Source of the DNA: Sclerodactyla briareus
Lineage: Eukaryota; Echinodermata; Holothuroidea; Dendrochirotida; Sclerodactylidae
Assembly (NCBI GenBank): GCA_026419785.1
Contig: JAODTK010004109.1
Location: 62,001-126,000 of the forward strand
DNA: 64,000 nt
Reading direction: 5' to 3'
This document shows, piece by piece, positions 1 to 64,000 of the stretch (the first letter of the stretch is position 1; the number at the start of each line of letters is the position of its first letter). Under the pieces are notes generated by a model. It was not told the origin of the DNA. It saw only the letters and a list, made by a program, of their open reading frames with translations, and made no database searches. The translations under genes and the position numbers were made by a program.

Positions 1-177
1 TCATGAATATTAATGATATCTGGATAGTCAAATATAGGTATCAACTGTCATGATTAGGTAGATCTACTCATGAATATTAATGATATCTGGATAGTCAAAT
101 ATAGGTATCAACTGTCATGATTAGGTAGATCTACTCATGAATATTAATGATATCTGGATAGTCAAATATAGGTATCA
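1..177. repeat. 67-bp tandem satellite, about 2.6 copies, open at the left edge
   Basis: A unit beginning TCATGAATATTAATGATATC starts at 1, 68 and 135. The first two copies are essentially identical. The third follows the unit until about 175 and then diverges into unique sequence. The array starts at the first base of the window, so it probably continues upstream. The unit is AT-rich with no coding content. Confidence 0.9.
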
Positions 178-1861
178 TTTGTTGTGATCAGGTTGATTCA
201 TTCTTGAATACTGCACCACTCAATTTGTTGAATATTGCATCACTCAATTGTTTGGTGGCAACCAAGATCGTCAATTTGTGTTTGCAAATTTGGCCTGTAT
301 ATGTCACAATTTTCAAGTCCCACTTTTCAAGGTAATGCAATGATGATGATGACTTGGTCTATATTCAAACTGCTTGTACGACAACCACCTTCATTGGCAG
401 CTCATCAATTAGAAAGGACTGGACTCCTCTGCCACAAACCTTCCTCTTTTCCTCAGCAATCATCATGCTAAGCCAATTCATTGCTTGGATTTTTCGTTAA
501 TGTCATCGTGAGTGAGCTTTCCCAGCTGCTCCCCAAGCTGATTGGCTAGTGGCATTGTTTTGTAGCTGATATATCATTTGTCAGAGTTGAGGATATCGGT
601 TAGTGTAGCCATTAGCCAACCACAGAAATTCATCCTAGACAGTGGGCATCGACCCGGCTTCCCCGTCCTTATTATCAGAGCATCAGTATAACTATGTTTA
701 GTGCCCATCTCTGGGGTCATTGATATTTTGCCGTGTACTGTGGCTTCAGTTTACCTATCCGTGACGTCTGATGCAAACACGCCGGCCTGGAATTAGCGAG
801 AGGATCTTCTTTCGGACTTTTGACAACAAAATAATTGAGGAATAATATAGTAGATTGCTTTTTAATTATGTCACAGTATCAGATAGACTGGGTTTATGAA
901 AGGCCTGTCGGGGTGATATGTATGGGAAGCAAAAGTTATGAAAATTGATTAATAGCGAAAAATCATGGGTTATAAATTTCCGCCTTCGGAAAAGTTCTGT
1001 GTGAGACGGTTGGATTCAGGAGAGGGGAAACATGTTTTATGACAGGCACGTAGCTTTGCTATGATGAGGCAGGTGTATCAACTTCTCAATTGTTGAATCT
1101 GATGAGAATGCAATAACTGGTAGTATTATCTATCGGACATGGCATAGATTGACTTAATAATCCACTTCAAAAGTTCAGTGACCCGATATGAAACAAATGC
1201 ATCTGAACGGAATCGCCCTAACCATGCAGCCCTCAAATAAATCAATCCGCCCTCAAATCCGCAATGGTGAATTTGCAAATATTGGGAGCCCCTGAATGGC
1301 AGTCTTTCATTAAGTGTGCGATGGACGTGACCATGCATCCGATCGGTCACGCCTCCGAGCTCTGCGTGACGTCTCGGGCACTTAACAGTGCCAGGTGAGA
1401 GAACAGGTCAACAGATTGCCGACATCGATGGCTTCGACAGCGTTGGTTTTACTCTGACCGTAAAGTATGCTCGGATGAGCACTGTGTTTTGACAGGGTCT
1501 GGAAGACTTCATTAGGCGCTGATTAAATTCCAGGTCAATACCTCGCTGCTGATTCCCCATCGATTCTTCGTTTTGTTTTGAACTGTTATGTTATGGGAGA
1601 GGATTGTTCATGCTCTCAATTGACCTTTGGTGTCAGACAGTAGAGAGTGGGTAATTCCAAGTGATGAGCAGTAGCAGAGACATGAGGAATAATGATAATA
1701 GTAGAATGGCATTCAGTCTATAAATGTGCAACAGGCATCTAAACAATTTACAATTTGGCACACAAATTGTATTATGAAAAAAATGAAAAATAGGTGGGGA
1801 AAAGCCAGAGAATGGTCAAAGTGATGGGAATAGTACAAAATTGGATACGAAATGAAAACCT
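178..1861. other. Noncoding, no feature recognised
   Basis: AT-rich unique sequence. Open frames are short and show no protein-like composition, and I saw no convincing splice-flanked exon, RNA gene or transposon end. If the RhoGEF gene begins upstream of the window this would be intron; otherwise it is 5' flanking sequence. Confidence 0.5.
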
Positions 1862-2345
1862 GTGTGTGGCATAGGGAAACATTCGCATGTAGGGAAGTAT
1901 GGAGTACAAAATATGGCATGTCCACAGACTTCTGCAAGTTTAGCGGCAATTTGCCCCTCTGGTGATAACATTCATTCAAAACGGACATAGTGTGTGGGTT
2001 ATGTTAGTACTGGCATGGGAAGACAATCGCCTAAGAGAAAGGTGGAGCACAAAAGATGGCTTGTCAATGGACTTCAGCAAGTTAAACTAAATTTGTGCTC
2101 CTACACGGTGACGATATATATTCGGACGCTCTACCAACTGTGCCAACCACTGGCATAAGAAAACAATTGCCTGTAGGGAAGGGTGCAGAAAAATGAAGGG
2201 AGCAGAAATATGAAGGTCAATAGACTTCATCAAGTTTACCTGCATTTGGGCTCCTCTGAAATATGGAAATCAATAGACTTCATCAAGTTTACTTGCATTT
2301 TGGGCTCCTCTATGGTGACATATGTATAAAACAGACATGGTGAAG
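1862..2345. repeat. Diverged tandem repeat, three to four copies of a roughly 140-bp unit
   Basis: Copies begin near 1862, 2011 and 2150, with a shorter copy near 2262. They share an ordered series of words: GGCAT..GGAA, a GTAGGGAAG-like word, CAATRGACTTCATCAAGTTT-like text, GGGCTCCTCT and GGTGAC.TAT. Copies differ by many substitutions and small indels, so the array is old. Between the second and third copies (about 2128-2153) there is a complement of a tRNA A-box-like word (GGTTGGCACAGTTGGTAGAG on the minus strand), suggesting that part of the unit came from a tRNA-derived SINE. Confidence 0.7.
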
Positions 2346-4189
2346 AAAAGTTGCATGGAGCATAAGCCAGCAGAAAAAAAAAAAATGAACTAAATGTACT
2401 GGGATAGGGTGGCCATGTAATTCCATACTATATAGCATTTTCATATTGTGAGACAGTACAATTCTCCCCTTGGGTGGCCACCTATGACAGGAATGGAATG
2501 TAGCAGGTCTGTTTCACAGCCCTACAGCCTAGGGGGGGGGGGGGGGAGGTGCCTGATCTGACAATTGATTGATGATCAATGTCAATAACAACCAGCGACT
2601 CAACTATCTGAGATGCAGTTTCACCTCTTCTAGTCAACTTTTATAAGGGAGGGGAGGGGGGTCACCTCTGATCTAGCTACAAACCTAAGTGGATCATCTC
2701 CCCATGAATCAGTTCCCACTGAAAATTAGACATAACATATTTTGAGGCAGTCAGTAGGGGATTGCTGGCTGCTTCGCACATTGCTGTCAGAAGTCCCTAA
2801 GTGAGTGGCCACAAAAGAGTCTCCGGTATTCTGTGTGGCTGTCCGAAAGAGTGGGGGGGGGGGGGAGATTACTGTCTTGCTTGTGAGTCTCGATGGCTCC
2901 TAACAGTCGGAAAACTCCACCAGCTTCTAGCCTCGGAGTAACACTGTTCTATGCTCTTACATGAGCAATACAAAGAGGTGGGCAGAAGTGAACTGTTGCC
3001 AACTGTGAGCAGTCTATGAACCTTAGACGAACTCATTGAGCCAGTGGAATATCAGTTCACACACAACGTAGATCAGCAGTTAACGTAGAAGTCCTTGGTG
3101 AATTGGAATCCACATATTTACGTCTTAGATAAGTACGAATATAGCATATTTACTACCTACACAGAATAACTTTGGGGATGTTGTGTCTTTGCACCTCTCT
3201 TTAAATCAGATGGTCTAACCAGGGGGGGGGGGGGTTTTTTGGGGGGGTTTGGGTTTAAAGGTGGTCATGGATGAATATCTAGAGTTAACGCAGGTGGTAG
3301 GGGTTACCCGATAATGTGAACTATAGTACCCCCTGGTAAGCCAGAGGCAAGAGGTCAATAGGGGACCACTACACTGAAAGGCTAATTTACGCGACTACCA
3401 CAAAGGTAAGTATTTCTCTGCCAAATAGGAACGTTGAACTATTGCACAATCGAACAGTTCTTCTTTTCGGGAATTGAGGCTAATCCTGACGCCCTACCAG
3501 AAAATCAGTTCACAGATATGTCCTAAGCTAATTAGTGAACTCCGAGCCAAATATTAACTAAATTGAAATAATTCTCGTACCTTTATTTCCAATTTTAAGA
3601 ACGGAAATGTGGTGCGTGTCTTACTCGAGCCTACAGCTACACTGCTAATTCTGTATAGTTTAGCTCACCATTCTTGAAAAATTCTACTTTTCGGTATTCA
3701 TCGAGTTGTTGGATGCCCTGAAGATTTCATAAAACAATTATAAGGAAACTACAAGAGATCTTTCCCCAGTACTATCAGATCAATCATTAAAAAAATCAAG
3801 TGAATTTGGGTCATATTGGAATATCTCCCATCTCCTATTCAGTTGTTTAAGTACACTAAATAACACATCAAGCAGGCAGCTGATCAAAAACCGGGATACC
3901 AAATTTTGTGCAAATATTGATCCATGACAGCCTTTAAGTACCATTATCTAAACCTGCCATTTCATGTGACCTTGAATACCATTGAGTACCATTTCACCAA
4001 TTTATCTGTATTGTTCCGGGAATGAGTTAACTACACTAATGCATTCCATTGATAAGGTTGAGTAACTTATACTCCTATAGAGAAAAAAAAAAAATCATTT
4101 CAACCCACAATTCTGAGAATCTTTCCCAGTAGTAATTTCTAGTCCATACCGTAATAAGTGTTATTATTTATCGAATGACTCGAGCCAAA
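2346..4189. other. Noncoding, with several long poly-G runs
   Basis: No exon or RNA gene recognised. Conspicuous G homopolymers lie at about 2532-2546 (15), 2853-2865 (13) and 3222-3234 (13), all on the plus strand. Confidence 0.5.
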
Positions 4190-4560
4190 ATTCCCAGAGA
4201 CTTGTTCGGCTGTCTCGCTCTCGTGCTCGAGATGCAGTCCCTGCTTTAAAGCCCCACTAATTGTCTGTAATTTTATTGGCCCCTATCCCTGTAGAGCCAT
4301 AGCCGGAGGGGTATTTCCTCCTCAAGTTCACTGCCACCGTCGTCTCATTACACACGGTAGCCGCGGTTGATTGAGGTAAATCGCAACGGCGCTCCGCACT
4401 CACGTTCCGAGGCTCTCTCCGTCCCTCCTCCGCCTGTCGCGTCTCGATTGTCGGATCGTTCAGTAGAGCCTGTCTCCGTTATTAGTGTAAATCAGGACCG
4501 AGAGTGTGGTCGACTGCGGAGGCATGTTTGTGTTTCGCTATGGGAGATTGCAAAGTTTAC
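4190..4560 (+). promoter_or_regulatory. Possible CpG-rich promoter or 5' exon region
   Basis: This block has visibly higher GC and CpG density than its surroundings (CTCGAG, CCGCGG, CGGCGCTCCG, CCGTCCCTCC, TGTCGCGTCT). A possible 5' splice site (TTGATTGAG before GTAAAT) lies at about 4376 and an 82-codon frame is open from 4367, but no frame reads like a known protein. The composition would suit a transcription start with a 5' untranslated exon, perhaps an internal promoter of the RhoGEF gene. It could equally be a GC-rich repeat. Confidence 0.22.
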
Positions 4561-7064
4561 GCAACGGATGAACTTCAATCTTGTTTTCTCGGTTATCCAT
4601 TGCGTGACATCATAAATAAGGAGTTGTGCAATGAGCTGAAGACAGGTTGTCTAATTGCACTTTAGAGGAATGCAAAGTGGGCAGCGTTGTGGTGTCGGTT
4701 GCCTCGGCTGAGTTTTCCCTTGTCCTTTGATACTCCCCCGAGATGAAACTTAATTTCAAGTTGTTTATGTTTCTGGCTGTGGTTGTTGTGTTAAAGCTTC
4801 TTTGGAACAATAAATTCAAACCAGTTCTTCTCTGGAGAGTTGACCTCTACATTATAGAAACTGTGAACCACAGTGGAGTTTCGCTCACCATCAACTTTTT
4901 CAGGAATAAAACCTCTTTTTTTTTATCGGAATGGATTTTCGTATCCATTAGAAATTATCCGAAAGTTCCAGTTGACTGTTTCGAAATTTTCTTCTGCCCT
5001 AACATGCTCCTCCACTGCATTCAATAGAACATTGGAAACCATCAGTTCACATTAATACATTCAGTGATTAGAGTTGTAATATTTCATTTCAATTTTACAG
5101 ATGTATTAATAGACGTGAATTTCGAACAATTCCGCAATTGATGGATTCCACAAATTTTAGGACAAATGGATTTTCCTGACCCCAGTTGGTTGGAATCCCA
5201 TGCAACAACTCTAGTGATACTGATCTTGTTGATTGATCTGTATGAATCTCAGCAAATGGGGAGAAACATTTTTTATTGGAGGAATTGCCTCATGGCTGCT
5301 TACTGGAGATGAGCTCTAGTGGCTTCTGTTAATCCCATTTGTATGTTGTTGTCACTCTTGTGGGACAAATGTGAGTCTTCCAACCTCAGGATTTTTGTAA
5401 TGTCACAGCTTTTGGAATTGGGAACATCAGATGCTATATTTCACCGGTCGTGATCGGAAGCCTTATACTGAACGAGGCAGGCTGTAATTGGAATACCTCG
5501 CTTGTCTGTGCCGGGATCGTGGGGGAGTGCGTCGATTATTTTATTAGTGGTCCACCGGTTTCGGTGACTGATGTTTTGAAAGGTGCTTGACGAAGGGTTT
5601 TGTATCCATCCATTATTATTACATTCGCGTGGCCTCAGAGAACCCGATAGTCAAGGAATTTATTGCAGGCTCTCAAGCTCTCTGATCGATCGTCCGAATA
5701 AAGGGCTCCGGAGGAGATTTGTGATTTTGTACTAGTGCCCTGCCTGTGTTGTGTTAATTCTTTCAAGGTGTTGTGTCAAGTGCAAAGTAAAGTGATCTTT
5801 TAAAATATCGATTTTATATTAGTTCATAATTGTCACTTACGATGCCACAATTTCCTGTGTGTAGGTGAGCGGAAGAGTAGTCACAAGGAAACATTATTGA
5901 GTGGTCTCATTGATACCACATGAAATTTTGCAAAATGTATGCAGATCCCATTTTTTGCTGCCTTTGGGAATAAATGGATATATTTGAGGCACGTACTATT
6001 ACGACAACATCCACCCTTCCGTCGCAGTCTGATTGAAATCGATCACCTTGTTCAATTTCCTTCCTCAAGTTGCTTCTGGGTGAGAAACTTTGTTTGTTTT
6101 TCAAAACCCCACGATATCTTTTGGGTTGGAACGCTTGAGGAGTGGTGGTTCGCGTTTACTAGTTTCCGTCTTTCTTATTTGCAAAGAAAATATCAGGATT
6201 ACCTCGATATTTGTAACTTTGTAATGCTGCCGTAGTCTGCCTGGATCAAACAGTTGTTAGAAAAGAGCTAGTCGAATCTGAGCACTACAACGAGATATTC
6301 TTTGTTAGTGGATTTATGGTTACATTCTATACTGTAATGGAAATATATACTTGGCTTGACTTTCAGATCTCTTATTTATTCCTGATTCCCTGCCACTGTC
6401 TTCTGGATGGTGAATATTCATGATTACATCACTATTTTGTTTATAGTCATGAGTTACTTTCGACTCCTCAATTGTTACAGTCATGAGAGACCACTAACTT
6501 TCAGGAGATTGAATATTCACCAGTTTTGCAACTGATGTTTTGGGAATAATGAATATTCCAATCCACGTTATGACAAACTTTGGAATCCTAGATCTTGGAA
6601 AATTCAAACTTTCATTCTTATACTCAGATGTACCTTTGGATTTTATTATTATTATTCATAGTAGGTCATTTGCATGATTCTCAATCTGACTCCATATTTC
6701 TTTGGAGTTTTTGTGTGCTGACGGGAAAAATACAGTGACACTGGGCTCACCAAGGGAAGTGTTAATTCCCACAGGACAATGATATCAGGAAATTTGGCCC
6801 GTCAGAGCTATGTTTATACAATGAAGCCTGGTAGCTGCCCACACTGCATATGTTCGCACCACAGGCGCGAAAGATTTACCACCAGACAATTACACGTGGT
6901 GTCCCCCAACGGTCCGTCACGATACGCCCCGTCCCCAGCAGGTGATCTGGGCCTCAGTACTTGAATCGAGGTCCGCAGGAATTCCTCTCCCCCCGTCCCC
7001 CTGTCTACAGTAATGGCTGCCCCCACTAGCATTGACCACTATCTGTCTCCCCTTCCTGTTACAG
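4561..7064. other. Noncoding, no feature recognised
   Basis: AT-rich unique sequence. A 94-codon plus frame (4743-5027) and a 98-codon plus frame (5939-6235) are rich in Phe, Leu and Cys and lack splice or start context, so I treat them as chance frames. The stretch is probably intron of the downstream RhoGEF gene. Confidence 0.5.
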
Positions 7065-7146
7065 CGATGTTGCATGGACAAAACCTTGTTGCCGCAGCCA
7101 TCAGCAGAGGCGGCGACCCCGGGTCCCAGTCCAGCCTCTCTGGGAG
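7065..7146 (+). CDS. ARHGEF11/12-like: RGS-RhoGEF, linker exon a
   Basis: An 82-bp exon with strong splice sites: a pyrimidine tract ending CTTCCTGTTACAG before it and GAG/GTAAGA after it. The frame starting at the first base reads a Pro/Ala/Ser-rich segment (PQPSAEAATPGPSPASLG) and ends with one extra base (phase 1). That phase matches the start of the next candidate exon at 9305, where the joined codon is Gly. The composition suits the disordered linker between the RGS-like and DH domains in ARHGEF11/12-type proteins; that placement is inferred from the order of exons, since the linker is not conserved. A second frame (MLHGQNLVAAAISRGGDPGS) is also open, so the frame choice rests on the phase match. 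Confidence 0.5.
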
Positions 7147-9304
7147 GTAAGATTTTCTATCAAATAATTACTGATTACTGCTGTATTCAGTGTTTCCCAT
7201 GTTGGGGGTCAATGACCAGTAATGGTGGGATTTTGGGAATTTTAGGTCATGGGTCACCAATTTGTGAAAATTTGGTGGAAATGGCTATTATGGGGATGAA
7301 GCAGCAGTCATTACATTGATTTGAGCTATAGCACCATTGTTCTTGTTTCATTTAGTGTTTCTTCAACTTGAGGGTGAATAACACCAAGGGGTAATAGGCC
7401 ATTTTTTTCTTTGGGGGGGGGGGGGGGGGGGGATGCTGTTCATTACCAAAAAATGTCATCTTTTCCTAATTAGCTGACAATTTAGTGGGACATGGGTTTC
7501 CCTTGAGTTTTTGTCAGATATGTATGTGACTCTTTTTCTATTCAAATCGCTGCAACAATTTTGAATTGTAATGGAAGTCTATATATATTTGCCTATATAT
7601 TGGTGCAGTATATGGAAATGTTATATTCCTTGACTTAACATAGAGACAGCCTACACAAGACAGTTTGGTATCATTTTAAAGATATTGAAAATTGAAAATT
7701 CTTTGAATAGGTGCTAATTGACTTGAACATGAGTTTTGCGACATTCCTCTGGTCTTGATGGAAGGGTTACCTACGCCTTATACTTTCCACTTAGTGGGTG
7801 TACCTCAATCAGTCATGTCCTCTGTGGGCTGGGGTTGCCAATGGGCCGAGTTTCTGGGGTTGCCCATGGCATAACATGGTGTACCTGTTGGAAAAAGTTA
7901 CTCAACCACATTAGATCTGGAAATCTTGAGAAAAAAAAAAAAACTGTTGCAGTGGTCAATTGCTTATTACCTTGTTTACTGTGTGAAAAAAACAACTACA
8001 CCACTGATACCATGTCACAACATCAGTCAAGCAGTGACCACCTTGTACTGATTGAACTCTGTTCATATAATATGCATGAGTGTGTTGACGTTCTGTTTAA
8101 GTTCCATTCAGCCTTTATTTCATGTCCTCCTTTCCAGCCACGAAGCTACTCATACTGTAGTAATCTATTGTATTGACTGATATGAATACACAATTGGAAA
8201 AAATCTGTTGAAACGATAGTATTGGGTCAAAAATGGTAATTTCGTGGAATAGGTCCCAGTGTCGAAACATATACAATTGTTGTGGCTAGCCGGCTTCTTT
8301 GGAAGTTCGCAGACTGATCACCATTTCTCCAAAAATAGAAATGATTTGAAGTGCTGTAATTTTGACGGAAGTTTTCTTGTAGTGAGTCTCGCACGATGGT
8401 ATTCATTTTCAATATCATCAATACTCATTTTTCCGAATATTCCAAAGCCTGAATAGACCTTTTAAACTTCACCTAAATTTGACCGAATCAGTCAAAATGA
8501 GAGATACTGAGATACATTCCTTATAACCTCTAAGAGCTGACACCAACCACATGTATTCCTCTGTATAGTGTTACACTAGGTGCATGTCTGGTTACGAGCT
8601 TGGTTGAAGAGGTTCGTGCTTTAACATAAGCTATGATGCTCCAGTTAGTAACTATCGCTGATTAGACGACATCTTCAGAAAAGGGTGGTGCGACTCACAG
8701 CTAACCAGGGCTGACTCTTTTTTTTTTTGAGTGGTCAGAGCCGCGCTCGGACAGTGAGAGTATATGCTCAGTATTCTCCGATGAGCAGGGGTAATAGCTC
8801 AGAGTGTTTGGATGGTTGCTCCCTTCGAGGCGTGCTGACGCCGTTGCAATCTTTGCCGACCGCAATCAGTATGCATCGCATGTGACTACGCAACCCCCAT
8901 TGTTGGGACAGATTCTCGAGAGTATCAAAAGTACACACACTGTATGTGCATAGCCCTTTCCTATGCATATTTACATAGGACAGTCTGTTGGAAATAGTGT
9001 GGGCTCTCAAACAGTCATGTAAACATCACTGGTTTGAAGTTCATCGCTTCCGCGGTGTGACCTTCAACGACCCATTATCGTGCACCATTTATTTGCTTGT
9101 GGGTTCTCGCCTACTCACACAAATGGGGAAAGTATGAGGGAATGACCATGGCTCACATACAGCACTTACCACATGCAATTTAGTTTCGAAGTTAGTTTTT
9201 AGTTATGATTAGTTACAGGCGAGTCACAGTAGATACGTAGGTAGATGAATCCAATCAACACAGCAACACTCCATTGTAACATGTTGTTCACATCCCTTCT
9301 GCAG
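7147..9304. other. Intron, about 2.2 kb
   Basis: No internal exon recognised. It contains a 20-base G run at 7413-7432, the longest G homopolymer seen in the window, followed by AT-rich sequence. Confidence 0.45.
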
Positions 9305-9391
9305 GGAATACTACTTCAACCATCATCCCTGGGGGGTGGGAGGGCTGTGAGGAATAGGGGGAAGGCCCTGGATGAGGACGGCGGGGCGAAG
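9305..9391 (+). CDS. ARHGEF11/12-like: RGS-RhoGEF, linker exon b
   Basis: An 87-bp exon between CATCCCTTCTGCAG and AAG/GTAGTT. Entered in phase 1 from the 7065 exon it reads GNTTSTIIPGG. One base too many in a run of six G then shifts the frame; beyond it the next frame reads GRAVRNRGKALDEDGGAK to the donor in phase 0. Phase 0 is what the following DH exon at 16986 needs. The Lys/Arg-then-acidic composition fits the RGS-DH linker. The G-run indel could be a sequencing error or a real lesion. If the two flanking exons were misassigned, this segment would still be a splice-flanked GC-rich block of unknown function. Confidence 0.5.
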
Positions 9392-12300
9392 GTAGTTGAT
9401 TGTTTTCATTTTGTTGAACAACATTCACTCCATTTGCAGTAACAACAAGATAATATCTGAAATGTACAGTTCCCGCCGTCTTGCACAATAACACCGCAAT
9501 GCCCAAAGAGAACACCTAAGCCTCTCTGCTCAAGTTATTATCATAGAACACCGCTTCGGTAACAAAGGCGATGGCTGCAAAGCTTCTCTCGGGCAAGAAT
9601 CGTTTCCTGAAAACATCCGTCCACAACGATCATAGGCAAGGCTGATTTAATGGTAAACACCTGGGTATGTTGGCCTCCCAAGGGATAGTAAAGTCTCATG
9701 TTCAAAGAAGTAAATGCTGTAAAGAGGGATAGATGTCTATTGTCCATTCCGGCAGATAATTGTCCATTGTCATTTAGTGATTGTGGCTCTTTGCACTGTT
9801 CTGTTGAATGTCTGAGTGGATAGGGGGTGGATAGGGAGTGGATAAGGAGTGGATCGATTGGTAGCGAACAGGTTAGTTTCGATGAATGGATAAATGGCTT
9901 CTTGATTTATGTTATTATGGTGATGGCTGCGGAGGCTGCAAGTGACTACTTGAAGGTCCATGGGGGAAGGGGTGGAGGGGGGTCAGGGTGAGGACGTGGG
10001 GTTTGGTTTCTGAAATCAACCAGTGTTCCTAGTGCTGTGGGGAAGAGGAGAGTGATGGGGCAGGTGTCGTCTTGAACCAAGGGTTGTAGACATCAGCTGG
10101 AAAATTGGGCTGAAGCAGAAAAAGAAGGGAAGGGGAGGGGGGCGGGCGTGGTAGGTGTTCTGATCTGATAACTCGACTATCTATGTACCCCCGGGACCTC
10201 TCTATTTGACACTGTTTTCGGTGAAGGAAAAAAAAAGACTGCTGGATTATTCGGCTCTGGGTATCAACTTTGATTAAGCATGAGGACATTGTCATCTACC
10301 GGTGGGTTAGAAAAAATTATTAGTGTGTTACATTAGTTTCAGTAATACATCAGTTTTAGACAAACCAATGTGCTAGGAGTTATGCAAGAGAAATGGAAAG
10401 TTAGGGGGAAAACAGTCCAGTGTTTTGCAAAAAAAGGCAGCAGGCAGCATTGGTTCAATAAATTTAAGGCTGCAAAACTGAAAGTATAGAGCCGTATCTA
10501 TCTGCGAACTCTATCTAACGGTGTCCTTTTGCGAGCGAAGAATTATTTTAGTCTCGAAAGACGGTTATAGTGTACGATCGGCAATCAATAAAAAGTTATT
10601 AAATGGCTGCGTATTGTACAGGTCTGAGAGTTACTATCTTCTCATTCGTGGAACCTGTTAAAAGAGTCGAGCAAGATGGGTGATTCTAATATTTCACAAC
10701 AAATGTACCATGTACACACAGTCCCAGATGTGTCATTTGAGAATGTGTGTCATGTTCTAAGAAAACTTGCCCGTTCTTTGACTGCATGTTTTTTTTTTTT
10801 GAAAGGGCATGAGAACACTGTGGGAGGTGAAAACAAACAAATAATATCTGTGCTGACTGAGGGGAAGAGCATGGGGGTGGGATGTGGAGGGAATGGGGGT
10901 AGGAGAGGTGGGTGGGAGGGAGAGGTGGGTGGGAGGGAGAGGTGGGTGGGAGGGAGAGGTGCGTGGGGTGGGAGTGGGAGTGGAGGTAGAATGCATGAGA
11001 TGCACACAACAATCACAACAGGCTGAGATCACCATTTACGCATGCACACGAAGCCATTCTTCAGCCCAATAATCAAACTAGGCACTTCTGAACAACCTGG
11101 AATAAAAGGATTGACTAACTTACTCCAGCTCAACACGATGGGTGGAATCGATTTTGTGTGGTAATTGAACCGATTGTGCAGCCAGTTTTGTTGAGGGTCC
11201 CCCCTCTCCCCTGAAAAAAAGAAAAGGAAAGTGAGCTGATTATGTTCTGAATACAGGGTAGTCATAGAGTGCTAAGATGGGTCATTCTCGTAACATTCAT
11301 TATTGGAAAAGAAAGAATAGCTTTCACTGTGAGTAGAGCCAGCCGGGAATCTGTGTTTTCATCTGTGTATATTTCATTTCATCATACATTTTTTCAGTCT
11401 GTTATAAAATGTAAAATATTGAGGATCAGAATGAACACACAGCAGAATATAATAGACAGAATATTGAATGAGGATTTCCTCAAAAACCCCCTAATATGCA
11501 TTATGCACAGTTGCTAAGATGCGAGTTGTTGTCATTGCGATGTTCTAGGGGGGACAAAAATTCCAATGTATGCGCCAAAATAGCCATTGCTCTATCCCTG
11601 TCATCAACGTGACGGGGGCTTATGTAATTTCATTCCCCTCCGGGTATGGGGGAATTGGATGACAGCTACTCTGGCAGTGAACAGATTGGAGCCATTGTAA
11701 AGTAGGGATTGCTAATAGTTATGAATATTGATCCACAACCCGACCAACTAGCAAATGATAGGCAGTGGAGTAGCATTATGCGGTGTTACCTCTGAGAGCG
11801 TTGACAAGGGTTGCCTTGCAAACATACATCAGGGAATGGAGCTGAGTCAAACATGGACAATTAATAGGACTAAACACTGAAATCCCAGATGTTGATGCAA
11901 TGTGTGGAGAAATTTTGCAGACGTAGACCAGGCTTTTCTCCTGTGCAAGAGTGGGGTTGAGGGGAGGGGGGGGATTTGGCCATATTTTATCTTATTTTAT
12001 TCAAAATATTGTCAATAAAAAGCACTTGGTGAGATACGTAAGTGAGCTACAAAAACAGCATGTTTTTTAACCTGAACTGTATGCAGATCTCGTACAGCTC
12101 GCGAAAGAGGACGGCCTCAAGTTGCTCAGACCATTTCCAACAAGTGTACAATGAACTGAAATTGGATTGCTCTTTGACACCATTCTGGGAAGTAACACAG
12201 AATAACATTTGAACATTTAGTTCAATGCGAACAGTGCCAAACTTCGGCTATAAAAAAATGCCTGTCCCTTAAACCTAGAAATATTTGCCCCAGAATTGGG

Positions 12301-15300
12301 AGTAGTAAAGTAGTGGAGTTAAATCAGTTTGGTTAACAACAGAAAAAATGGGTAAATTTAATAACAGCACTTTGGTGAATTCTTTCCCATTGCACCCCTG
12401 TTCCTCTCAGACACGAATATGAACTCTCGATATGTGAACCCCGCTTGTTAGCGATTGCAGACTGCCTGATTATTTGCTTTTGTCACACAATATTAATGGC
12501 TAGCTGTGCAACCCAATTCTAATACGTGCTTGACTCATTCATGAATAATACATGAGGCCAGGCACAGTTATTGAACATGATCGAGGTGGCCACCATGCCC
12601 TACATACCATGCTAGACGGGGGCCCGAAATGTCCTAATGGCTCGTTTTCACCTCAGGGGAAACTCGAAACATCACCTGTGGTCGTCATGGGGCTCTGTGG
12701 TCTTGTGACGTGACTCTGAAAAATTTCATTATGGTTAGGGGAATGTTGGTGATAGTGGATGGAGAAATTGATAATAAGCAGAAACTCAACGACAGCCTCT
12801 CTCTCAAGCTGTTCTGGCACACTTATTCAACAGTTGCCCTCATAGTTTGTTTCTATGATCTTGATGATAACGCCAATGTGTTTCACCTTTCCTATTTTTG
12901 AACGTGCTTTTCATTACTTTCCTATGGGATCTTTGACCTGATATTCTCCTAATGTCATAGTTGTGAACTGGCCCAATGAGCATTATGCTTTCTCCAGAAG
13001 ATCACCATAAGATCACCATGAAATTATTTTCCTACTTTTTTTTGCATGTTGCTTGTGTGCATAAGGCTGCTGCATGTACCTCAAAATCCCCTCTATTGGA
13101 CTGAGTTACAAAACACGACCCTAATTCCTTCAGTAGGCACCGGGTTCCAACATGTGGTTGTAGACTAATTGTCACTGTTGGCTTGGTGGTGGTTAAACAC
13201 AGGCCTGAGATATCTCTGGTCTGATGACCAACAGGATAACTCCTAATGAACAATATATGACATGAGCGTATTGGTGTGTCATTGAATTTTATTTATTATG
13301 CCTACACACCCAACCATCCACCCGTTATCAGCATATGGGGCAAGAAAACGGGGTGGGCAGCAGATCCCCCCCCCACAATTTTTAGGTTTGAAATTCTGGC
13401 AGAAAACACAGAAAAATTCAGGCAAAGAATAGGTAATTTCAAGCAGATATCAAAGTAAAAAGTTGCCTACCTTGTCTACTAAGTGCATGCATGGATTTTT
13501 TATTCTAATGAGTGCATTAAAAATGAAGGCTTCGTTGTATGTCTCTTTTTGAAGAACACTAGTGGTCTGCATTCTTTTTAGTGCAGATTACCTGCAATAG
13601 ATCCCGGTAATTTTTTGAGGTCCTTGGTGACTAAAATCTGCCCCTGGATTGAAAGTGTCCCATACGAGGGGGGCAATTACCGAGCTGAAAGTTGACAGGG
13701 AGGGGGGGGGTTCCGAGGCAGTCATGAGTTCTTGTGTGGAATGAACATTTTGAATGGAGGATCCCTCAAAAGCTGAGGGTCATGAAAACCCACCCCCCTC
13801 CTTCCTCAGTGGCTAAGCCATTGGTTCCACCCAACATACACACAGCAACTCATTCTGTGTGGTAATCTAAGCTTACATCCAATATCGACACATTTGTATA
13901 TATTACAAGTAATAACAGTTTACCTATTAGCATGATATCACGATAAGATGTCCATCTTCAAAAGCTTGACAGGACACCGATATGTTATCCATATTTAATT
14001 ATTGAAGAATTTGGGACCTACACCTGGTATACCTCTATATTCCATGGACAATGCTCTCCCCAAAATAAAGTGTATAATTGGCGGTTGAGGAACCGCTGTG
14101 CCACTCCAGCACTTCCGTTCTGTCATAATAAACAACCGTGTTACCTGAGCATTCAAACCTACATACATGACCATGTTCGATAACCACGGCGAGCTGTAGC
14201 GACAGACATCGTTTAGACGACTGGTACAGGATACCCGCGTGTAGCTAGTGGTCCAATTACCAGAGAATGTGGAACCGCTTGACTCGAAGTACGCCTGGTA
14301 ATTACAGGGAGAATGCTCTCCTACAGTGGGGGCAGGCTGGGCGCTTTTTCGCGGGAATAGCTCGCATTCTCAGTTCACTTAAGTGGGACAGCAGGGTCCC
14401 AAAAAACGGAAGTGAAATTCAATAAAGGGCACCAGCGACGGGCCTACGTCACAGGCAGTGCCAAAAATTAAAAACAATAAGGTGTGTGGAAAAGCTATTT
14501 AAGGGATTTTAAAGTGGTGGATAGATACACAAATGAATTGTCTGCTTCACTTTGCATTATGTCAACTCGGGAACTATCATTCAGCATATCCTAGCCTATT
14601 TAAAGATGCCGAATCTGGGTTTGAATTTCAAATTTACTTTGACAGGTAACATGCCAATTCTCATCTAAACAAACTTGCAAGGTCTCTTCTAGTAGAGAAA
14701 TGCCCTGAGAAGCCGCTGGGTCATTGGTGGGGTGGGGTGGGGGGTTGAGAAAGATGGGAAGGGGAAAGTGGAGGGCAAGGGGAGATGAAGAGTAGAAGAT
14801 ATTATTCATATGTAATGAACAATGGGACATACCTTTAAGCAGTTGGATGGAGGGAGGAAGGTATGGTGTCGCATATATCAAACAGGATTTTTTTATCTGG
14901 TTCATATATCAACCTGTCTGGTGGTGCCAGTTCTGATTACGATTCTTAGTGAAACGATAAGATGCATCGGACACCTGGGGTGGAATAAGGTGAGAACGGC
15001 AACACTTCTTCACTTGTGCTTTCTGCAGCTCACAAAACTTCACCATCAATAAAAAGTAGTATTGGAAGAATACAGTCATCTGAACCAGCCCTTAGGGCAT
15101 ATTTGTTTAGTTCCCCTTCAACTCCTACATAGATGGAGGGGAATTGGTGGTAGGGGGTGGGGTGGCAAGGGAGCCCCGGGCATGTGAATTAAGGGCTATG
15201 GAGAGTTGCATCCGGCAGAGTTAAATAATATGAGAGATTGAACAGTTTGTCATTTATCATCTCTCGTTTCATTATGCCACTACCTTCCCATGCGTAGCCT

Positions 15301-16985
15301 TAGAGCCATAGGTAAAAATTAGAAAGGACAGGAAAGAAACCAGAGTAGCTCCCAAAATGCTAATTTGGCAAAAAGCGTTGAAAATGGAACAACTTCAGTC
15401 ACTGGTTTTGACAATAATATGGAGTAGAGATGATGTGTTATCTACTTAGACATCCAATGCCTGTGCTCATTGTGAATGCGAATGCTTCAGTTGTTACGTC
15501 AGTGATGTATTTGGTGGAATTTGTCTTCCTCCTTCTGCATTTCAGACAGTATAGTAGAGTTATCATGAGTCAATCAATATCACAAGTCGATCATTATCGC
15601 GAGTCGGGTCATTGTCGATAAAATCGATATCAGCAGTGTGTGCAGGGCATGCAAGAGTTGCAAGTAAACAGTGTGTTGATAATTCATCAAACTGAGTACA
15701 TTTTTTGAGAAGTTCTCTACCCTCTCACTAGAGAAAGCAAAATTTATGATTTTACCCAATGCTAAGGAGGTAATTCTGTAATAGGACTGATTACACACCT
15801 TTTCAAGGAGCCCGCCAATGAAGTAATGATTATTTCTCTGATTTCCCTTTGAAATTCTCAGGCCAAAAGAACAACTTTCATCAGGAAATATCTCATGTGG
15901 TCACTTTTGTTCATGTTCAGCAGCACATTGCACAACTCACCACAGTGATTGACTCATGATAAGTTACTGAGCTGTGAATTGTGACTGACTAAGGCATTCC
16001 CTTCTCAGTAATTATTCCATGGAAACATTACAAACTTTACAAACATGGCATGCGGAAAGAATGTGATCCAATTAATGCTGCTGCCAAATTCTGTATTTTG
16101 AATGGTGTTTAGTATAGAGAAAAAAAGAAGAAAATCTGTCATTCGTGAGGCGATTGACTCGCAATCACACCATTATAATACAGACAATATCATATCAGTA
16201 TTATTTATCCTGTTATAAGTCCAAGAATGAGCTGAAGTATTTTTCAACAGCAGTGAAAAAGACACAGGCAATGTTTCACAAGTATATGTTTGTGTTCCAT
16301 CGATAAAAACAACTCATTCACTCCGCTCCCAACAGGGGAAATGACCCAGTGCAGAATGTAACTGTAAAAGGACGTGTGTGTGGAAGGGGGGTGGGGAGGG
16401 TGCTTCCTAAACTTGATGGTTAAAGGATGTATCATTAAACACAATTTTTTCTTTTTAATCTTTCATTCAACTGCTAACCCACTTAACTTTTGGGTTATGC
16501 CGCATTCCTTTAGATGTGATGTCTTTATACTTTGACATCACCGAGAAATAAAGGTCAGACGTGATTGATGCGAATTAGAGTCGTAGGGCTTGTTGTTGGT
16601 TAGTGAGAGCAATCAGATCAGAGGGCAATTTAACCCCTTCTCAGTGGCCAGGATTAGGGTCAATATCAATCGATGTGTTAATGGGCATGTCAATTCGATA
16701 GCTTACGGGACGCCTGCATTCGAGGGATGGGGGTCTATTTGAAGCCAAGCTAATTGCTCACTCAGACTGGTGTTCTTTTTGAAGGTCGATCGAGCAGGGT
16801 TGGTTAAATATTGCAATCATTGCCGTGATGGTGGTGGGAGGAAGATGGTTTGAGGGTCAATGTAGGGTAAAGAGGTATGGGTAGAGGAGATGGGCCTGGT
16901 GGGTTTAGAGCAGCTACTAGCATGAACCCTTAAAGCCTTCACTGTCATTTTCCTGCCACATTGCTCCCTTTTTTTCTGTGTCTAG
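9392..16985. other. Large intron, about 7.6 kb
   Basis: Mostly unique AT-rich sequence. I found no further splice-flanked coding exon. It contains the G-rich minisatellite at 10907. Open frames around 10676-11035 on both strands are by-products of that minisatellite. Confidence 0.45.
10907..10975. repeat. G-rich 17-bp minisatellite
   Basis: Units of GGTGGGTGGGAGGGAGA begin at 10907, 10924 and 10941, with a fourth diverged copy. Three or more GGG runs per unit at short spacing make the plus strand a strong candidate for G-quadruplex formation. The overlapping Gly/Arg and Pro/His/Ser-rich open frames are translation artefacts of the repeat. Confidence 0.85.
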
Positions 16986-17145
16986 GAGCCAGGATTCGAT
17001 ATCGTCGATATCCGAGATGCGGAATACACTGACGACTCTGACATGGAGGCCGAACAGGATACCCCTAACTGGCAGGCAAGGTTGGACAAGACCATCATCA
17101 AAAAACTGAAGCCAAAGGAGGTCAAGAGCCAGGAAATCATAAATG
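16986..17145 (+). CDS. ARHGEF11/12-like: RGS-RhoGEF, acidic linker and start of DH domain
   Basis: A 160-bp exon after TTTTTCTGTGTCTAG and before GTGAGA. It is open without any indel. The first 26 residues are strongly acidic (EPGFDIVDIRDAEYTDDSDM and following), then come NWQARLDKTIIKKLKPKEVK and SQEIIN, ending in phase 1. The second half aligns with the conserved entry helix of the DH domain in ARHGEF11/12 (NWQ, LKP.E.K, RQEVINELF). In PDZ-RhoGEF an acidic stretch and a short switch just before DH are known to restrain exchange activity; the acidic run sits in the same place, so the same role is inferred. The split codon (G at the end here, AA at 25354) rebuilds the Glu of INELF, which ties this exon to the next. 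Confidence 0.93.
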
Positions 17146-17450
17146 GTGAGAAAACATCACTAGTGTCTGTCTGTCTGTCTGTGTATCCATCTATTGAGTG
17201 CAAGACATGCCCAACTGGCAGGTCAAGGTTGACAAGAACATCGTCAGAAAACTGTAGCCAAAGGAGGTCAAGAGCCAGGAAATCATAAATGGTGAGAAAA
17301 CATCACTAGTGTCTGTCTGTCTGTGTATCCATCTATTGAGTGCAAGACATGCCCAATTGGCAGGTTCAGGTTGATAAGACCACCATCAAAGAACTGAAGC
17401 CAAAGGAGGTCAGAGGCAGGAAATCATAAATGGTGAGAAAACATCACTAG

Positions 17451-17485
<35 letters not shown>

Positions 17486-17612
17486 GTATCCATCTATTGA
17501 GTGCAAGACATGCCCAACTGGCAGGTCAAGGTTGACAAGAACATCGTCAGAAAACTGTAGCCAAAGGAGGTCAAGAGCCAGGAAATCATAAATGGTGAGA
17601 AAACATCACTAG

Positions 17613-17652
<40 letters not shown>

Positions 17653-17760
17653 GAGTGCACACCATGCCCAAACTGTCAGTGCAAGGTGGACAAGGGCACT
17701 GTTAGGAAGCTCCAGCTAGGCTGCCTACAGCAGGAAATGATAAACAGTGAAAATATTTAA
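17055..17760 (+). repeat. Tandem array of the DH-entry exon end plus its splice site and a TCTG microsatellite
   Basis: The 3' part of the 16986 exon, its donor (AAATGGTGAG) and the following intron text (AAAACATCACTAGTGTCTG) recur with donor copies at about 17141, 17286, 17428 and 17590, then a degenerate copy to 17760. Units are about 142-162 bp. Length variation comes mainly from a (TCTG)n tract of different size in each unit, the longest near 17610-17652. Later copies still resemble the exon (NWQVKVDKNIVRKL), but a TAG replaces the Lys codon before PKEVK in two of them and another has frame changes, so only the first looks translatable. Each copy keeps a plausible 5' splice site, but I see no clear polypyrimidine-AG in front of the later ones. 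Confidence 0.9.
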
Positions 17761-20700
17761 TTCCAAACAAGAGCTGTCTTGTCTGAATATGAGAAAATTA
17801 TGCAAAATGTTCTCTTGTAGATTGAATTAAATATTATTATATGTGTACACTATGCGTTCATAGACCTGTCAAAATGTTGAGTGTTAGGAATTGTTTGTAA
17901 TCACGCGGTGTTGTTGTAGATGATGCAGAAAACCTTTTTTTAGAGGTTCTTGTAGAGACAGTCAAACCACAAATGGCTATTTGATGGCAACGCCCTACAA
18001 GCACTCAGGTCCAGTACTACCATATATATTGGATGTGTTACGTAGAAAATATCTACATTACATTGAGGCGATGTGTAAATTGATAAAAAGAGTAACAGGG
18101 ATGAATGCTGATTGTAAATCATACGAAGGAGCATCATCTTTCCATTTACCTAAGCTATTTGAGTTCTAGTACGGGATTAACACCGGCGTCTAGGTTCAAC
18201 CTCCGCATATTTTAATGATATTATAGTGCCGTATCAGCGTTCAAGTTCATTCTTCCTGTGCGGGTCGTAATTCACTGTTTAAGTTATCGTGTTGCTAATT
18301 AGGCGGGGCGGAACTTAATATTCCCTCGTTCAGTATTTTGCTTAATGCCGGTGCCAACTTAATGTGGCATTTGCGGGCGGACCCGTGATTATTGTAAACA
18401 CAATTTTACGCGACCTGTTATGGTTCACGAACGCTTACGGAGCCGTCTATTTGCCAGCCTCGGATCCATGAAATATTGTTGCAATCATTTAATGGCTGTA
18501 TGGATTGAGAGCAGTGTGCAGCTAGATGCCTTTCTCGTGTGGTGATTATACCCAATTTTTTCCGAGGCGTGAAACATTCCCAACAAGACTGGCAATTTTA
18601 TTTCTCAAGTGCCCATTCTTCTAAGATTGGAGTTGAGTGTGGCCATGTTAATTGAGACACCATGTCGCACATTTCCCATTTGGTTTAGTATGTGCGAATA
18701 TGCAATAGTCAACCTTTGAAGCAAATTCTTTACAAATAATTACATACATTCAAGTGTTTCCCCAGTGCGGGTTTGCATACTTCTACCACCATGCACGGAT
18801 GTGTAAACCTCTTATGCATACTCGATTAGCATACAAATGATATTAGTCCAGCGTAAATTCATGCGGTAATATTGCCAACGTTGACTTATCCAGTGCTCTC
18901 AACGGTCGTTATTTCTACGTTCCACTTTACCGAGGATGATTGATAGGCAACATTGTTTGGGTACGGATCAAAAGCGGCCATAATCCTCCCTGCTCCAACA
19001 GATGAAATATTGAAATTTTGATGATTTGAATCTGTGCCAATGTTATTTTATAGTGAGTACTACTCCACCTAGTCTAATCAACCAAATGGTATTGCCTATT
19101 TTTGAATAGCTTATTTCAGTTTCAATGTGCCTTGTGCAATTGTATACCCATTATTTTTTTTTGCATCATGACATCCTCTACAAGCACTGTCATGTAACTA
19201 TATATGTATAGTTTAACTGCAGCAATTTTCTAATGTTTGTGATAGTAAAAAAACAAAAACCAAAATAAAACTGCAAACCTTTTTGTATCCACCTAATACG
19301 CTTACTAACAATTTACTGCTGCCGCCCAGTGGTTTCCACCAAGTAATTTGCAAGATTTCACATTGTTGGAGATTACTACTCCCTGTATGTCCCCAAATCA
19401 ACTATAGGGAAAAAATAGGGCCCTGACCACTGGAGTGCTGCATCCATTTATCGATGGTTTATTTTTTTTTTATGCGATTTATGGCTACACATTAATTTCT
19501 TCAATGTCTGTTATCACAGCATCATATTCATCATTGGTTATGGGAAGTAGATATTCTATAGGGCTCTCAGATCAAAATTTTCTTCGGGGGTCTGCCTGGA
19601 CCTTAAAGTTGGCCAAGTGTTTTCAAGTAAAAAATATATCACTGATTAATCATGAATACATAGTAACTTGGAAAAAACAAATTCATCTGTGAAGTTATTA
19701 ACAGCAGGTTCAACATGAATTTCAGTCTTACAAAAAATTTTCACCTTCATTTTATGATGGAAGCGTTTTTTTTTTAAAATGTATTTCAGGGAGTTATCAT
19801 TAAGTGCTTCCAAATATTAAGCTTTGGATTGGGATGTTGAATCAGTATTGATAATTATAACTGCTCCAAAAATTAGATCGAAATGTGTTGTTGGTCAGAA
19901 GTGTCTTCTTCGTTGTTGTAAATTCACTCCTGTTCGAGCATCGAGTGCAAAGCTTCCCTAAAACTGGAACAAGGATGCTACTGATGTCGACATTCGATGC
20001 TATTATGATGAGTTATCGGACATTCACAACTAACCACTTTATGGGGTTGTTCTCTAAGCTTTCGACCTGCAAAGCATCCACTTTTCTCAACATGACACAT
20101 GACTTGGTTGTCTTGTCCTAAATGTCATCAGACTAATTGGAAACCGGGTTCCCCCGACCGTGCCACGTGGGCAAGTCGTGGGAGTGGAGCTGAAGGCGTG
20201 ATTTGTGCAGATGCGACACATATACATTATATGACCCATTGGCTGCGTGCATGTAGCCCGATGAAATGTGATCCCCGTTCTTCTGGCGTACCTGACACGC
20301 CCCCCCCAGCGCGTTGCCGTGGGGTAATGTTGCCCAAACGACGTCACGCGAGTAACGACCGCATTATTGTGGGAGACGGAGACAACAGCATTGTTTGTTC
20401 CACCTGTGCTCACACATATATCCACCAGTGAGCACCAGGGTTGTTGAGTTGTCTGTGGTATTCAGCATTGTACTGTGGTGTATCTGATGGGGTGGGGGGG
20501 GGGAGGGTCGTTTGTAATGGGAAATATGTGGAGTGCTCCCTCTGATAGAACGGGACAGGACAGACTGACAGCTACAGATGGGTTATAGAGGGGAAGTTAC
20601 TGAGGGTGCATGGGAAACAGAGATAAAGAGGGAAAGGGGATGAAGAATAGAAATGTCAGAAACAGACGAATGGGGTATTATGATCGCACCCATGAGAACA

Positions 20701-23700
20701 TCCCACGCTTGTTGTGCGGTGCCATAGACCTTCTCGCCAAATAGACTCTCGCAATGCATTGTGTGCTAGCTCATGGGATTAAAATTAGCCAATCTATGGG
20801 ATGGCTAAATAGGAATGTCAGCAGATAAAATTTATTTTTTGGCGATCGAGATAATAGCACCATGGTTTCAGGCAGATGGTGTATATTAAAGATTGTAAAA
20901 AATTATCAGAGGGCCAACATACTAAATTTTGAGAGATATGCACAGACAATGAGGAAAGATTAATTAAAGTTTTTCCAATACATGAACCACAAAGATGCCA
21001 CCCTGGTAGATCCAGATGCATCAAATCTTTCCCACAGTGCACCGCAGCATGCTATTGCGCGAAAGGTCGCTTGCCTCACTCGACTGCATGAACCTAGGAC
21101 AACAGTATTCTACTGGCCTCGATATAGGCTGGGTTCCTGGCAGCTGAACTCCTTTTTAGTGTATACACTTACAAAATACTGTTCAACCTTTATGTTGCCC
21201 ATTACCATTGTGTTAAAGCTCCAGGTCCTGGGAAAATTCCCCGTTTCAGTTCAAGTTTGAGGGCTTCCATTATGTGGGCCAGCCTGTTTTCAGGATGATA
21301 ATCTCTGTAGATGCTCTACACACCGAGGCTGCTGCCTATCGCCCTGTAAGATAATCTACTGACAAGTTGCTGCCCCGACTAGCGGTATTGAGGGGTTTCA
21401 ACCCTTGACAAAGGGCAATATGGTCAATTCTGTTTTATCCCAAAAAAACACACGTCTGACAGCGAATCAATGAGAATATCAATCACCTTTTGAAGGTTGT
21501 GGCTGATTTGAGTACAAAATCATGAGAAAGAAGGGAAATAGGGGAAAAAGACTGTCTAACAGAGAGCGTTTGTTCACTTGAAGTGAACAACAGGTGGTTG
21601 TGAAATCGACCTGGAAACAGTCGCACAGGAGCACATATATATATACTAATGAGGCATGAAAGGATGGGATATGGTGTGTTGATAGGTGGAAAAGCTGTGG
21701 AGTGTGTACATGTATACATCAGGGTCCAAAAGGAATTGTATTTGCATGTATTTTCCTTCAATAAAAATACTTGATATATGTGTCAATTGTTTTTTTTATC
21801 TTTAAGGGGGATTATACATGTAGACAGGGGTTTACATGTATCTTCAAATCAAAATCACTTGAAATTATGTGTCATATTATTTATAATCTTACCTGTATTT
21901 CTGCCAGCTTGCTGGATGGGTGTGAAATCTGCGCTAATGAAGAAATTAACAAAACCTGCGTAAGGGTATCTGGTGAAATATGTTCGAGAATCAATATCAT
22001 CGTTTTCAATTAATTGGAAATAATAAGTCAATATTCCAGCATCCTAAAACCCCCAAATTAGGGTTGATGGGTTTTTTCACATCCTCTTTCACCCTGTGTA
22101 GTTTGAATCAAATTTGTTACATGACCAATGACTTTAATTCATTTGATCGTCCTTGGTATTGTGTTGGATGATATTCTGAGCACTGTTCTCGAGGGGGGGG
22201 CTATGGTTGTGGAGATCTTTGGGATTCATGTACTCACAGGGATAGATTGTCCTATGCGAGTAATAGTAGAGACTACCCCGCCCACCCACCCAATAGATTG
22301 CAGATTCATTGTTGAGAGTAAAGAAGATTGGCTCTCAATTCTCCTCGGGACTCGGGGCGACAGTTGTGCCTTGACAGCGGGTGTAACTGATCGGAAAGTC
22401 GTCCTATTTAATTGGTTACGCCGCCTACTGACTGACGGGTCGATTCATGTAGCAGCCCTGCATGTGAAAAACATTAAAATCCCGGTAGAATTCAATTTCT
22501 CATCCCTCTCATGTTCGTACCTTTAGTTGAAAGGAATTATCTCTTGAAAATGTTGAAATTACCACCCACACACCATGGGAGAATCACCCAAAAACGGTTT
22601 CTCAGAGGCCGATATAAATATTGAACCGAAAAAACCCGAGGGCTTCGCTCATCATTCTTGTACCGTTGTTGTAAACAATGAAGACAGTTGTCTGGTCTTC
22701 GAGAGTAACTTAATGACTGATAGTGATCCCTACTTGTTTAGTATAAAAAACAAATCCAGTGATGGGGAGGAAATTTGAGCTTTAGTTAAGCTATTGTTGA
22801 TTCACGCGGTTAATTCAGTCATTGATTCAATTTGACCGGTCTATATATAAACTTTTGCCTTTTTTGCTGTCAAATGTATGCTCTCCTCTTCTCTCCACAA
22901 TGTTTTACCAATACTGCTTGGCTGCAATGTTCACAATTGACCCTGGGACATCGTGACCTCGTATAAAATTCGAAGGTAAAAAAGTTGGCTAATTGTGAAA
23001 ATGGCAAAATCCGTTCTCTCCTCACAGTATTATCCATAGCATGATATAACCTCCTGGAGTGTTATTACATTGTTTGGGTACGGCAGATTCACTAATAAAT
23101 GTTGAAAATTGGCAACTTCCTCCCTCTCCCACCCCACCTTCCTACAGAGTACCATAAGCTCAGTCTCCATTTGTAATATATGATGTGGTTAGGAATTTGG
23201 GATCCATATTATTGAAGGGGAGAATGAGCTCCTAGGTAAAAATGCTTCTCCTATGATTGATAAGATGTTGGTTTTGTCATCTCGCGAGCATGTAACAGAA
23301 AATCCGAGTCAGTGGCCATTTAGGGGGCAGAATAGTCAACTATCATTATCCTATGTCAATCTTCGTATCCATATGAAATATTGCCAGTGTGCCCTACAGC
23401 ACTTTAGTGCTTCCGTTTCTAATCTGCAAGAACATTCTGCAAATTATCTTATATTATTATCTTATTCTACTCCTTTGGGACATATGATATCATATATATG
23501 AAATGTAATGGAAGTCTTTTATCACTATCTATTCTTTGGTCCAATTGTTCTGTAAAAACTCCAATGGATGCCTCATCCCGCCAACATTGAGATTTGGAAA
23601 ACGTTGGGGTCTGGCAATTGATAGAAGCTCCTCATTTCACGTTCAAACTCGTTCAGAGTTCTGCTGTCAACAATCTGGAATGGTGCACAATTCAATCACT

Positions 23701-24059
23701 ATGGTAACCAGAAAAAAAAACAGGAATATTGATAATCCTCCCGTGTTACAACGTGGCTGATACTTCCTGGGTATGCTCCTCTTAAATACCATGTTTAAAT
23801 AGCACCAACAGTCCAAACAGAATCACTGGACATGCAATTCAAAGGTCGGCATTTAAATCGAAGGGAATGTGCTTCTTATGTTTGTTAATAAGTTGGTAAC
23901 ATCGTTAAATGCTGTCTTACATCTGCTGCTACAACTTGGTAATTGGATGGTCGTCAAAGCTGTCTGATCTTAGACCTGTGTTTTTTCCCTTATTACAACT
24001 AACCTGCTACAACTTGTTTAAATAACATGGCATGTTTACTGTTCAGCTCGTCCAGGTAA
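17761..24059. other. Intron inside the DH domain, first part
   Basis: No further DH exon is expected here, because the codon split at 17145 is completed at 25354. A CpG-richer block at about 20130-20430 is open on both strands over 110 codons, and a 132-codon plus frame lies at 22128-22526; neither resembles a known protein. The interval is otherwise AT-rich unique sequence. Confidence 0.5.
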
Positions 24060-25160
24060 ATCTGTTTGCCCAAGATCTGCAGTTCCGTACCACCATCTCT
24101 TTATGTGGCATTTACAACTACAATGATGTCGTGGGTTGTCACATCCCCTGCGGCCTTTTTGTAGCAATGGCATTGGCAATAACTTCTCAACTTGGTGGGC
24201 ATATTAAGTTGTCAAATGATTGCCAATACTTCTACTGAAGATATAAGGTCGGACGATGGCAGTTGAGCTTATGGTTGGCTATAAAAACGATATTCTTCCA
24301 AGAATTTAATGTAGTCATCGCCTCGCACTCATCACATAACCAGATGGCTTTCCAATTTAGAATATTCGGATCCTATAAGATTTTTTTTAAACATTCATCT
24401 GATATATGTCCAGAAACTAATAGGCCTGGGAACGATCAATTTAGCACAATACAGTGCTCACCCTAGTTGCTCTGTATCCGCCAGATATGACCCAGATATT
24501 ACAGAACATTACACCTTTACACAAACAGTCAAAGTGGTCAAAACAGGTATTTGCTATTCCAAGATATGCTTTAACATTATTTGATCTATTCAAACAACTA
24601 AGACTAGACACTTACATTGTCAGGGCACCTTGGCTTTCCCCACAGTCTGCAGTTCCATACCACTCGCTTTATGTGGCATTTACCACACATGTTCTGTTTA
24701 CACAATCCTGCTGACCCATTTTGAACAAATGGCTGGGCAATATCTCTCCACTTGTGGGATATTAAGTTGTCAAATGATTGCCAATACTCTACTGAAGCAT
24801 GGAAGTCGGAGATGTTCAGTTTGAGGTAATGAAGAAGTTTGTGTTGCTATAGACAACCATAGTTTTCTTCTCGATAATATCTGTGGTCATCGCCCACTCT
24901 CTCACAAATGAACAGCTGCTTCCGATTTAGATATCCGGATCCTTTCAATTTTTTTTTTTGATAGCCTTCATTAAATATTTGTCAAAATGAATAGGCTGGA
25001 AACAGTACTACAGTAAACTATGTATCCCCAAAATTGACCCCATTATACAAACCTTTGACAAAAAACAATCAAAAGTGTTTTATATACAAGGTTTTTGCTA
25101 TATGCTATATTGATGTGGTAATATAAACTAAGAACTTACTCTTCAGCACACTTCGATGTG
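24060..25160. repeat. Direct duplication of a unit of about 565 bp
   Basis: Text from about 24077 (GATCTGCAGTTCCGTACCAC, TTTATGTGGCATTTAC, ATTAAGTTGTCAAATGATTG, GTAGTCATCGCC, GGATCCT) recurs in the same order from about 24642. Copies differ by point changes and indels and the intervening text is also related, so two old tandem copies are present. On the minus strand the copies encode a Cys/His-spaced word (CGKCHIKRVVWNCRLWGKPR in the second), which might be a remnant of a transposase or gag-type zinc motif. Frames are broken and no family can be named. Confidence 0.75.
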
Positions 25161-25353
25161 TCAGTGGGATCTTTATTTATTTATTCTGTTATTCAATCTC
25201 CTTCCAAAACACAGAGAAAAATACTATAAAATATTGCAGCAGAATAAACGTTATGAGGCAAATAAAGAACTTGAAAATCCAGTTAAAAGTCACCAATATT
25301 CGCTCATGCTATTAGAGCAGCAGGCTTTAATCCCCTCCATTCTATTCTCTCAG

Positions 25354-25579
25354 AACTTTTCCACACGGGCGACCCATTTAGGAACAGAAGGTGCTAGACA
25401 AGGTCTTCTATCACAGCCGATGCTCAGCGAGGGCGGCCTCCCCAAGAAACGCGATCATGCACCTCTTCCCCAACCTCCCCGAACTCATCGAGGAACACAG
25501 CATACTGAAACGCCAGGAGGAAGAAGGCAAGAGTACGAGCCAGGTCGTACGAGATGTGGGAAACCTCTTACTAGAGAGG
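25354..25579 (+). CDS. ARHGEF11/12-like: RGS-RhoGEF, DH domain exon 2
   Basis: A 226-bp exon after TTCTATTCTCTCAG and before GTGAGT. With the G carried from 17145 it begins ELFHT, continues through a KVLDKVFYH word near 25391-25415, a PMLSEGGLPK word in a different frame, and then HLFPNLPELIEEHSILKRQ and SQVVRDVGNLLLER to the donor. These match the DH helices INELFYTERAHVRTLKVLDQVFY and the FSNLEDILQLH segment of ARHGEF11/12. At least three to four frame changes occur: around 25368-25390, and a compensating pair around 25413-25447. The last 43 codons are intact. The density of small indels in an otherwise well-conserved exon suggests assembly error, though decay cannot be excluded. Confidence 0.9.
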
Positions 25580-26521
25580 GTGAGTAGAGGTGTTAAATCC
25601 AAACATGGAGGAAGCTCGGAAATCCACGCCATCCTCTCAACTCTCCAAGGGATTCTAGGAGGAGGGAAGTTATTTAACAGGATATTGTATGAATGCATTG
25701 TCATAAAGCATGCATGGATACCATTCCTTGGGTCATATTACAAGTGCCAACACATTGTCCTTAACCAACTGTTTATCCACATGGTAGACTCTGTCGTCAT
25801 TGGCTTTCAACAGACACAGTTTTTCTAGCATGTTATTTCATGTCCCAAGCAGACATCGCAATGTTGTCCTGCCACATCATTGACACTCACCGCTCTTTTA
25901 CAAGCACATTTTCCAAAATGAAAAAAAAAAATTCCACCTAATTAATGTAGTAATAACATTTTCCTGTCAAGGTAAATAAGCCAGAATAATCCAGGCCTAC
26001 CATTCAAATAAATCCACTTGTAATTGATTGTGTAAGAAAAAAAAATAAAACCCTGTGCTTTTAGGTGCCCAGCATACGGCTTCTATTCATAGTAGAGGTT
26101 GGTTGCAAAACGACTTCAAATTGGCCCCTTATTCTTACTTGTTTTGAATTGTGGCCATTTATTTATTTAGAACTTGTCTGTTTATACTGGTGGAAAGGAA
26201 CCTGCTAGTTTAAAATGGCCTAATTATGAGTTTTAAATGTCTGACGTACTGAGCCAGCTTACCATTAAGCCCCCCCCCCCTCCCCCAAAAAAAAAAAAAA
26301 AAAAGAGAGAAAAATACCCAACTGGTCCCTGGAATTTCCAACTATGATGTATTTTGTCACGCGACGTCCCTGTCTCCAGGTATGACAATACGTAGGTCAA
26401 TGTGAATTGTGGTTACTCCCAGGTTAGGTTTCCATTCCAACCAGTTAATCTGCCTCTTCCACATTGAATGCTCCTCTTTCATTGGAGATGATCTACTCTC
26501 TCTCTCTTCTCCTTTCCTCAA
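25580..26521. other. Intron, about 0.9 kb
   Basis: AT-rich sequence with A-runs and a C10/A-run junction near 26271-26304. No coding content recognised. Confidence 0.5.
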
Positions 26522-26647
26522 TTTGACGGCGAGGCCGTAGAGGATGAAGGAGGTTTTCCCCGCCGACTTCTGCATCACCAGAGGCACTGCTCTGGAGATG
26601 AACTCAAGTCCAAGCAGCGCAGGAGACCAGCTCATCCACTTCATACG
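26522..26647 (+). CDS. ARHGEF11/12-like: RGS-RhoGEF, DH domain exon 3
   Basis: Recognised by homology: FDGEAVE, then ERMKEVFPADFCITRGTALE, then ELKSKQRR, then DQLIHFIR, read across two to three frames. This is the counterpart of the ARHGEF11/12 segment with FSGPGEEKLKHAA, FCSNQPFALEMIKSRQKKDS and FQTFV. The donor is GTCCGT after a two-base partial codon (CG), completed at 28130 as Arg. The upstream pyrimidine tract (TCTTCTCCTTTCCTC) is followed by AA rather than AG immediately before TTTGAC, so the expected acceptor is missing; the first AG lies inside the exon at about 26532. Either the acceptor was changed by a base error or splicing now uses the internal AG and drops several residues. Confidence 0.82.
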
Positions 26648-28129
26648 GTCCGTTTATGGAGCTCTTCATAAGACTTGTACTCTCTGAGCACACATATGTG
26701 CAGTGCCAGAAATATATCAGTTCCGTTTATTTTATTTCTTGTGGTAACTGTAATTTCTGGGAGCAATATAAAAAGCTAATTAATTTACAGGTAAACCCTG
26801 GTCTTGCTCAATAGTTTTTATAACCAACTGTTATTTTTCGATTACTTCACATGCTCATCTAACCTAATGGCAACCTGCAAACCACCCTCCTAATATTCCA
26901 TCAAGACCTGCCATCTCCTTTTACCACAGAGTCCTGGTTTGCCACCTACCAATCGCTCCCTCATGCTGTCAGCCAAACCGTCTGGTTTTAACAAAGACTT
27001 AGTCATTTTCATTTTTGGATATTACACTATACTGCCCCAAATCTCTCCAAATTGCTAAAGCCTTTTTCACAAGCAGCTTGTCCACGGAATTTGAATAGTT
27101 GTGAGTGTACTGGTACCGTGTTTCAACTTGATCTTATGAGAGGCGTCTTCAAACTCCAACTATTCATTATCGTGCAATGCCCTCCATTCTGAGTGGTCAA
27201 TTCTCTATCTCTAAACCTTACTGTTATTTTTTTTTATGACAGGCAATTGGTCCGAGTCCTCAGGCGATTGAATAGTTACTCATTTTGTTGCAATTGATAT
27301 GTTGGAACTAACACTGTACGAGTTTTCCTTTCCTCTCATTGGTGCTAATAGAATATTCAGGAATATGGGCATCTTCCTTTAGATTCCAGGTTGTGGATTA
27401 GACAATTCGCAGTACTAATTTGAGACTGCTATTTATTCATAACCAGACTTTCCCTAAACAAATTCAGCTAAATAACGACTTGGCTTCACTTCAGGCCTCC
27501 CTTCTGTTTTCAGAATGAATTTTAGTCTCAAATGCTTATTCCTTGATTCAGGTCTCACTACAGCAAGTTCTTCCTGAATAAAGGCTGTGAGCACCGCTAG
27601 TTTAAATGAGTGGTTCCAACGGAGCTCGATTTCCCTCCTAATTTGTCAGGATTCAGGAGGTTAGCACTCAGATGTGATTCTGGACCTTGTTCTTCGTATG
27701 TGTGAGCATTGTATTAATCTGATGACCCTCGAAAGGGTACAACACTTGTTAAAATTTCAGATTACTTTGGGACCAACCTACATTCTGGGAACCCACTTGA
27801 TCCATTATGGCCATTGACTACGATTGCCTCATTAACTCGGTCCTAAATACTACCTGAGGAATTCTGTTTCTGCTATTAGCCAGTCGAAATAGTGGAAAAA
27901 CGGGCGTTCCTCCCCCAATTGACCAATCACCACCGTTTTGGCTCAGGACTTGAGTCAGGACGTCAGCTTTACCAGATGGTATCATCTCTCTGCCCTCCTC
28001 AACTCTTTTCCGCTTCTGTTTTATTTGTGGCGATTTTCCATCTCTGATGACCTCCCAGAGCTCACATTCACTCAAATTTCAAAATTGATGAGTATTGGCT
28101 TATTTCAACTTGTTTTTCTCTAATACCAG
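26648..28129. other. Intron, about 1.5 kb
   Basis: AT-rich, no exon recognised. It is bounded by DH exons whose split codon (CG before, A after) rejoins as Arg. Confidence 0.6.
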
Positions 28130-28248
28130 AAGCCGAGCAGATCCCCTGTGTCGGCCGTCTCCCGCTGAGAGGATCATCTCACAACCCAGATGCGAGCGGC
28201 TCACCCAATATCCCCTCTTCATCCAGCAGCTTCTAAAGTATACCCAAT
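28130..28248 (+). CDS. ARHGEF11/12-like: RGS-RhoGEF, DH domain exon 4 (QRLTKYPL helix)
   Basis: The exon follows TTGTTTTTCTCTAATACCAG. It reads SRADPLCR, then a short frame-disturbed stretch, then ERLTQYPLFIQQLLKYTQ before GTGAGT. This is the most diagnostic DH element: the family has NPLCRRLQL, then IIPTQMQRLTKYPLLL and a KYTE word, forming the long helix that contacts the Rho switch regions. The frame through the middle (about 28145-28190) carries small length errors relative to the family. The final codon is split in phase 1. The next exon can join in that phase if one A in its leading AAA run is surplus. Confidence 0.9.
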
Positions 28249-29095
28249 GTGAGTAAGCCTCTGCCCCCACATTGTACAAACACCCTAACCCCATGCACCC
28301 CTGGTACATCTCCTGTTCCATTGTCTCTCTCCCCTCCTCCCCCTGCGAGAATGTATCAACTCACATGCATCGGGCTTACCGAAACCCACTCGTCAGCGCC
28401 AGCAGCTCGTAAAGTATACCCAATGTGAGTAGCCTCTGACCCCGCCGCCTGGAATCAACCCCCCCCATGCACCCCTGGTACATCTCCTGTGCCATTGTCC
28501 TACCCCCTGATAGAAATTGTATCACCTCAAGATGCAGCGGCCTTACCAAATACCCACTCTTCATCCAGCAGCTCCTCAATACTACCAATGGTAGTAGCCT
28601 CTTACCCCAGCATGGATTCACCCTAACCCCATGCAACCCCTGGTACATCCCCTGTGCCATTGTCTCCCCCTGAGAGAAATTTGTTCTCAATTCAGATGCA
28701 GCGTTTTACCAAATACCCACTCTTCATCCAGCAGCTCCTAAAGTAAACCCAATGTAGAAGGTCTGACCCTACATGGATCACCCTCCCCCCATGCCCCCTT
28801 GGCCTCCCTGTGCCATTGTCCCCCCCTGAAGAATTGTATAAACTCAAGATCAGCGGCTTACCAAATACCCACTCTTCATTCAGCAGCTCCTAAATAACCA
28901 CCCAACATTTTAGCCTCTGACCTCCACATGATCACCCTCCCCCTGCACCCCTGGATACCGCCCCGTTTGCCATGTCTCCCTGAGAGACATTGTATCAACT
29001 CAGATGCAGCGGCCTTACCAACATCCCCTCCCCATCGAGAAATTCCTGAAGTATATTCAACGTAGCTCTGACGCCAGCATGATTTCTCAATGTTC
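28141..29095 (+). repeat. Tandem array of the QRLTKYPL exon with its donor site, about six copies
   Basis: Centres of the exon-like word (CTCTTCATCCAGCAGCTCCT) lie near 28217, 28393, 28561, 28722, 28872 and 29029, a period of about 150-176 bp. Each unit holds an exon-like block (AACTCAGATGCAGCGGCTTA to TACCCAATGTGAGTAG), intron text with CCCCATGCACCCCTGGTACA, then the next unit. The first copy fits the reading of the gene best, but the fourth also keeps ACCAAATACCCACTCTTCATCC intact. Copies differ mostly by single-base and short indels. No complete acceptor precedes the later copies, so they are probably not spliced, but retained donors could cause aberrant splicing. An assembly stutter over a noisy locus is another explanation. 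Confidence 0.88.
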
Positions 29096-29379
29096 AGGTT
29101 GTAAGGAAGTACAGCTGGAACGAGTCATTTGGTCAGCTTGCATAGTTCTTGTCAGTTGGCTTTTAGCCACATAGTTTTTACGCTGGAATATTTTTGATTC
29201 TCTCGGTTCCCGTAGTAGTCGTGGTTGGGATGGTACAACCCTGAACGATTGGCCTTCTCTTTTCCGACTAGTGCTCCGATGGAATCTGAGCCCTAGTTGG
29301 AAAATCGAATGCCAGTTTGTCGCCAGTGCTCATCCGCGTTCAATTCTGAGAGTTTCCTTGATTGGTGTTAAACAGCTTC

Positions 29380-29830
29380 CTCAAATCTATCCGATCTGGT
29401 CATATGAATAATGATAATGAAGTATCGCCTACACCTGAATGCTCCAGGAACAAGATCCTTACCTCACGGGCACCAGTTTTTCCACATGCAGGGAAGCCCA
29501 TACTGAGGACTACACCGCAGATTTCCGGGTTCCACATATGCTCTCGTTAAACATCTTCCTCACGTCAATTCGATCTGTCATACGAGTGATAAAATGTAAA
29601 TGGTCGATCATTCCTGAAGCGTTGCTACTACTTTCGAGCTGTGCTGCGGTAACCCGCACAAAAAGAGTGCTAACACCATATACAGTAGGTCTTAATCCTC
29701 ACCACTCATTTAGCAAGGACCCAGACTCTCTAACCTCACAGGGTAACCTATTCCACATACGGGGAGCCATAACTAAGAATACACTCGCATTACAGATTTA
29801 TTAGAGTCCCACATATGCTTTGTTCTGTGA
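29380..29830. repeat. Two diverged copies of a roughly 170-300 bp repeat, probably transposon-derived
   Basis: Text near 29385-29545 (TCAAATCTATCCGATCTGGT, CTCACGGGCACCAGTTTTTC, CACATGCAGGGAAGCCCATA, CAGATTTCCG, CCACATATGCT) is echoed near 29563-29820 (TCAATTCGATCTGTCATACG, CTCACAGGGTAACCTATTCC, CACATACGGGGAGCCATAAC, CAGATTTATTAGAG, CCACATATGCT). The similarity and relaxed frames on both strands suggest old mobile-element fragments, but no named motif was recognised. Confidence 0.5.
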
Positions 29831-29990
29831 GCTGGGGTTGTCTCCAGAAATTGTTGAAAATATGGGTGCAACTTGTGCACTGTGTATGGGTGCTTCTTGA
29901 TAACAAAAGGACTTGAAGAAAAAAAAGCTAATTCACTGTTTTTAAAAAGTTGCCACATTTTAAAATGACTTTCATTTCTGGACCCAACAG

Positions 29991-30149
29991 CCAAACGAAG
30001 AGAATCAGAGGTTGGAGAGGGCCTTACAGTGCTGTAAGGACCTGCTGGATCACGAATCAGGCCGTGATGGGAGGCCCGACAACAGCATCGCCTCGTTGAA
30101 AATCAAGTCCAAGACGGAGGAGCTCACACCTTACGACAGGAGCAGGGAG
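29991..30149 (+). CDS. ARHGEF11/12-like: RGS-RhoGEF, DH-PH junction exon
   Basis: After TTTCTGGACCCAACAG the best reading is NEENQRLERALQCCKDLLDH, then NQAVM, then EARQQHRLVENQVQ in another frame, and near the donor LTPYDRSRE in yet another, before GTGGGG. The family counterpart is the last DH helix and DH-PH linker (a CRQLLNYVNQAVKEAE-like helix followed by RLEEYQRRLDLS). The Val of VNQAV needs bases that are missing between GATCAC and AATCAG (about 30054). At least three frame changes are needed overall. The alternative open frame DNSIASLKIKSKTEEL also reads like protein, so the exact residue sequence after NQAV is uncertain. Confidence 0.82.
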
Positions 30150-31243
30150 GTGGGGAGGGGAACGAGGGGGTAGGGATGGGAGGGGGTGGAGGGAGGAACG
30201 GAGGACCACCAGGGGGAACCCCGATAGGTAAGTGGGAGGCGCACAGACCCTACTTCTCAAATACCTTTTCTTTTATCGTTTGCACCCCCATCTACAACCA
30301 TCTCCTGGTTGACCGTACAGGCAGGTCTTCACAGTTGAAGGCAAGCTATAACTCGCTCTACTCTACACCCGTTGCCTAACATTTAATGCGATTTTGTATA
30401 CCTTGACGGTTGAAAAGGATGTGTGCCTGATAGAGCTTGACAAGACTGAATCAGAGCGCATGTCCATCCACAAAACGTGAAGAAAACCACTGGGCCATAG
30501 CACATCCTAGGAGAGCCATCATGTACTCGCCATTGAATTCAAATTTGAAGGCCTGCAGTATCTCTCGCTCTTGTGTTAGGGGACTTGAATATATGTGCGA
30601 GGCACGCCAAATTTGAAGCTGTACATGAACCATACTATTTGTTTGTTCTAGGGACTACGTTGGTACCAGCAATAGCGTTGGCCCATGTTTTTGCAACTAA
30701 ACTGGACCAAAATTTGACACCCCAACATGTACTATGTATTTGCCCAGGCAAAAAAATAGGAAACAGTAGAAAATAGAAAGCTCTTGGCACCCCTCCCTAA
30801 GTCTGACAAGCTCTCGGCCCACTCTAGGGTGATAGAGACCATTTTGACCAGCAGATGTTCAGAATAATAACACTGAATGGGTATCCTATAAAATATATCT
30901 GTAATCTAGCCCCTGCTGCTTTGTTTTCTCTGAAATAAATGCGTCATGCTCAGAGAATATAAAATGCTGGTGTGGCGCCAGTGGGTATCAGTTCTGAGAT
31001 TTTTGCGGGACTCGATACCCCACATGTTGACAAAGCCAGAATGCTCCATTGACCGTATTGATTATCCAAGGGTTTATGGCAGCAGCTAGTTTACACGATT
31101 GTCGTGCCACACATAAAATACCTACCCTTGACCTCTGGGTGCGACAAGTCTAATTGATCATTGGGAATTGATCGCTAACCCCATCCCCATTCTACTACAA
31201 ATTGTGTTTGTTATATTGTCATCCTCTCAATTTATCCTCGCAG
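30150..31243. other. Intron, about 1.1 kb
   Basis: It begins with a G-rich, purine-rich stretch (GTGGGGAGGGGAACGAGGGG and following, to about 30215). No further coding content recognised. Confidence 0.5.
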
Positions 31244-31322
31244 GTCAACACCAGCCAAATCTTTCACAAGTTACTATACGACAGTCCTATAACGTGGAAG
31301 CTCAGTCGCAACAAAACTCTAG
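31244..31322 (+). CDS. ARHGEF11/12-like: RGS-RhoGEF, PH domain exon 1
   Basis: A 79-bp exon with clean borders (TTTATCCTCGCAG before, GTAAGC after) and no indel. It reads VNTSQIFHKLLYDSPITWKL then SRNKTL, ending in phase 1. The pattern is the first PH strands of the family (LTKRKMIHEGPLVWKVNRDK, then TI), where the linker Lys and the WK pair start strand beta-1. The split codon G/AT with the next exon gives Asp, as in the TIDL of LARG. Confidence 0.95.
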
Positions 31323-31654
31323 GTAAGCCACGGCCATTTGATCCTTTTTCACCTGGCATAAATTATTGACAAGTGTAGTCACCTTTTGGAAGTTGGGGAG
31401 GTCCGAAGGAGCAGAGAGCAATAATCACTGTGGGCGAAAGAAGTTGTATGTGGGGGCCAACTTGAATGTCAGGGAGGGTGGTCATGACCCCGATCCCCAT
31501 TGGTTGTGCCTTTGTCCTAATTTAGATTGTATTGGTCTGTATTCTCTTAAAAAAAACTAGATTGGAAGAATAATATGATGTGAAATCAAAATAGTCAGAT
31601 GGATGTGGTGGTGTGAAATTAGGACAGAAATCTGTCTAGGGAGTTGATATTAGG

Positions 31655-31743
31655 TGGGTGGAGGGAGGTAACTATGGTGGGTGTGGGGTGGGGGAGGGGT
31701 GGGGAAGGGGTTGGGGAGGGTTGGGGAGAAGGGGTGGAGGGGG
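31655..31743 (+). repeat. G-rich imperfect repeat with quadruplex potential
   Basis: Runs of three to six G separated by T, A or GT (GGTGTGGGGTGGGGGAGGGG, then GTTGGGGAGGGTTGGGGAGA) extend over about 90 bp in the 31323-31989 intron. The run spacing meets the usual G-quadruplex pattern on the sense strand of the RhoGEF transcript. Open frames here are artefacts of the repeat. Confidence 0.7.
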
Positions 31744-31989
31744 AATGCCATGGGCATCTGGGGATAGCTGGATTCTGTGAACCTGGTGAAGGATTCCCAG
31801 ATTATTCAAAGTGTGCACCCATGACGTGCTTGGCAAGTATCCCGCATGAAGAAGGAAAGAGAGGTCATGGTGGCTGGTCGGCAAGATGAAGACCGGCAGA
31901 GGTCCTGCATGGTGACTTTGCTGCTGAATCTGTAGACTGTACACTTATTCAGTCAGCCAATCAAAATTCTTCATGTCTATCTCACACAG

Positions 31990-32204
31990 ATATGCACGCC
32001 ATGTTACTGGAAGAATACGTCGTCCTGCTGCAGAAGCAAGACGACAAGTTTATCCTCAAGTTCCATTCCACATCAAACATCGCCCCCATCACTGACCGAG
32101 ACCAGAACCCTACTCCCCAACAACAGCGCAGAAACAACCCACAGTCCTATCACATCTATCATCAAACTCAGTACTTACTACGCTATTCCGAGAAGTAGCC
32201 ACAA
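31990..32204 (+). CDS. ARHGEF11/12-like: RGS-RhoGEF, PH domain exon 2
   Basis: A 215-bp exon after TCTATCTCACACAG and before GTGAGT. It reads DMHAMLLEEYVVLL, QKQDDKFILKFHSTSNIAPI and TDRDQN, then after a one-base slip near 32108 continues YSPTTAQKQPTVLSHLSSNS and VLTTLFREVAT to the donor. This matches the PH core of LARG/p115 (LLLEDILVLLQKQDDRLVL and the FSPVIKLSTVLVRQVAT region), including the near-invariant QKQDD loop. The second half looks longer than in vertebrates, with a Ser/Thr/Pro-rich insertion before REVAT. The split codon A/GT continues into 33083. Confidence 0.95.
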
Positions 32205-32221
32205 GTGAGTAGACCACAGAA

Positions 32222-32500
32222 TGATATAATAATATCCGCATGCTCATAGAAGGCTTTCCATGATCGTAGACATTCTCAAAGCGGCTTACAGTATTACCCG
32301 ATCGGGGGGAATCAGGCACGCTCTCGACAATCCCAGAGAGAACAAGTTGCTGCCAGGTCCCCGATTATCACCTGGGTTGGGTGAGCACCTCGCCCAAGGG
32401 GACACCGGAAAACGGTGATCGGTCAATGGGATTCGCACTCGCAACCTTTGATCACCAGTCCAAGCTCTACCAACCAAGCTAATACGAATTACTTCCAAGC
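32222..32500 (-). mobile_element. tRNA-derived SINE, antisense in the PH intron
   Basis: Read on the minus strand from about 32500, the element starts with a tRNA-like head: an A-box word TAGCTTGGTTGGTAGAGC and, about 30 bases later, a B-box-like GAGTGCGAATCCC. The body passes through TTTTCCGGTGTCCCCTTGGG, and the tail reads TGTAAGCCGCTTTGAGAATG then AT-rich ATTATTATATCATT. The head word (CCAAGCTAATACGA on the plus strand) is duplicated just upstream. Box A/B spacing, a unique body and an AT-rich tail are the normal plan of a Pol III SINE. The tail ends only about 17 bases beyond the 5' splice site at 32205. Confidence 0.82.
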
Positions 32501-33082
32501 TAATACGATCTCCAGTTTTGTGGTATCAACAATTTCCCAAACTTATCAGGGTTGGTAGCCAACCTGTAGATCAGGCTAGACACCAGAAGATGATTCTCCA
32601 TTCAGGTGAAATCTGAGAATCACAGACAATCAATCTGAGAGACAGACAGGTCCTGTGAATGAGGGGGGAAAAAATGGTGGTACTCTGTGAATCCGTAGGC
32701 AACCGTTCCATAATGAATGGTGAACGTGAACAGACTTGGGACGCCCAACATGACTGCGTTAAATTTACGAAAGGGGTGAGAGTTCTATATCATTATGTGT
32801 TGTCTATGTACCCTTCATTATAAATCATTCGTTAGTTATTGCGGCCTTAATTTTTTTTTTATGTATTCCCTTTAATTCGATCCCAAGGGAATTGATCACC
32901 AGTCTCATTGCTATTTGTTTCCCTTGTAGAATCTTTCCATCGTCAATGATTCACCTTGTTGAGTATACAACCAGTTTGTCCATCTGTCTGTCTTCCCGTC
33001 ATCTGTCTGTTGTTGAATGTTCATGCTGTGTAGCAGGTTGTTCCTACATCAAGTTAGTATTCTTTTTCAACCAACTCTGCAG
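32501..33082. other. Rest of the PH intron
   Basis: No coding content recognised. It ends in a pyrimidine-rich tract before CTCTGCAG at 33082. Confidence 0.5.
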
Positions 33083-33178
33083 GTAATAAAGCCTTTTCCT
33101 GATCAGCACTTCACAGCAGGGACCACAGATCTATGAGCTCCAGGCGCCATCCTCAAACGAGAAGAAAGTCTGGATGGA
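33083..33178 (+). CDS. ARHGEF11/12-like: RGS-RhoGEF, PH domain exon 3 (end of PH)
   Basis: After CCAACTCTGCAG the exon reads SNKAFF (with the codon split from 32204), loses one T in TTTT (about 33095), then reads LISTSQQGPQIYELQAPSSN and EKKVWM to a GTAATA donor. The family has DNKAFFVISMS, GAQIYELVAQTVSEK and VWQDL; GPQIYEL and the aromatic VW are the last PH strand and the C-terminal helix. Without the missing T the frame stops at TGA. A single-base loss in a T run is a typical sequencing error. The exon ends with GA, completed at 33817 as Asp. Confidence 0.93.
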
Positions 33179-33816
33179 GTAATAAGAGTGCCCAGTGATA
33201 ATGCATGACCAAACGGAGAAGAAGAAACTCTGGGCGGGGGGTAAACCCTATGAACCTCCCACAGAGGCCAGAATACCACCACAACCTCGACAAGCAGGAA
33301 AACAACAAGTAAGGTCTTAGGAGGGCACTGGTAGTGATTGGGGGGGGGACGAAACCACCCCCCCTCTGGAGGTTCTGAATACACAAGGCTGAAACCTCTC
33401 CAAATACCTGAATAACAACACAACACCACAAAACAACAAAGCGAAAAGGAGTAACACTTAAACTATAGAAGCAATTTAGGATACAATCCTGAAGTTGATA
33501 ATTCAGCTTGATTGTGTTTTGGTACTTTTTCAAAAGAAGGCATTTGGCACCTGGCTTCACTAATGGTACTGAATGGATTACACAGCCTACATAATGTTTT
33601 TATATCAGACAAAAGTAGCGTGACCAGTAGCTGTGCCCTTTCCGCACTGGATCGATCTGGTGTGAATGTGCTGATAACACAGTTAGCTGTCACAGAACGT
33701 GGTTAGAAGGCAGGGCTTACTATTCTGATTGAAGTAGCTGTATCATTAGGTTGTGTGATTGTGTGTGGATTTTATCATTCATTCCTTCTGACTGCTCGCT
33801 CTATCGTTGCTTCCAG
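33179..33816. other. Intron, about 0.6 kb
   Basis: Open minus-strand frames of 108 and 135 codons (33103-33560) overlap each other in different frames and show no recognisable protein; treated as chance. Purine-rich, with a G8 run near 33340. Confidence 0.5.
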
Positions 33817-33968
33817 CAGTGTGAACGCTTCTGTTGAGCGGGCCTGAGAGGAGCAAGGTGGTCACAAAGACCCCAGAGGTAGTCACCCAAGTGCCATTCA
33901 CTGCCCCTACTTTGGTAGAGGAACAAGGAGATGCTGCCACACTGCTGAGAAAGGCCTTGAAGGGTGAG
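33817..33968 (+). CDS. ARHGEF11/12-like: RGS-RhoGEF, first exon after the PH domain
   Basis: After CTATCGTTGCTTCCAG the exon completes the Asp codon and reads SVNASVERA. A one-base shift follows near 33842, then ERSKVVTKTPEVVTQVPFTA and PTLVEEQGDAATLLRKALKG before GTGAGT. The start extends the C-terminal PH helix (family: DLICRMAASVKEQ). The rest is a Thr/Val/Glu-rich segment without a known domain, as expected for the poorly conserved tail. A tandem array copying its 3' half follows. Confidence 0.8.
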
Positions 33969-34600
33969 GTGAGTACCAAGGAGATGAAGGGGGGGGCGGG
34001 TTGTATGAGGGCAGGTGATAGTGGGGGGGTAAAGGCGGGGATGTAGTCATTCAAGTGCTATTCACTGTCTCTCCTGTAGTTGAGGTGATGAGAGCAGATG
34101 TACCACTGCAAAAAAGCCTTGGATGAGATGTGCACCCAGGGGCATGAGAGGGGGGGTGAGTATGAGGGCAGGGTGATGGTGGGGGTGGAAGGTGGAGAAT
34201 ATAGTTATTCAAGTATATTGATGTATTTGAGATACAAGGAAATGCTGCCACACTGCTGAGAAAGGCCTTGAAGGGTGAGGTGAGTACCAAGGAGATGAAG
34301 GGGGGGGCGGGTTGTATGAGGGCAGGGTGTGGTGGAGGGGTGAAAGGTGGGGGATATAATAACTCAAGTGCCATTCACTGCCCCATACTTGGTGTAGAGG
34401 AACAAAGATGCTGCACCCTGCTAGATACCCAGGGGTTAGAGGTGGTTGTTGGTGATAGGATTATGGAGCAGGGGAACGATAGGTATGGGGATGAAACTAG
34501 TAGTTATCACCCGAGTGTCATTCACTGCCCCTCCCATGGCAAAGGAGGGAAAGGAGATGCTGCCTTTTGGATGAATGCAGCCTCCTCTCGGGGAAGGTAG
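33878..34600 (+). repeat. Tandem array of the post-PH exon end with donor site, about five copies
   Basis: The word GTAGTCACCCAAGTGCCATT starts at 33878 and recurs in diverged form near 34045, 34202, 34359 and 34501, a period of about 142-167 bp. Exon-like ends (GAGAAAGGCCTTGAAGGGTG followed by AGGTGAGTACCAAGGAGATG) are nearly identical at 33968 and 34279, 311 bp apart, so the array also has a two-unit higher-order pattern. Intron-like G-rich text (GGGGGGGCGGGTTGTATGAG) is included in each unit. The later copies have donors but no obvious acceptors. Confidence 0.88.
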
Positions 34601-36600
34601 GAACTGTCGTCAATGGGTGAGTTTGGCTAGGGTTTCGCCATTCAATCCATCTTCCCATCTCTAATTTTCTCAGCTGCGGGAATGATGCCGACTCGAGAGA
34701 ATCAATGAAGTACATTATTCTTCTGATGCAGAGGTTACAGCGATTATCGAGTGAGTAATGAATGTTGTCCATGCGTTAGGATACTGACAACGCTAGGCTG
34801 ATCTGATGCTTGGCGTCATCCTTGCCCACAAGTTAGCTGCAACAGGGAGACAACAGATATTCCTTGCAGAGCTGGTTGCAACTAATGTAACAGTGGAGTC
34901 GGTATCCTATGTCCCTATGTTAGTTGATGGCATGTTTAATGTTTAATGTTCCCAGCCTTGAGAAACTTTTTGGGGGTCACCCATTGTAAACATTTTCTCG
35001 CAATCAGGCCGGCCCCCAAACATCTCTGATTGTAAGAAAAACGGGGTATGGGGGAGAGGAGAGAATGGTTAGAGTTGGTAGCAGTGGTTAAGCAATTTTC
35101 CCCGGATGGGATCCTGCAGTCATTAGACGTTGTCCCCTGGGTGGCTGTACTGCAGTTGCGATGAGCAATTGTCTGGTCTTCACTTATGGTTTCGATTGCT
35201 ATGCAGTGGATTTTCCAGGGTTGCTGGGGGTTGTTACGGGATATCTGCAATAGGCCTTGTGGGTCGGGTTGTGCAGACAGGTAGAACTTGAATTTCCGCT
35301 CCTCCGGGTTTGAAGAAAGTGGTCCGGTCCTGGAATTCACTGATCCTCCTTTCAAGGGAAGGGGGGGTTTGTAAAATGGCCGGTTCTGAGAGCAGGCTGG
35401 GGATTGGTAAACCTCTGCTTGAATATTAGCTGAGCACGAGTCGAGAAGAGAAGGCGGGGTCATCATCCCCAGTGCTCATCCAAGATCAATACGGCCAGGG
35501 TTCCTTGAGGGAGTTTCACTTGGCTTCCTGATATGTGTAGAAATTGAATGAAAAATCAAAACCTCGTCCACAAGTTTCCCTGAATCCCCCTGAAGCTCAC
35601 AATAAACCTGTTGGTTATTTGATCAAGTCATAATATTAATTATGCTACGCCAAACCGTCATTCGAATCGTCAGGCATTAGCACATGTATTCATTGATTTT
35701 TGCCCCACTTTCTAAATCTTTCACTCTTGTAGAAGAACAAGGTTTGGACCAACTTATACGAGATGGCATCTAGAGAAGTTGTCACAGGGGAAATGAAGAG
35801 AGCACAGGTAAAAAATGGGTTCCCACAATATGGGCAAGTGGAGTTGTCGGGGCTTGCCACCCATGGTATGACTCCTGCCAATCGAAGGAGGGGGGGGGGA
35901 CAAAGCGGGGACAACTGCTTTCTTGAGTTTTTCTGGAACTCTTTAAAAAAAATTTGTGTTAGCACACTAGATTACCTACATTCATGGAAGCATGGAGGCC
36001 TAACGGTTTCCAGAGTTTTCCAGACCACTGATCAAGAAAATCATGGATTTAAGACATTGTACCATTGCGCAGGGGACTTCATCCTGTTGCCTACAGGGAA
36101 GGAAACAAAGCAGTTGCTGGCTGTGTGCAGTCGCCCCCATCACAATATTCCTGAAACGCACAGAGACATTGCCTTCTTCTGTGTGTCCAGGTGGAGGTTG
36201 CAGTTAACGATAGTGCAGTACCCAGGTTTGCATTTCTTTAGTATAATATGAGAAAAACTTCTACTGGCGACAATCGGTAGTGTACCATAGCTGTGATCAG
36301 GGCGCCTCACCAATCCTAGTTTGGAGTGTCCCTGTTCAGACCACCTTAGCTGTGGTTCACAACTATGTGAGCTGAGGACTCCAGAATGGAGGGGGGAGTG
36401 GGTGCATCTGGAGGGGGGGGGGGTTGTGTCATAAATTTACTCTTTACATTAGGTCTTCACATCCTACCACACCATTCCTGTTTACCTTCCATTATTGAAC
36501 ACCAATGTTGGGAGTGGGGAGTGGTTGTCACCAAATCCCTGGTAAGAGTGGACCTTCTCTGAGGTCGAGCTCAGACACAATGCCTCCACTTCCGAGAGCA
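34601..36600. other. Intron with unassigned open frames
   Basis: No RhoGEF exon recognised. It holds a 176-codon minus frame (see separate entry), a 91-codon minus frame at 35690-35965 and a 162-codon plus frame at 35763-36251 (rich in Cys, His and Trp). None resembles a known family. An 11-G run lies at about 36412-36422. Confidence 0.45.
34936..35466 (-). CDS. Unidentified 176-codon open frame, possibly transposon-derived
   Basis: One of the longest open frames in the window, antisense within the RhoGEF intron. It begins MMTPPSLLDSCSANIQAEVY, is rich in Ser, Pro, Asn, Thr and Gln, and contains FYLSAQPDPQGLLQI. There is no recognised domain, signal peptide or membrane segment, and no partner gene. 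A frame of this length is unusual by chance in 40 percent GC sequence that is otherwise full of short indels, which makes it worth noting. It could be a fragment of a mobile-element ORF or chance. Confidence 0.2.
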   Translation of the reverse strand: MMTPPSLLDSCSANIQAEVYQSPACSQNRPFYKPPLPLKGGSVNSRTGPLSSNPEERKFKFYLSAQPDPQGLLQISRNNPQQPWKIHCIAIETISEDQTIAHRNCSTATQGTTSNDCRIPSGENCLTTATNSNHSLLSPIPRFSYNQRCLGAGLIARKCLQWVTPKKFLKAGNIKH

Positions 36601-36790
36601 CATGCCGCTTTTCGGTGACGATGCGGGCCAGGCGGCGGCAGCTAAAAATGTGGAATGCTCTGCCTGTGTCCATCAGGACCTCGCCATATTCCCTGGCGTC
36701 TAACATATGCACATACTCCCATGCTGGGCACACCTACATCCTGTGCAATATTCAATACCTGGCCTCCAGTCTTGTTTTGAATGTTATTAG
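36600..36790 (+). pseudogene. Probable LINE ORF2 3' end fragment
   Basis: The frame from 36615 reads RRRQLKMWNALPVSIRTSPY then SLAS. The pattern aromatic-WNALP-x-x-IR-x-x-x-SLxxFK is typical of the C-terminus of non-LTR retrotransposon reverse transcriptases in animals. Upstream text (VELRHNAS) also fits the usual run-up. Nothing else of the RT is present, so this is a 5'-truncated insertion or relic, in the same orientation as the RhoGEF gene. Confidence 0.45.
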
Positions 36791-36901
36791 TTCTCGCTGC
36801 TCGTTCCTAGTTTTTCTGTTCCTAGTGTTGTGGGTCAGGCTTCACTCCACCATTTTCCCACTGCCTAATCATATTCAGTGGGGTACTGTTCTTCTCTATA
36901 G

Positions 36902-37284
36902 GGATTACACGTGCAGGAAGTCCGGTCTGTGGAAGAAGAATGCCAGGAGCGAGCGGCTGACGACCAGGCGTCAGGCCCAGGAGCTCAACCGACTCGCAGG
37001 AGCTGGACAAACGACTGTGGGGGGCCTCAGCCATCGAGATCGGCAACGGCCAGATCGTCACAGCCTGGAACAGGGCAGGAACAGCTCCTCTACTCGGCAG
37101 ACTCGAACAGCCCCCAGTGCCACGGCGACTCCGAGGGGCCCGAGCACGACCTACGAGCAGGTGACCGAGATCGCCGAGCTCAGGGCCGCCGACAGCGGGG
37201 ACAGCCCGAGAAAACCCTACGGCCCGTCCAGACGCACCGCATGGAGGCCCATCCCGACGCAGGTTGCAACAGAGGTCGCTGGCG
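36902..37284 (+). CDS. ARHGEF11/12-like: RGS-RhoGEF, C-terminal region exon (probable)
   Basis: A GC-rich block clearly unlike its AT-rich surroundings, after CTGTTCTTCTCTATAG and before GGCG/GTAAGT. All three frames hold protein-like pieces: VQEVRSVEEECQERAADDQA, then AQELNRLA, then QELDKRLWGASAIEIGNG and YEQVTEIAELRAADSG. Read together they suggest a Glu/Arg-rich, possibly coiled-coil segment interrupted by several indels. No domain is recognised, and vertebrate family members are poorly conserved here, so assignment to the gene rests on strand, position and composition. CpG-rich text on the opposite strand gives a long but Pro/Arg/Ser-rich frame that I regard as a shadow. Confidence 0.6.
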
Positions 37285-37623
37285 GTAAGTGTACGACCTG
37301 AGGGAAGCTGAAAGGACTGCCCAAGTGCCCGATAAAGAGGGCGTGAAGGAGGGGGGCCAGGAGGCATTGTATTCAGGAAGGGAAGGGGTGATGACCATCA
37401 CCACATCTAGTATAGAGTCGATGCAGCTCTCAGAGGTTGGGCCGAGGGGGAAGGGGATGGGACCTCTGAACCCGAAGAACCCTGACATGACCCTAGCCGA
37501 GGCCCACACGGCACGACTGGCGACCAATTAGGTACCTGGGACCAGGAGGATAGGAGGACTGTATGGAGGGGTACGAGAAGGTCGAGGAATTCGTTTTTCC
37601 CCCCTATGACGGCCCCTGTGCAG
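37285..37623 (+). other. Possible coding continuation or retained GC-rich intron
   Basis: From the GTAAGT at 37285 a plus frame stays open for about 81 codons (VYDLREAERTAQVPDKEGVK, later SSIESMQLSEVGPRGKGMGP, ending at TAG near 37529). Composition is as GC-rich as the flanking exons. If the donor at 37285 is not used, this would be part of one long C-terminal exon; otherwise it is a short GC-rich intron ending CCCCTGTGCAG at 37623. Confidence 0.4.
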
Positions 37624-37839
37624 GCCGAAAACAATCGGAGCCGCGGACAGGGTTCGGGAGTTACTGAGGAATAACTCGAGCTCCTACACGGACGAGGCCT
37701 CTGGTGGGGATGTGGCTCAGAGCAGCCCGCCAGAGAGGCCGAGGGAGGGGCTACCCCGACATTGAGGGTCTGTGGATGAGGGCGCAGACTTGAAGGATTC
37801 AAGCCAGGACTCGGACCCATCCCACGAGCAGTTGAACAA
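37624..37839 (+). CDS. ARHGEF11/12-like: RGS-RhoGEF, C-terminal region exon (probable)
   Basis: After GACGGCCCCTGTGCAG one frame reads PKTIGAADRVRELLRNNSSS, YTDEASGGDVAQSSPPERPR and EGLPRH, meets TGA at 37763-37765, and continues in the same frame with GSVDEGADLKDSSQDSDPSH then EQLN, before GTAGTC. Resumption of a Ser/Asp/Glu-rich frame with no shift makes the TGA look like a base change rather than the true end. DRVRELLRNN may be a short helix; the rest is disordered and acidic, as common in family tails. No named domain. Confidence 0.62.
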
Positions 37840-37870
37840 GTAGTCGGCCTAACAGCATGTTGTCTGCAGA

Positions 37871-37926
37871 CTCTGGCTCCGAAGATGCAAAGCTTGACAA
37901 ATTAACACCGGCAGATGGGAACACGG
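37871..37926 (+). CDS. ARHGEF11/12-like: RGS-RhoGEF, short C-terminal exon (probable)
   Basis: A 56-bp exon between CATGTTGTCTGCAG and ACACG/GTGAGA. With one base from the previous exon it reads DSGSEDAKLDKLTPADGNT, ending in phase 0 with no stop. The acidic, Ser-containing composition continues that of the preceding exon, and both splice sites are good. The phase does not match the assumed donor at 37840 exactly, so one boundary or one base in between is off. Confidence 0.6.
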
Positions 37927-40900
37927 TGAGAAGCAGTTCATGTCATGCGTCCCTTGTGTTGCAACATTCTTTCATTTGTTGATCAAAACAAAGCTGATAC
38001 ACCCATTGTAGAGTCAGCGCTGAAAGCTTGATCATTCCACTGACCAGAAGAAAGGTTGACCCAATAAGGAGTTTGGCTACTAGTTAGGCGAAGAAAATTT
38101 GAATCTAAAGAAGTTATAATCTAGTGGTTTGGATGCACATTCAGGGAATTGACATGAATTGAGAGTTATACGGTATCAGAATGTGCTGTGAATTGGTATG
38201 ATGTGCCGGAAAAGTTAAACATGCTGCATTCGTTAGTAGAAGTGAGAGGGGATGTTCGAAGAGTATCTCAATTGCCAGGAGTCATAAAATGAACAATGAT
38301 GGAGGAATAACACAGTAACACAATTACCCAAAATTAGTTGTTGAAAACCAATTCAACAAGTCGTTATTTGTTGTGATGTTTGATAAACAGAGTATCATTC
38401 TTGTCCCATTTGTCGTTGTTATCCATATTTCCACAATCAAAAGTAGACCAATGTCGAGAGGTCAGCGTGAACAAAATATAAATATTATATAAACTTGAAA
38501 CTTATGAGACTTACGGTGCAGAATAATTGCTTTGAAATGTTCTGCGAAGCTATGTGTAATCCTATCACCATTGTTTTTTACCCCCTTGCCACATTCACAG
38601 TGGTTGCAACAATGCTTCAAGAAAGCCAATGTGTTAATTTTCAAAACTGACATCATTGTTACATATTTAGAGGTGTTGTTTTTTTTTCAGTGTTAATACA
38701 AGCAAAACTGCAAATCATGCAAATCTGGACAGCTGGTTCACAGCGCCGATGTAGTGCACAAAAAAAATGTATCTTGTGAAATCTTGGATTGCTTTCTTTC
38801 TTCACACCCCACCTGTCCAGTTGCTTTGGTTTTTGCAAAATATCGCTAATTGTGGACTCTTCACCCGAACAATCTGTACAATAATCAAATTGTGTGAAGA
38901 AGTGAGAAAAAAAGAGATGCTGATTGCTTCCAATTGTAAACTTGGGGTGAAGTGAACAAAGTATAATGATTACCACATTTCCTAAAGTAGCAATTTGATT
39001 TGTGTTGCTCAACCTGTGCTGCATAACATGTGTCATGCATAGTCAAGAGTTTACAGTCTATACGTATGCAGTGTTCCCACTCACTCATACAATCCAACCC
39101 CAAAATTGCCAGGAAAAAAAACCCTGGAATTTCTACCATATCGCCGTTTGTCAGTCGGGCGAGCTTCGGGTATTAGGGCGTGCCTGGGGCAAGGCACTTC
39201 ATCACGATTTTATTTCAAATATTGTGGATGTGGTATGTGTCCATGATTACTTTGGGAGGAGGAAACAAAACGACAACTGATTCTCAGAGTGCATTTGTGG
39301 GCCAGAATGTGCTTCTTAATAGTTAGGGATAACACACCTGTCTCTTGAGATTGGAATGTTCATTTCATTGAACTATGCAGTTTTTCTCCTATTGGAGTTA
39401 ACATAAGTGGTATGGTCTACTCGGTCAATGGAGTACATAGCTATCCAATTGTCCTGAAACAATAATTGCAGCTTTTCATGTATACATTGATTATTAACAT
39501 GATATTAGGTCATGTGTCGCATTTGAATGACCGAAAACAAGCATGACAATAATATGAATTCATCATTTGTCCGTGTTGGATGTCAAGAAATGTAATTGTG
39601 AACATCTGAATGCATACATGCCTTGCCTATTGAAACTTATTGTTATATTTTAATACGCCAATCGACCATTGTCTCCCATTGTCTTAACTGAACTAACTAT
39701 TCTCCCCTGTTTATTTTGAACCCCTCTCTGATAGTATGTAGGTGAGTCTACCATCCATTGTCTTCACCCATTGTCATTCTCTTTGTCAGATATGCATTCT
39801 GTATAGAGAGTGGACCCTAGCTAGGTCCGTTGGAACCCAGATCTGGTCACTACCTTGATTCGGACACTGTAAATTAAAAAAAAGAGAACTGCACCTTGTT
39901 TTGAATAGGAGTGTTTGTGTCAACTATTGTGTTGAAAAAAATGTTGATTCCACAGGTGAGTGGTTAAGGCTCTGAATGGTTGGAAAAGGAACATTCCAAA
40001 GTTACCGAGAAACGCACCCGGTTTGGAAAAAAAAAAAAAAAAACTTTCGGAGTAAATCAAATCAATCAATTAGGAAAATCGCAGACAAATACCAAAATAA
40101 TTGGTTGATCAAAAAATGCCACTGTTCCTCAAATCTACAAAAACGGCCAGCCAAGAAAAATCAGTGTCCCCCTCTTGGAATGAATATATTTTCTGATATG
40201 TCAGTAAGGTCGGACCAGTTTCTCGAGTGACCGACTCAAGGTGTGTCCGAGTAGTATCTTCAGGTGGATGTGTGTATTACTTTGCTATGTAGACAGTTGC
40301 ATGGGACGTGGGGACACATCGGGGTGCTACATCTTCGCCAACTTCACTCTGGGTGTCAATACCGGAATCAGGCGCTGTCTCTTGAAAGACACCATACTCA
40401 TAACATATCAATCTTTCTCATTATAAAACAAAACAACACACTGTATCAGAAGTCCTTACATCTTATTATTATCACCCTATATTTGGCCGTCTTTGGTCGA
40501 ATCATTTTTCTGCGCATGGTCATAGGTCATACTCAACTGGCATCGTTGCCTGGTTGGGAAAAGTGAAAAGGACGGAGAGGGATCGTAGGTTGCTTTGAAT
40601 AAATGGTCACTGTTAAAACAGTGGTTTTGGGGGCCTAATTCTACTACTCGAAAGATGAAACAAGGTTAGTAGTTAATTTTGCCGATAACTGTTCATAGTT
40701 GTAAATATATTATTCAACACAATAGTTCACATGGCTGAGGGAAACCCCCCTCTTCACCTCTAACAATAGGTGGCACTATATTACATAATCATGTTGATGT
40801 TGTTGCGTTGTTACTTTCAGTCTGATCAAATAAAATCCCCCGCTTGAAAAAAAAAAAAAATTTTTTTTTCCTGCTTCTTACTTTTAGTGCTACATTTTAA

Positions 40901-41689
40901 GTGAAGCGCCTAAAAGCCCAACATCTACTCACATGAAAATGCTTCAAATTACCTGCAATAACAAACGTTTGCCGTTATTATTAGCTTTTGTTTCTTCAAG
41001 GGTATTGTTCTTTCTATCCATAGAATACATGTGGGACGCCTGTAAAATGATAGATAGATAGGAGCAGGATTTGTTAGAAACTATTCATTCCAGATACAAC
41101 CAAATATTGTGATTGTTTGTGAAATTAACATTCTCCTTTGGTTAGGTGGTTAGAGGGGAACTCTCCACTATCGATTCCATCACCCATATGTAGAAAAGTA
41201 ACTGTCCCTCTAATGTAGGCACGTATTCAATGTCTGTTTTGGGACGGACATTCTCTGTCATCGCGGTGAATGGAACTAGAACGTTATCTCTCACCTCGAA
41301 TTTGGGCAATTCTCTCCTAGACCTGATAGATATCGAACCGTCGAAGGGGTTTCAGAGAGTACAGAAGGGGCCTCCCTCCTATGTTAGCCGACAGTTTGTT
41401 GCTCATTTTTGAGGGCACCCCCCCAGCCTCTGCTGCTAAAGACCCCCCTCTCTACCCGAACCCCCACCCACACACGTTAGTACTACTGTCTTTGTTTGCC
41501 GATTTTATCCAACTTTTGCTTTCTGTAAACCACCTGGGCAGACCAACCACCACCTTCGTTCTTTTTGCTGTCATCAATCGCTTGTTACAAAACTTTTGTT
41601 TTTCGTAGCCTTTTATTCACGAGCCTCCCTTCTAAACCTATGCCGTGTTCTATTACCATCGTCTTGATTGGGAATGTCTGTCACATTTG

Positions 41690-42235
41690 CACATAACTCA
41701 TAATCAACTTGCAACTGGGAATTAATTGAGTCGCCTCAACATTCATATAACTTGATTCGAATATGGCAAACAACTAAATTCAAAATTTGATGGTCAATAT
41801 CAGAACAACCCCCATAAATAGGAAAATTTAGAGCAAGGATTTGGGAAGGGACATTTCAAATGTTCTAGAATTTGTGCAATTTGGGTCAATTTAGAACTAT
41901 GTAAACCATAATCATTTAGAGTACCAGGAGAGCGAGCACATTTTGCATGACTGGTATGTAGTGTGCAAATTTTGCACAACTCATATCAACTTGCAACTGG
42001 GAATTATTTGAGTCGCCTGAACATTCACAACTTGATTCGAATATGGCAAACAACTAATTCAAAATTTGATGGTCAATATCAGAACAACCCCATAAATAGG
42101 AAAATTTAGAGCAAGGATTTGGGAATGAGAACATTTTAATTGTGCAATTGGGGTCAAGATGGAACTGTGCGAACCATAATTACTTGGAGTACAGGAGAGC
42201 GAGCACTTTTCGAATGAAAGTTATGTAGTGGCAAA
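41690..42235. repeat. Direct duplication, unit about 282 bp
   Basis: CAACTTGCAACTGGGAATTA begins at 41705 and 41987. The following text (GAGTCGCCT.AACATTCA, CTTGATTCGAATATGGCAAA, AAATTTGATGGTCAATATCA, ATAAATAGGAAAATTTAGAG, GGAGAGCGAGCAC-like ends) is shared over most of the unit. Copies differ by scattered substitutions and indels. Confidence 0.88.
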
Positions 42236-43939
42236 AAATTACTGAGTGATCTACGTTGATATTGATAATTATTGGAATAACACCACCTGTTTTCATTCTA
42301 TTCATATTGCAAGAGAGTTTTGAAGAATTTGAAAGACTGCTCTGGCACATTTCATATAAGAATGGAATTCATGAGTGGAAATTTTGTGATTACTCGCACA
42401 CAGAACATAATTTGGGTTTTGCTATGTGCTGTCGAGTCAAGCAGTGAATGCAAGAGGCTGCAGTGCTTCAAGTTACTAGCCTACTCGCGAACCCATTCAA
42501 ACTTGTGAGGTCTCAATGGGATGAGAGAATAGGTCCCCAAATCCTTGTCATATTAGTATATGTTGGTTTCATATCATAAAAACGGTGTAAGAGACAATTG
42601 GAGGACCGTTAATTCCTACATAGATCTCTGGGACAATGAAAAACACATTTATTAGGGTTGGCTCCAAAACAATTGTTCCAATACATAAACTCATTGCAGC
42701 CGAATTAGGCTGTCGTTTTTTTTTTCCTCTGAGAATTTAAAAACTTCTACAGGCTGGGGAATAGAAGGAGTAGGGCATGGGGATATGATCCAGGTTATTT
42801 GAACATTTGTTTTCTTCAAATTGTGACATCAGAGAAATAGGCCGTATTTGCAGGATGGGCTAAATCTGGTACTATCTGTCAATTTTACACGATAGAGTAA
42901 AATGTGTTTGGGTGAAATGAATACACTTCCATCAAACAAGAGGCTAAATCGAGTGGAAGTGACTCGAAGAAACAAATGAACATCATGAGGTAATATTTTT
43001 ATTTTTTTGAATGGTTGGTGTTTTCCCTTGGATGGAATTTTCCCATTTCTGACCACTACTGAACCAGTCCAATACCTTAATCCCCCTCGCCCCCCCTATC
43101 CCAGCCTAGGGTTGCTCCAGTTAAACTGACATGTACATCATACACACTGATACAAGCCATTAGCCAAACATTGACCTATATATTAGCAAGAGTGTTATAC
43201 TGTACATAAATAACAAGCAGTGAGTGATCCTACATATATGTTTATATTTTAGCTGAATGCCTTCATATACTCATAACAACTAACGTAGGTAGAAAGCAGG
43301 TGAAAATGTAGCAAAAATAAATACTAAATAACCTTCCTTTTTTATACCGAGGACAAATTATATCTTGTTATTATTCTCCTGGTAAACTAACATTGATGAA
43401 CCATTGACAAGTAGGCAAGTTCGTGGTTGTTAATGCGCATTGCTCTCACCACTTAAAACGGTTTGGAGAGAATAGACGAGTCCCCCCCCCATCCCATAGC
43501 AATTTTGTTACGGCTTATTTTTAATCTGTCACCACTATTTGAAAACGCAACAAATTCATCTCATGTTTTCGGATGGTTATTGTTGAAAATATAGGGGGGG
43601 GGGGGGGGGGATCTGTAAAGTTTTGTGTTGGCATGATTTGTAATTTTCGGCAGGGGTGTTTGGAAAGATCTTTCTGTACGTTCAACGTCAACTGCCATCG
43701 TTCCCTCATGGCCTTTGACACAAAATCATTATCATCTCATTAAACTGCAACCACGAACAGGCGTATTACACCAAAAGAGCTACGTTTCTGTACGCAATAT
43801 CGGAGGCTAACACTAACCACACTTTTCGTGCTGTACACCTGTATGCTCACTTGCAACTTTAATGCACACATGTTTAATTGCTACATTCTCCTAGGATAAT
43901 CCAGTCACATTTTAGTCTTCCTACTCAGCGGGATTGCAG

Positions 43940-43980
43940 AGTGGTGGGCGAAGAGGATCAGCCCCTGGAGGCACAAATAA
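43940..43980 (+). CDS. Possible mini-exon of the RhoGEF gene
   Basis: A 41-bp segment between CAGCGGGATTGCAG and AATAA/GTACAC reads VVGEEDQPLEAQI in one frame. The acidic composition resembles neighbouring C-terminal exons and the acceptor is reasonable, but the donor is weak and such a short segment can arise by chance. Included as a candidate only. Confidence 0.3.
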
Positions 43981-46900
43981 GTACACAATGCACACTGTTT
44001 TTCAGAATGGGATTTCTCTCAGACTGAAGTTTAAACGATGCAGCATGCCTGGTCTAGCCGGTTGCCTGTTCGGAGAGTTCCACCCCATCCTTCCTCCATA
44101 CTCTCCTGCAGTACGTTGATGTCCCCCCAGACCGCTGCATTTCTAGAATAGTGGTTGCATTTCTTACCGTTTTATTTTACTTGAAAAACAAACAAACATT
44201 AGTCTTGTAGAGTTTCAGCACCGCCAGTGAATATGAGTCATATTGAAGATTTTTGGAAAGAAGAATAGAGGAGAAGAGAGTTCTTTGAGACACAATCCCT
44301 AATTTTTGGATAATATTTCCTCTAAGAGTTGAGTTGTCATCACCATAACACACACACAGTTGGACTACATAGAGAGAGAGCGAGTAACACGCATGCAGCC
44401 TTTAGACAGAGAAGGTGGGGGCGGGGGGAATGTTCTCGTTTTGCATCTTGAAGGTCACAGGCTGCACGTACTGGCTGGCATGTGTATCTGACACACTTGA
44501 CCCCACCCTGCAATGGACAGTTCCCACCCAGAAACTGTTCAACGACATACTTCTGGGTAGAGGTTGTCTGGGAACGTGGAAATATTAGAGTGTTACTAGA
44601 TATTACTTGCTATTCTGCTAGTTGAGAATGCCTTCCTGAGAATGATATCAGTATCAACTTCCAGTTTCTCTAGTTTAGCAGTGTTTTGCTTTACTACCTA
44701 GAAAACCCTCGTCTGCGTCACTCCACTTTCATTTGAGGAATTTTCGATATTTCCCTTTTCATGTACATTCCTGTTTCTAACACTAGTTCTAACCAGTCTG
44801 TGTATGATTTCTAACCTACTAATTTTGTATCCGTAGCTCCGAGTCGATACCTGTCTATCTAATTCTTTCTCTCTTTTCTGTTTTTCCTTCCCGTCCTGCA
44901 TCTAGGCAGCAATGAATGTGGATTAATGTAGCCCACTTACTAACAGGAAAGTCTCACTTTTTAATTTTTGTTATGTCTGTATGTCCTGCATGTTATCACA
45001 CTATTCAAATTTCTACTAGATTTGCATTCTCCTGTTTGCCAGACCTCATTCACTGTAATTGGTATATATGGAAACTGTAACAAAACTAACATTTTTATGT
45101 ACGGAGGTGCATGTAACAGTCCACTCGATATGTGCTTCAGGGATAATTTGGGAACTGAAAGTTAACAGAAATGCTTCTAGTAGCTGTGGGAGTTCGTACA
45201 TTCCGGTTTTTCGATACAGCATCTGGGCCTGACTTTAATTTTTGTGACCAAAATTTTAAAATCACAGTATCTTATATTTGAAACCAAGGAGATCCAAACA
45301 AGGACATCTTATATTTCATGTATAACATAGAAAAATCATCACTTTAACCTCAATACTAGGGATTTTTTTGTATTTTTAACAAAATTTTACTTGCCCAGCA
45401 CTTGCCTACGGCAAGTGGACTTTTGTTCAGGGCAAGTACTTTCAGTCCATCAATTGCCCTTAATTAACACTGGATGCATATGCCATTTACCAAATACAAG
45501 GCTCTGTTCATACAAATTCTTACATTCGGGCAATTGAAAAATAAAGTTAATGTCAGGCCCTGAGCATGTCAGATTTCTTTGAGTCTCCTGTTCCTGACAC
45601 AAGAAATCTGTCCGATATAGTAATGCAATTTTAGCGAGCTTCCGCGTTGGAATTTTCATTCCTTTTCCTGAGGGAAGTGTGACTGCCAGACCAGACCCAT
45701 ATATCTGGCCCCAATGAATCACTCAACTGGATATCCTAAGCACCTGGTTACCTCAGATCAATTCCCAGGCCAGTCATCAGTTCTGAAACCAGCAGCAAAA
45801 AACATCAGTTCCTTGTTGCTACTGAGTCAGTAGTGATTCATTGGAATGGACTGTCAGATTAACGTCTCATTCTGAGCTCAACCGAAGTCCCCCAGACCAG
45901 TAGTGCTAGTGTACATTCCTCACTATAAAATGAACACTAGATCATGCACTTCTATCACATGGATCATATTTGATCCATAACACGTACATTCTACATTATA
46001 TACAACTCTTAAACAATGTAAGTGCAATGTAAACCCCACAAGGAGACATTTCCAATTCTCTAGTATTAACTTCGCCATTTTCCTGATTTTTCCCCATTAA
46101 ATTTATCACAGAACATTATGAAACCCAACCCCCAAAACTATGGAATCCTCCCTCCCACCTCCCTTAATACCATTTTCTATGAGGCCACATTACCTGCATT
46201 ACCCAGCCTGCTCCCTTATCTATCCCCAATATCCCCTGCATAATTCATTGCATAAACGATGATTCATAATAGCCATCCAGTCTTTATGTTGGAGTGCAAT
46301 AGGTGACATAGTGCTAACAGGAGTACATGTATGTAAATGTAAACGCACACAGTGCATACCCATTAAAAGCTAATGGTCATGGAAATATGACTGGGCTTCT
46401 GGTACTTTCTATTCATAACATTATGACAGTCGATACCCATGACCAAATTTCAGCAGATTCAAGTGTTCCAATAAAGCACAATCAGTTATAAGAAAATTTG
46501 CCCTGTGACAATCACTGAGTCAATGTAAATATGTACTTTTGAAAATTTCGCACCAAACAAACTGGGATCAATATATTTGATGGGATCCCAATAAAAACCA
46601 ACAAAATTGTTCAGGAAATACTTTTATTTCTCAGTGATTCTGTTTATAAGTGGCGCAAAATGCAGCATTTACTGCGTAGGGTCTTTGGGCGGCCTTTGCT
46701 TCATTCCCCCCGTGATGCCATAGAATCCTCAAATTTTTCAAGAGTAAATTGAAATATCTCAACAAGGCCACAAGCTAGAACCTCCAAATTCCGGGTTGTG
46801 GGTTCTGATATTGCCGTTCGTTTCATCACCTGTTCCAGTGTGAAAGCATCTGTTACATGACCCTTGGCCTTTAAATACCCGTCCTATGCATGGTACATCC

Positions 46901-49900
46901 CTGCACCCCTGACTCATATCTCGCACGATGGCAGCCTACTTTAACACCAAGGTCGTTTATCTTCGTTACTAGTTGCCGAGATGCATTTCCCTGTACAATA
47001 TCAATTCATCTAGTTCCCATGATGGTCATCTTGTCCTCATCATTTGAATCGTTGAGCAGTGGTCACATGCTACTGTGATGGCAGACTTATATCGCACAGC
47101 GATGTGACAGTTAACTTTAGTTACCTTTGTATTCATTTTCCAAAGTGCGGGGCATGAAACAAGTATGGAATTTCATTTATACATAAAATTTAGTATTATA
47201 GATGAGCATATAATTAACTGATATTGGTGTAGAATAAGGCAGTCATCAAATGAAAATTGTTGTCAACCTGAATAAAAAATGTCAACCATTGTGACCTGTT
47301 TTATTTTTACTCACTCGCAGGTGCAAATGGCGAAATTTCTTCACATTAGGAAATGGGATTTTGAGATAGAATGATTTGCCTTTAGATTAGGATCCTTTTG
47401 AAATGCCGTATGGGGAGGATTCCTTCGGTAAAAGCATCACAGCATGAAATCTGTATGTCCCCCTCCACTTCTGTATTGCACCTGTGTAGAACTGCGAGTC
47501 CTTCATAGTGGTTATTAGCAAATATGAAACCATTCTCTTGTTAGCAGAATGTCTAATGCTCAGACCATCTCCTTTTTCGTTAAAAAGGCCTGGGGTTCCA
47601 TCCCGAAGAGGGGTGTCCAGCCCCATGAGGGATGGTCTGGTCCTGTGTGTCCTTATCTTATTCAAAACCTACAACTACCCCATATAAGCACCACGTAGAA
47701 AAGGTTTTTCAATAACCCCTTGGTTTAAACCAGAATGGTGAAAAGTTAGACTCCAAGTTAATAGGCCATGAACTGTCTGAACGCATGCACAAAACAAGAA
47801 CAAGCTTGCTGAAAAACATTTTCTACGGAGGGCGTTACCTGTTCTCTTCCAACTCCACGGATACTCCCTCTATTTCATATTTTTTTTCTGGCGACCTGCT
47901 ACAAGATGAAGGGCTTCTCTGCTCCATCAGGGAAGAGAATACATCAGCTCAGGCGATTAATCGTAACAACTAACAAAGTATCATTGTTTATGCCCTTCAA
48001 ACTAGCTTGCCCTAATCGGGTGATCGCTGGCCGTACCAACAGATACAGGTTGCTTTTTCACTTGGCGGCTTCCGAAATGTGCTGCTAAATGATATTTAAA
48101 AATCATCAGGGGCCACACAAATATTGCTTATCCCTGTCACCATTTCAATGGATTAATCTTTTTGTTAAAAATTTTAGGTTCCTGTGACAGTAGTACATGT
48201 TGCTATGGTTCAAATAGCTGATCAATGAAGAAATAATGCCTATCAGTGATTCCCTGTGAATCACTTGTTCATGAGTCAAGCTTCTGGGCAGGTGACATCG
48301 TTTAAAACTGAAAACTGACTGAGTGACGTACTTTAATCTAGAAGGTTACAGGGGGAGGAATGATCCCTCCTCTAAACCTACATGAATCCTTCTGTTTTAG
48401 GGCCAGAAAACCTGTGAAAAAAACAACAAGCCCTGCACTCCCCTTCTTTCAAAGGGCTGAAATAGTGCATCTCACATATGCCATTCACACGGTTGCAAGG
48501 TGGGGAAAGAATGGTCCCCCAGCATGCGGTACAGTGTAGTTGAATGAGTGTCTCCTGGCTGGAGTCGTTTTTGTTGGTTTCTGAGAAGCGCCGCACTGGG
48601 GTAAATCTGCCACTGTGGAGAAATATTGCAATCTCAGGTAAGTTTTTGCAAATTGTTGAACATCATTCATTTTTTCCCCGGGAAATAACTCGCCTTCTTT
48701 GCAGTGTCCATTGTTACACTCTGGCCTCACACATCATATTGGGTAATCTCTTAACAGATCCCCTCCTCGACTAGCTTCCTTCACTATTGTTTTTCGCAAT
48801 GCCTATGCACGTAATTAGGGATGCCACACATACATAGTGATGTCCAAGGTCCTTCATATCTACAATTATTCACTCTCACCCCTTCATGGAAATTCACATG
48901 TGTACATCATGAAAATGTTATCATTCATGTTCCCAGCTTGTTTTGTGTGTATGTAATACATCAATGATATCTATAAATGTAAATACTCTACTCTTAACAA
49001 AGCTCGAATCGTACTGAAATCCATGGAATTAAATGTTTACTAATCTTGGTCGAGTTGTTTTTTTCGTCTAAACTGGTGGTGAAATATTGGTTCCTAACCT
49101 CTTATGCCATAGATATATGTAGTTATATTAATATTGTACCCTGCATGGCGATATCTTTCTTTTCCCACAATTTTATCCTCATTAATTTGGTCAATAATAA
49201 CCAGAAACATTTTTTTCCATTGGTGTATATTGCCTTCATAGGCCAATTCATACTACGAGACAAGCTCAGATTCCCTTAAACCAAACCAATGGTTTTTGGT
49301 CTGTCAAAACGCATGATTTACGGTCATGGTGTTTTCATTCTCTAACTCTATATTTTGACGGGGCGGGAGGCAGGGTCTAGTATCATGTGAATTCTTGACT
49401 CGGGTCCAAACCACCACCCCTATTTGTCCTCCAAAATTTGGAAAACCGTATTTCTCATGTATGAAGCATTGGTGTCATTTATGTTTAGTTGTTTTTTATT
49501 ATTTGACTTGTGATAGCATATCATATATAGTATTTTCCATGACCCGAGCTGGCTTATTGGAATTGATGTTTCGTTGGTGTCAGCAAGAAATTGGTGAAGC
49601 ATGTCAGAAAAATATTCACATAAACCCTGGCAAACAATTGAACTTTTATTTGAAAGGTTTTGGGCCTGATGGTGGATTGCGGTCAATTTTGACACATTGT
49701 TCAGTGCCTTTGAGTCGTTGAACTGTTGTCTGAAATGTGAAAGCAGCCAGGAGGTAGAGGCAGATAGATTCATGTTACAGTAGCAATGTAATAGTGGAAC
49801 TGTGAGATGAACGATGAGTACCAGATGAAATCACCTGGTGCCTGAACCCTGTGATGCCTCTTGTGAGTGCATCTTCCACTGTCCGCCCAAAACGGCTGTT

Positions 49901-50127
49901 GAAAAAACAACAACACAGATTCAGTAAATTTGATTGCACCCAGTTTTGCAAAAAGGCATAATTCCCTCTTTTACAAACTATCCCCTTCCCTCACTTCCTA
50001 CACTGTGATGATGAATGGTGCATGTCATCATCTGGCTTTGTTGTAACCCACTGCCTGTGGATGATAAGGATAAAAAAACCTCCCAATCATATCCCCTTTT
50101 GCCTCTAAATCATCCTTAGACTCTAAG

Positions 50128-52395
50128 GAGAGTGACGATCGAACCCTTCAGGTGAAGCCACTGAGGGTATCCCGGAGTTTTGGTGGATGACGGGGCAGAC
50201 CATCAGACCCATCATCCCCACAGTGACGGCAGTAAGGTACGGAAGTCTCTTGTCCTCTCTCGGATTCTCTTGATGACCCCGGCAACGGACGTGGACAACC
50301 CCATGCTCGGAGAGAGGCGGCTCATCGTGGAGAGCATGTCTGATCTGAGCGTCGCCAGTGACCACACTTCGGAGACGTGCCAGCAGGGATCTGGCAGTGA
50401 AGGCGTATGCTGGGCAGTTTGGAGAACACGGCTGACTACTCAGCGGCGAGAGAGTGAAAGACAAGTCAAGCATACGCCAGGAAAAAAGAAGAATGGTGAG
50501 CACACAGAGAACAAGCAGACCATTTTGCAGGCGAGAAGAATGAATATGAGGTTCAAGCAGATGGCAGAGAAAGACGATGGACACACTGAGATGGAAGCAG
50601 ACCATCCAACCAGGCAAGAAGAGTGAAGACGTGGTGAAGCTAACGCAGAATGGAACAATGGTTACACAGAGAATACATTAAGCCCTTCAGTGGGAGAGAA
50701 ATGAAGACGAAGACCTATCAGATGACAGAGGAAGACACCCAACATACATAGAGTCATGAGACTCTTCCTCAAGCTGCTAAGAGTGTGAACCAGGTCAGGT
50801 ATCCTAGATGAGCATACCTCTCTTGACAAGAAAGAACAGGTACAATTGCGTGGATGAGAACGGGGACCATGTGGAAGAGGCCAAAAGAGATGGAGAGGCA
50901 GATGAAAAATGGGGGGTTGGGCAAGAGAAGAGTGCAGACTCCTCCTGGAGCAAATAATAGAGGACAAAGTTTGCAGAAGGGGAGGAAGGAAGAGACTTGC
51001 GATGAGGGAAATGGATTATGGAACGGCAGAGATGAAAACAAATTGAAGGAAGGTGAGGCGCTGACTCCTCCTGGATCGGAAGCAAAACACACAGATGGTG
51101 GAAAATGATCATGGAGGGGGAGAATGTGAAGGATAGCACAATTTAAAATGCCAGAGGATCACCTGGATCCAAATGAAAAGAGGGTAGTTATAGAAAAAAC
51201 AGAGGGGATGGGAACCACCACAGAGAATGTGAGTGAAGTAGGGAAAAACTAAAGGCCAATGGAAATGGAAGAAGGATAGAAAACCAGTCGAGGTTGGCCC
51301 GCAAGGCTTCTGCTTCAGAAGAAGGGGAAGAAAGAAAGGGGAAGGCCAGAGAAGAAAATAGAGAAGTCTCTTCAGATCAGGTGGATGGGAAGAAGGGGAG
51401 GTGGCGGATATAAAGAAGGAATTGTGAAGCAGAAGGAGGGGGACGGGGGCAAGACCGGCCAAGCACAAGAACAGAACCAGAGGTGAAGCTGAAAGCAAGA
51501 GCACAGATCAGTTTGAATCTGATGGTGGCAAGCCAGATGAAAAATAGACGAGGGACTAGGGAGATGTGGAGGAGAAAAGGTCTGGCTTGAGGGAAGCAGT
51601 CACATGATGACGGATGAGCAAACCTGAACTCAACGAAAAAAAGAGAGTTTGGTGGAAAACAGACAACAAGAGAAGATAGAGGCAGAATATAAAGGAGGAG
51701 GTGGAATTGCCGAGGCTTCGCATGGGAATGACAGACAGAAAGTGAGCAGTGGAAAGGATTGAACTGGGAAAGAGCCAACAGAAAGAGGACATTTCTATTG
51801 ATGTGGACTGTGAGAATCAGGAGAGGGCCAGGTCCAAGGAGGTGGAAGAAACGGAGAACCAGGATGGGGAAAAGGAAGAGGAAGCCGCAGAAGGTTAGAG
51901 AAGACCATTCCAAGGCCTCTAGTGGCAGCATAGCACTCTGTGAAAGGATGGGCTCTGACATTCCTGAGGGTCTGTCAGGAGAGTTGGCCTCCGCGGGTAT
52001 TGTGAAGAAAACTGCAGAGATGGGTTGATCTGGGAAACCCTGCGATGGAGAATACAGATACGGACAGCAAAAAAGCTGACTCCAAAGAACATCCTGAGAA
52101 TACAGGTGATGCTGAGAGTGAGGCCAAAGAGGAGGAGCAATTGGCAGCTAGCGCCCGGACCTCAACAGAAACGTTTGTCCGACAGGACGGGGAGGGAAAC
52201 ATCCTGCTGAGGTACTTAGGTGTAGAGGGGGATGAGAGCGAAAGCCAGGCAGCTGTCCCCAGCAGATGGACGACCTTTGCTCACGAGTTCATGGCTGTTC
52301 CGAACGTCACGCCAGGGCTTGGCCGCTTCGAATATGACTCTGACAGCATAGATGGCGTGCGAAGAATTGGGCGAATTTCAAGTTTCTTGATGTAG
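50128..52395 (+). CDS. ARHGEF11/12-like: RGS-RhoGEF, large Glu/Lys-rich terminal exon (frames broken)
   Basis: A 2.3-kb purine-rich block begins after CATCCTTAGACTCTAAG with ESDDRTLQVKPLRVSRSFGG. It shifts frame to DDGADHQTHHPHSDGSK and TPATDVDNPMLGERRLIVES with MSDLSVASDHTSETCQQGSG. It then runs through many Glu/Lys/Asp/Gln-rich pieces in changing frames (for example GEALTPPGSEAKHTDGGK, VDCENQERARSKEVEETENQ). The last 116 codons are continuous: MENTDTDSKKADSKEHPENT, later FVRQDGEGNILLRYLGVEGD and FEYDSDSIDGVRRIGRISSF, stop TAG at 52393-52395. Acidic low complexity dominates and no domain is recognised. Ten or more frame changes are needed overall. I place it in the RhoGEF gene because strand, order and composition fit, but it could belong to a separate downstream gene. 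Confidence 0.55.
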
Positions 52396-55300
52396 TTGTG
52401 TTTTTTAGTAGCAGATATTTTGCCTAGAAAACCTGTGAGGTGGTCTTCATGAGAGGTTGGTGAATTTACGAGAGTTCCATAAAAACTATGAAACCATGTC
52501 TTCTACAGGGAGGGGTAGACAATGCCGTGTTAATTACAGAGCTTGTCTGGTTCCTGAATGGCCTATGAAATAGCCACATTCTCCAGGGCAAAACTCAAAG
52601 TCAATCTGCAGTTTACAGTCCTTGAGAGCCAAGGGGGAGTGAACAAAAGAATAGAACTGTCATCAGCTATTAGTCAAGACTCCACGAGCAACATAAACAT
52701 TTCACTATCATCATGTTAACTCATACTCTTTAACAAATCTCTAGTACTTCCACACTTGTGAACAGAGATTGTTGTCATAGGTAGCCGGCTATAGCAGTTC
52801 AGTCCTGTTATGGGCTTTCCCTATGCTCATGGCCAGATGGGAAGGGGTGGCGGGGGGGGGGATCGCTTTTCAAGGCAGGCCACCCATTAGTTGGGTGAGG
52901 GTGTGTTAAGAGGGGTGGGGGGGGGGAATTTTGTGGGTGAATTGGGTAGGTCACAACCAACCCCAGACAACCCTGGTCGGCCAATTTGGGAGATCAAGTT
53001 TCTACCTTTCTTTCCCTAGGGCACCACTAAACATCTTGGTGGTGGGAAAAGTTACCACTGGTTACTCAGGGGGGGATTTTTAGTAGAATGGAACAGGCTC
53101 CTTTTTGGTGGCAACATGAAAGTTTTGTGTAAACAATTCCCCAACAGGTAATGAAAGTTTTTCGCAGCTCATTGGGCGCCAAACAGAGTCTGGCTTTCCA
53201 AGCTGAATCAGTTCAAAAACCTCTGCTGGGTACCAATGGCCAGATACAAAATTCCAGATATTCGACACAGATATTTGTTGAGGACCTTCATGATTTGGGA
53301 TTAGATGATAAAAGCAAATATAATACAATAATGGATGTCACTGTGTACCATGTTCACCTTGGGTTTTAGGTTGACACGGTACTGTATAAAACTGGGCAAC
53401 ATTGAACTGTTTCTGTAAAAACTGGGCAACATGCACTCAAATGCAAAAAATATCTTTTTGTTATGTTTTTACATTTACACACAATAAAATTTTCGCAGCC
53501 TTTGGGGTCGTTTCTCTCACATTGTTCTCATTCCTTGGACCCATAATATCCAGAATTCATATTGGGCAAGGAATGTTAGTTTCTCGTGATGGTTGGAGAG
53601 AGATTTTGCCTTAATTACTTAAGATACTGTATGTTCCTACTACTCATTTGCCTTCAGGGCCCAGTTCAGTGATAGGATGGAGAGGAATTGTTGTTGGATT
53701 TATTTGTTTTTTTTGTTCTGGTGGTGCTAGTATGGTTGACCCCCGTTTCTTTAGCAGTTCTTGTTCCAGTTTGTTGGGGTTGTGTTCTGTGTTGACTGTC
53801 TCATTGCAAACCGGACTTTATTATGACTTATGCCTTGCCCAGCCTAATCTCACTGATTCTGTGAAAGCATGGTGCCTAGTGGGGAGTTCCACTTTGCCAC
53901 ATGTTTATGATTTGCATTGAAGTTTCATCATCTGGCCACCACTCATCCCATATCTTTTAGTTGAACGTATGGTGTAGTAAATCCATTCAGCGCTAGTCAA
54001 TCTATATCGAAATTGTAAACATAATGGCCGATTGGCGCCTGACGGTAATTTGCTTTGACAGTCTATCACATATCTAGAAAGATCCAAATATTCCATGTGG
54101 TACTGTTCAACAGCTTCCAGTTTTTTACTATGTATGTGAACTCTCATGTTCTGAGTACAGCGGTAAATAGTTTTGTGCTGGCCATTCCTATTACATATGT
54201 TACAAGTTTGTACTATGAGATCAATTTGTCCAGTTTAGGAGCGTCAATCACAAGCCCCCAAATCTTCATACTGCCTGTGTAAATTGCAGGGAATCTTGTC
54301 AATGCCTTGATGAAAGTATTGTGGAGCTAGTAATTTGAATTGACTAACTGGTTTGGGAATTTTGCTACTCTTATCAAGGCACAGTCACTCTCCACATTGA
54401 TAATCTGTTCTGTACTTAAAATATCGAGCTCTTCATCATGTTCTGGATTCCTGATCTGGTTGGATATTCTTGTGCCATGCAATGCCATCACTTTTTGCTT
54501 TTAAGTGTAATGTTCTTCCTCTGTTCCTTACAAATCCCAACCTTCTTTTTATTAAGAACAAATTTCTGGACACAATAAGCGTGAGTGGGTGGTGACCTTT
54601 TTCCTTCTGAATTACGGATTGTCATCTTTAGGAACACTATACAAACAGATGTGGCTTAGTGACAAGATCATACCTACCTGCCTGGTAGAGCTCAGACTGA
54701 TTTCAAAAGTTTGTGAGTTTTGATTCTGTGACCTGTGATGAATGATGTGCCTCTTGAGCAAGGCGCATTATTTTCATCACCTATGCTCGCAGAGTGTGGG
54801 TTGTGTCAATTGAGGAGGATGGGTGTGATAATCTGTTTAAACCTTAAACCTTAAGGTGAGGGAGTGTTTTATGAACTATGAATAATTTCACAGAGTATGA
54901 TTCCAATGTAGGAAGGTACTATATAGGCCACCCAATACATATCTGATATATGGACATCAGAAAAGTGAGGATTTTTCTACATCTTGTAGTGTGTATGGTC
55001 ATGCTATATTATTCGTGAGTGCTATTGAAGCTCTCCACCTAGGAGGAAGATAAAGGTTTTGCTACTGGCTTGCTGAAATGTGGTTTTGTTACAGCATGTT
55101 TGTTTTGTAATAATGCCTATGGTCTGGCCATAATGCTACCTCTCTTGTAAATCCTGGAATCAGGCACTGTTAAAAATGCTGCCCCCATCCTGCAGTTGTG
55201 CTAAAGTGAGAGTTGTTTTAATTCTCGTAAGGTTACCGTGGTACAACCAAGTTTCATTGGGAAACTCTGGTCCTCGTCTTCTGTAATATTCGAATTTACA

Positions 55301-57429
55301 GTTTTCTGTTTTGTGTGCCATCCAATGAATGATGCATTCTTACCCTCGGTGAAATGATGGGATGGTCCAAGCAGTGGCTCCTGATGGCCGACACTGACAT
55401 GGTGGAGTTTCAGCTTATATGCCAATCCCCTGCTTGATATAGGGTGACAAAAGGGAAAAAGGTGGAACAATTTACTATCCCACCACCCCAAACCCAATGA
55501 CTGTGTAATAGCCATTATGAAAAGCTCTCTAATGTAATTGACTAAAACAGAATACTTTCCAGGCGCATGGTAATTTTGGTATGCATTGCTTTAACAAGGC
55601 ATTATTATTAGTAATTTGCTGCCGTGTCATAGGGGGTGCCACTGGCTATCACAGTATCTTTTGGTAGATGAATAACTGTTTATCGGTTTGGTTTTTTACT
55701 TGGACTAGGAATCGTTGTATGCAATGTTTGCCATCATAATTGACGGAGAAATGTGTGTGTGAATGTGCTTGCTATGAACTGAGGCTTCACCGTCAGTTCA
55801 CCCTGACTAATTGGTGGTGGGGGTGGCTCTGTTGATACATGCTCAGAAATGGCACGTCCAGTCGGTGTCCGATTGGTCATCTTGAGAACAAAATTGCCAT
55901 ACTATTTTGTTCATCGAGATGATTCCAGACAGTACTCTTAGTAGATGCCGAAGTGGAGCGAAATCCCTCGTATTCTATTGGATACACTTGTTCATTTTTT
56001 GTCATTTCATTTTTTATGGCAGAATCGTTACCGGGCGATGTGGAAAACTTCCAGAGATGGTTTATTAGTTACAATCCAAGTGGTACATGTTTTTTATTTA
56101 TTTTTTAATCGCTTTTTGGTGTTTTAAACAAAAATGACGAAATTATGATACGTACACGAAAAAAAGAGAGATAAGACGATATTCCCCGATCACGCGGACG
56201 TGCTGATGTTTATATAAATTGATGGAAGTCAAAGTGACAACTATCGTATCATTCAAATTTATTCTTATACAAATATATTTATAATGATATATATATGTAG
56301 GGGGTTTAGCAAAGGCAACACTGTTTTTCTCACTTTTCCTTTTGTCCTCTTGCCTGTCAATAATGGAAGAACAATGGTTAAAATGAAATCAATCATTGCT
56401 TGTTTTTTCCTTCATTTTCGTGTCTGTTGCGCATTGTAAACACTCGCTGAATTTATGATGTTGACTGACTTGCCTAGACCTTGAATAGAACTATGCGCCC
56501 ATGCTATCCATTATTTGGCTAGTTTCCAACTACCGATATTCAGTCCATCGAATCGAAGTATGAATAGGACACTGGAGTTGCGTACTCCTATATTCACTAT
56601 CACTGATCACCCTAGCAATTGTTGCCATGGTAACTGACTAACTGTTACTGTGTTTGAAAAGAGGAGCGAATAGGCTTGGTGGTCGCACTATGAGGTGCAC
56701 TCGAAGGTGTGTTGGGTTTGCATGTGGTCAAAAAGCTTCTTGAGATAGATCATTTCAATTTCACTTGAAATCCGGTGAAACGCATGGATTTTCCTCCCTG
56801 GGCGAGGGCGCGAGTTTTGATCCGTGTGAAAATCACTGATCAAAGACATTAAAACAGACACAGAACAACAAGCACAGAATTGCCGATGAGATCCCGCATT
56901 TCAGGGTTTCGAAAACGATGGGTATTCACATCGTGTGAGACATTAAATTATGCCCTACTCAAAAAGGTGGCATAAAGATTAGCCATTTGGGTACTTTGCA
57001 GACCTGCTGTATTGAGCAGGTTACAACGACCTTGGCTCCGACTAACTGTTCCCAACGCGTGGGCGCGGGCTTAAGCTGTGTGCTCATAGTGTTATTTGCC
57101 TTACGCAGAGTCAGAACTTCCCCCCATGAGACCCGAGTAGATCATAATTTTTTAACAACAACAGCTGTAATTTCCCAAATATTGGCCACCAACCCATGTC
57201 CACTCATTTTTCCACATCCCCGATTGGAATAGTCAGATTATGGTTTCAAATGGAAAATCACCATATTTGTCGTGGAAACGCAACATGATCACCAATTGCC
57301 CAGTATAATCATGGCCTGAATCAATAGACTAGCATGATACGGTTGTTTTACAAGTCCCATAGCCGTTCGATCTAGCCTTTAACTACTACCACACGTGTAG
57401 AAAAAAAAACCCACTTACGCCCGATATGG
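52396..57429. other. 3' untranslated and intergenic sequence
   Basis: No coding exon recognised. G-rich patches occur near 52848-52861 and 52910-52928. A 104-codon minus frame (55201-55515) and a 90-codon plus frame (53648-53920) have no protein-family features. Confidence 0.45.
53483..53488 (+). terminator. Candidate polyadenylation signal
   Basis: First clear AATAAA after the stop at 52395, about 1.1 kb downstream, followed by TTTTCGCAG and T-rich text. It would give a 3' untranslated region of ordinary length for the gene above. The hexamer is common in AT-rich DNA, so support is weak. Confidence 0.25.
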
Positions 57430-58049
57430 GGTTTAGCAGTAAAACATCCAGTCCCTGATGGTCTTAGGTAGGAAAAACTATTCAATGACAGTTCGTCCTA
57501 TCTAGCGTCAACTGGCAGAAGTGCATTCCTGTATTTTCGACTTCTATGTCGAATTGGATGCCGTAACTATCAACATGCATCGTGCCTCGACCGTAAACAC
57601 CCTCCGCAAAGAGATCAAACAATTTTGCTCACGACACTGTTTGCCGAACAACGATCAAACTTGTAAGCGTTGAAGTACAGTGCATGCTCTCTAGAATACT
57701 CCTGGCTGCTCTCTGAGCAGCTTCGAGATTATCTATAAGATAAAGACTGATGAGGATCCCACACAGTACTCGCGTACTCTATCACGGGGTCGGAGAAGGC
57801 TTCATATCAGCCAGTTTTCGCATCCCTAGGACAATAGGAAATAGTTTTTTTTTGTTTTTTTTTTTTCATAGAGGACTCTCATCTTATATTTTCTCTCATT
57901 ACAAACAATTTTGTCTCCCTCAACTCAGGTCCTGCGGTGATCAAGACACCCAATATTTAATACAGTCAACTCTGCCCAGCTTCACCTAAAATACGAGGCA
58001 TAATTGTATATGATCGGATTCCGCTTCCGGAAACTCACTTAATTAACAT
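57430..58049 (-). pseudogene. LINE reverse-transcriptase remnant, C-terminal part
   Basis: On the minus strand the segment encodes, across several frames and from high to low coordinates, RKRNPIIYNY (about 58030-58000), VDCIKY followed by the equivalent of LGV.IT..L (about 57965-57920), IEYASTVWDPHQ (about 57785-57747) and LNSFF then TIRDW (about 57490-57440). These are the standard C-terminal landmarks of jockey/CR1-like RTs (KCxxMRxSRKRNP, VxxIKYLGVxIxxDLxW, RPxLEYASxVWDPH, NSFFPRTIRDWN). Stops and frameshifts are frequent, so it is dead. It continues, beyond an inserted transposon pair, at 60994-61750. Confidence 0.88.
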
Positions 58050-58052
58050 TTA
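58050..58052. repeat. Left TTA target site of the inserted transposon pair
   Basis: TTA immediately precedes GGGCTGTTCACAC. The same triplet occurs between the two elements (59653-59655) and after the right end (60991-60993). A 3-bp TTA/TAA duplication is the signature of PIF/Harbinger elements. Confidence 0.6.
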
Positions 58053-59652
58053 GGGCTGTTCACACTGTGCGATCGATACGTACGATACGATAAAAAAAAA
58101 ATTTTTTTTTATCGGACGTCGAGTTAAAAAGTGTTTTTTCAATAGGAGTGTTCACACCTTTCGATACGATACGATAACGACTACGATTACGATACGATAC
58201 GATAATGTAACCGGACGTCGAGTTGAAAATATCAACTTTTATTCGTACGATAAATTATCGATGCGATAACTTGCTCAATGCAGTGATAAACTTGCGCAAT
58301 TCTGCAATAGTATGGAACGCCGAACAGGCCATTGGGGGAACTTTGGCGTGAAAGTGAGGTTTTCGTGATAAAAAAACAGGGGTTTTAAGATTAATGTATT
58401 GGGGTAGTGACGTATCCGAAGACTGGCCCTTATTGAGCTTCTGGCTCTAGTTGCTGCCATGCATGGGATCTACGAAACCATTAGTTCGTTCAAATCCATG
58501 TGCTGTCCCCATATCAAATAATAGCGTGACCGGGGAGGTAATGGGGAGGGTGATGTTGCGTCGGCGTCCACCAATTATCATGTGACCTGCAAAAGAAAGA
58601 TGATTGATATGATAAGAAAGAGAGATATGCTGTTAGTAGTGAGTGGATTGGGTGTTGTGTCTAGTTGAGAGGGGTGGGTAGGAGGAAGTTTCCCATAGGG
58701 GGTCGATCCACGCCTGACGTCTTGACGGGAACTTCACCCTAACCCGGTGCAAGAAAACATTCGAGGAAAAAACGGAGAGGCAACGGAAATGAAGCTATTT
58801 GGGGGGGGGGGGATTAATGTCTGATCTAACGCAAGTCAATAATCTTCATGTCGTCAGTGGGAAAGTAGTAGGGTTCCCATGTGGACGGGAGGCCGTGGCA
58901 TTATTTCCACGTGCGTGTTCTGAGCATAGTAGCCAAGCCCAATTTCAGTCAATTGCGGAATTGACCGGATGCCTTCTGCTAACTCACAAGCCTGCTCACT
59001 CTCACTCTTTAACATTTATTCTTGGATACCGATGTCTAATTAAGTCATGGGTGTCTAACGAAAGGTAGGCGGGGATGGTCGAGGTCACTGCCTGAATCGT
59101 GACCGTCAATTGCGCTTCTTTGGGCACCCGGTGGACGATACCGGTCCTTGCGTTTCTGTCTCCCGAGACCCCTTGGGTTCGGGCCGTCCGCCGGGGCGGA
59201 TAAGTGGGCTCATGGTGGGCGCAGCTGCGCGGGTACCTACCCCCGGAGAGTTTGGAGGGGAGGGACAGTCTCATGACAGGCTCAGGACAGACTAGAGAAG
59301 AGGCTGTAACTGTTTTTGTTGTTCGCTTCAAAATGGGTCGATAAAAATATTTCATGCCCTCCACATGTACTGGAGAGACACAAGCTTCGAATGGCTTCGA
59401 AATTGCATCTTCGTCTTCGTATTCAACGATTTTGCCGACGAGGCGTATTCCACCACCGTCTGAAGCGACAAAAGGGGAAAACTTGTGCTTTTTCCTCAGC
59501 TAAAATCCCACAGTTTCTCCGTCATGTTAGGCTCCCGAGACAATCCGATAAATTTAGCGACGACATTTTTATCGCACAATGTGAACACTCCATCCGATAA
59601 ATTTAGCGTATCGATATCGTACGGTATCGTATCGCACAAGTGTGAACACGCT
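58053..59652 (+). mobile_element. PIF/Harbinger-like non-autonomous DNA transposon, copy 1
   Basis: About 1.6 kb. The outer end is GGGCTGTTCACACTGTGCGA; the inner end, read inward on the opposite strand, is AGCGTGTTCACACTTGTGCG. Both continue into runs of CGATACGATACGATA and an ATCGGACGTCGAGTT-like or TCCGATAAA subterminal word. The ends are compound: GTGTTCACAC recurs about 90 bp inside the outer end and about 70 bp inside the inner end. No transposase is recognised; a 94-codon frame at 59316-59600 contains MASKLHLRLRIQRFCRRGVF. A GC-rich segment of about 180 bp (59135-59310) has no partner in copy 2 and could be a later insertion. Superfamily assignment rests on end sequence and TTA target only. 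Confidence 0.72.
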
Positions 59653-59655
59653 TTA

Positions 59656-60990
59656 AGCGCGGTTCACACTTGTGCGATACGAACGAGACGATACGATACG
59701 ATACGATAAATTTATCGGATGGAGTGTTTCACACTGTGCGATAAAAAAAATGTTCCCCCGTACATAATTTTATCGGACGTCTCGCGCCTAACATAACGAG
59801 AACATAGCGGGATTTTAGTTGAAGAAGCACAATTTTTCCCCTTTTGTCGCTTCAAGCGTGGGATAGCCGGTCCGGGCGAGGTTCTGATTACCCAAGAATT
59901 GTATTTCAAGGCAATTTCGAAGCTGTGTTGTCTTTCTCAGTACTTGTAGGAGGCGTGGAGAAGCGCAATTGATCACGAATCAGACAACTACTCACATCCC
60001 CGCCTACCCTTTCGTTAAACACCCATCTTAATTCGCATCGTATCCAATATACGGCGAAGTGAGGTAGCCATAATCATTCAATCATTCAGTCAATTCACCC
60101 AATTGAGCTGAATTGAGCTTGGCAAATTGTGTTCTCAGCACATACATGTAAAATGATGCCCACGGCTCCACCTGTGTACCTACTACTTTCTTCACTGGTC
60201 TCCAAGACATAATTAACTTGCGTGAATCGACATTATACCCCCCCGGCCCCCCCCCTATAGCTTATTTCCGTAGCCTTCCTCGTTTCCTTTCCCAGCCTCT
60301 TTCTTTACATGGGGTAATGGTGAGTTTCCGTCAATACGTCCATAACGATCGAGACCCTCGGGAATACCTCTACCCTGCTCCTCTCAAACTAGCCGTAACA
60401 CCCACTCCCCGGCCACTCACTACCCACCGCCATATCTCTTGCCTTTGAATGCCACATGATATTTGGTGGACGCCGACGGAACATGACCCTCCCATACCTC
60501 ACTGACCCACTACTATCGTATGGGGGGAGCTTTCATGATTCGCACATGAAATAATTTTTTGTAGTCCCGTGCATGGCGGCGATAGGGCCGAGAAGCTCAT
60601 TCAGAGGCCAATGTCTTCCCGGATAGGTCACTACCCCAAAACCTTCATCAAAACCTCCTATTTTATCACTAAAACCCCTTTTCAACACTAAACTTCCGCC
60701 TATAGCCTGTTTGGCCCGTTCCATACTCTTTTGCAGAATTGCGCAATTTTATCACTGTCATTGCGCCATTATCGCATCCGAATAAAATTTATCGTACGAT
60801 AAAAGTTGAAATATTTTTCAACTCGACGTCCGATAAAATTAACGTATCGTATCGTATCGTATCGTTCGTACGTAGCGTATTGCCCAGTGGTGAACACTCC
60901 TATTGAAATAACACTTTTACTCGACGTCCGATAAATTTATCGTATCGTATCGTATCGTATCGTATCGTATCGCACAAGGTGAACAGCCCG
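59656..60990 (-). mobile_element. PIF/Harbinger-like non-autonomous DNA transposon, copy 2, inverted
   Basis: About 1.34 kb, running opposite to copy 1. The inner end is AGCGCGGTTCACACTTGTGC. The outer end, read inward, is CGGGCTGTTCACC followed by the same CGATACGATA runs and GACGTCGAG word. Matching inverted landmarks between copies include CGTCGGCGTCCACCAA (58558 against the complement near 60455-60475), GAAAGGTAGGCGGGGATG (59060 against about 60000-60015), CGACAAAAGGGGAAAA (59467 against about 59830) and the TTGCGCAATTCTGCAATAGTATGGAACG-like region, so homology spans the whole element. Copies differ by many small changes and by the extra GC-rich block in copy 1. No transposase seen. Confidence 0.72.
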
Positions 60991-60993
60991 TTA

Positions 60994-61750
60994 CCGGCCG
61001 AAATCTCATCCCATTACCGCCCATTTGTCCCAGTTTCTGGATGTCATCCTGGAGTGTTTAATAACATCAATCACTTACATATCACAAGAACATTCCCAGC
61101 AAACATACGGACTTTCAAGTAACCTGGAAATCGGTAGCTCTGAATCCATTAATGACAACTGTTTGCTCTCATGATATGGCAGTATATTGCAGTTTCTCCA
61201 ATCTTTAGGACTGTCCCATATGTGATAGATTGCTGAAAGACTGCCTAATTATATGAGCAATGTCATGGACTTAATTCCCTAAGACCCATGGGTGAATGTT
61301 ATCATGCCCCATAGCTTCAGAAACCCCTTCAGAGCTTTTCAACACCAATGGTAAGTAACCCATTTATGTCAGCCATTTTAGACCAAACGGGTTCCTGAAG
61401 AGGGACAGAGTCCACCCTAGAAAAACAAACAATGGTAACCGGGCCATTGTGGGGGGGAAAGCCCCACCTTATCCAGATCACTAATCGTTCAAACCATCAT
61501 AGTAGTCTGGAGAGGAGGGATGCTATGCTTATCCTTCTTGGCCATTTATAAAGCGCCAGAAAGGTTTCGCGTCATTTTGAGATTTCCAAGCATGGCCATT
61601 TATGCAGCTTCTATGGTAGATATCACTTCTCCATTTTAAGCACCCATTTACTAGAAATATGGGCTTTCCTAGTTTCCTTGTACAGAGCATAGAGTCTATT
61701 TCTACGTCTTATGAGTCTTTGATATTTTCGTTATCGAAGGAAGTGATCTG
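60994..61750 (-). pseudogene. LINE reverse-transcriptase remnant, N-terminal and central part
   Basis: On the minus strand, from about 61740 downward: KYQRLIRRRNRLYALYKETR, then KPFWRFINGQEG (about 61570-61530), a HDNIHPWVL word (family GPDGIHPRVL), LKDWRNCNILPYHES (about 61210-61165; family PxDWRxANIxPIxK), PISR (RPISLTS), and LQDDIQKLGQ (about 61050-61020; family LQxDIxKLxxWAxxW). These are canonical jockey/CR1-like RT landmarks in the right order. Only about 60 bp separate PISR from LQDDIQK, so the catalytic YADD region is deleted. The element joins, across the transposon pair, to the C-terminal part at 57430-58049. Confidence 0.9.
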
Positions 61751-62314
61751 GTACCACTAGACAACTTAGAGGGTATATTGTCTCTTGATGGATTTTTTTC
61801 AGGAGGGGCTTACTTGTTTTACTCGAACATCACGATATCCTGCGGTGCCGTTGGGGTAGCCTGTGGCAAATTTTTCAGTATCTGCACGCATAGCTTTCCA
61901 TTAGATTTATCAATGGCGCCGACGGGGCTGAGTCGTGGTGGGGTAAGAAAGATTTCGCTTGCAGAGCATTTACATCATGAGGCGCTTAACATCAAACATA
62001 CTGCTGGTAGTGTTGTTATAACTAAGTCCAAGGGTATTATTTTTTCCTCTAGTAACAAAATCTGACCGTTGGTCTGCTGCACAAAAATCATTCAGCCTAT
62101 GTCAAGTATATTTTGTCGGTACTAATTTGGTTTGGCAGTTCTGGGTGTACTTATTTAACAAATTATTTATCCACGTCCCAATCTTGTTGAAATTGGCATC
62201 CCCAAGAATACGGAAACAAGGTTGTCTGTTTCTATCCATTTCTAGCCATTATTCCTTCAGTTTGCGCACTAATTGTTTAATGTGGCTCTGCTACGCGTTC
62301 AGTGTTAATTTTAG
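61751..62314. other. Noncoding, no feature recognised
   Basis: A 95-codon plus frame at 61778-62065 lacks family features and may be the shadow of further LINE-related sequence. No splice-flanked exon seen until 62315. Confidence 0.4.
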
Positions 62315-62426
62315 TCGAGGCCGAAGTGCCCACCAAAAACTACCATCCGAGGCCGAGCTGAAGCGTCTCGCTCTCGAGGCCAAGGGAGAGGGCGCACCAT
62401 CCGAGGCCGAAACCGAGGCCGGCTGA
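62315..62426 (+). CDS. Possible terminal exon or retrocopy fragment, Glu/Ala-rich C-terminus
   Basis: After CAGTGTTAATTTTAG one frame gives EAEVPTK, and a neighbouring frame continues KLPSEAELKRLALEAKGEGA then PSEAETEAG to TGA at 62424-62426. The repeated PSEAE word and the high Glu/Ala content look like a real acidic C-terminus. The acceptor has a poor pyrimidine tract and one indel is needed. A run of about 22 A begins at 62482, roughly 55 bp after the stop, with AATAAT a little before it; that would fit the tail of a processed retrocopy as well as genomic A-richness. The gene family is not recognised. Confidence 0.35.
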
Positions 62427-63179
62427 ACCTACTTTGATATAAGAGGAAACCTCTCTCACCTGAGTTCAATAATGAGGGCTGTGAAAAAAAAAAAAAAAAA
62501 AAAAACTTGGTTAGACTATTTATTTTTTAATGAAAAACAACATCTGTCCTGACCCGGCCTCAACCGAAGGCAGTCATCCACCAAGTTTAAACCGGATCAT
62601 AAAGAGAATCGAACAACTAATGCACAGGGGGGGGGACATGACCAGCATCCTGCTTCACAGTTGATCATTTGCGGTAACAATACTTAGTTCCAAATTGAAT
62701 TCGATACGTGCCTTATGTGAGTTTCATAATTGACTGGCACTGAAGCCATATTAAACGCAATGAAGTTGCAAGAAAAACACAAATGAGTTATTTACACGCA
62801 TTCTTGTTATTGTCGTATAGTAATTTGACGACCTCATTTTCTTTAATGCTAACCGGTCATAAATTTATTTTGATCATCTCGGATGTTTTTCCAGTCCACA
62901 TGGGCATATCTCCGCATAGCCTTAGAATCGAATGCGCGCGGTCTTCTTTTATTTTCTTCTCAAGCCACAGGCAGAGGCGCCAACAAGTCAAGGACCGCAT
63001 AAACAATTTACGGTCTGATGCTTTGATGTTGACAAGTTGTGTTTTGCAGCCATCTTTTTAAGCGCTAGTTTCCCACTGCTTCCTATTGTCTATAGTGTAT
63101 ATTAATTCCCTTTTTCCTGAGATAGTAAATATCTTTGGCAGCGTCTAGCGAACAGTCAGGGCTCACCTACACTCCTCGT
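62427..63179. other. Noncoding, with a 22-A tract
   Basis: The A tract begins at 62482. A 92-codon plus frame (62783-63061) has no recognisable features. Confidence 0.4.
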
Positions 63180-63730
63180 GAGTTTTCGCACTGGTTTGTG
63201 TTTCCAGTCAACGCCCCTATTCTTTGGGCCTCACATACCGCATAATAGTAGGGGAGGTGCTCTACTTAACGCTCCACGCTTACAAGACCTCGTGTTATTT
63301 TGAGGGACAGCGTTGCTCCATTGGTCAATTTCCACAGTTTGTGCTGACGTCAATATTAAATATGTAGTGTGTTCGTTGCAGTGACGTGATTGGTCATCGC
63401 TCGTCACACGTCACACACACGGGCGGAGCTAGGCTCGCAAATCTAAACGAAGCTATTGAATCGGTATAGTGGTAAAATTGTGGGTGGAGCCGTATATATA
63501 TATTGTGTCGCGCCGATAAATCAGGAAGAAAGTTAGAACAGAAAGTCAGAGAGTACAGGGTCGGTCGAGGCCTGGAGGAGGGTCGAGTCGGTAGAGCAGT
63601 CGAGCGGAAGTCGGGTACAGAGTTCAGTAAATTAGATCAATATGTAGGGGACTTCTCAAAGTTATACGACACAATCATTTATTTTTTCAATCAGAAGAGA
63701 TAATAATCAATAAACGTCTCCATCGAGTTA
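63180..63730 (+). promoter_or_regulatory. LTR-like promoter cluster, possibly a solo LTR
   Basis: Pol II elements are packed in order: ATTGG inverted CCAAT boxes at 63320-63324 and 63389-63393, a palindromic CRE TGACGTCA at 63345-63352, half CRE words (GTGACGTGA, CACGTCACAC) near 63381-63415, a GC box GGGCGGAGC at 63421-63429, a TATA stretch at about 63493-63503 and AATAAA at 63709-63714. TATA followed by AATAAA about 200 bp later is the U3-R-U5 layout of a retroelement LTR. I found no matching second copy in the window, no primer-binding site I can name and no gag or pol, so a host promoter remains possible. The segment to the window end (63731-64000) holds no recognised gene. Confidence 0.4.
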
Positions 63731-64000
63731 TTGTTAGAAGGACATTTATTTTACTTAAAAGAAGCGTGTCTCGCCCAAGGACCCAGCGAGATGTATCCAG
63801 AGGCAAGCCTAATGCTCTCTGGATCTCCCGAAGGAAGGGAAACACTAAAAGCAACACGACCCTATGTGTTAGTGTGACTGATGGGAAATGGCATTGTGTA
63901 TTGGATAGGACACACTATCCCAGATCATGTTGCGTAACCCCTCCTATAATGCCCTACAACTCCTGGTAACATACCCAAGTTCATGAATACTTATTCAGCT

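Follow-up and report, generated by a model that had tools for sequence, protein, structure and literature searches.

Why should three exons of one gene each be followed by a tandem array that repeats the exon's own 3' end together with its 5' splice site? The question is raised by a stretch of 64,000 nucleotides from Sclerodactyla briareus (contig JAODTK010004109.1; "the window" denotes this whole stretch), in which a preliminary description had placed such arrays on exons of a RhoGEF gene and had judged a mechanism shared among exon ends to be unexpected.

The arrays lie in a predicted RH-RhoGEF gene

The host gene is predicted to be an RH-RhoGEF of the ARHGEF11/12/1 type. When its exon translations were compared with the PDB, ARHGEF11 chains matched best, followed by those of ARHGEF12 and ARHGEF1 (all DH-PH structures; one query was partly joined by hand). 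In a frame-aware alignment to the DH-PH region of human LARG, for which a sequence checked against 1txd served as the reference, the exons fall in order from 17064 to 33178, with a final weak piece at 35362. Further upstream, PDZ- and RGS-like matches to an unverified LARG query are weak but ordered (for example 4309-4486, 11833-12037, and 13403-13461), and the alignments to unverified N- and C-terminal LARG sequence contain a few stops. The exons from the DH domain onwards, together with the three arrays, are as follows.

16984-16985, + strand: acceptor AG of the exon at 16986-17145, whose donor is at 17146
16986..17145, + strand: exon entering the DH domain (EPGFDIVDIRDAEY...NWQARLDKTIIKKLKPKEVKSQEIIN), 13 of 27 residues the same as in human LARG, 0 frameshifts; its 3' half belongs to unit 1 of array 1
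17146..17760, + strand: array 1, the remainder of unit 1 followed by four copies built of the exon 3' half, the donor (absent from unit 5) and about 60 bp of intron
25346..25591, + strand: DH exon (KVLDKVFY...NLPELIEEHSILKR), no array; ends approximate, from the LARG alignment
26488..26651, + strand: DH exon (TALEM.LKSKQRR), no array; ends approximate, from the LARG alignment
28130..28248, + strand: DH exon (RLTQYPLFIQQLLKYTQ) with the donor GTGAGT at 28249; its 3' half belongs to unit 1 of array 2
28249..29085, + strand: array 2, the remainder of unit 1 followed by five copies, each of the exon 3' half and about 70 bp of intron
29991..30106, + strand: DH-PH linker exon, no array; ends approximate, from the LARG alignment
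31244..31322, + strand: PH exon, no array; another alignment run gives 31255-31322
31990..32206, + strand: PH exon (MHAMLLEEYVVLLQKQDDKFILKFHS), no array; 3' end approximate, from the PDB match and the LARG alignment
33083..33180, + strand: PH exon core (LFLISTSQQGPQIYELQAPSSNEKKVWM), no array; an extension to about 33312 is possible, as judged by eye
33825..33968, + strand: candidate post-PH exon (open frame ...SKVVTKTPEVVTQVPFTAPTLVEEQGDAATLLRKALKGE) with a tentative acceptor; the 3' end belongs to unit 1 of array 3
33969..34640, + strand: array 3, the remainder of unit 1 followed by about four partial copies, from TRF, self-BLAST and unit alignment

The exon at 28130-28248 aligns to LARG with 20 of 38 residues identical when frameshifts are cheap (four or three of them, at penalties of 7 and 12) and with 15 of 38 and none at a penalty of 18. 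That the remaining exons are free of arrays, as had been described, holds at the sensitivity used here: the sole other near-direct repeat listed in the interval from 16.9 to 35.9 kb, at 24065-25003, lies off all of the exons found.

The repeats begin within exons and extend into introns

All three arrays were detected both by TRF and by self-BLAST of the window. The TRF scores are 592-830 for array 1 (three rows within 17067-17647), 679 for array 2 (28337-29021) and 355-452 for array 3 (33923-34413), and the best self-BLAST E-values of 3e-143, 4e-122, and 2e-44, respectively, are among those of the strongest near-direct repeats in the window. As twenty first-order Markov shuffles of the window yielded no TRF row with a period of at least 40 and a score of at least 50, the arrays are real as sequence and are not due to chance. 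The DNA of array 1 matches the assembly (319,486,128 bases in 3171 contigs) at its own locus only, with four matches from one scored candidate.

The units of the three arrays are about 125-190 bp long. All of the copies lie downstream of their exon and carry its 3' part only, without the 5' part; the exons of arrays 1 and 2 each have a single 5' half, located upstream of the array.

Array 1 starts mid-exon, at AACTGGCAGG. Its donor, ATG/GTGAGAA at 17146, occurs again at 17292, 17433, and 17595 (spacings of 146, 141, and 162, two of the three not multiples of 3), and GTGAGA is kept in four of the five units. Across 91 exon columns, units 2 and 4 show no difference and have a TAG stop in common, unit 3 differs from them and carries a 1-base deletion, and unit 5 is decayed, ending near 17755 without the ATG/GTGAGAA donor. 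The identity of units 2 and 4 with a different unit between them is the pattern of unequal exchange or homogenisation, and array 1 in this way displays the turnover of a tandem repeat, with homogenised inner units and a diverged edge unit; no homogenised units were seen in array 2. A frame read on toward any of the three later donors runs into a stop ahead of donor 2. The intron part of the units contains a TGTC tract that differs in length among them. In each copy this tract and the AG dinucleotides after it stand before the exon part, a stretch that could conceivably act as a weak acceptor.

The copies of array 2, which ends at about 29085, have a consensus of roughly LPLREIVSTQMQRLTKYPLFIQQLLKYTQ. 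GTGAGT is present in two of the six units, the first two (28249 and 28425). The one match of the RhoGEF profile in the locus, which is weak (17.4 bits) and below the cut-off, falls on a stop-bearing copy of this array (window positions 28690-28761) and off the true exon.

In array 3, the units span 33870-34640 with a mean column identity of 62% over five units. Unit 3 is closest to unit 1 (80% over 218 columns), and units 2, 4, and 5 are partial. GTGAGT is found at 33969, 34156, 34280, and 34617, that is, in four of the five units, and it occupies the aligned place in only two of them (units 1 and 3); the three later occurrences are all beyond stops. The frame of the candidate exon is open from 33825 to the donor GAG/GTGAGT at 33969. 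Because an AG at 33815-33819, the nearest possible acceptor, would put an in-frame TGA (33822-33824) into the exon, either its 5' end is only provisional or the sequence is wrong there. No homologue was found for the candidate exon, which lies outside the alignment to the unverified LARG C-terminus.

These observations modify the preliminary description in several respects. Its central claim, that three RhoGEF exon ends are tandemly arrayed, stands firmly for arrays 1 and 2, where the exons are recognized by homology, and more softly for array 3, where the case consists of an open frame and a donor. The third array had been assigned to the first exon after the PH domain and looks to be on the second one after the PH core. 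Nor does every unit contain a splice site, as had been stated, given the losses in arrays 1 and 2 and the misplaced motifs in array 3.

The arrays resemble the mirage minisatellites of amphioxus

Repeats of this kind have been described in amphioxus, where the account of the globin genes (PMC3087553) reports minisatellite-like tandem duplications of exon/intron boundaries with units of 150-160 bp that are 81-100% identical. BflGb6 has 6 and 3 units of this size and identity in its two haplotypes, in BflGb9 the duplicate is 157 bp long and covers the exon 2 3' boundary, and RT-PCR suggested that the globin genes are regularly spliced despite their repeats; the same account cites earlier cases in Adh3, which had been named mirages (PMC3087553). 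Further mirage genes are PGBD5 and TnC (PMC3902484).

As in BflGb6, BflGb9, Adh3, TnC, and PGBD5, the repeats here are minisatellite-like units arranged in tandem, several to an array, with the repeat unit lying across an exon/intron boundary, as indicated by exon homology for arrays 1 and 2 and by the open frame and donor for array 3. Their unit size is near the 150-160 bp of the globin mirages, with which they also have partial homogenisation in common (here in array 1 only), and, again as in mirages, splice signals are kept by many but not all units: four of five, two of six and four of five in arrays 1, 2, and 3, or two in the aligned place for array 3. The arrays thus have the anatomy of mirages and, in array 1 only, their turnover. 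They differ from the amphioxus mirages, as these are presented in the accounts cited, in that three arrays occur in one gene and all are on the donor side. The presence of three mirages in one gene may be new, as perhaps is the lineage; we do not claim that mirages are exclusive to amphioxus. A search of this genome for the GFP family returned no match, with the control genomes equally silent; amphioxus has 16 GFP-like genes (PMC2679011). GH6 likewise gave no match with silent controls, and COX1 gave none with a control that was positive in 8 of 14 cases. Read by eye, the 18S appears unlike that of amphioxus.

Exon duplication can give rise to mutually exclusive exons, in which exon sequence is likewise repeated in tandem. 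In contrast to such exons, the units here are without the exon 5' part and are mostly broken by stops or frameshifts, so that they do not make complete exons (acceptors were judged by eye). The AGGT model of intron gain (PMC3443670) also involves tandem duplication of gene segments with splice signals; in the model as described there, however, an exonic duplication creates a new intron, whereas the copies here would lie inside an existing one.

The assembly contains error-rich stretches

Some of its sequence is close to the quality of raw reads. Three 18S copies of the genome are 71-73% identical in pairwise comparisons and deviate by 12-18% from their majority, partly through alignment error, and longer stretches under a cruder alignment give 60-72% identity. 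The number of frameshifts in the DH-PH alignment depends on the penalty and is soft: 25 in nine of 11 aligned pieces at a penalty of 7 (with no in-frame stop), 12 in six of nine pieces at 12, and two in two of eight pieces at 18. The array 1 exon has 0 frameshifts at all three penalties. Because the assembly is error-rich in places, copy numbers and divergence are soft. Owing to noise, arrays 2 and 3 may look more divergent than they are, and their exact unit number and divergence are unreliable; noise does not explain the derived changes common to units of array 1. That the whole gene is a pseudogene seems less likely, since DH-PH indels without in-frame stops, conserved residues and error-laden 18S copies are better fitted by assembly error.

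Near-direct repeats are common and the excess at exon boundaries is modest

The window contains other tandem duplications in which no exon is evident: a 67 bp unit at 1-210, a unit of about 144 bp at 1867-2342, and a 285 bp unit present twice at 41686-42235. The background of near-direct repeats in the genome is also high, with at least 21 places counted by eye among up to 12 listed pairs per locus in 152,293 bases from 23 other loci, two of which had more pairs; clearly separated copies occur in two of the loci (L024 and L031), and in L005 and L009 a single place apiece shows copies about 40-65 bp apart. The sampling of these loci was not random: four flank the window, the others are mostly short contigs, and exons were not sought there. 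GC content is 0.38-0.55 in the window and 0.35-0.45 in sampled loci elsewhere in the genome. With near-direct repeats this common, a gene-specific mechanism is not needed.

The placement of duplications relative to exons was assessed by permutation with six duplications (units of 67, 144, 150, 165, 155, and 285 bp), the small 2205-2311 array being merged with that at 1867-2342, and the separated repeat at 24065-25003 and the CGATA-type satellites near 58-61 kb being left out. In these tests, which were framed post hoc and in which support is weak for 16 of the 25 exons, random placement over the window put at least three of the six across any exon boundary with p = 0.021 and across a donor with p = 0.004; within the gene span, the value for at least three of six across any boundary was 0.033. 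For the region 16986-34600, three of three fell across any boundary with p = 0.003 and across a donor with p = 0.0005, the latter value requiring that both the region and the donor side be chosen after the fact. The excess at exon boundaries is modest.

As for other genes, no tandem exon copies were found among 15 kinesin-domain matches on six contigs, in an insensitive search. A near-repeat scan of the kinesin stretches L029 and L030 (15,000 bases) found none, and stretch L031 has only two separated repeats, neither of which overlaps its two kinesin matches. The kinesin result argues against exon mirages being very frequent. A RhoGEF profile search of the genome returned six matches, all below the cut-off, and is too insensitive to settle prevalence.

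Origin and fate of the copies

Given an assembly of this quality, the units or their number could stem from mis-assembled noisy long reads, the real gene having one copy of each exon, and both the frameshifts that appear in the DH-PH exons when allowed and the divergence of the 18S copies are in line with this. Random read errors, however, do not create tandem copies with common derived changes or a tract of varying length, the cleanest array sits on the exon that is free of frameshifts (16986-17145), and the amphioxus analogue is present in two haplotypes (PMC3087553). Because units 2 and 4 of array 1 share a derived stop, unit 3 differs, and the length of the TGTC tract varies, we regard an artefact as unlikely. 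Real arrays might also reflect a process aimed at exon 3' ends, such as breaks or R-loops at 5' splice sites in transcription, that makes duplications commoner there than elsewhere; all copies lie downstream of their exon, and the donor and boundary probabilities for both the region and the whole window point in this direction. Against it stand the post hoc framing of the tests and the weak support for most of the exons used, the frequency of near-direct repeats in sampled loci without known exons (which were not sought), and the duplication of both 5' and 3' boundaries in amphioxus (PMC3087553). We consider such a process possible, at a decidedly low probability, and not required. With amphioxus mirages already published (PMC3087553; PMC3902484), duplications with no evident exon in the same window, frequent near-direct repeats in other loci and a modest boundary excess, the earlier notion of an unexpected mechanism shared by exon ends is not supported.

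It is very improbable that the copies are functional, whether as exons used alternatively or by offering decoy 5' splice sites that tune splicing. The four identical donors of array 1 would suit such a role, but the exon 3' part alone is copied, most units have stops or frameshifts, the donor spacings of array 1 mostly fail to preserve the frame length, and four of the six units of array 2 have no GTGAGT. The reading as alternative exons in particular was rejected, the copies being without the exon 5' part and mostly broken. Because stops precede the later donors of arrays 1 and 3 and no strong acceptor is evident by eye in the array units, the copies are most likely intronic and unused.

The arrays are, in our judgement, probably mirage-type minisatellites, the product of ordinary tandem duplication that is tolerated since the first donor still works. 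What the sequence shows is the structure of the units, their mid-exon start, the broken reading frames of the copies and the high background of near-direct repeats in this genome; we infer slippage or exchange, use of the first donor only, and neutrality, along the following lines. A short tandem duplication, starting mid-exon and ending about 60-100 bp into the next intron, would have arisen via replication slippage or unequal exchange, and would have grown to several units as slippage and unequal exchange continued and units were homogenised locally. The exon, its own acceptor and first donor intact, would be spliced as before, and the copies would be intronic, where they would collect stops, frameshifts, and lost donors, tolerated and not selected. 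Neutral DNA turnover, and not a special machine, would probably be at work. Several points count against the mirage reading, namely the noise in the assembly, the placement of all three arrays of the region on the donor side (the post hoc value of 0.0005 above), the conceivable weak acceptor in the copies of array 1, and the kinesin results, with no tandem exon copies among the matches and no near-direct repeats in the stretches beyond the two separated ones of L031.

Implications

The RhoGEF profile match on a stop-bearing array copy, with the true exon missed, is a warning to gene annotators. It is a rather doubtful but wider prospect that beyond cephalochordates, too, tandem duplications favour the donor side, recur in one gene, and supply repeated splice sites for new introns. 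It has been proposed that new introns can be gained from mirages as raw material (PMC3087553). A gene with three of them would be a good place to test that proposal and to learn whether mirages are peculiar to cephalochordates or arise generally wherever a genome has many tandem duplications.

Repeat structure of the window and the quality of the assembly

The three arrays, which are unrelated to one another and span 17055-34640, have units mostly of ~140-180 bp, and this is close to the length of a nucleosome. Published units of the amphioxus globin mirages, minisatellite-like tandem duplications over exon/intron boundaries, are 150-160 bp as well (PMC3087553). The nucleosome-like unit size of the three arrays may be a coincidence.

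Self-BLAST of the window, combined with TRF for the second, fourth and fifth features, returned further repeats:

41686-42235, tandem duplication, two copies, unit 285 bp, 85% identity
1867-2342, old tandem repeat, unit ~144 bp, 65% identity
24065-25003, separated repeat, two copies of 370 bp with 570 bp between them, 72% identity
58053-60989, inverted repeat, 1.1 kb, 72% identity
59358-59953, palindrome, 0.6 kb

No exon is evident in the 41686-42235 duplication and no coding sequence in the 1867-2342 repeat, within which a younger 53 bp repeat is nested (TRF and self-BLAST), and the separated repeat lies immediately upstream of a DH exon. CGATA/TATCG satellites accompany the inverted repeat and palindrome (TRF and self-BLAST), and the structure at 58053-60989 is mobile element-like.

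Locus L005 carries repeat-coded, proline-rich open frames that overlie a minisatellite on the same contig:

L005:3863-5376, minus strand, frame lengths 398 and 438 aa

Three 18S rDNA copies of this one genome (loci L025, L026 and L027) differ pairwise by ~27-29%, a figure that is partly alignment error, and parts of the assembly are therefore near raw-read quality.

Array copies and gene annotation

The sole match in a RhoGEF profile search of the RhoGEF locus, at 28690-28761, scored 17.4 bits, below the cut-off, and falls on a stop-carrying copy of array 2, the true exon being left unmatched. Such a match on an array copy is an annotation trap.
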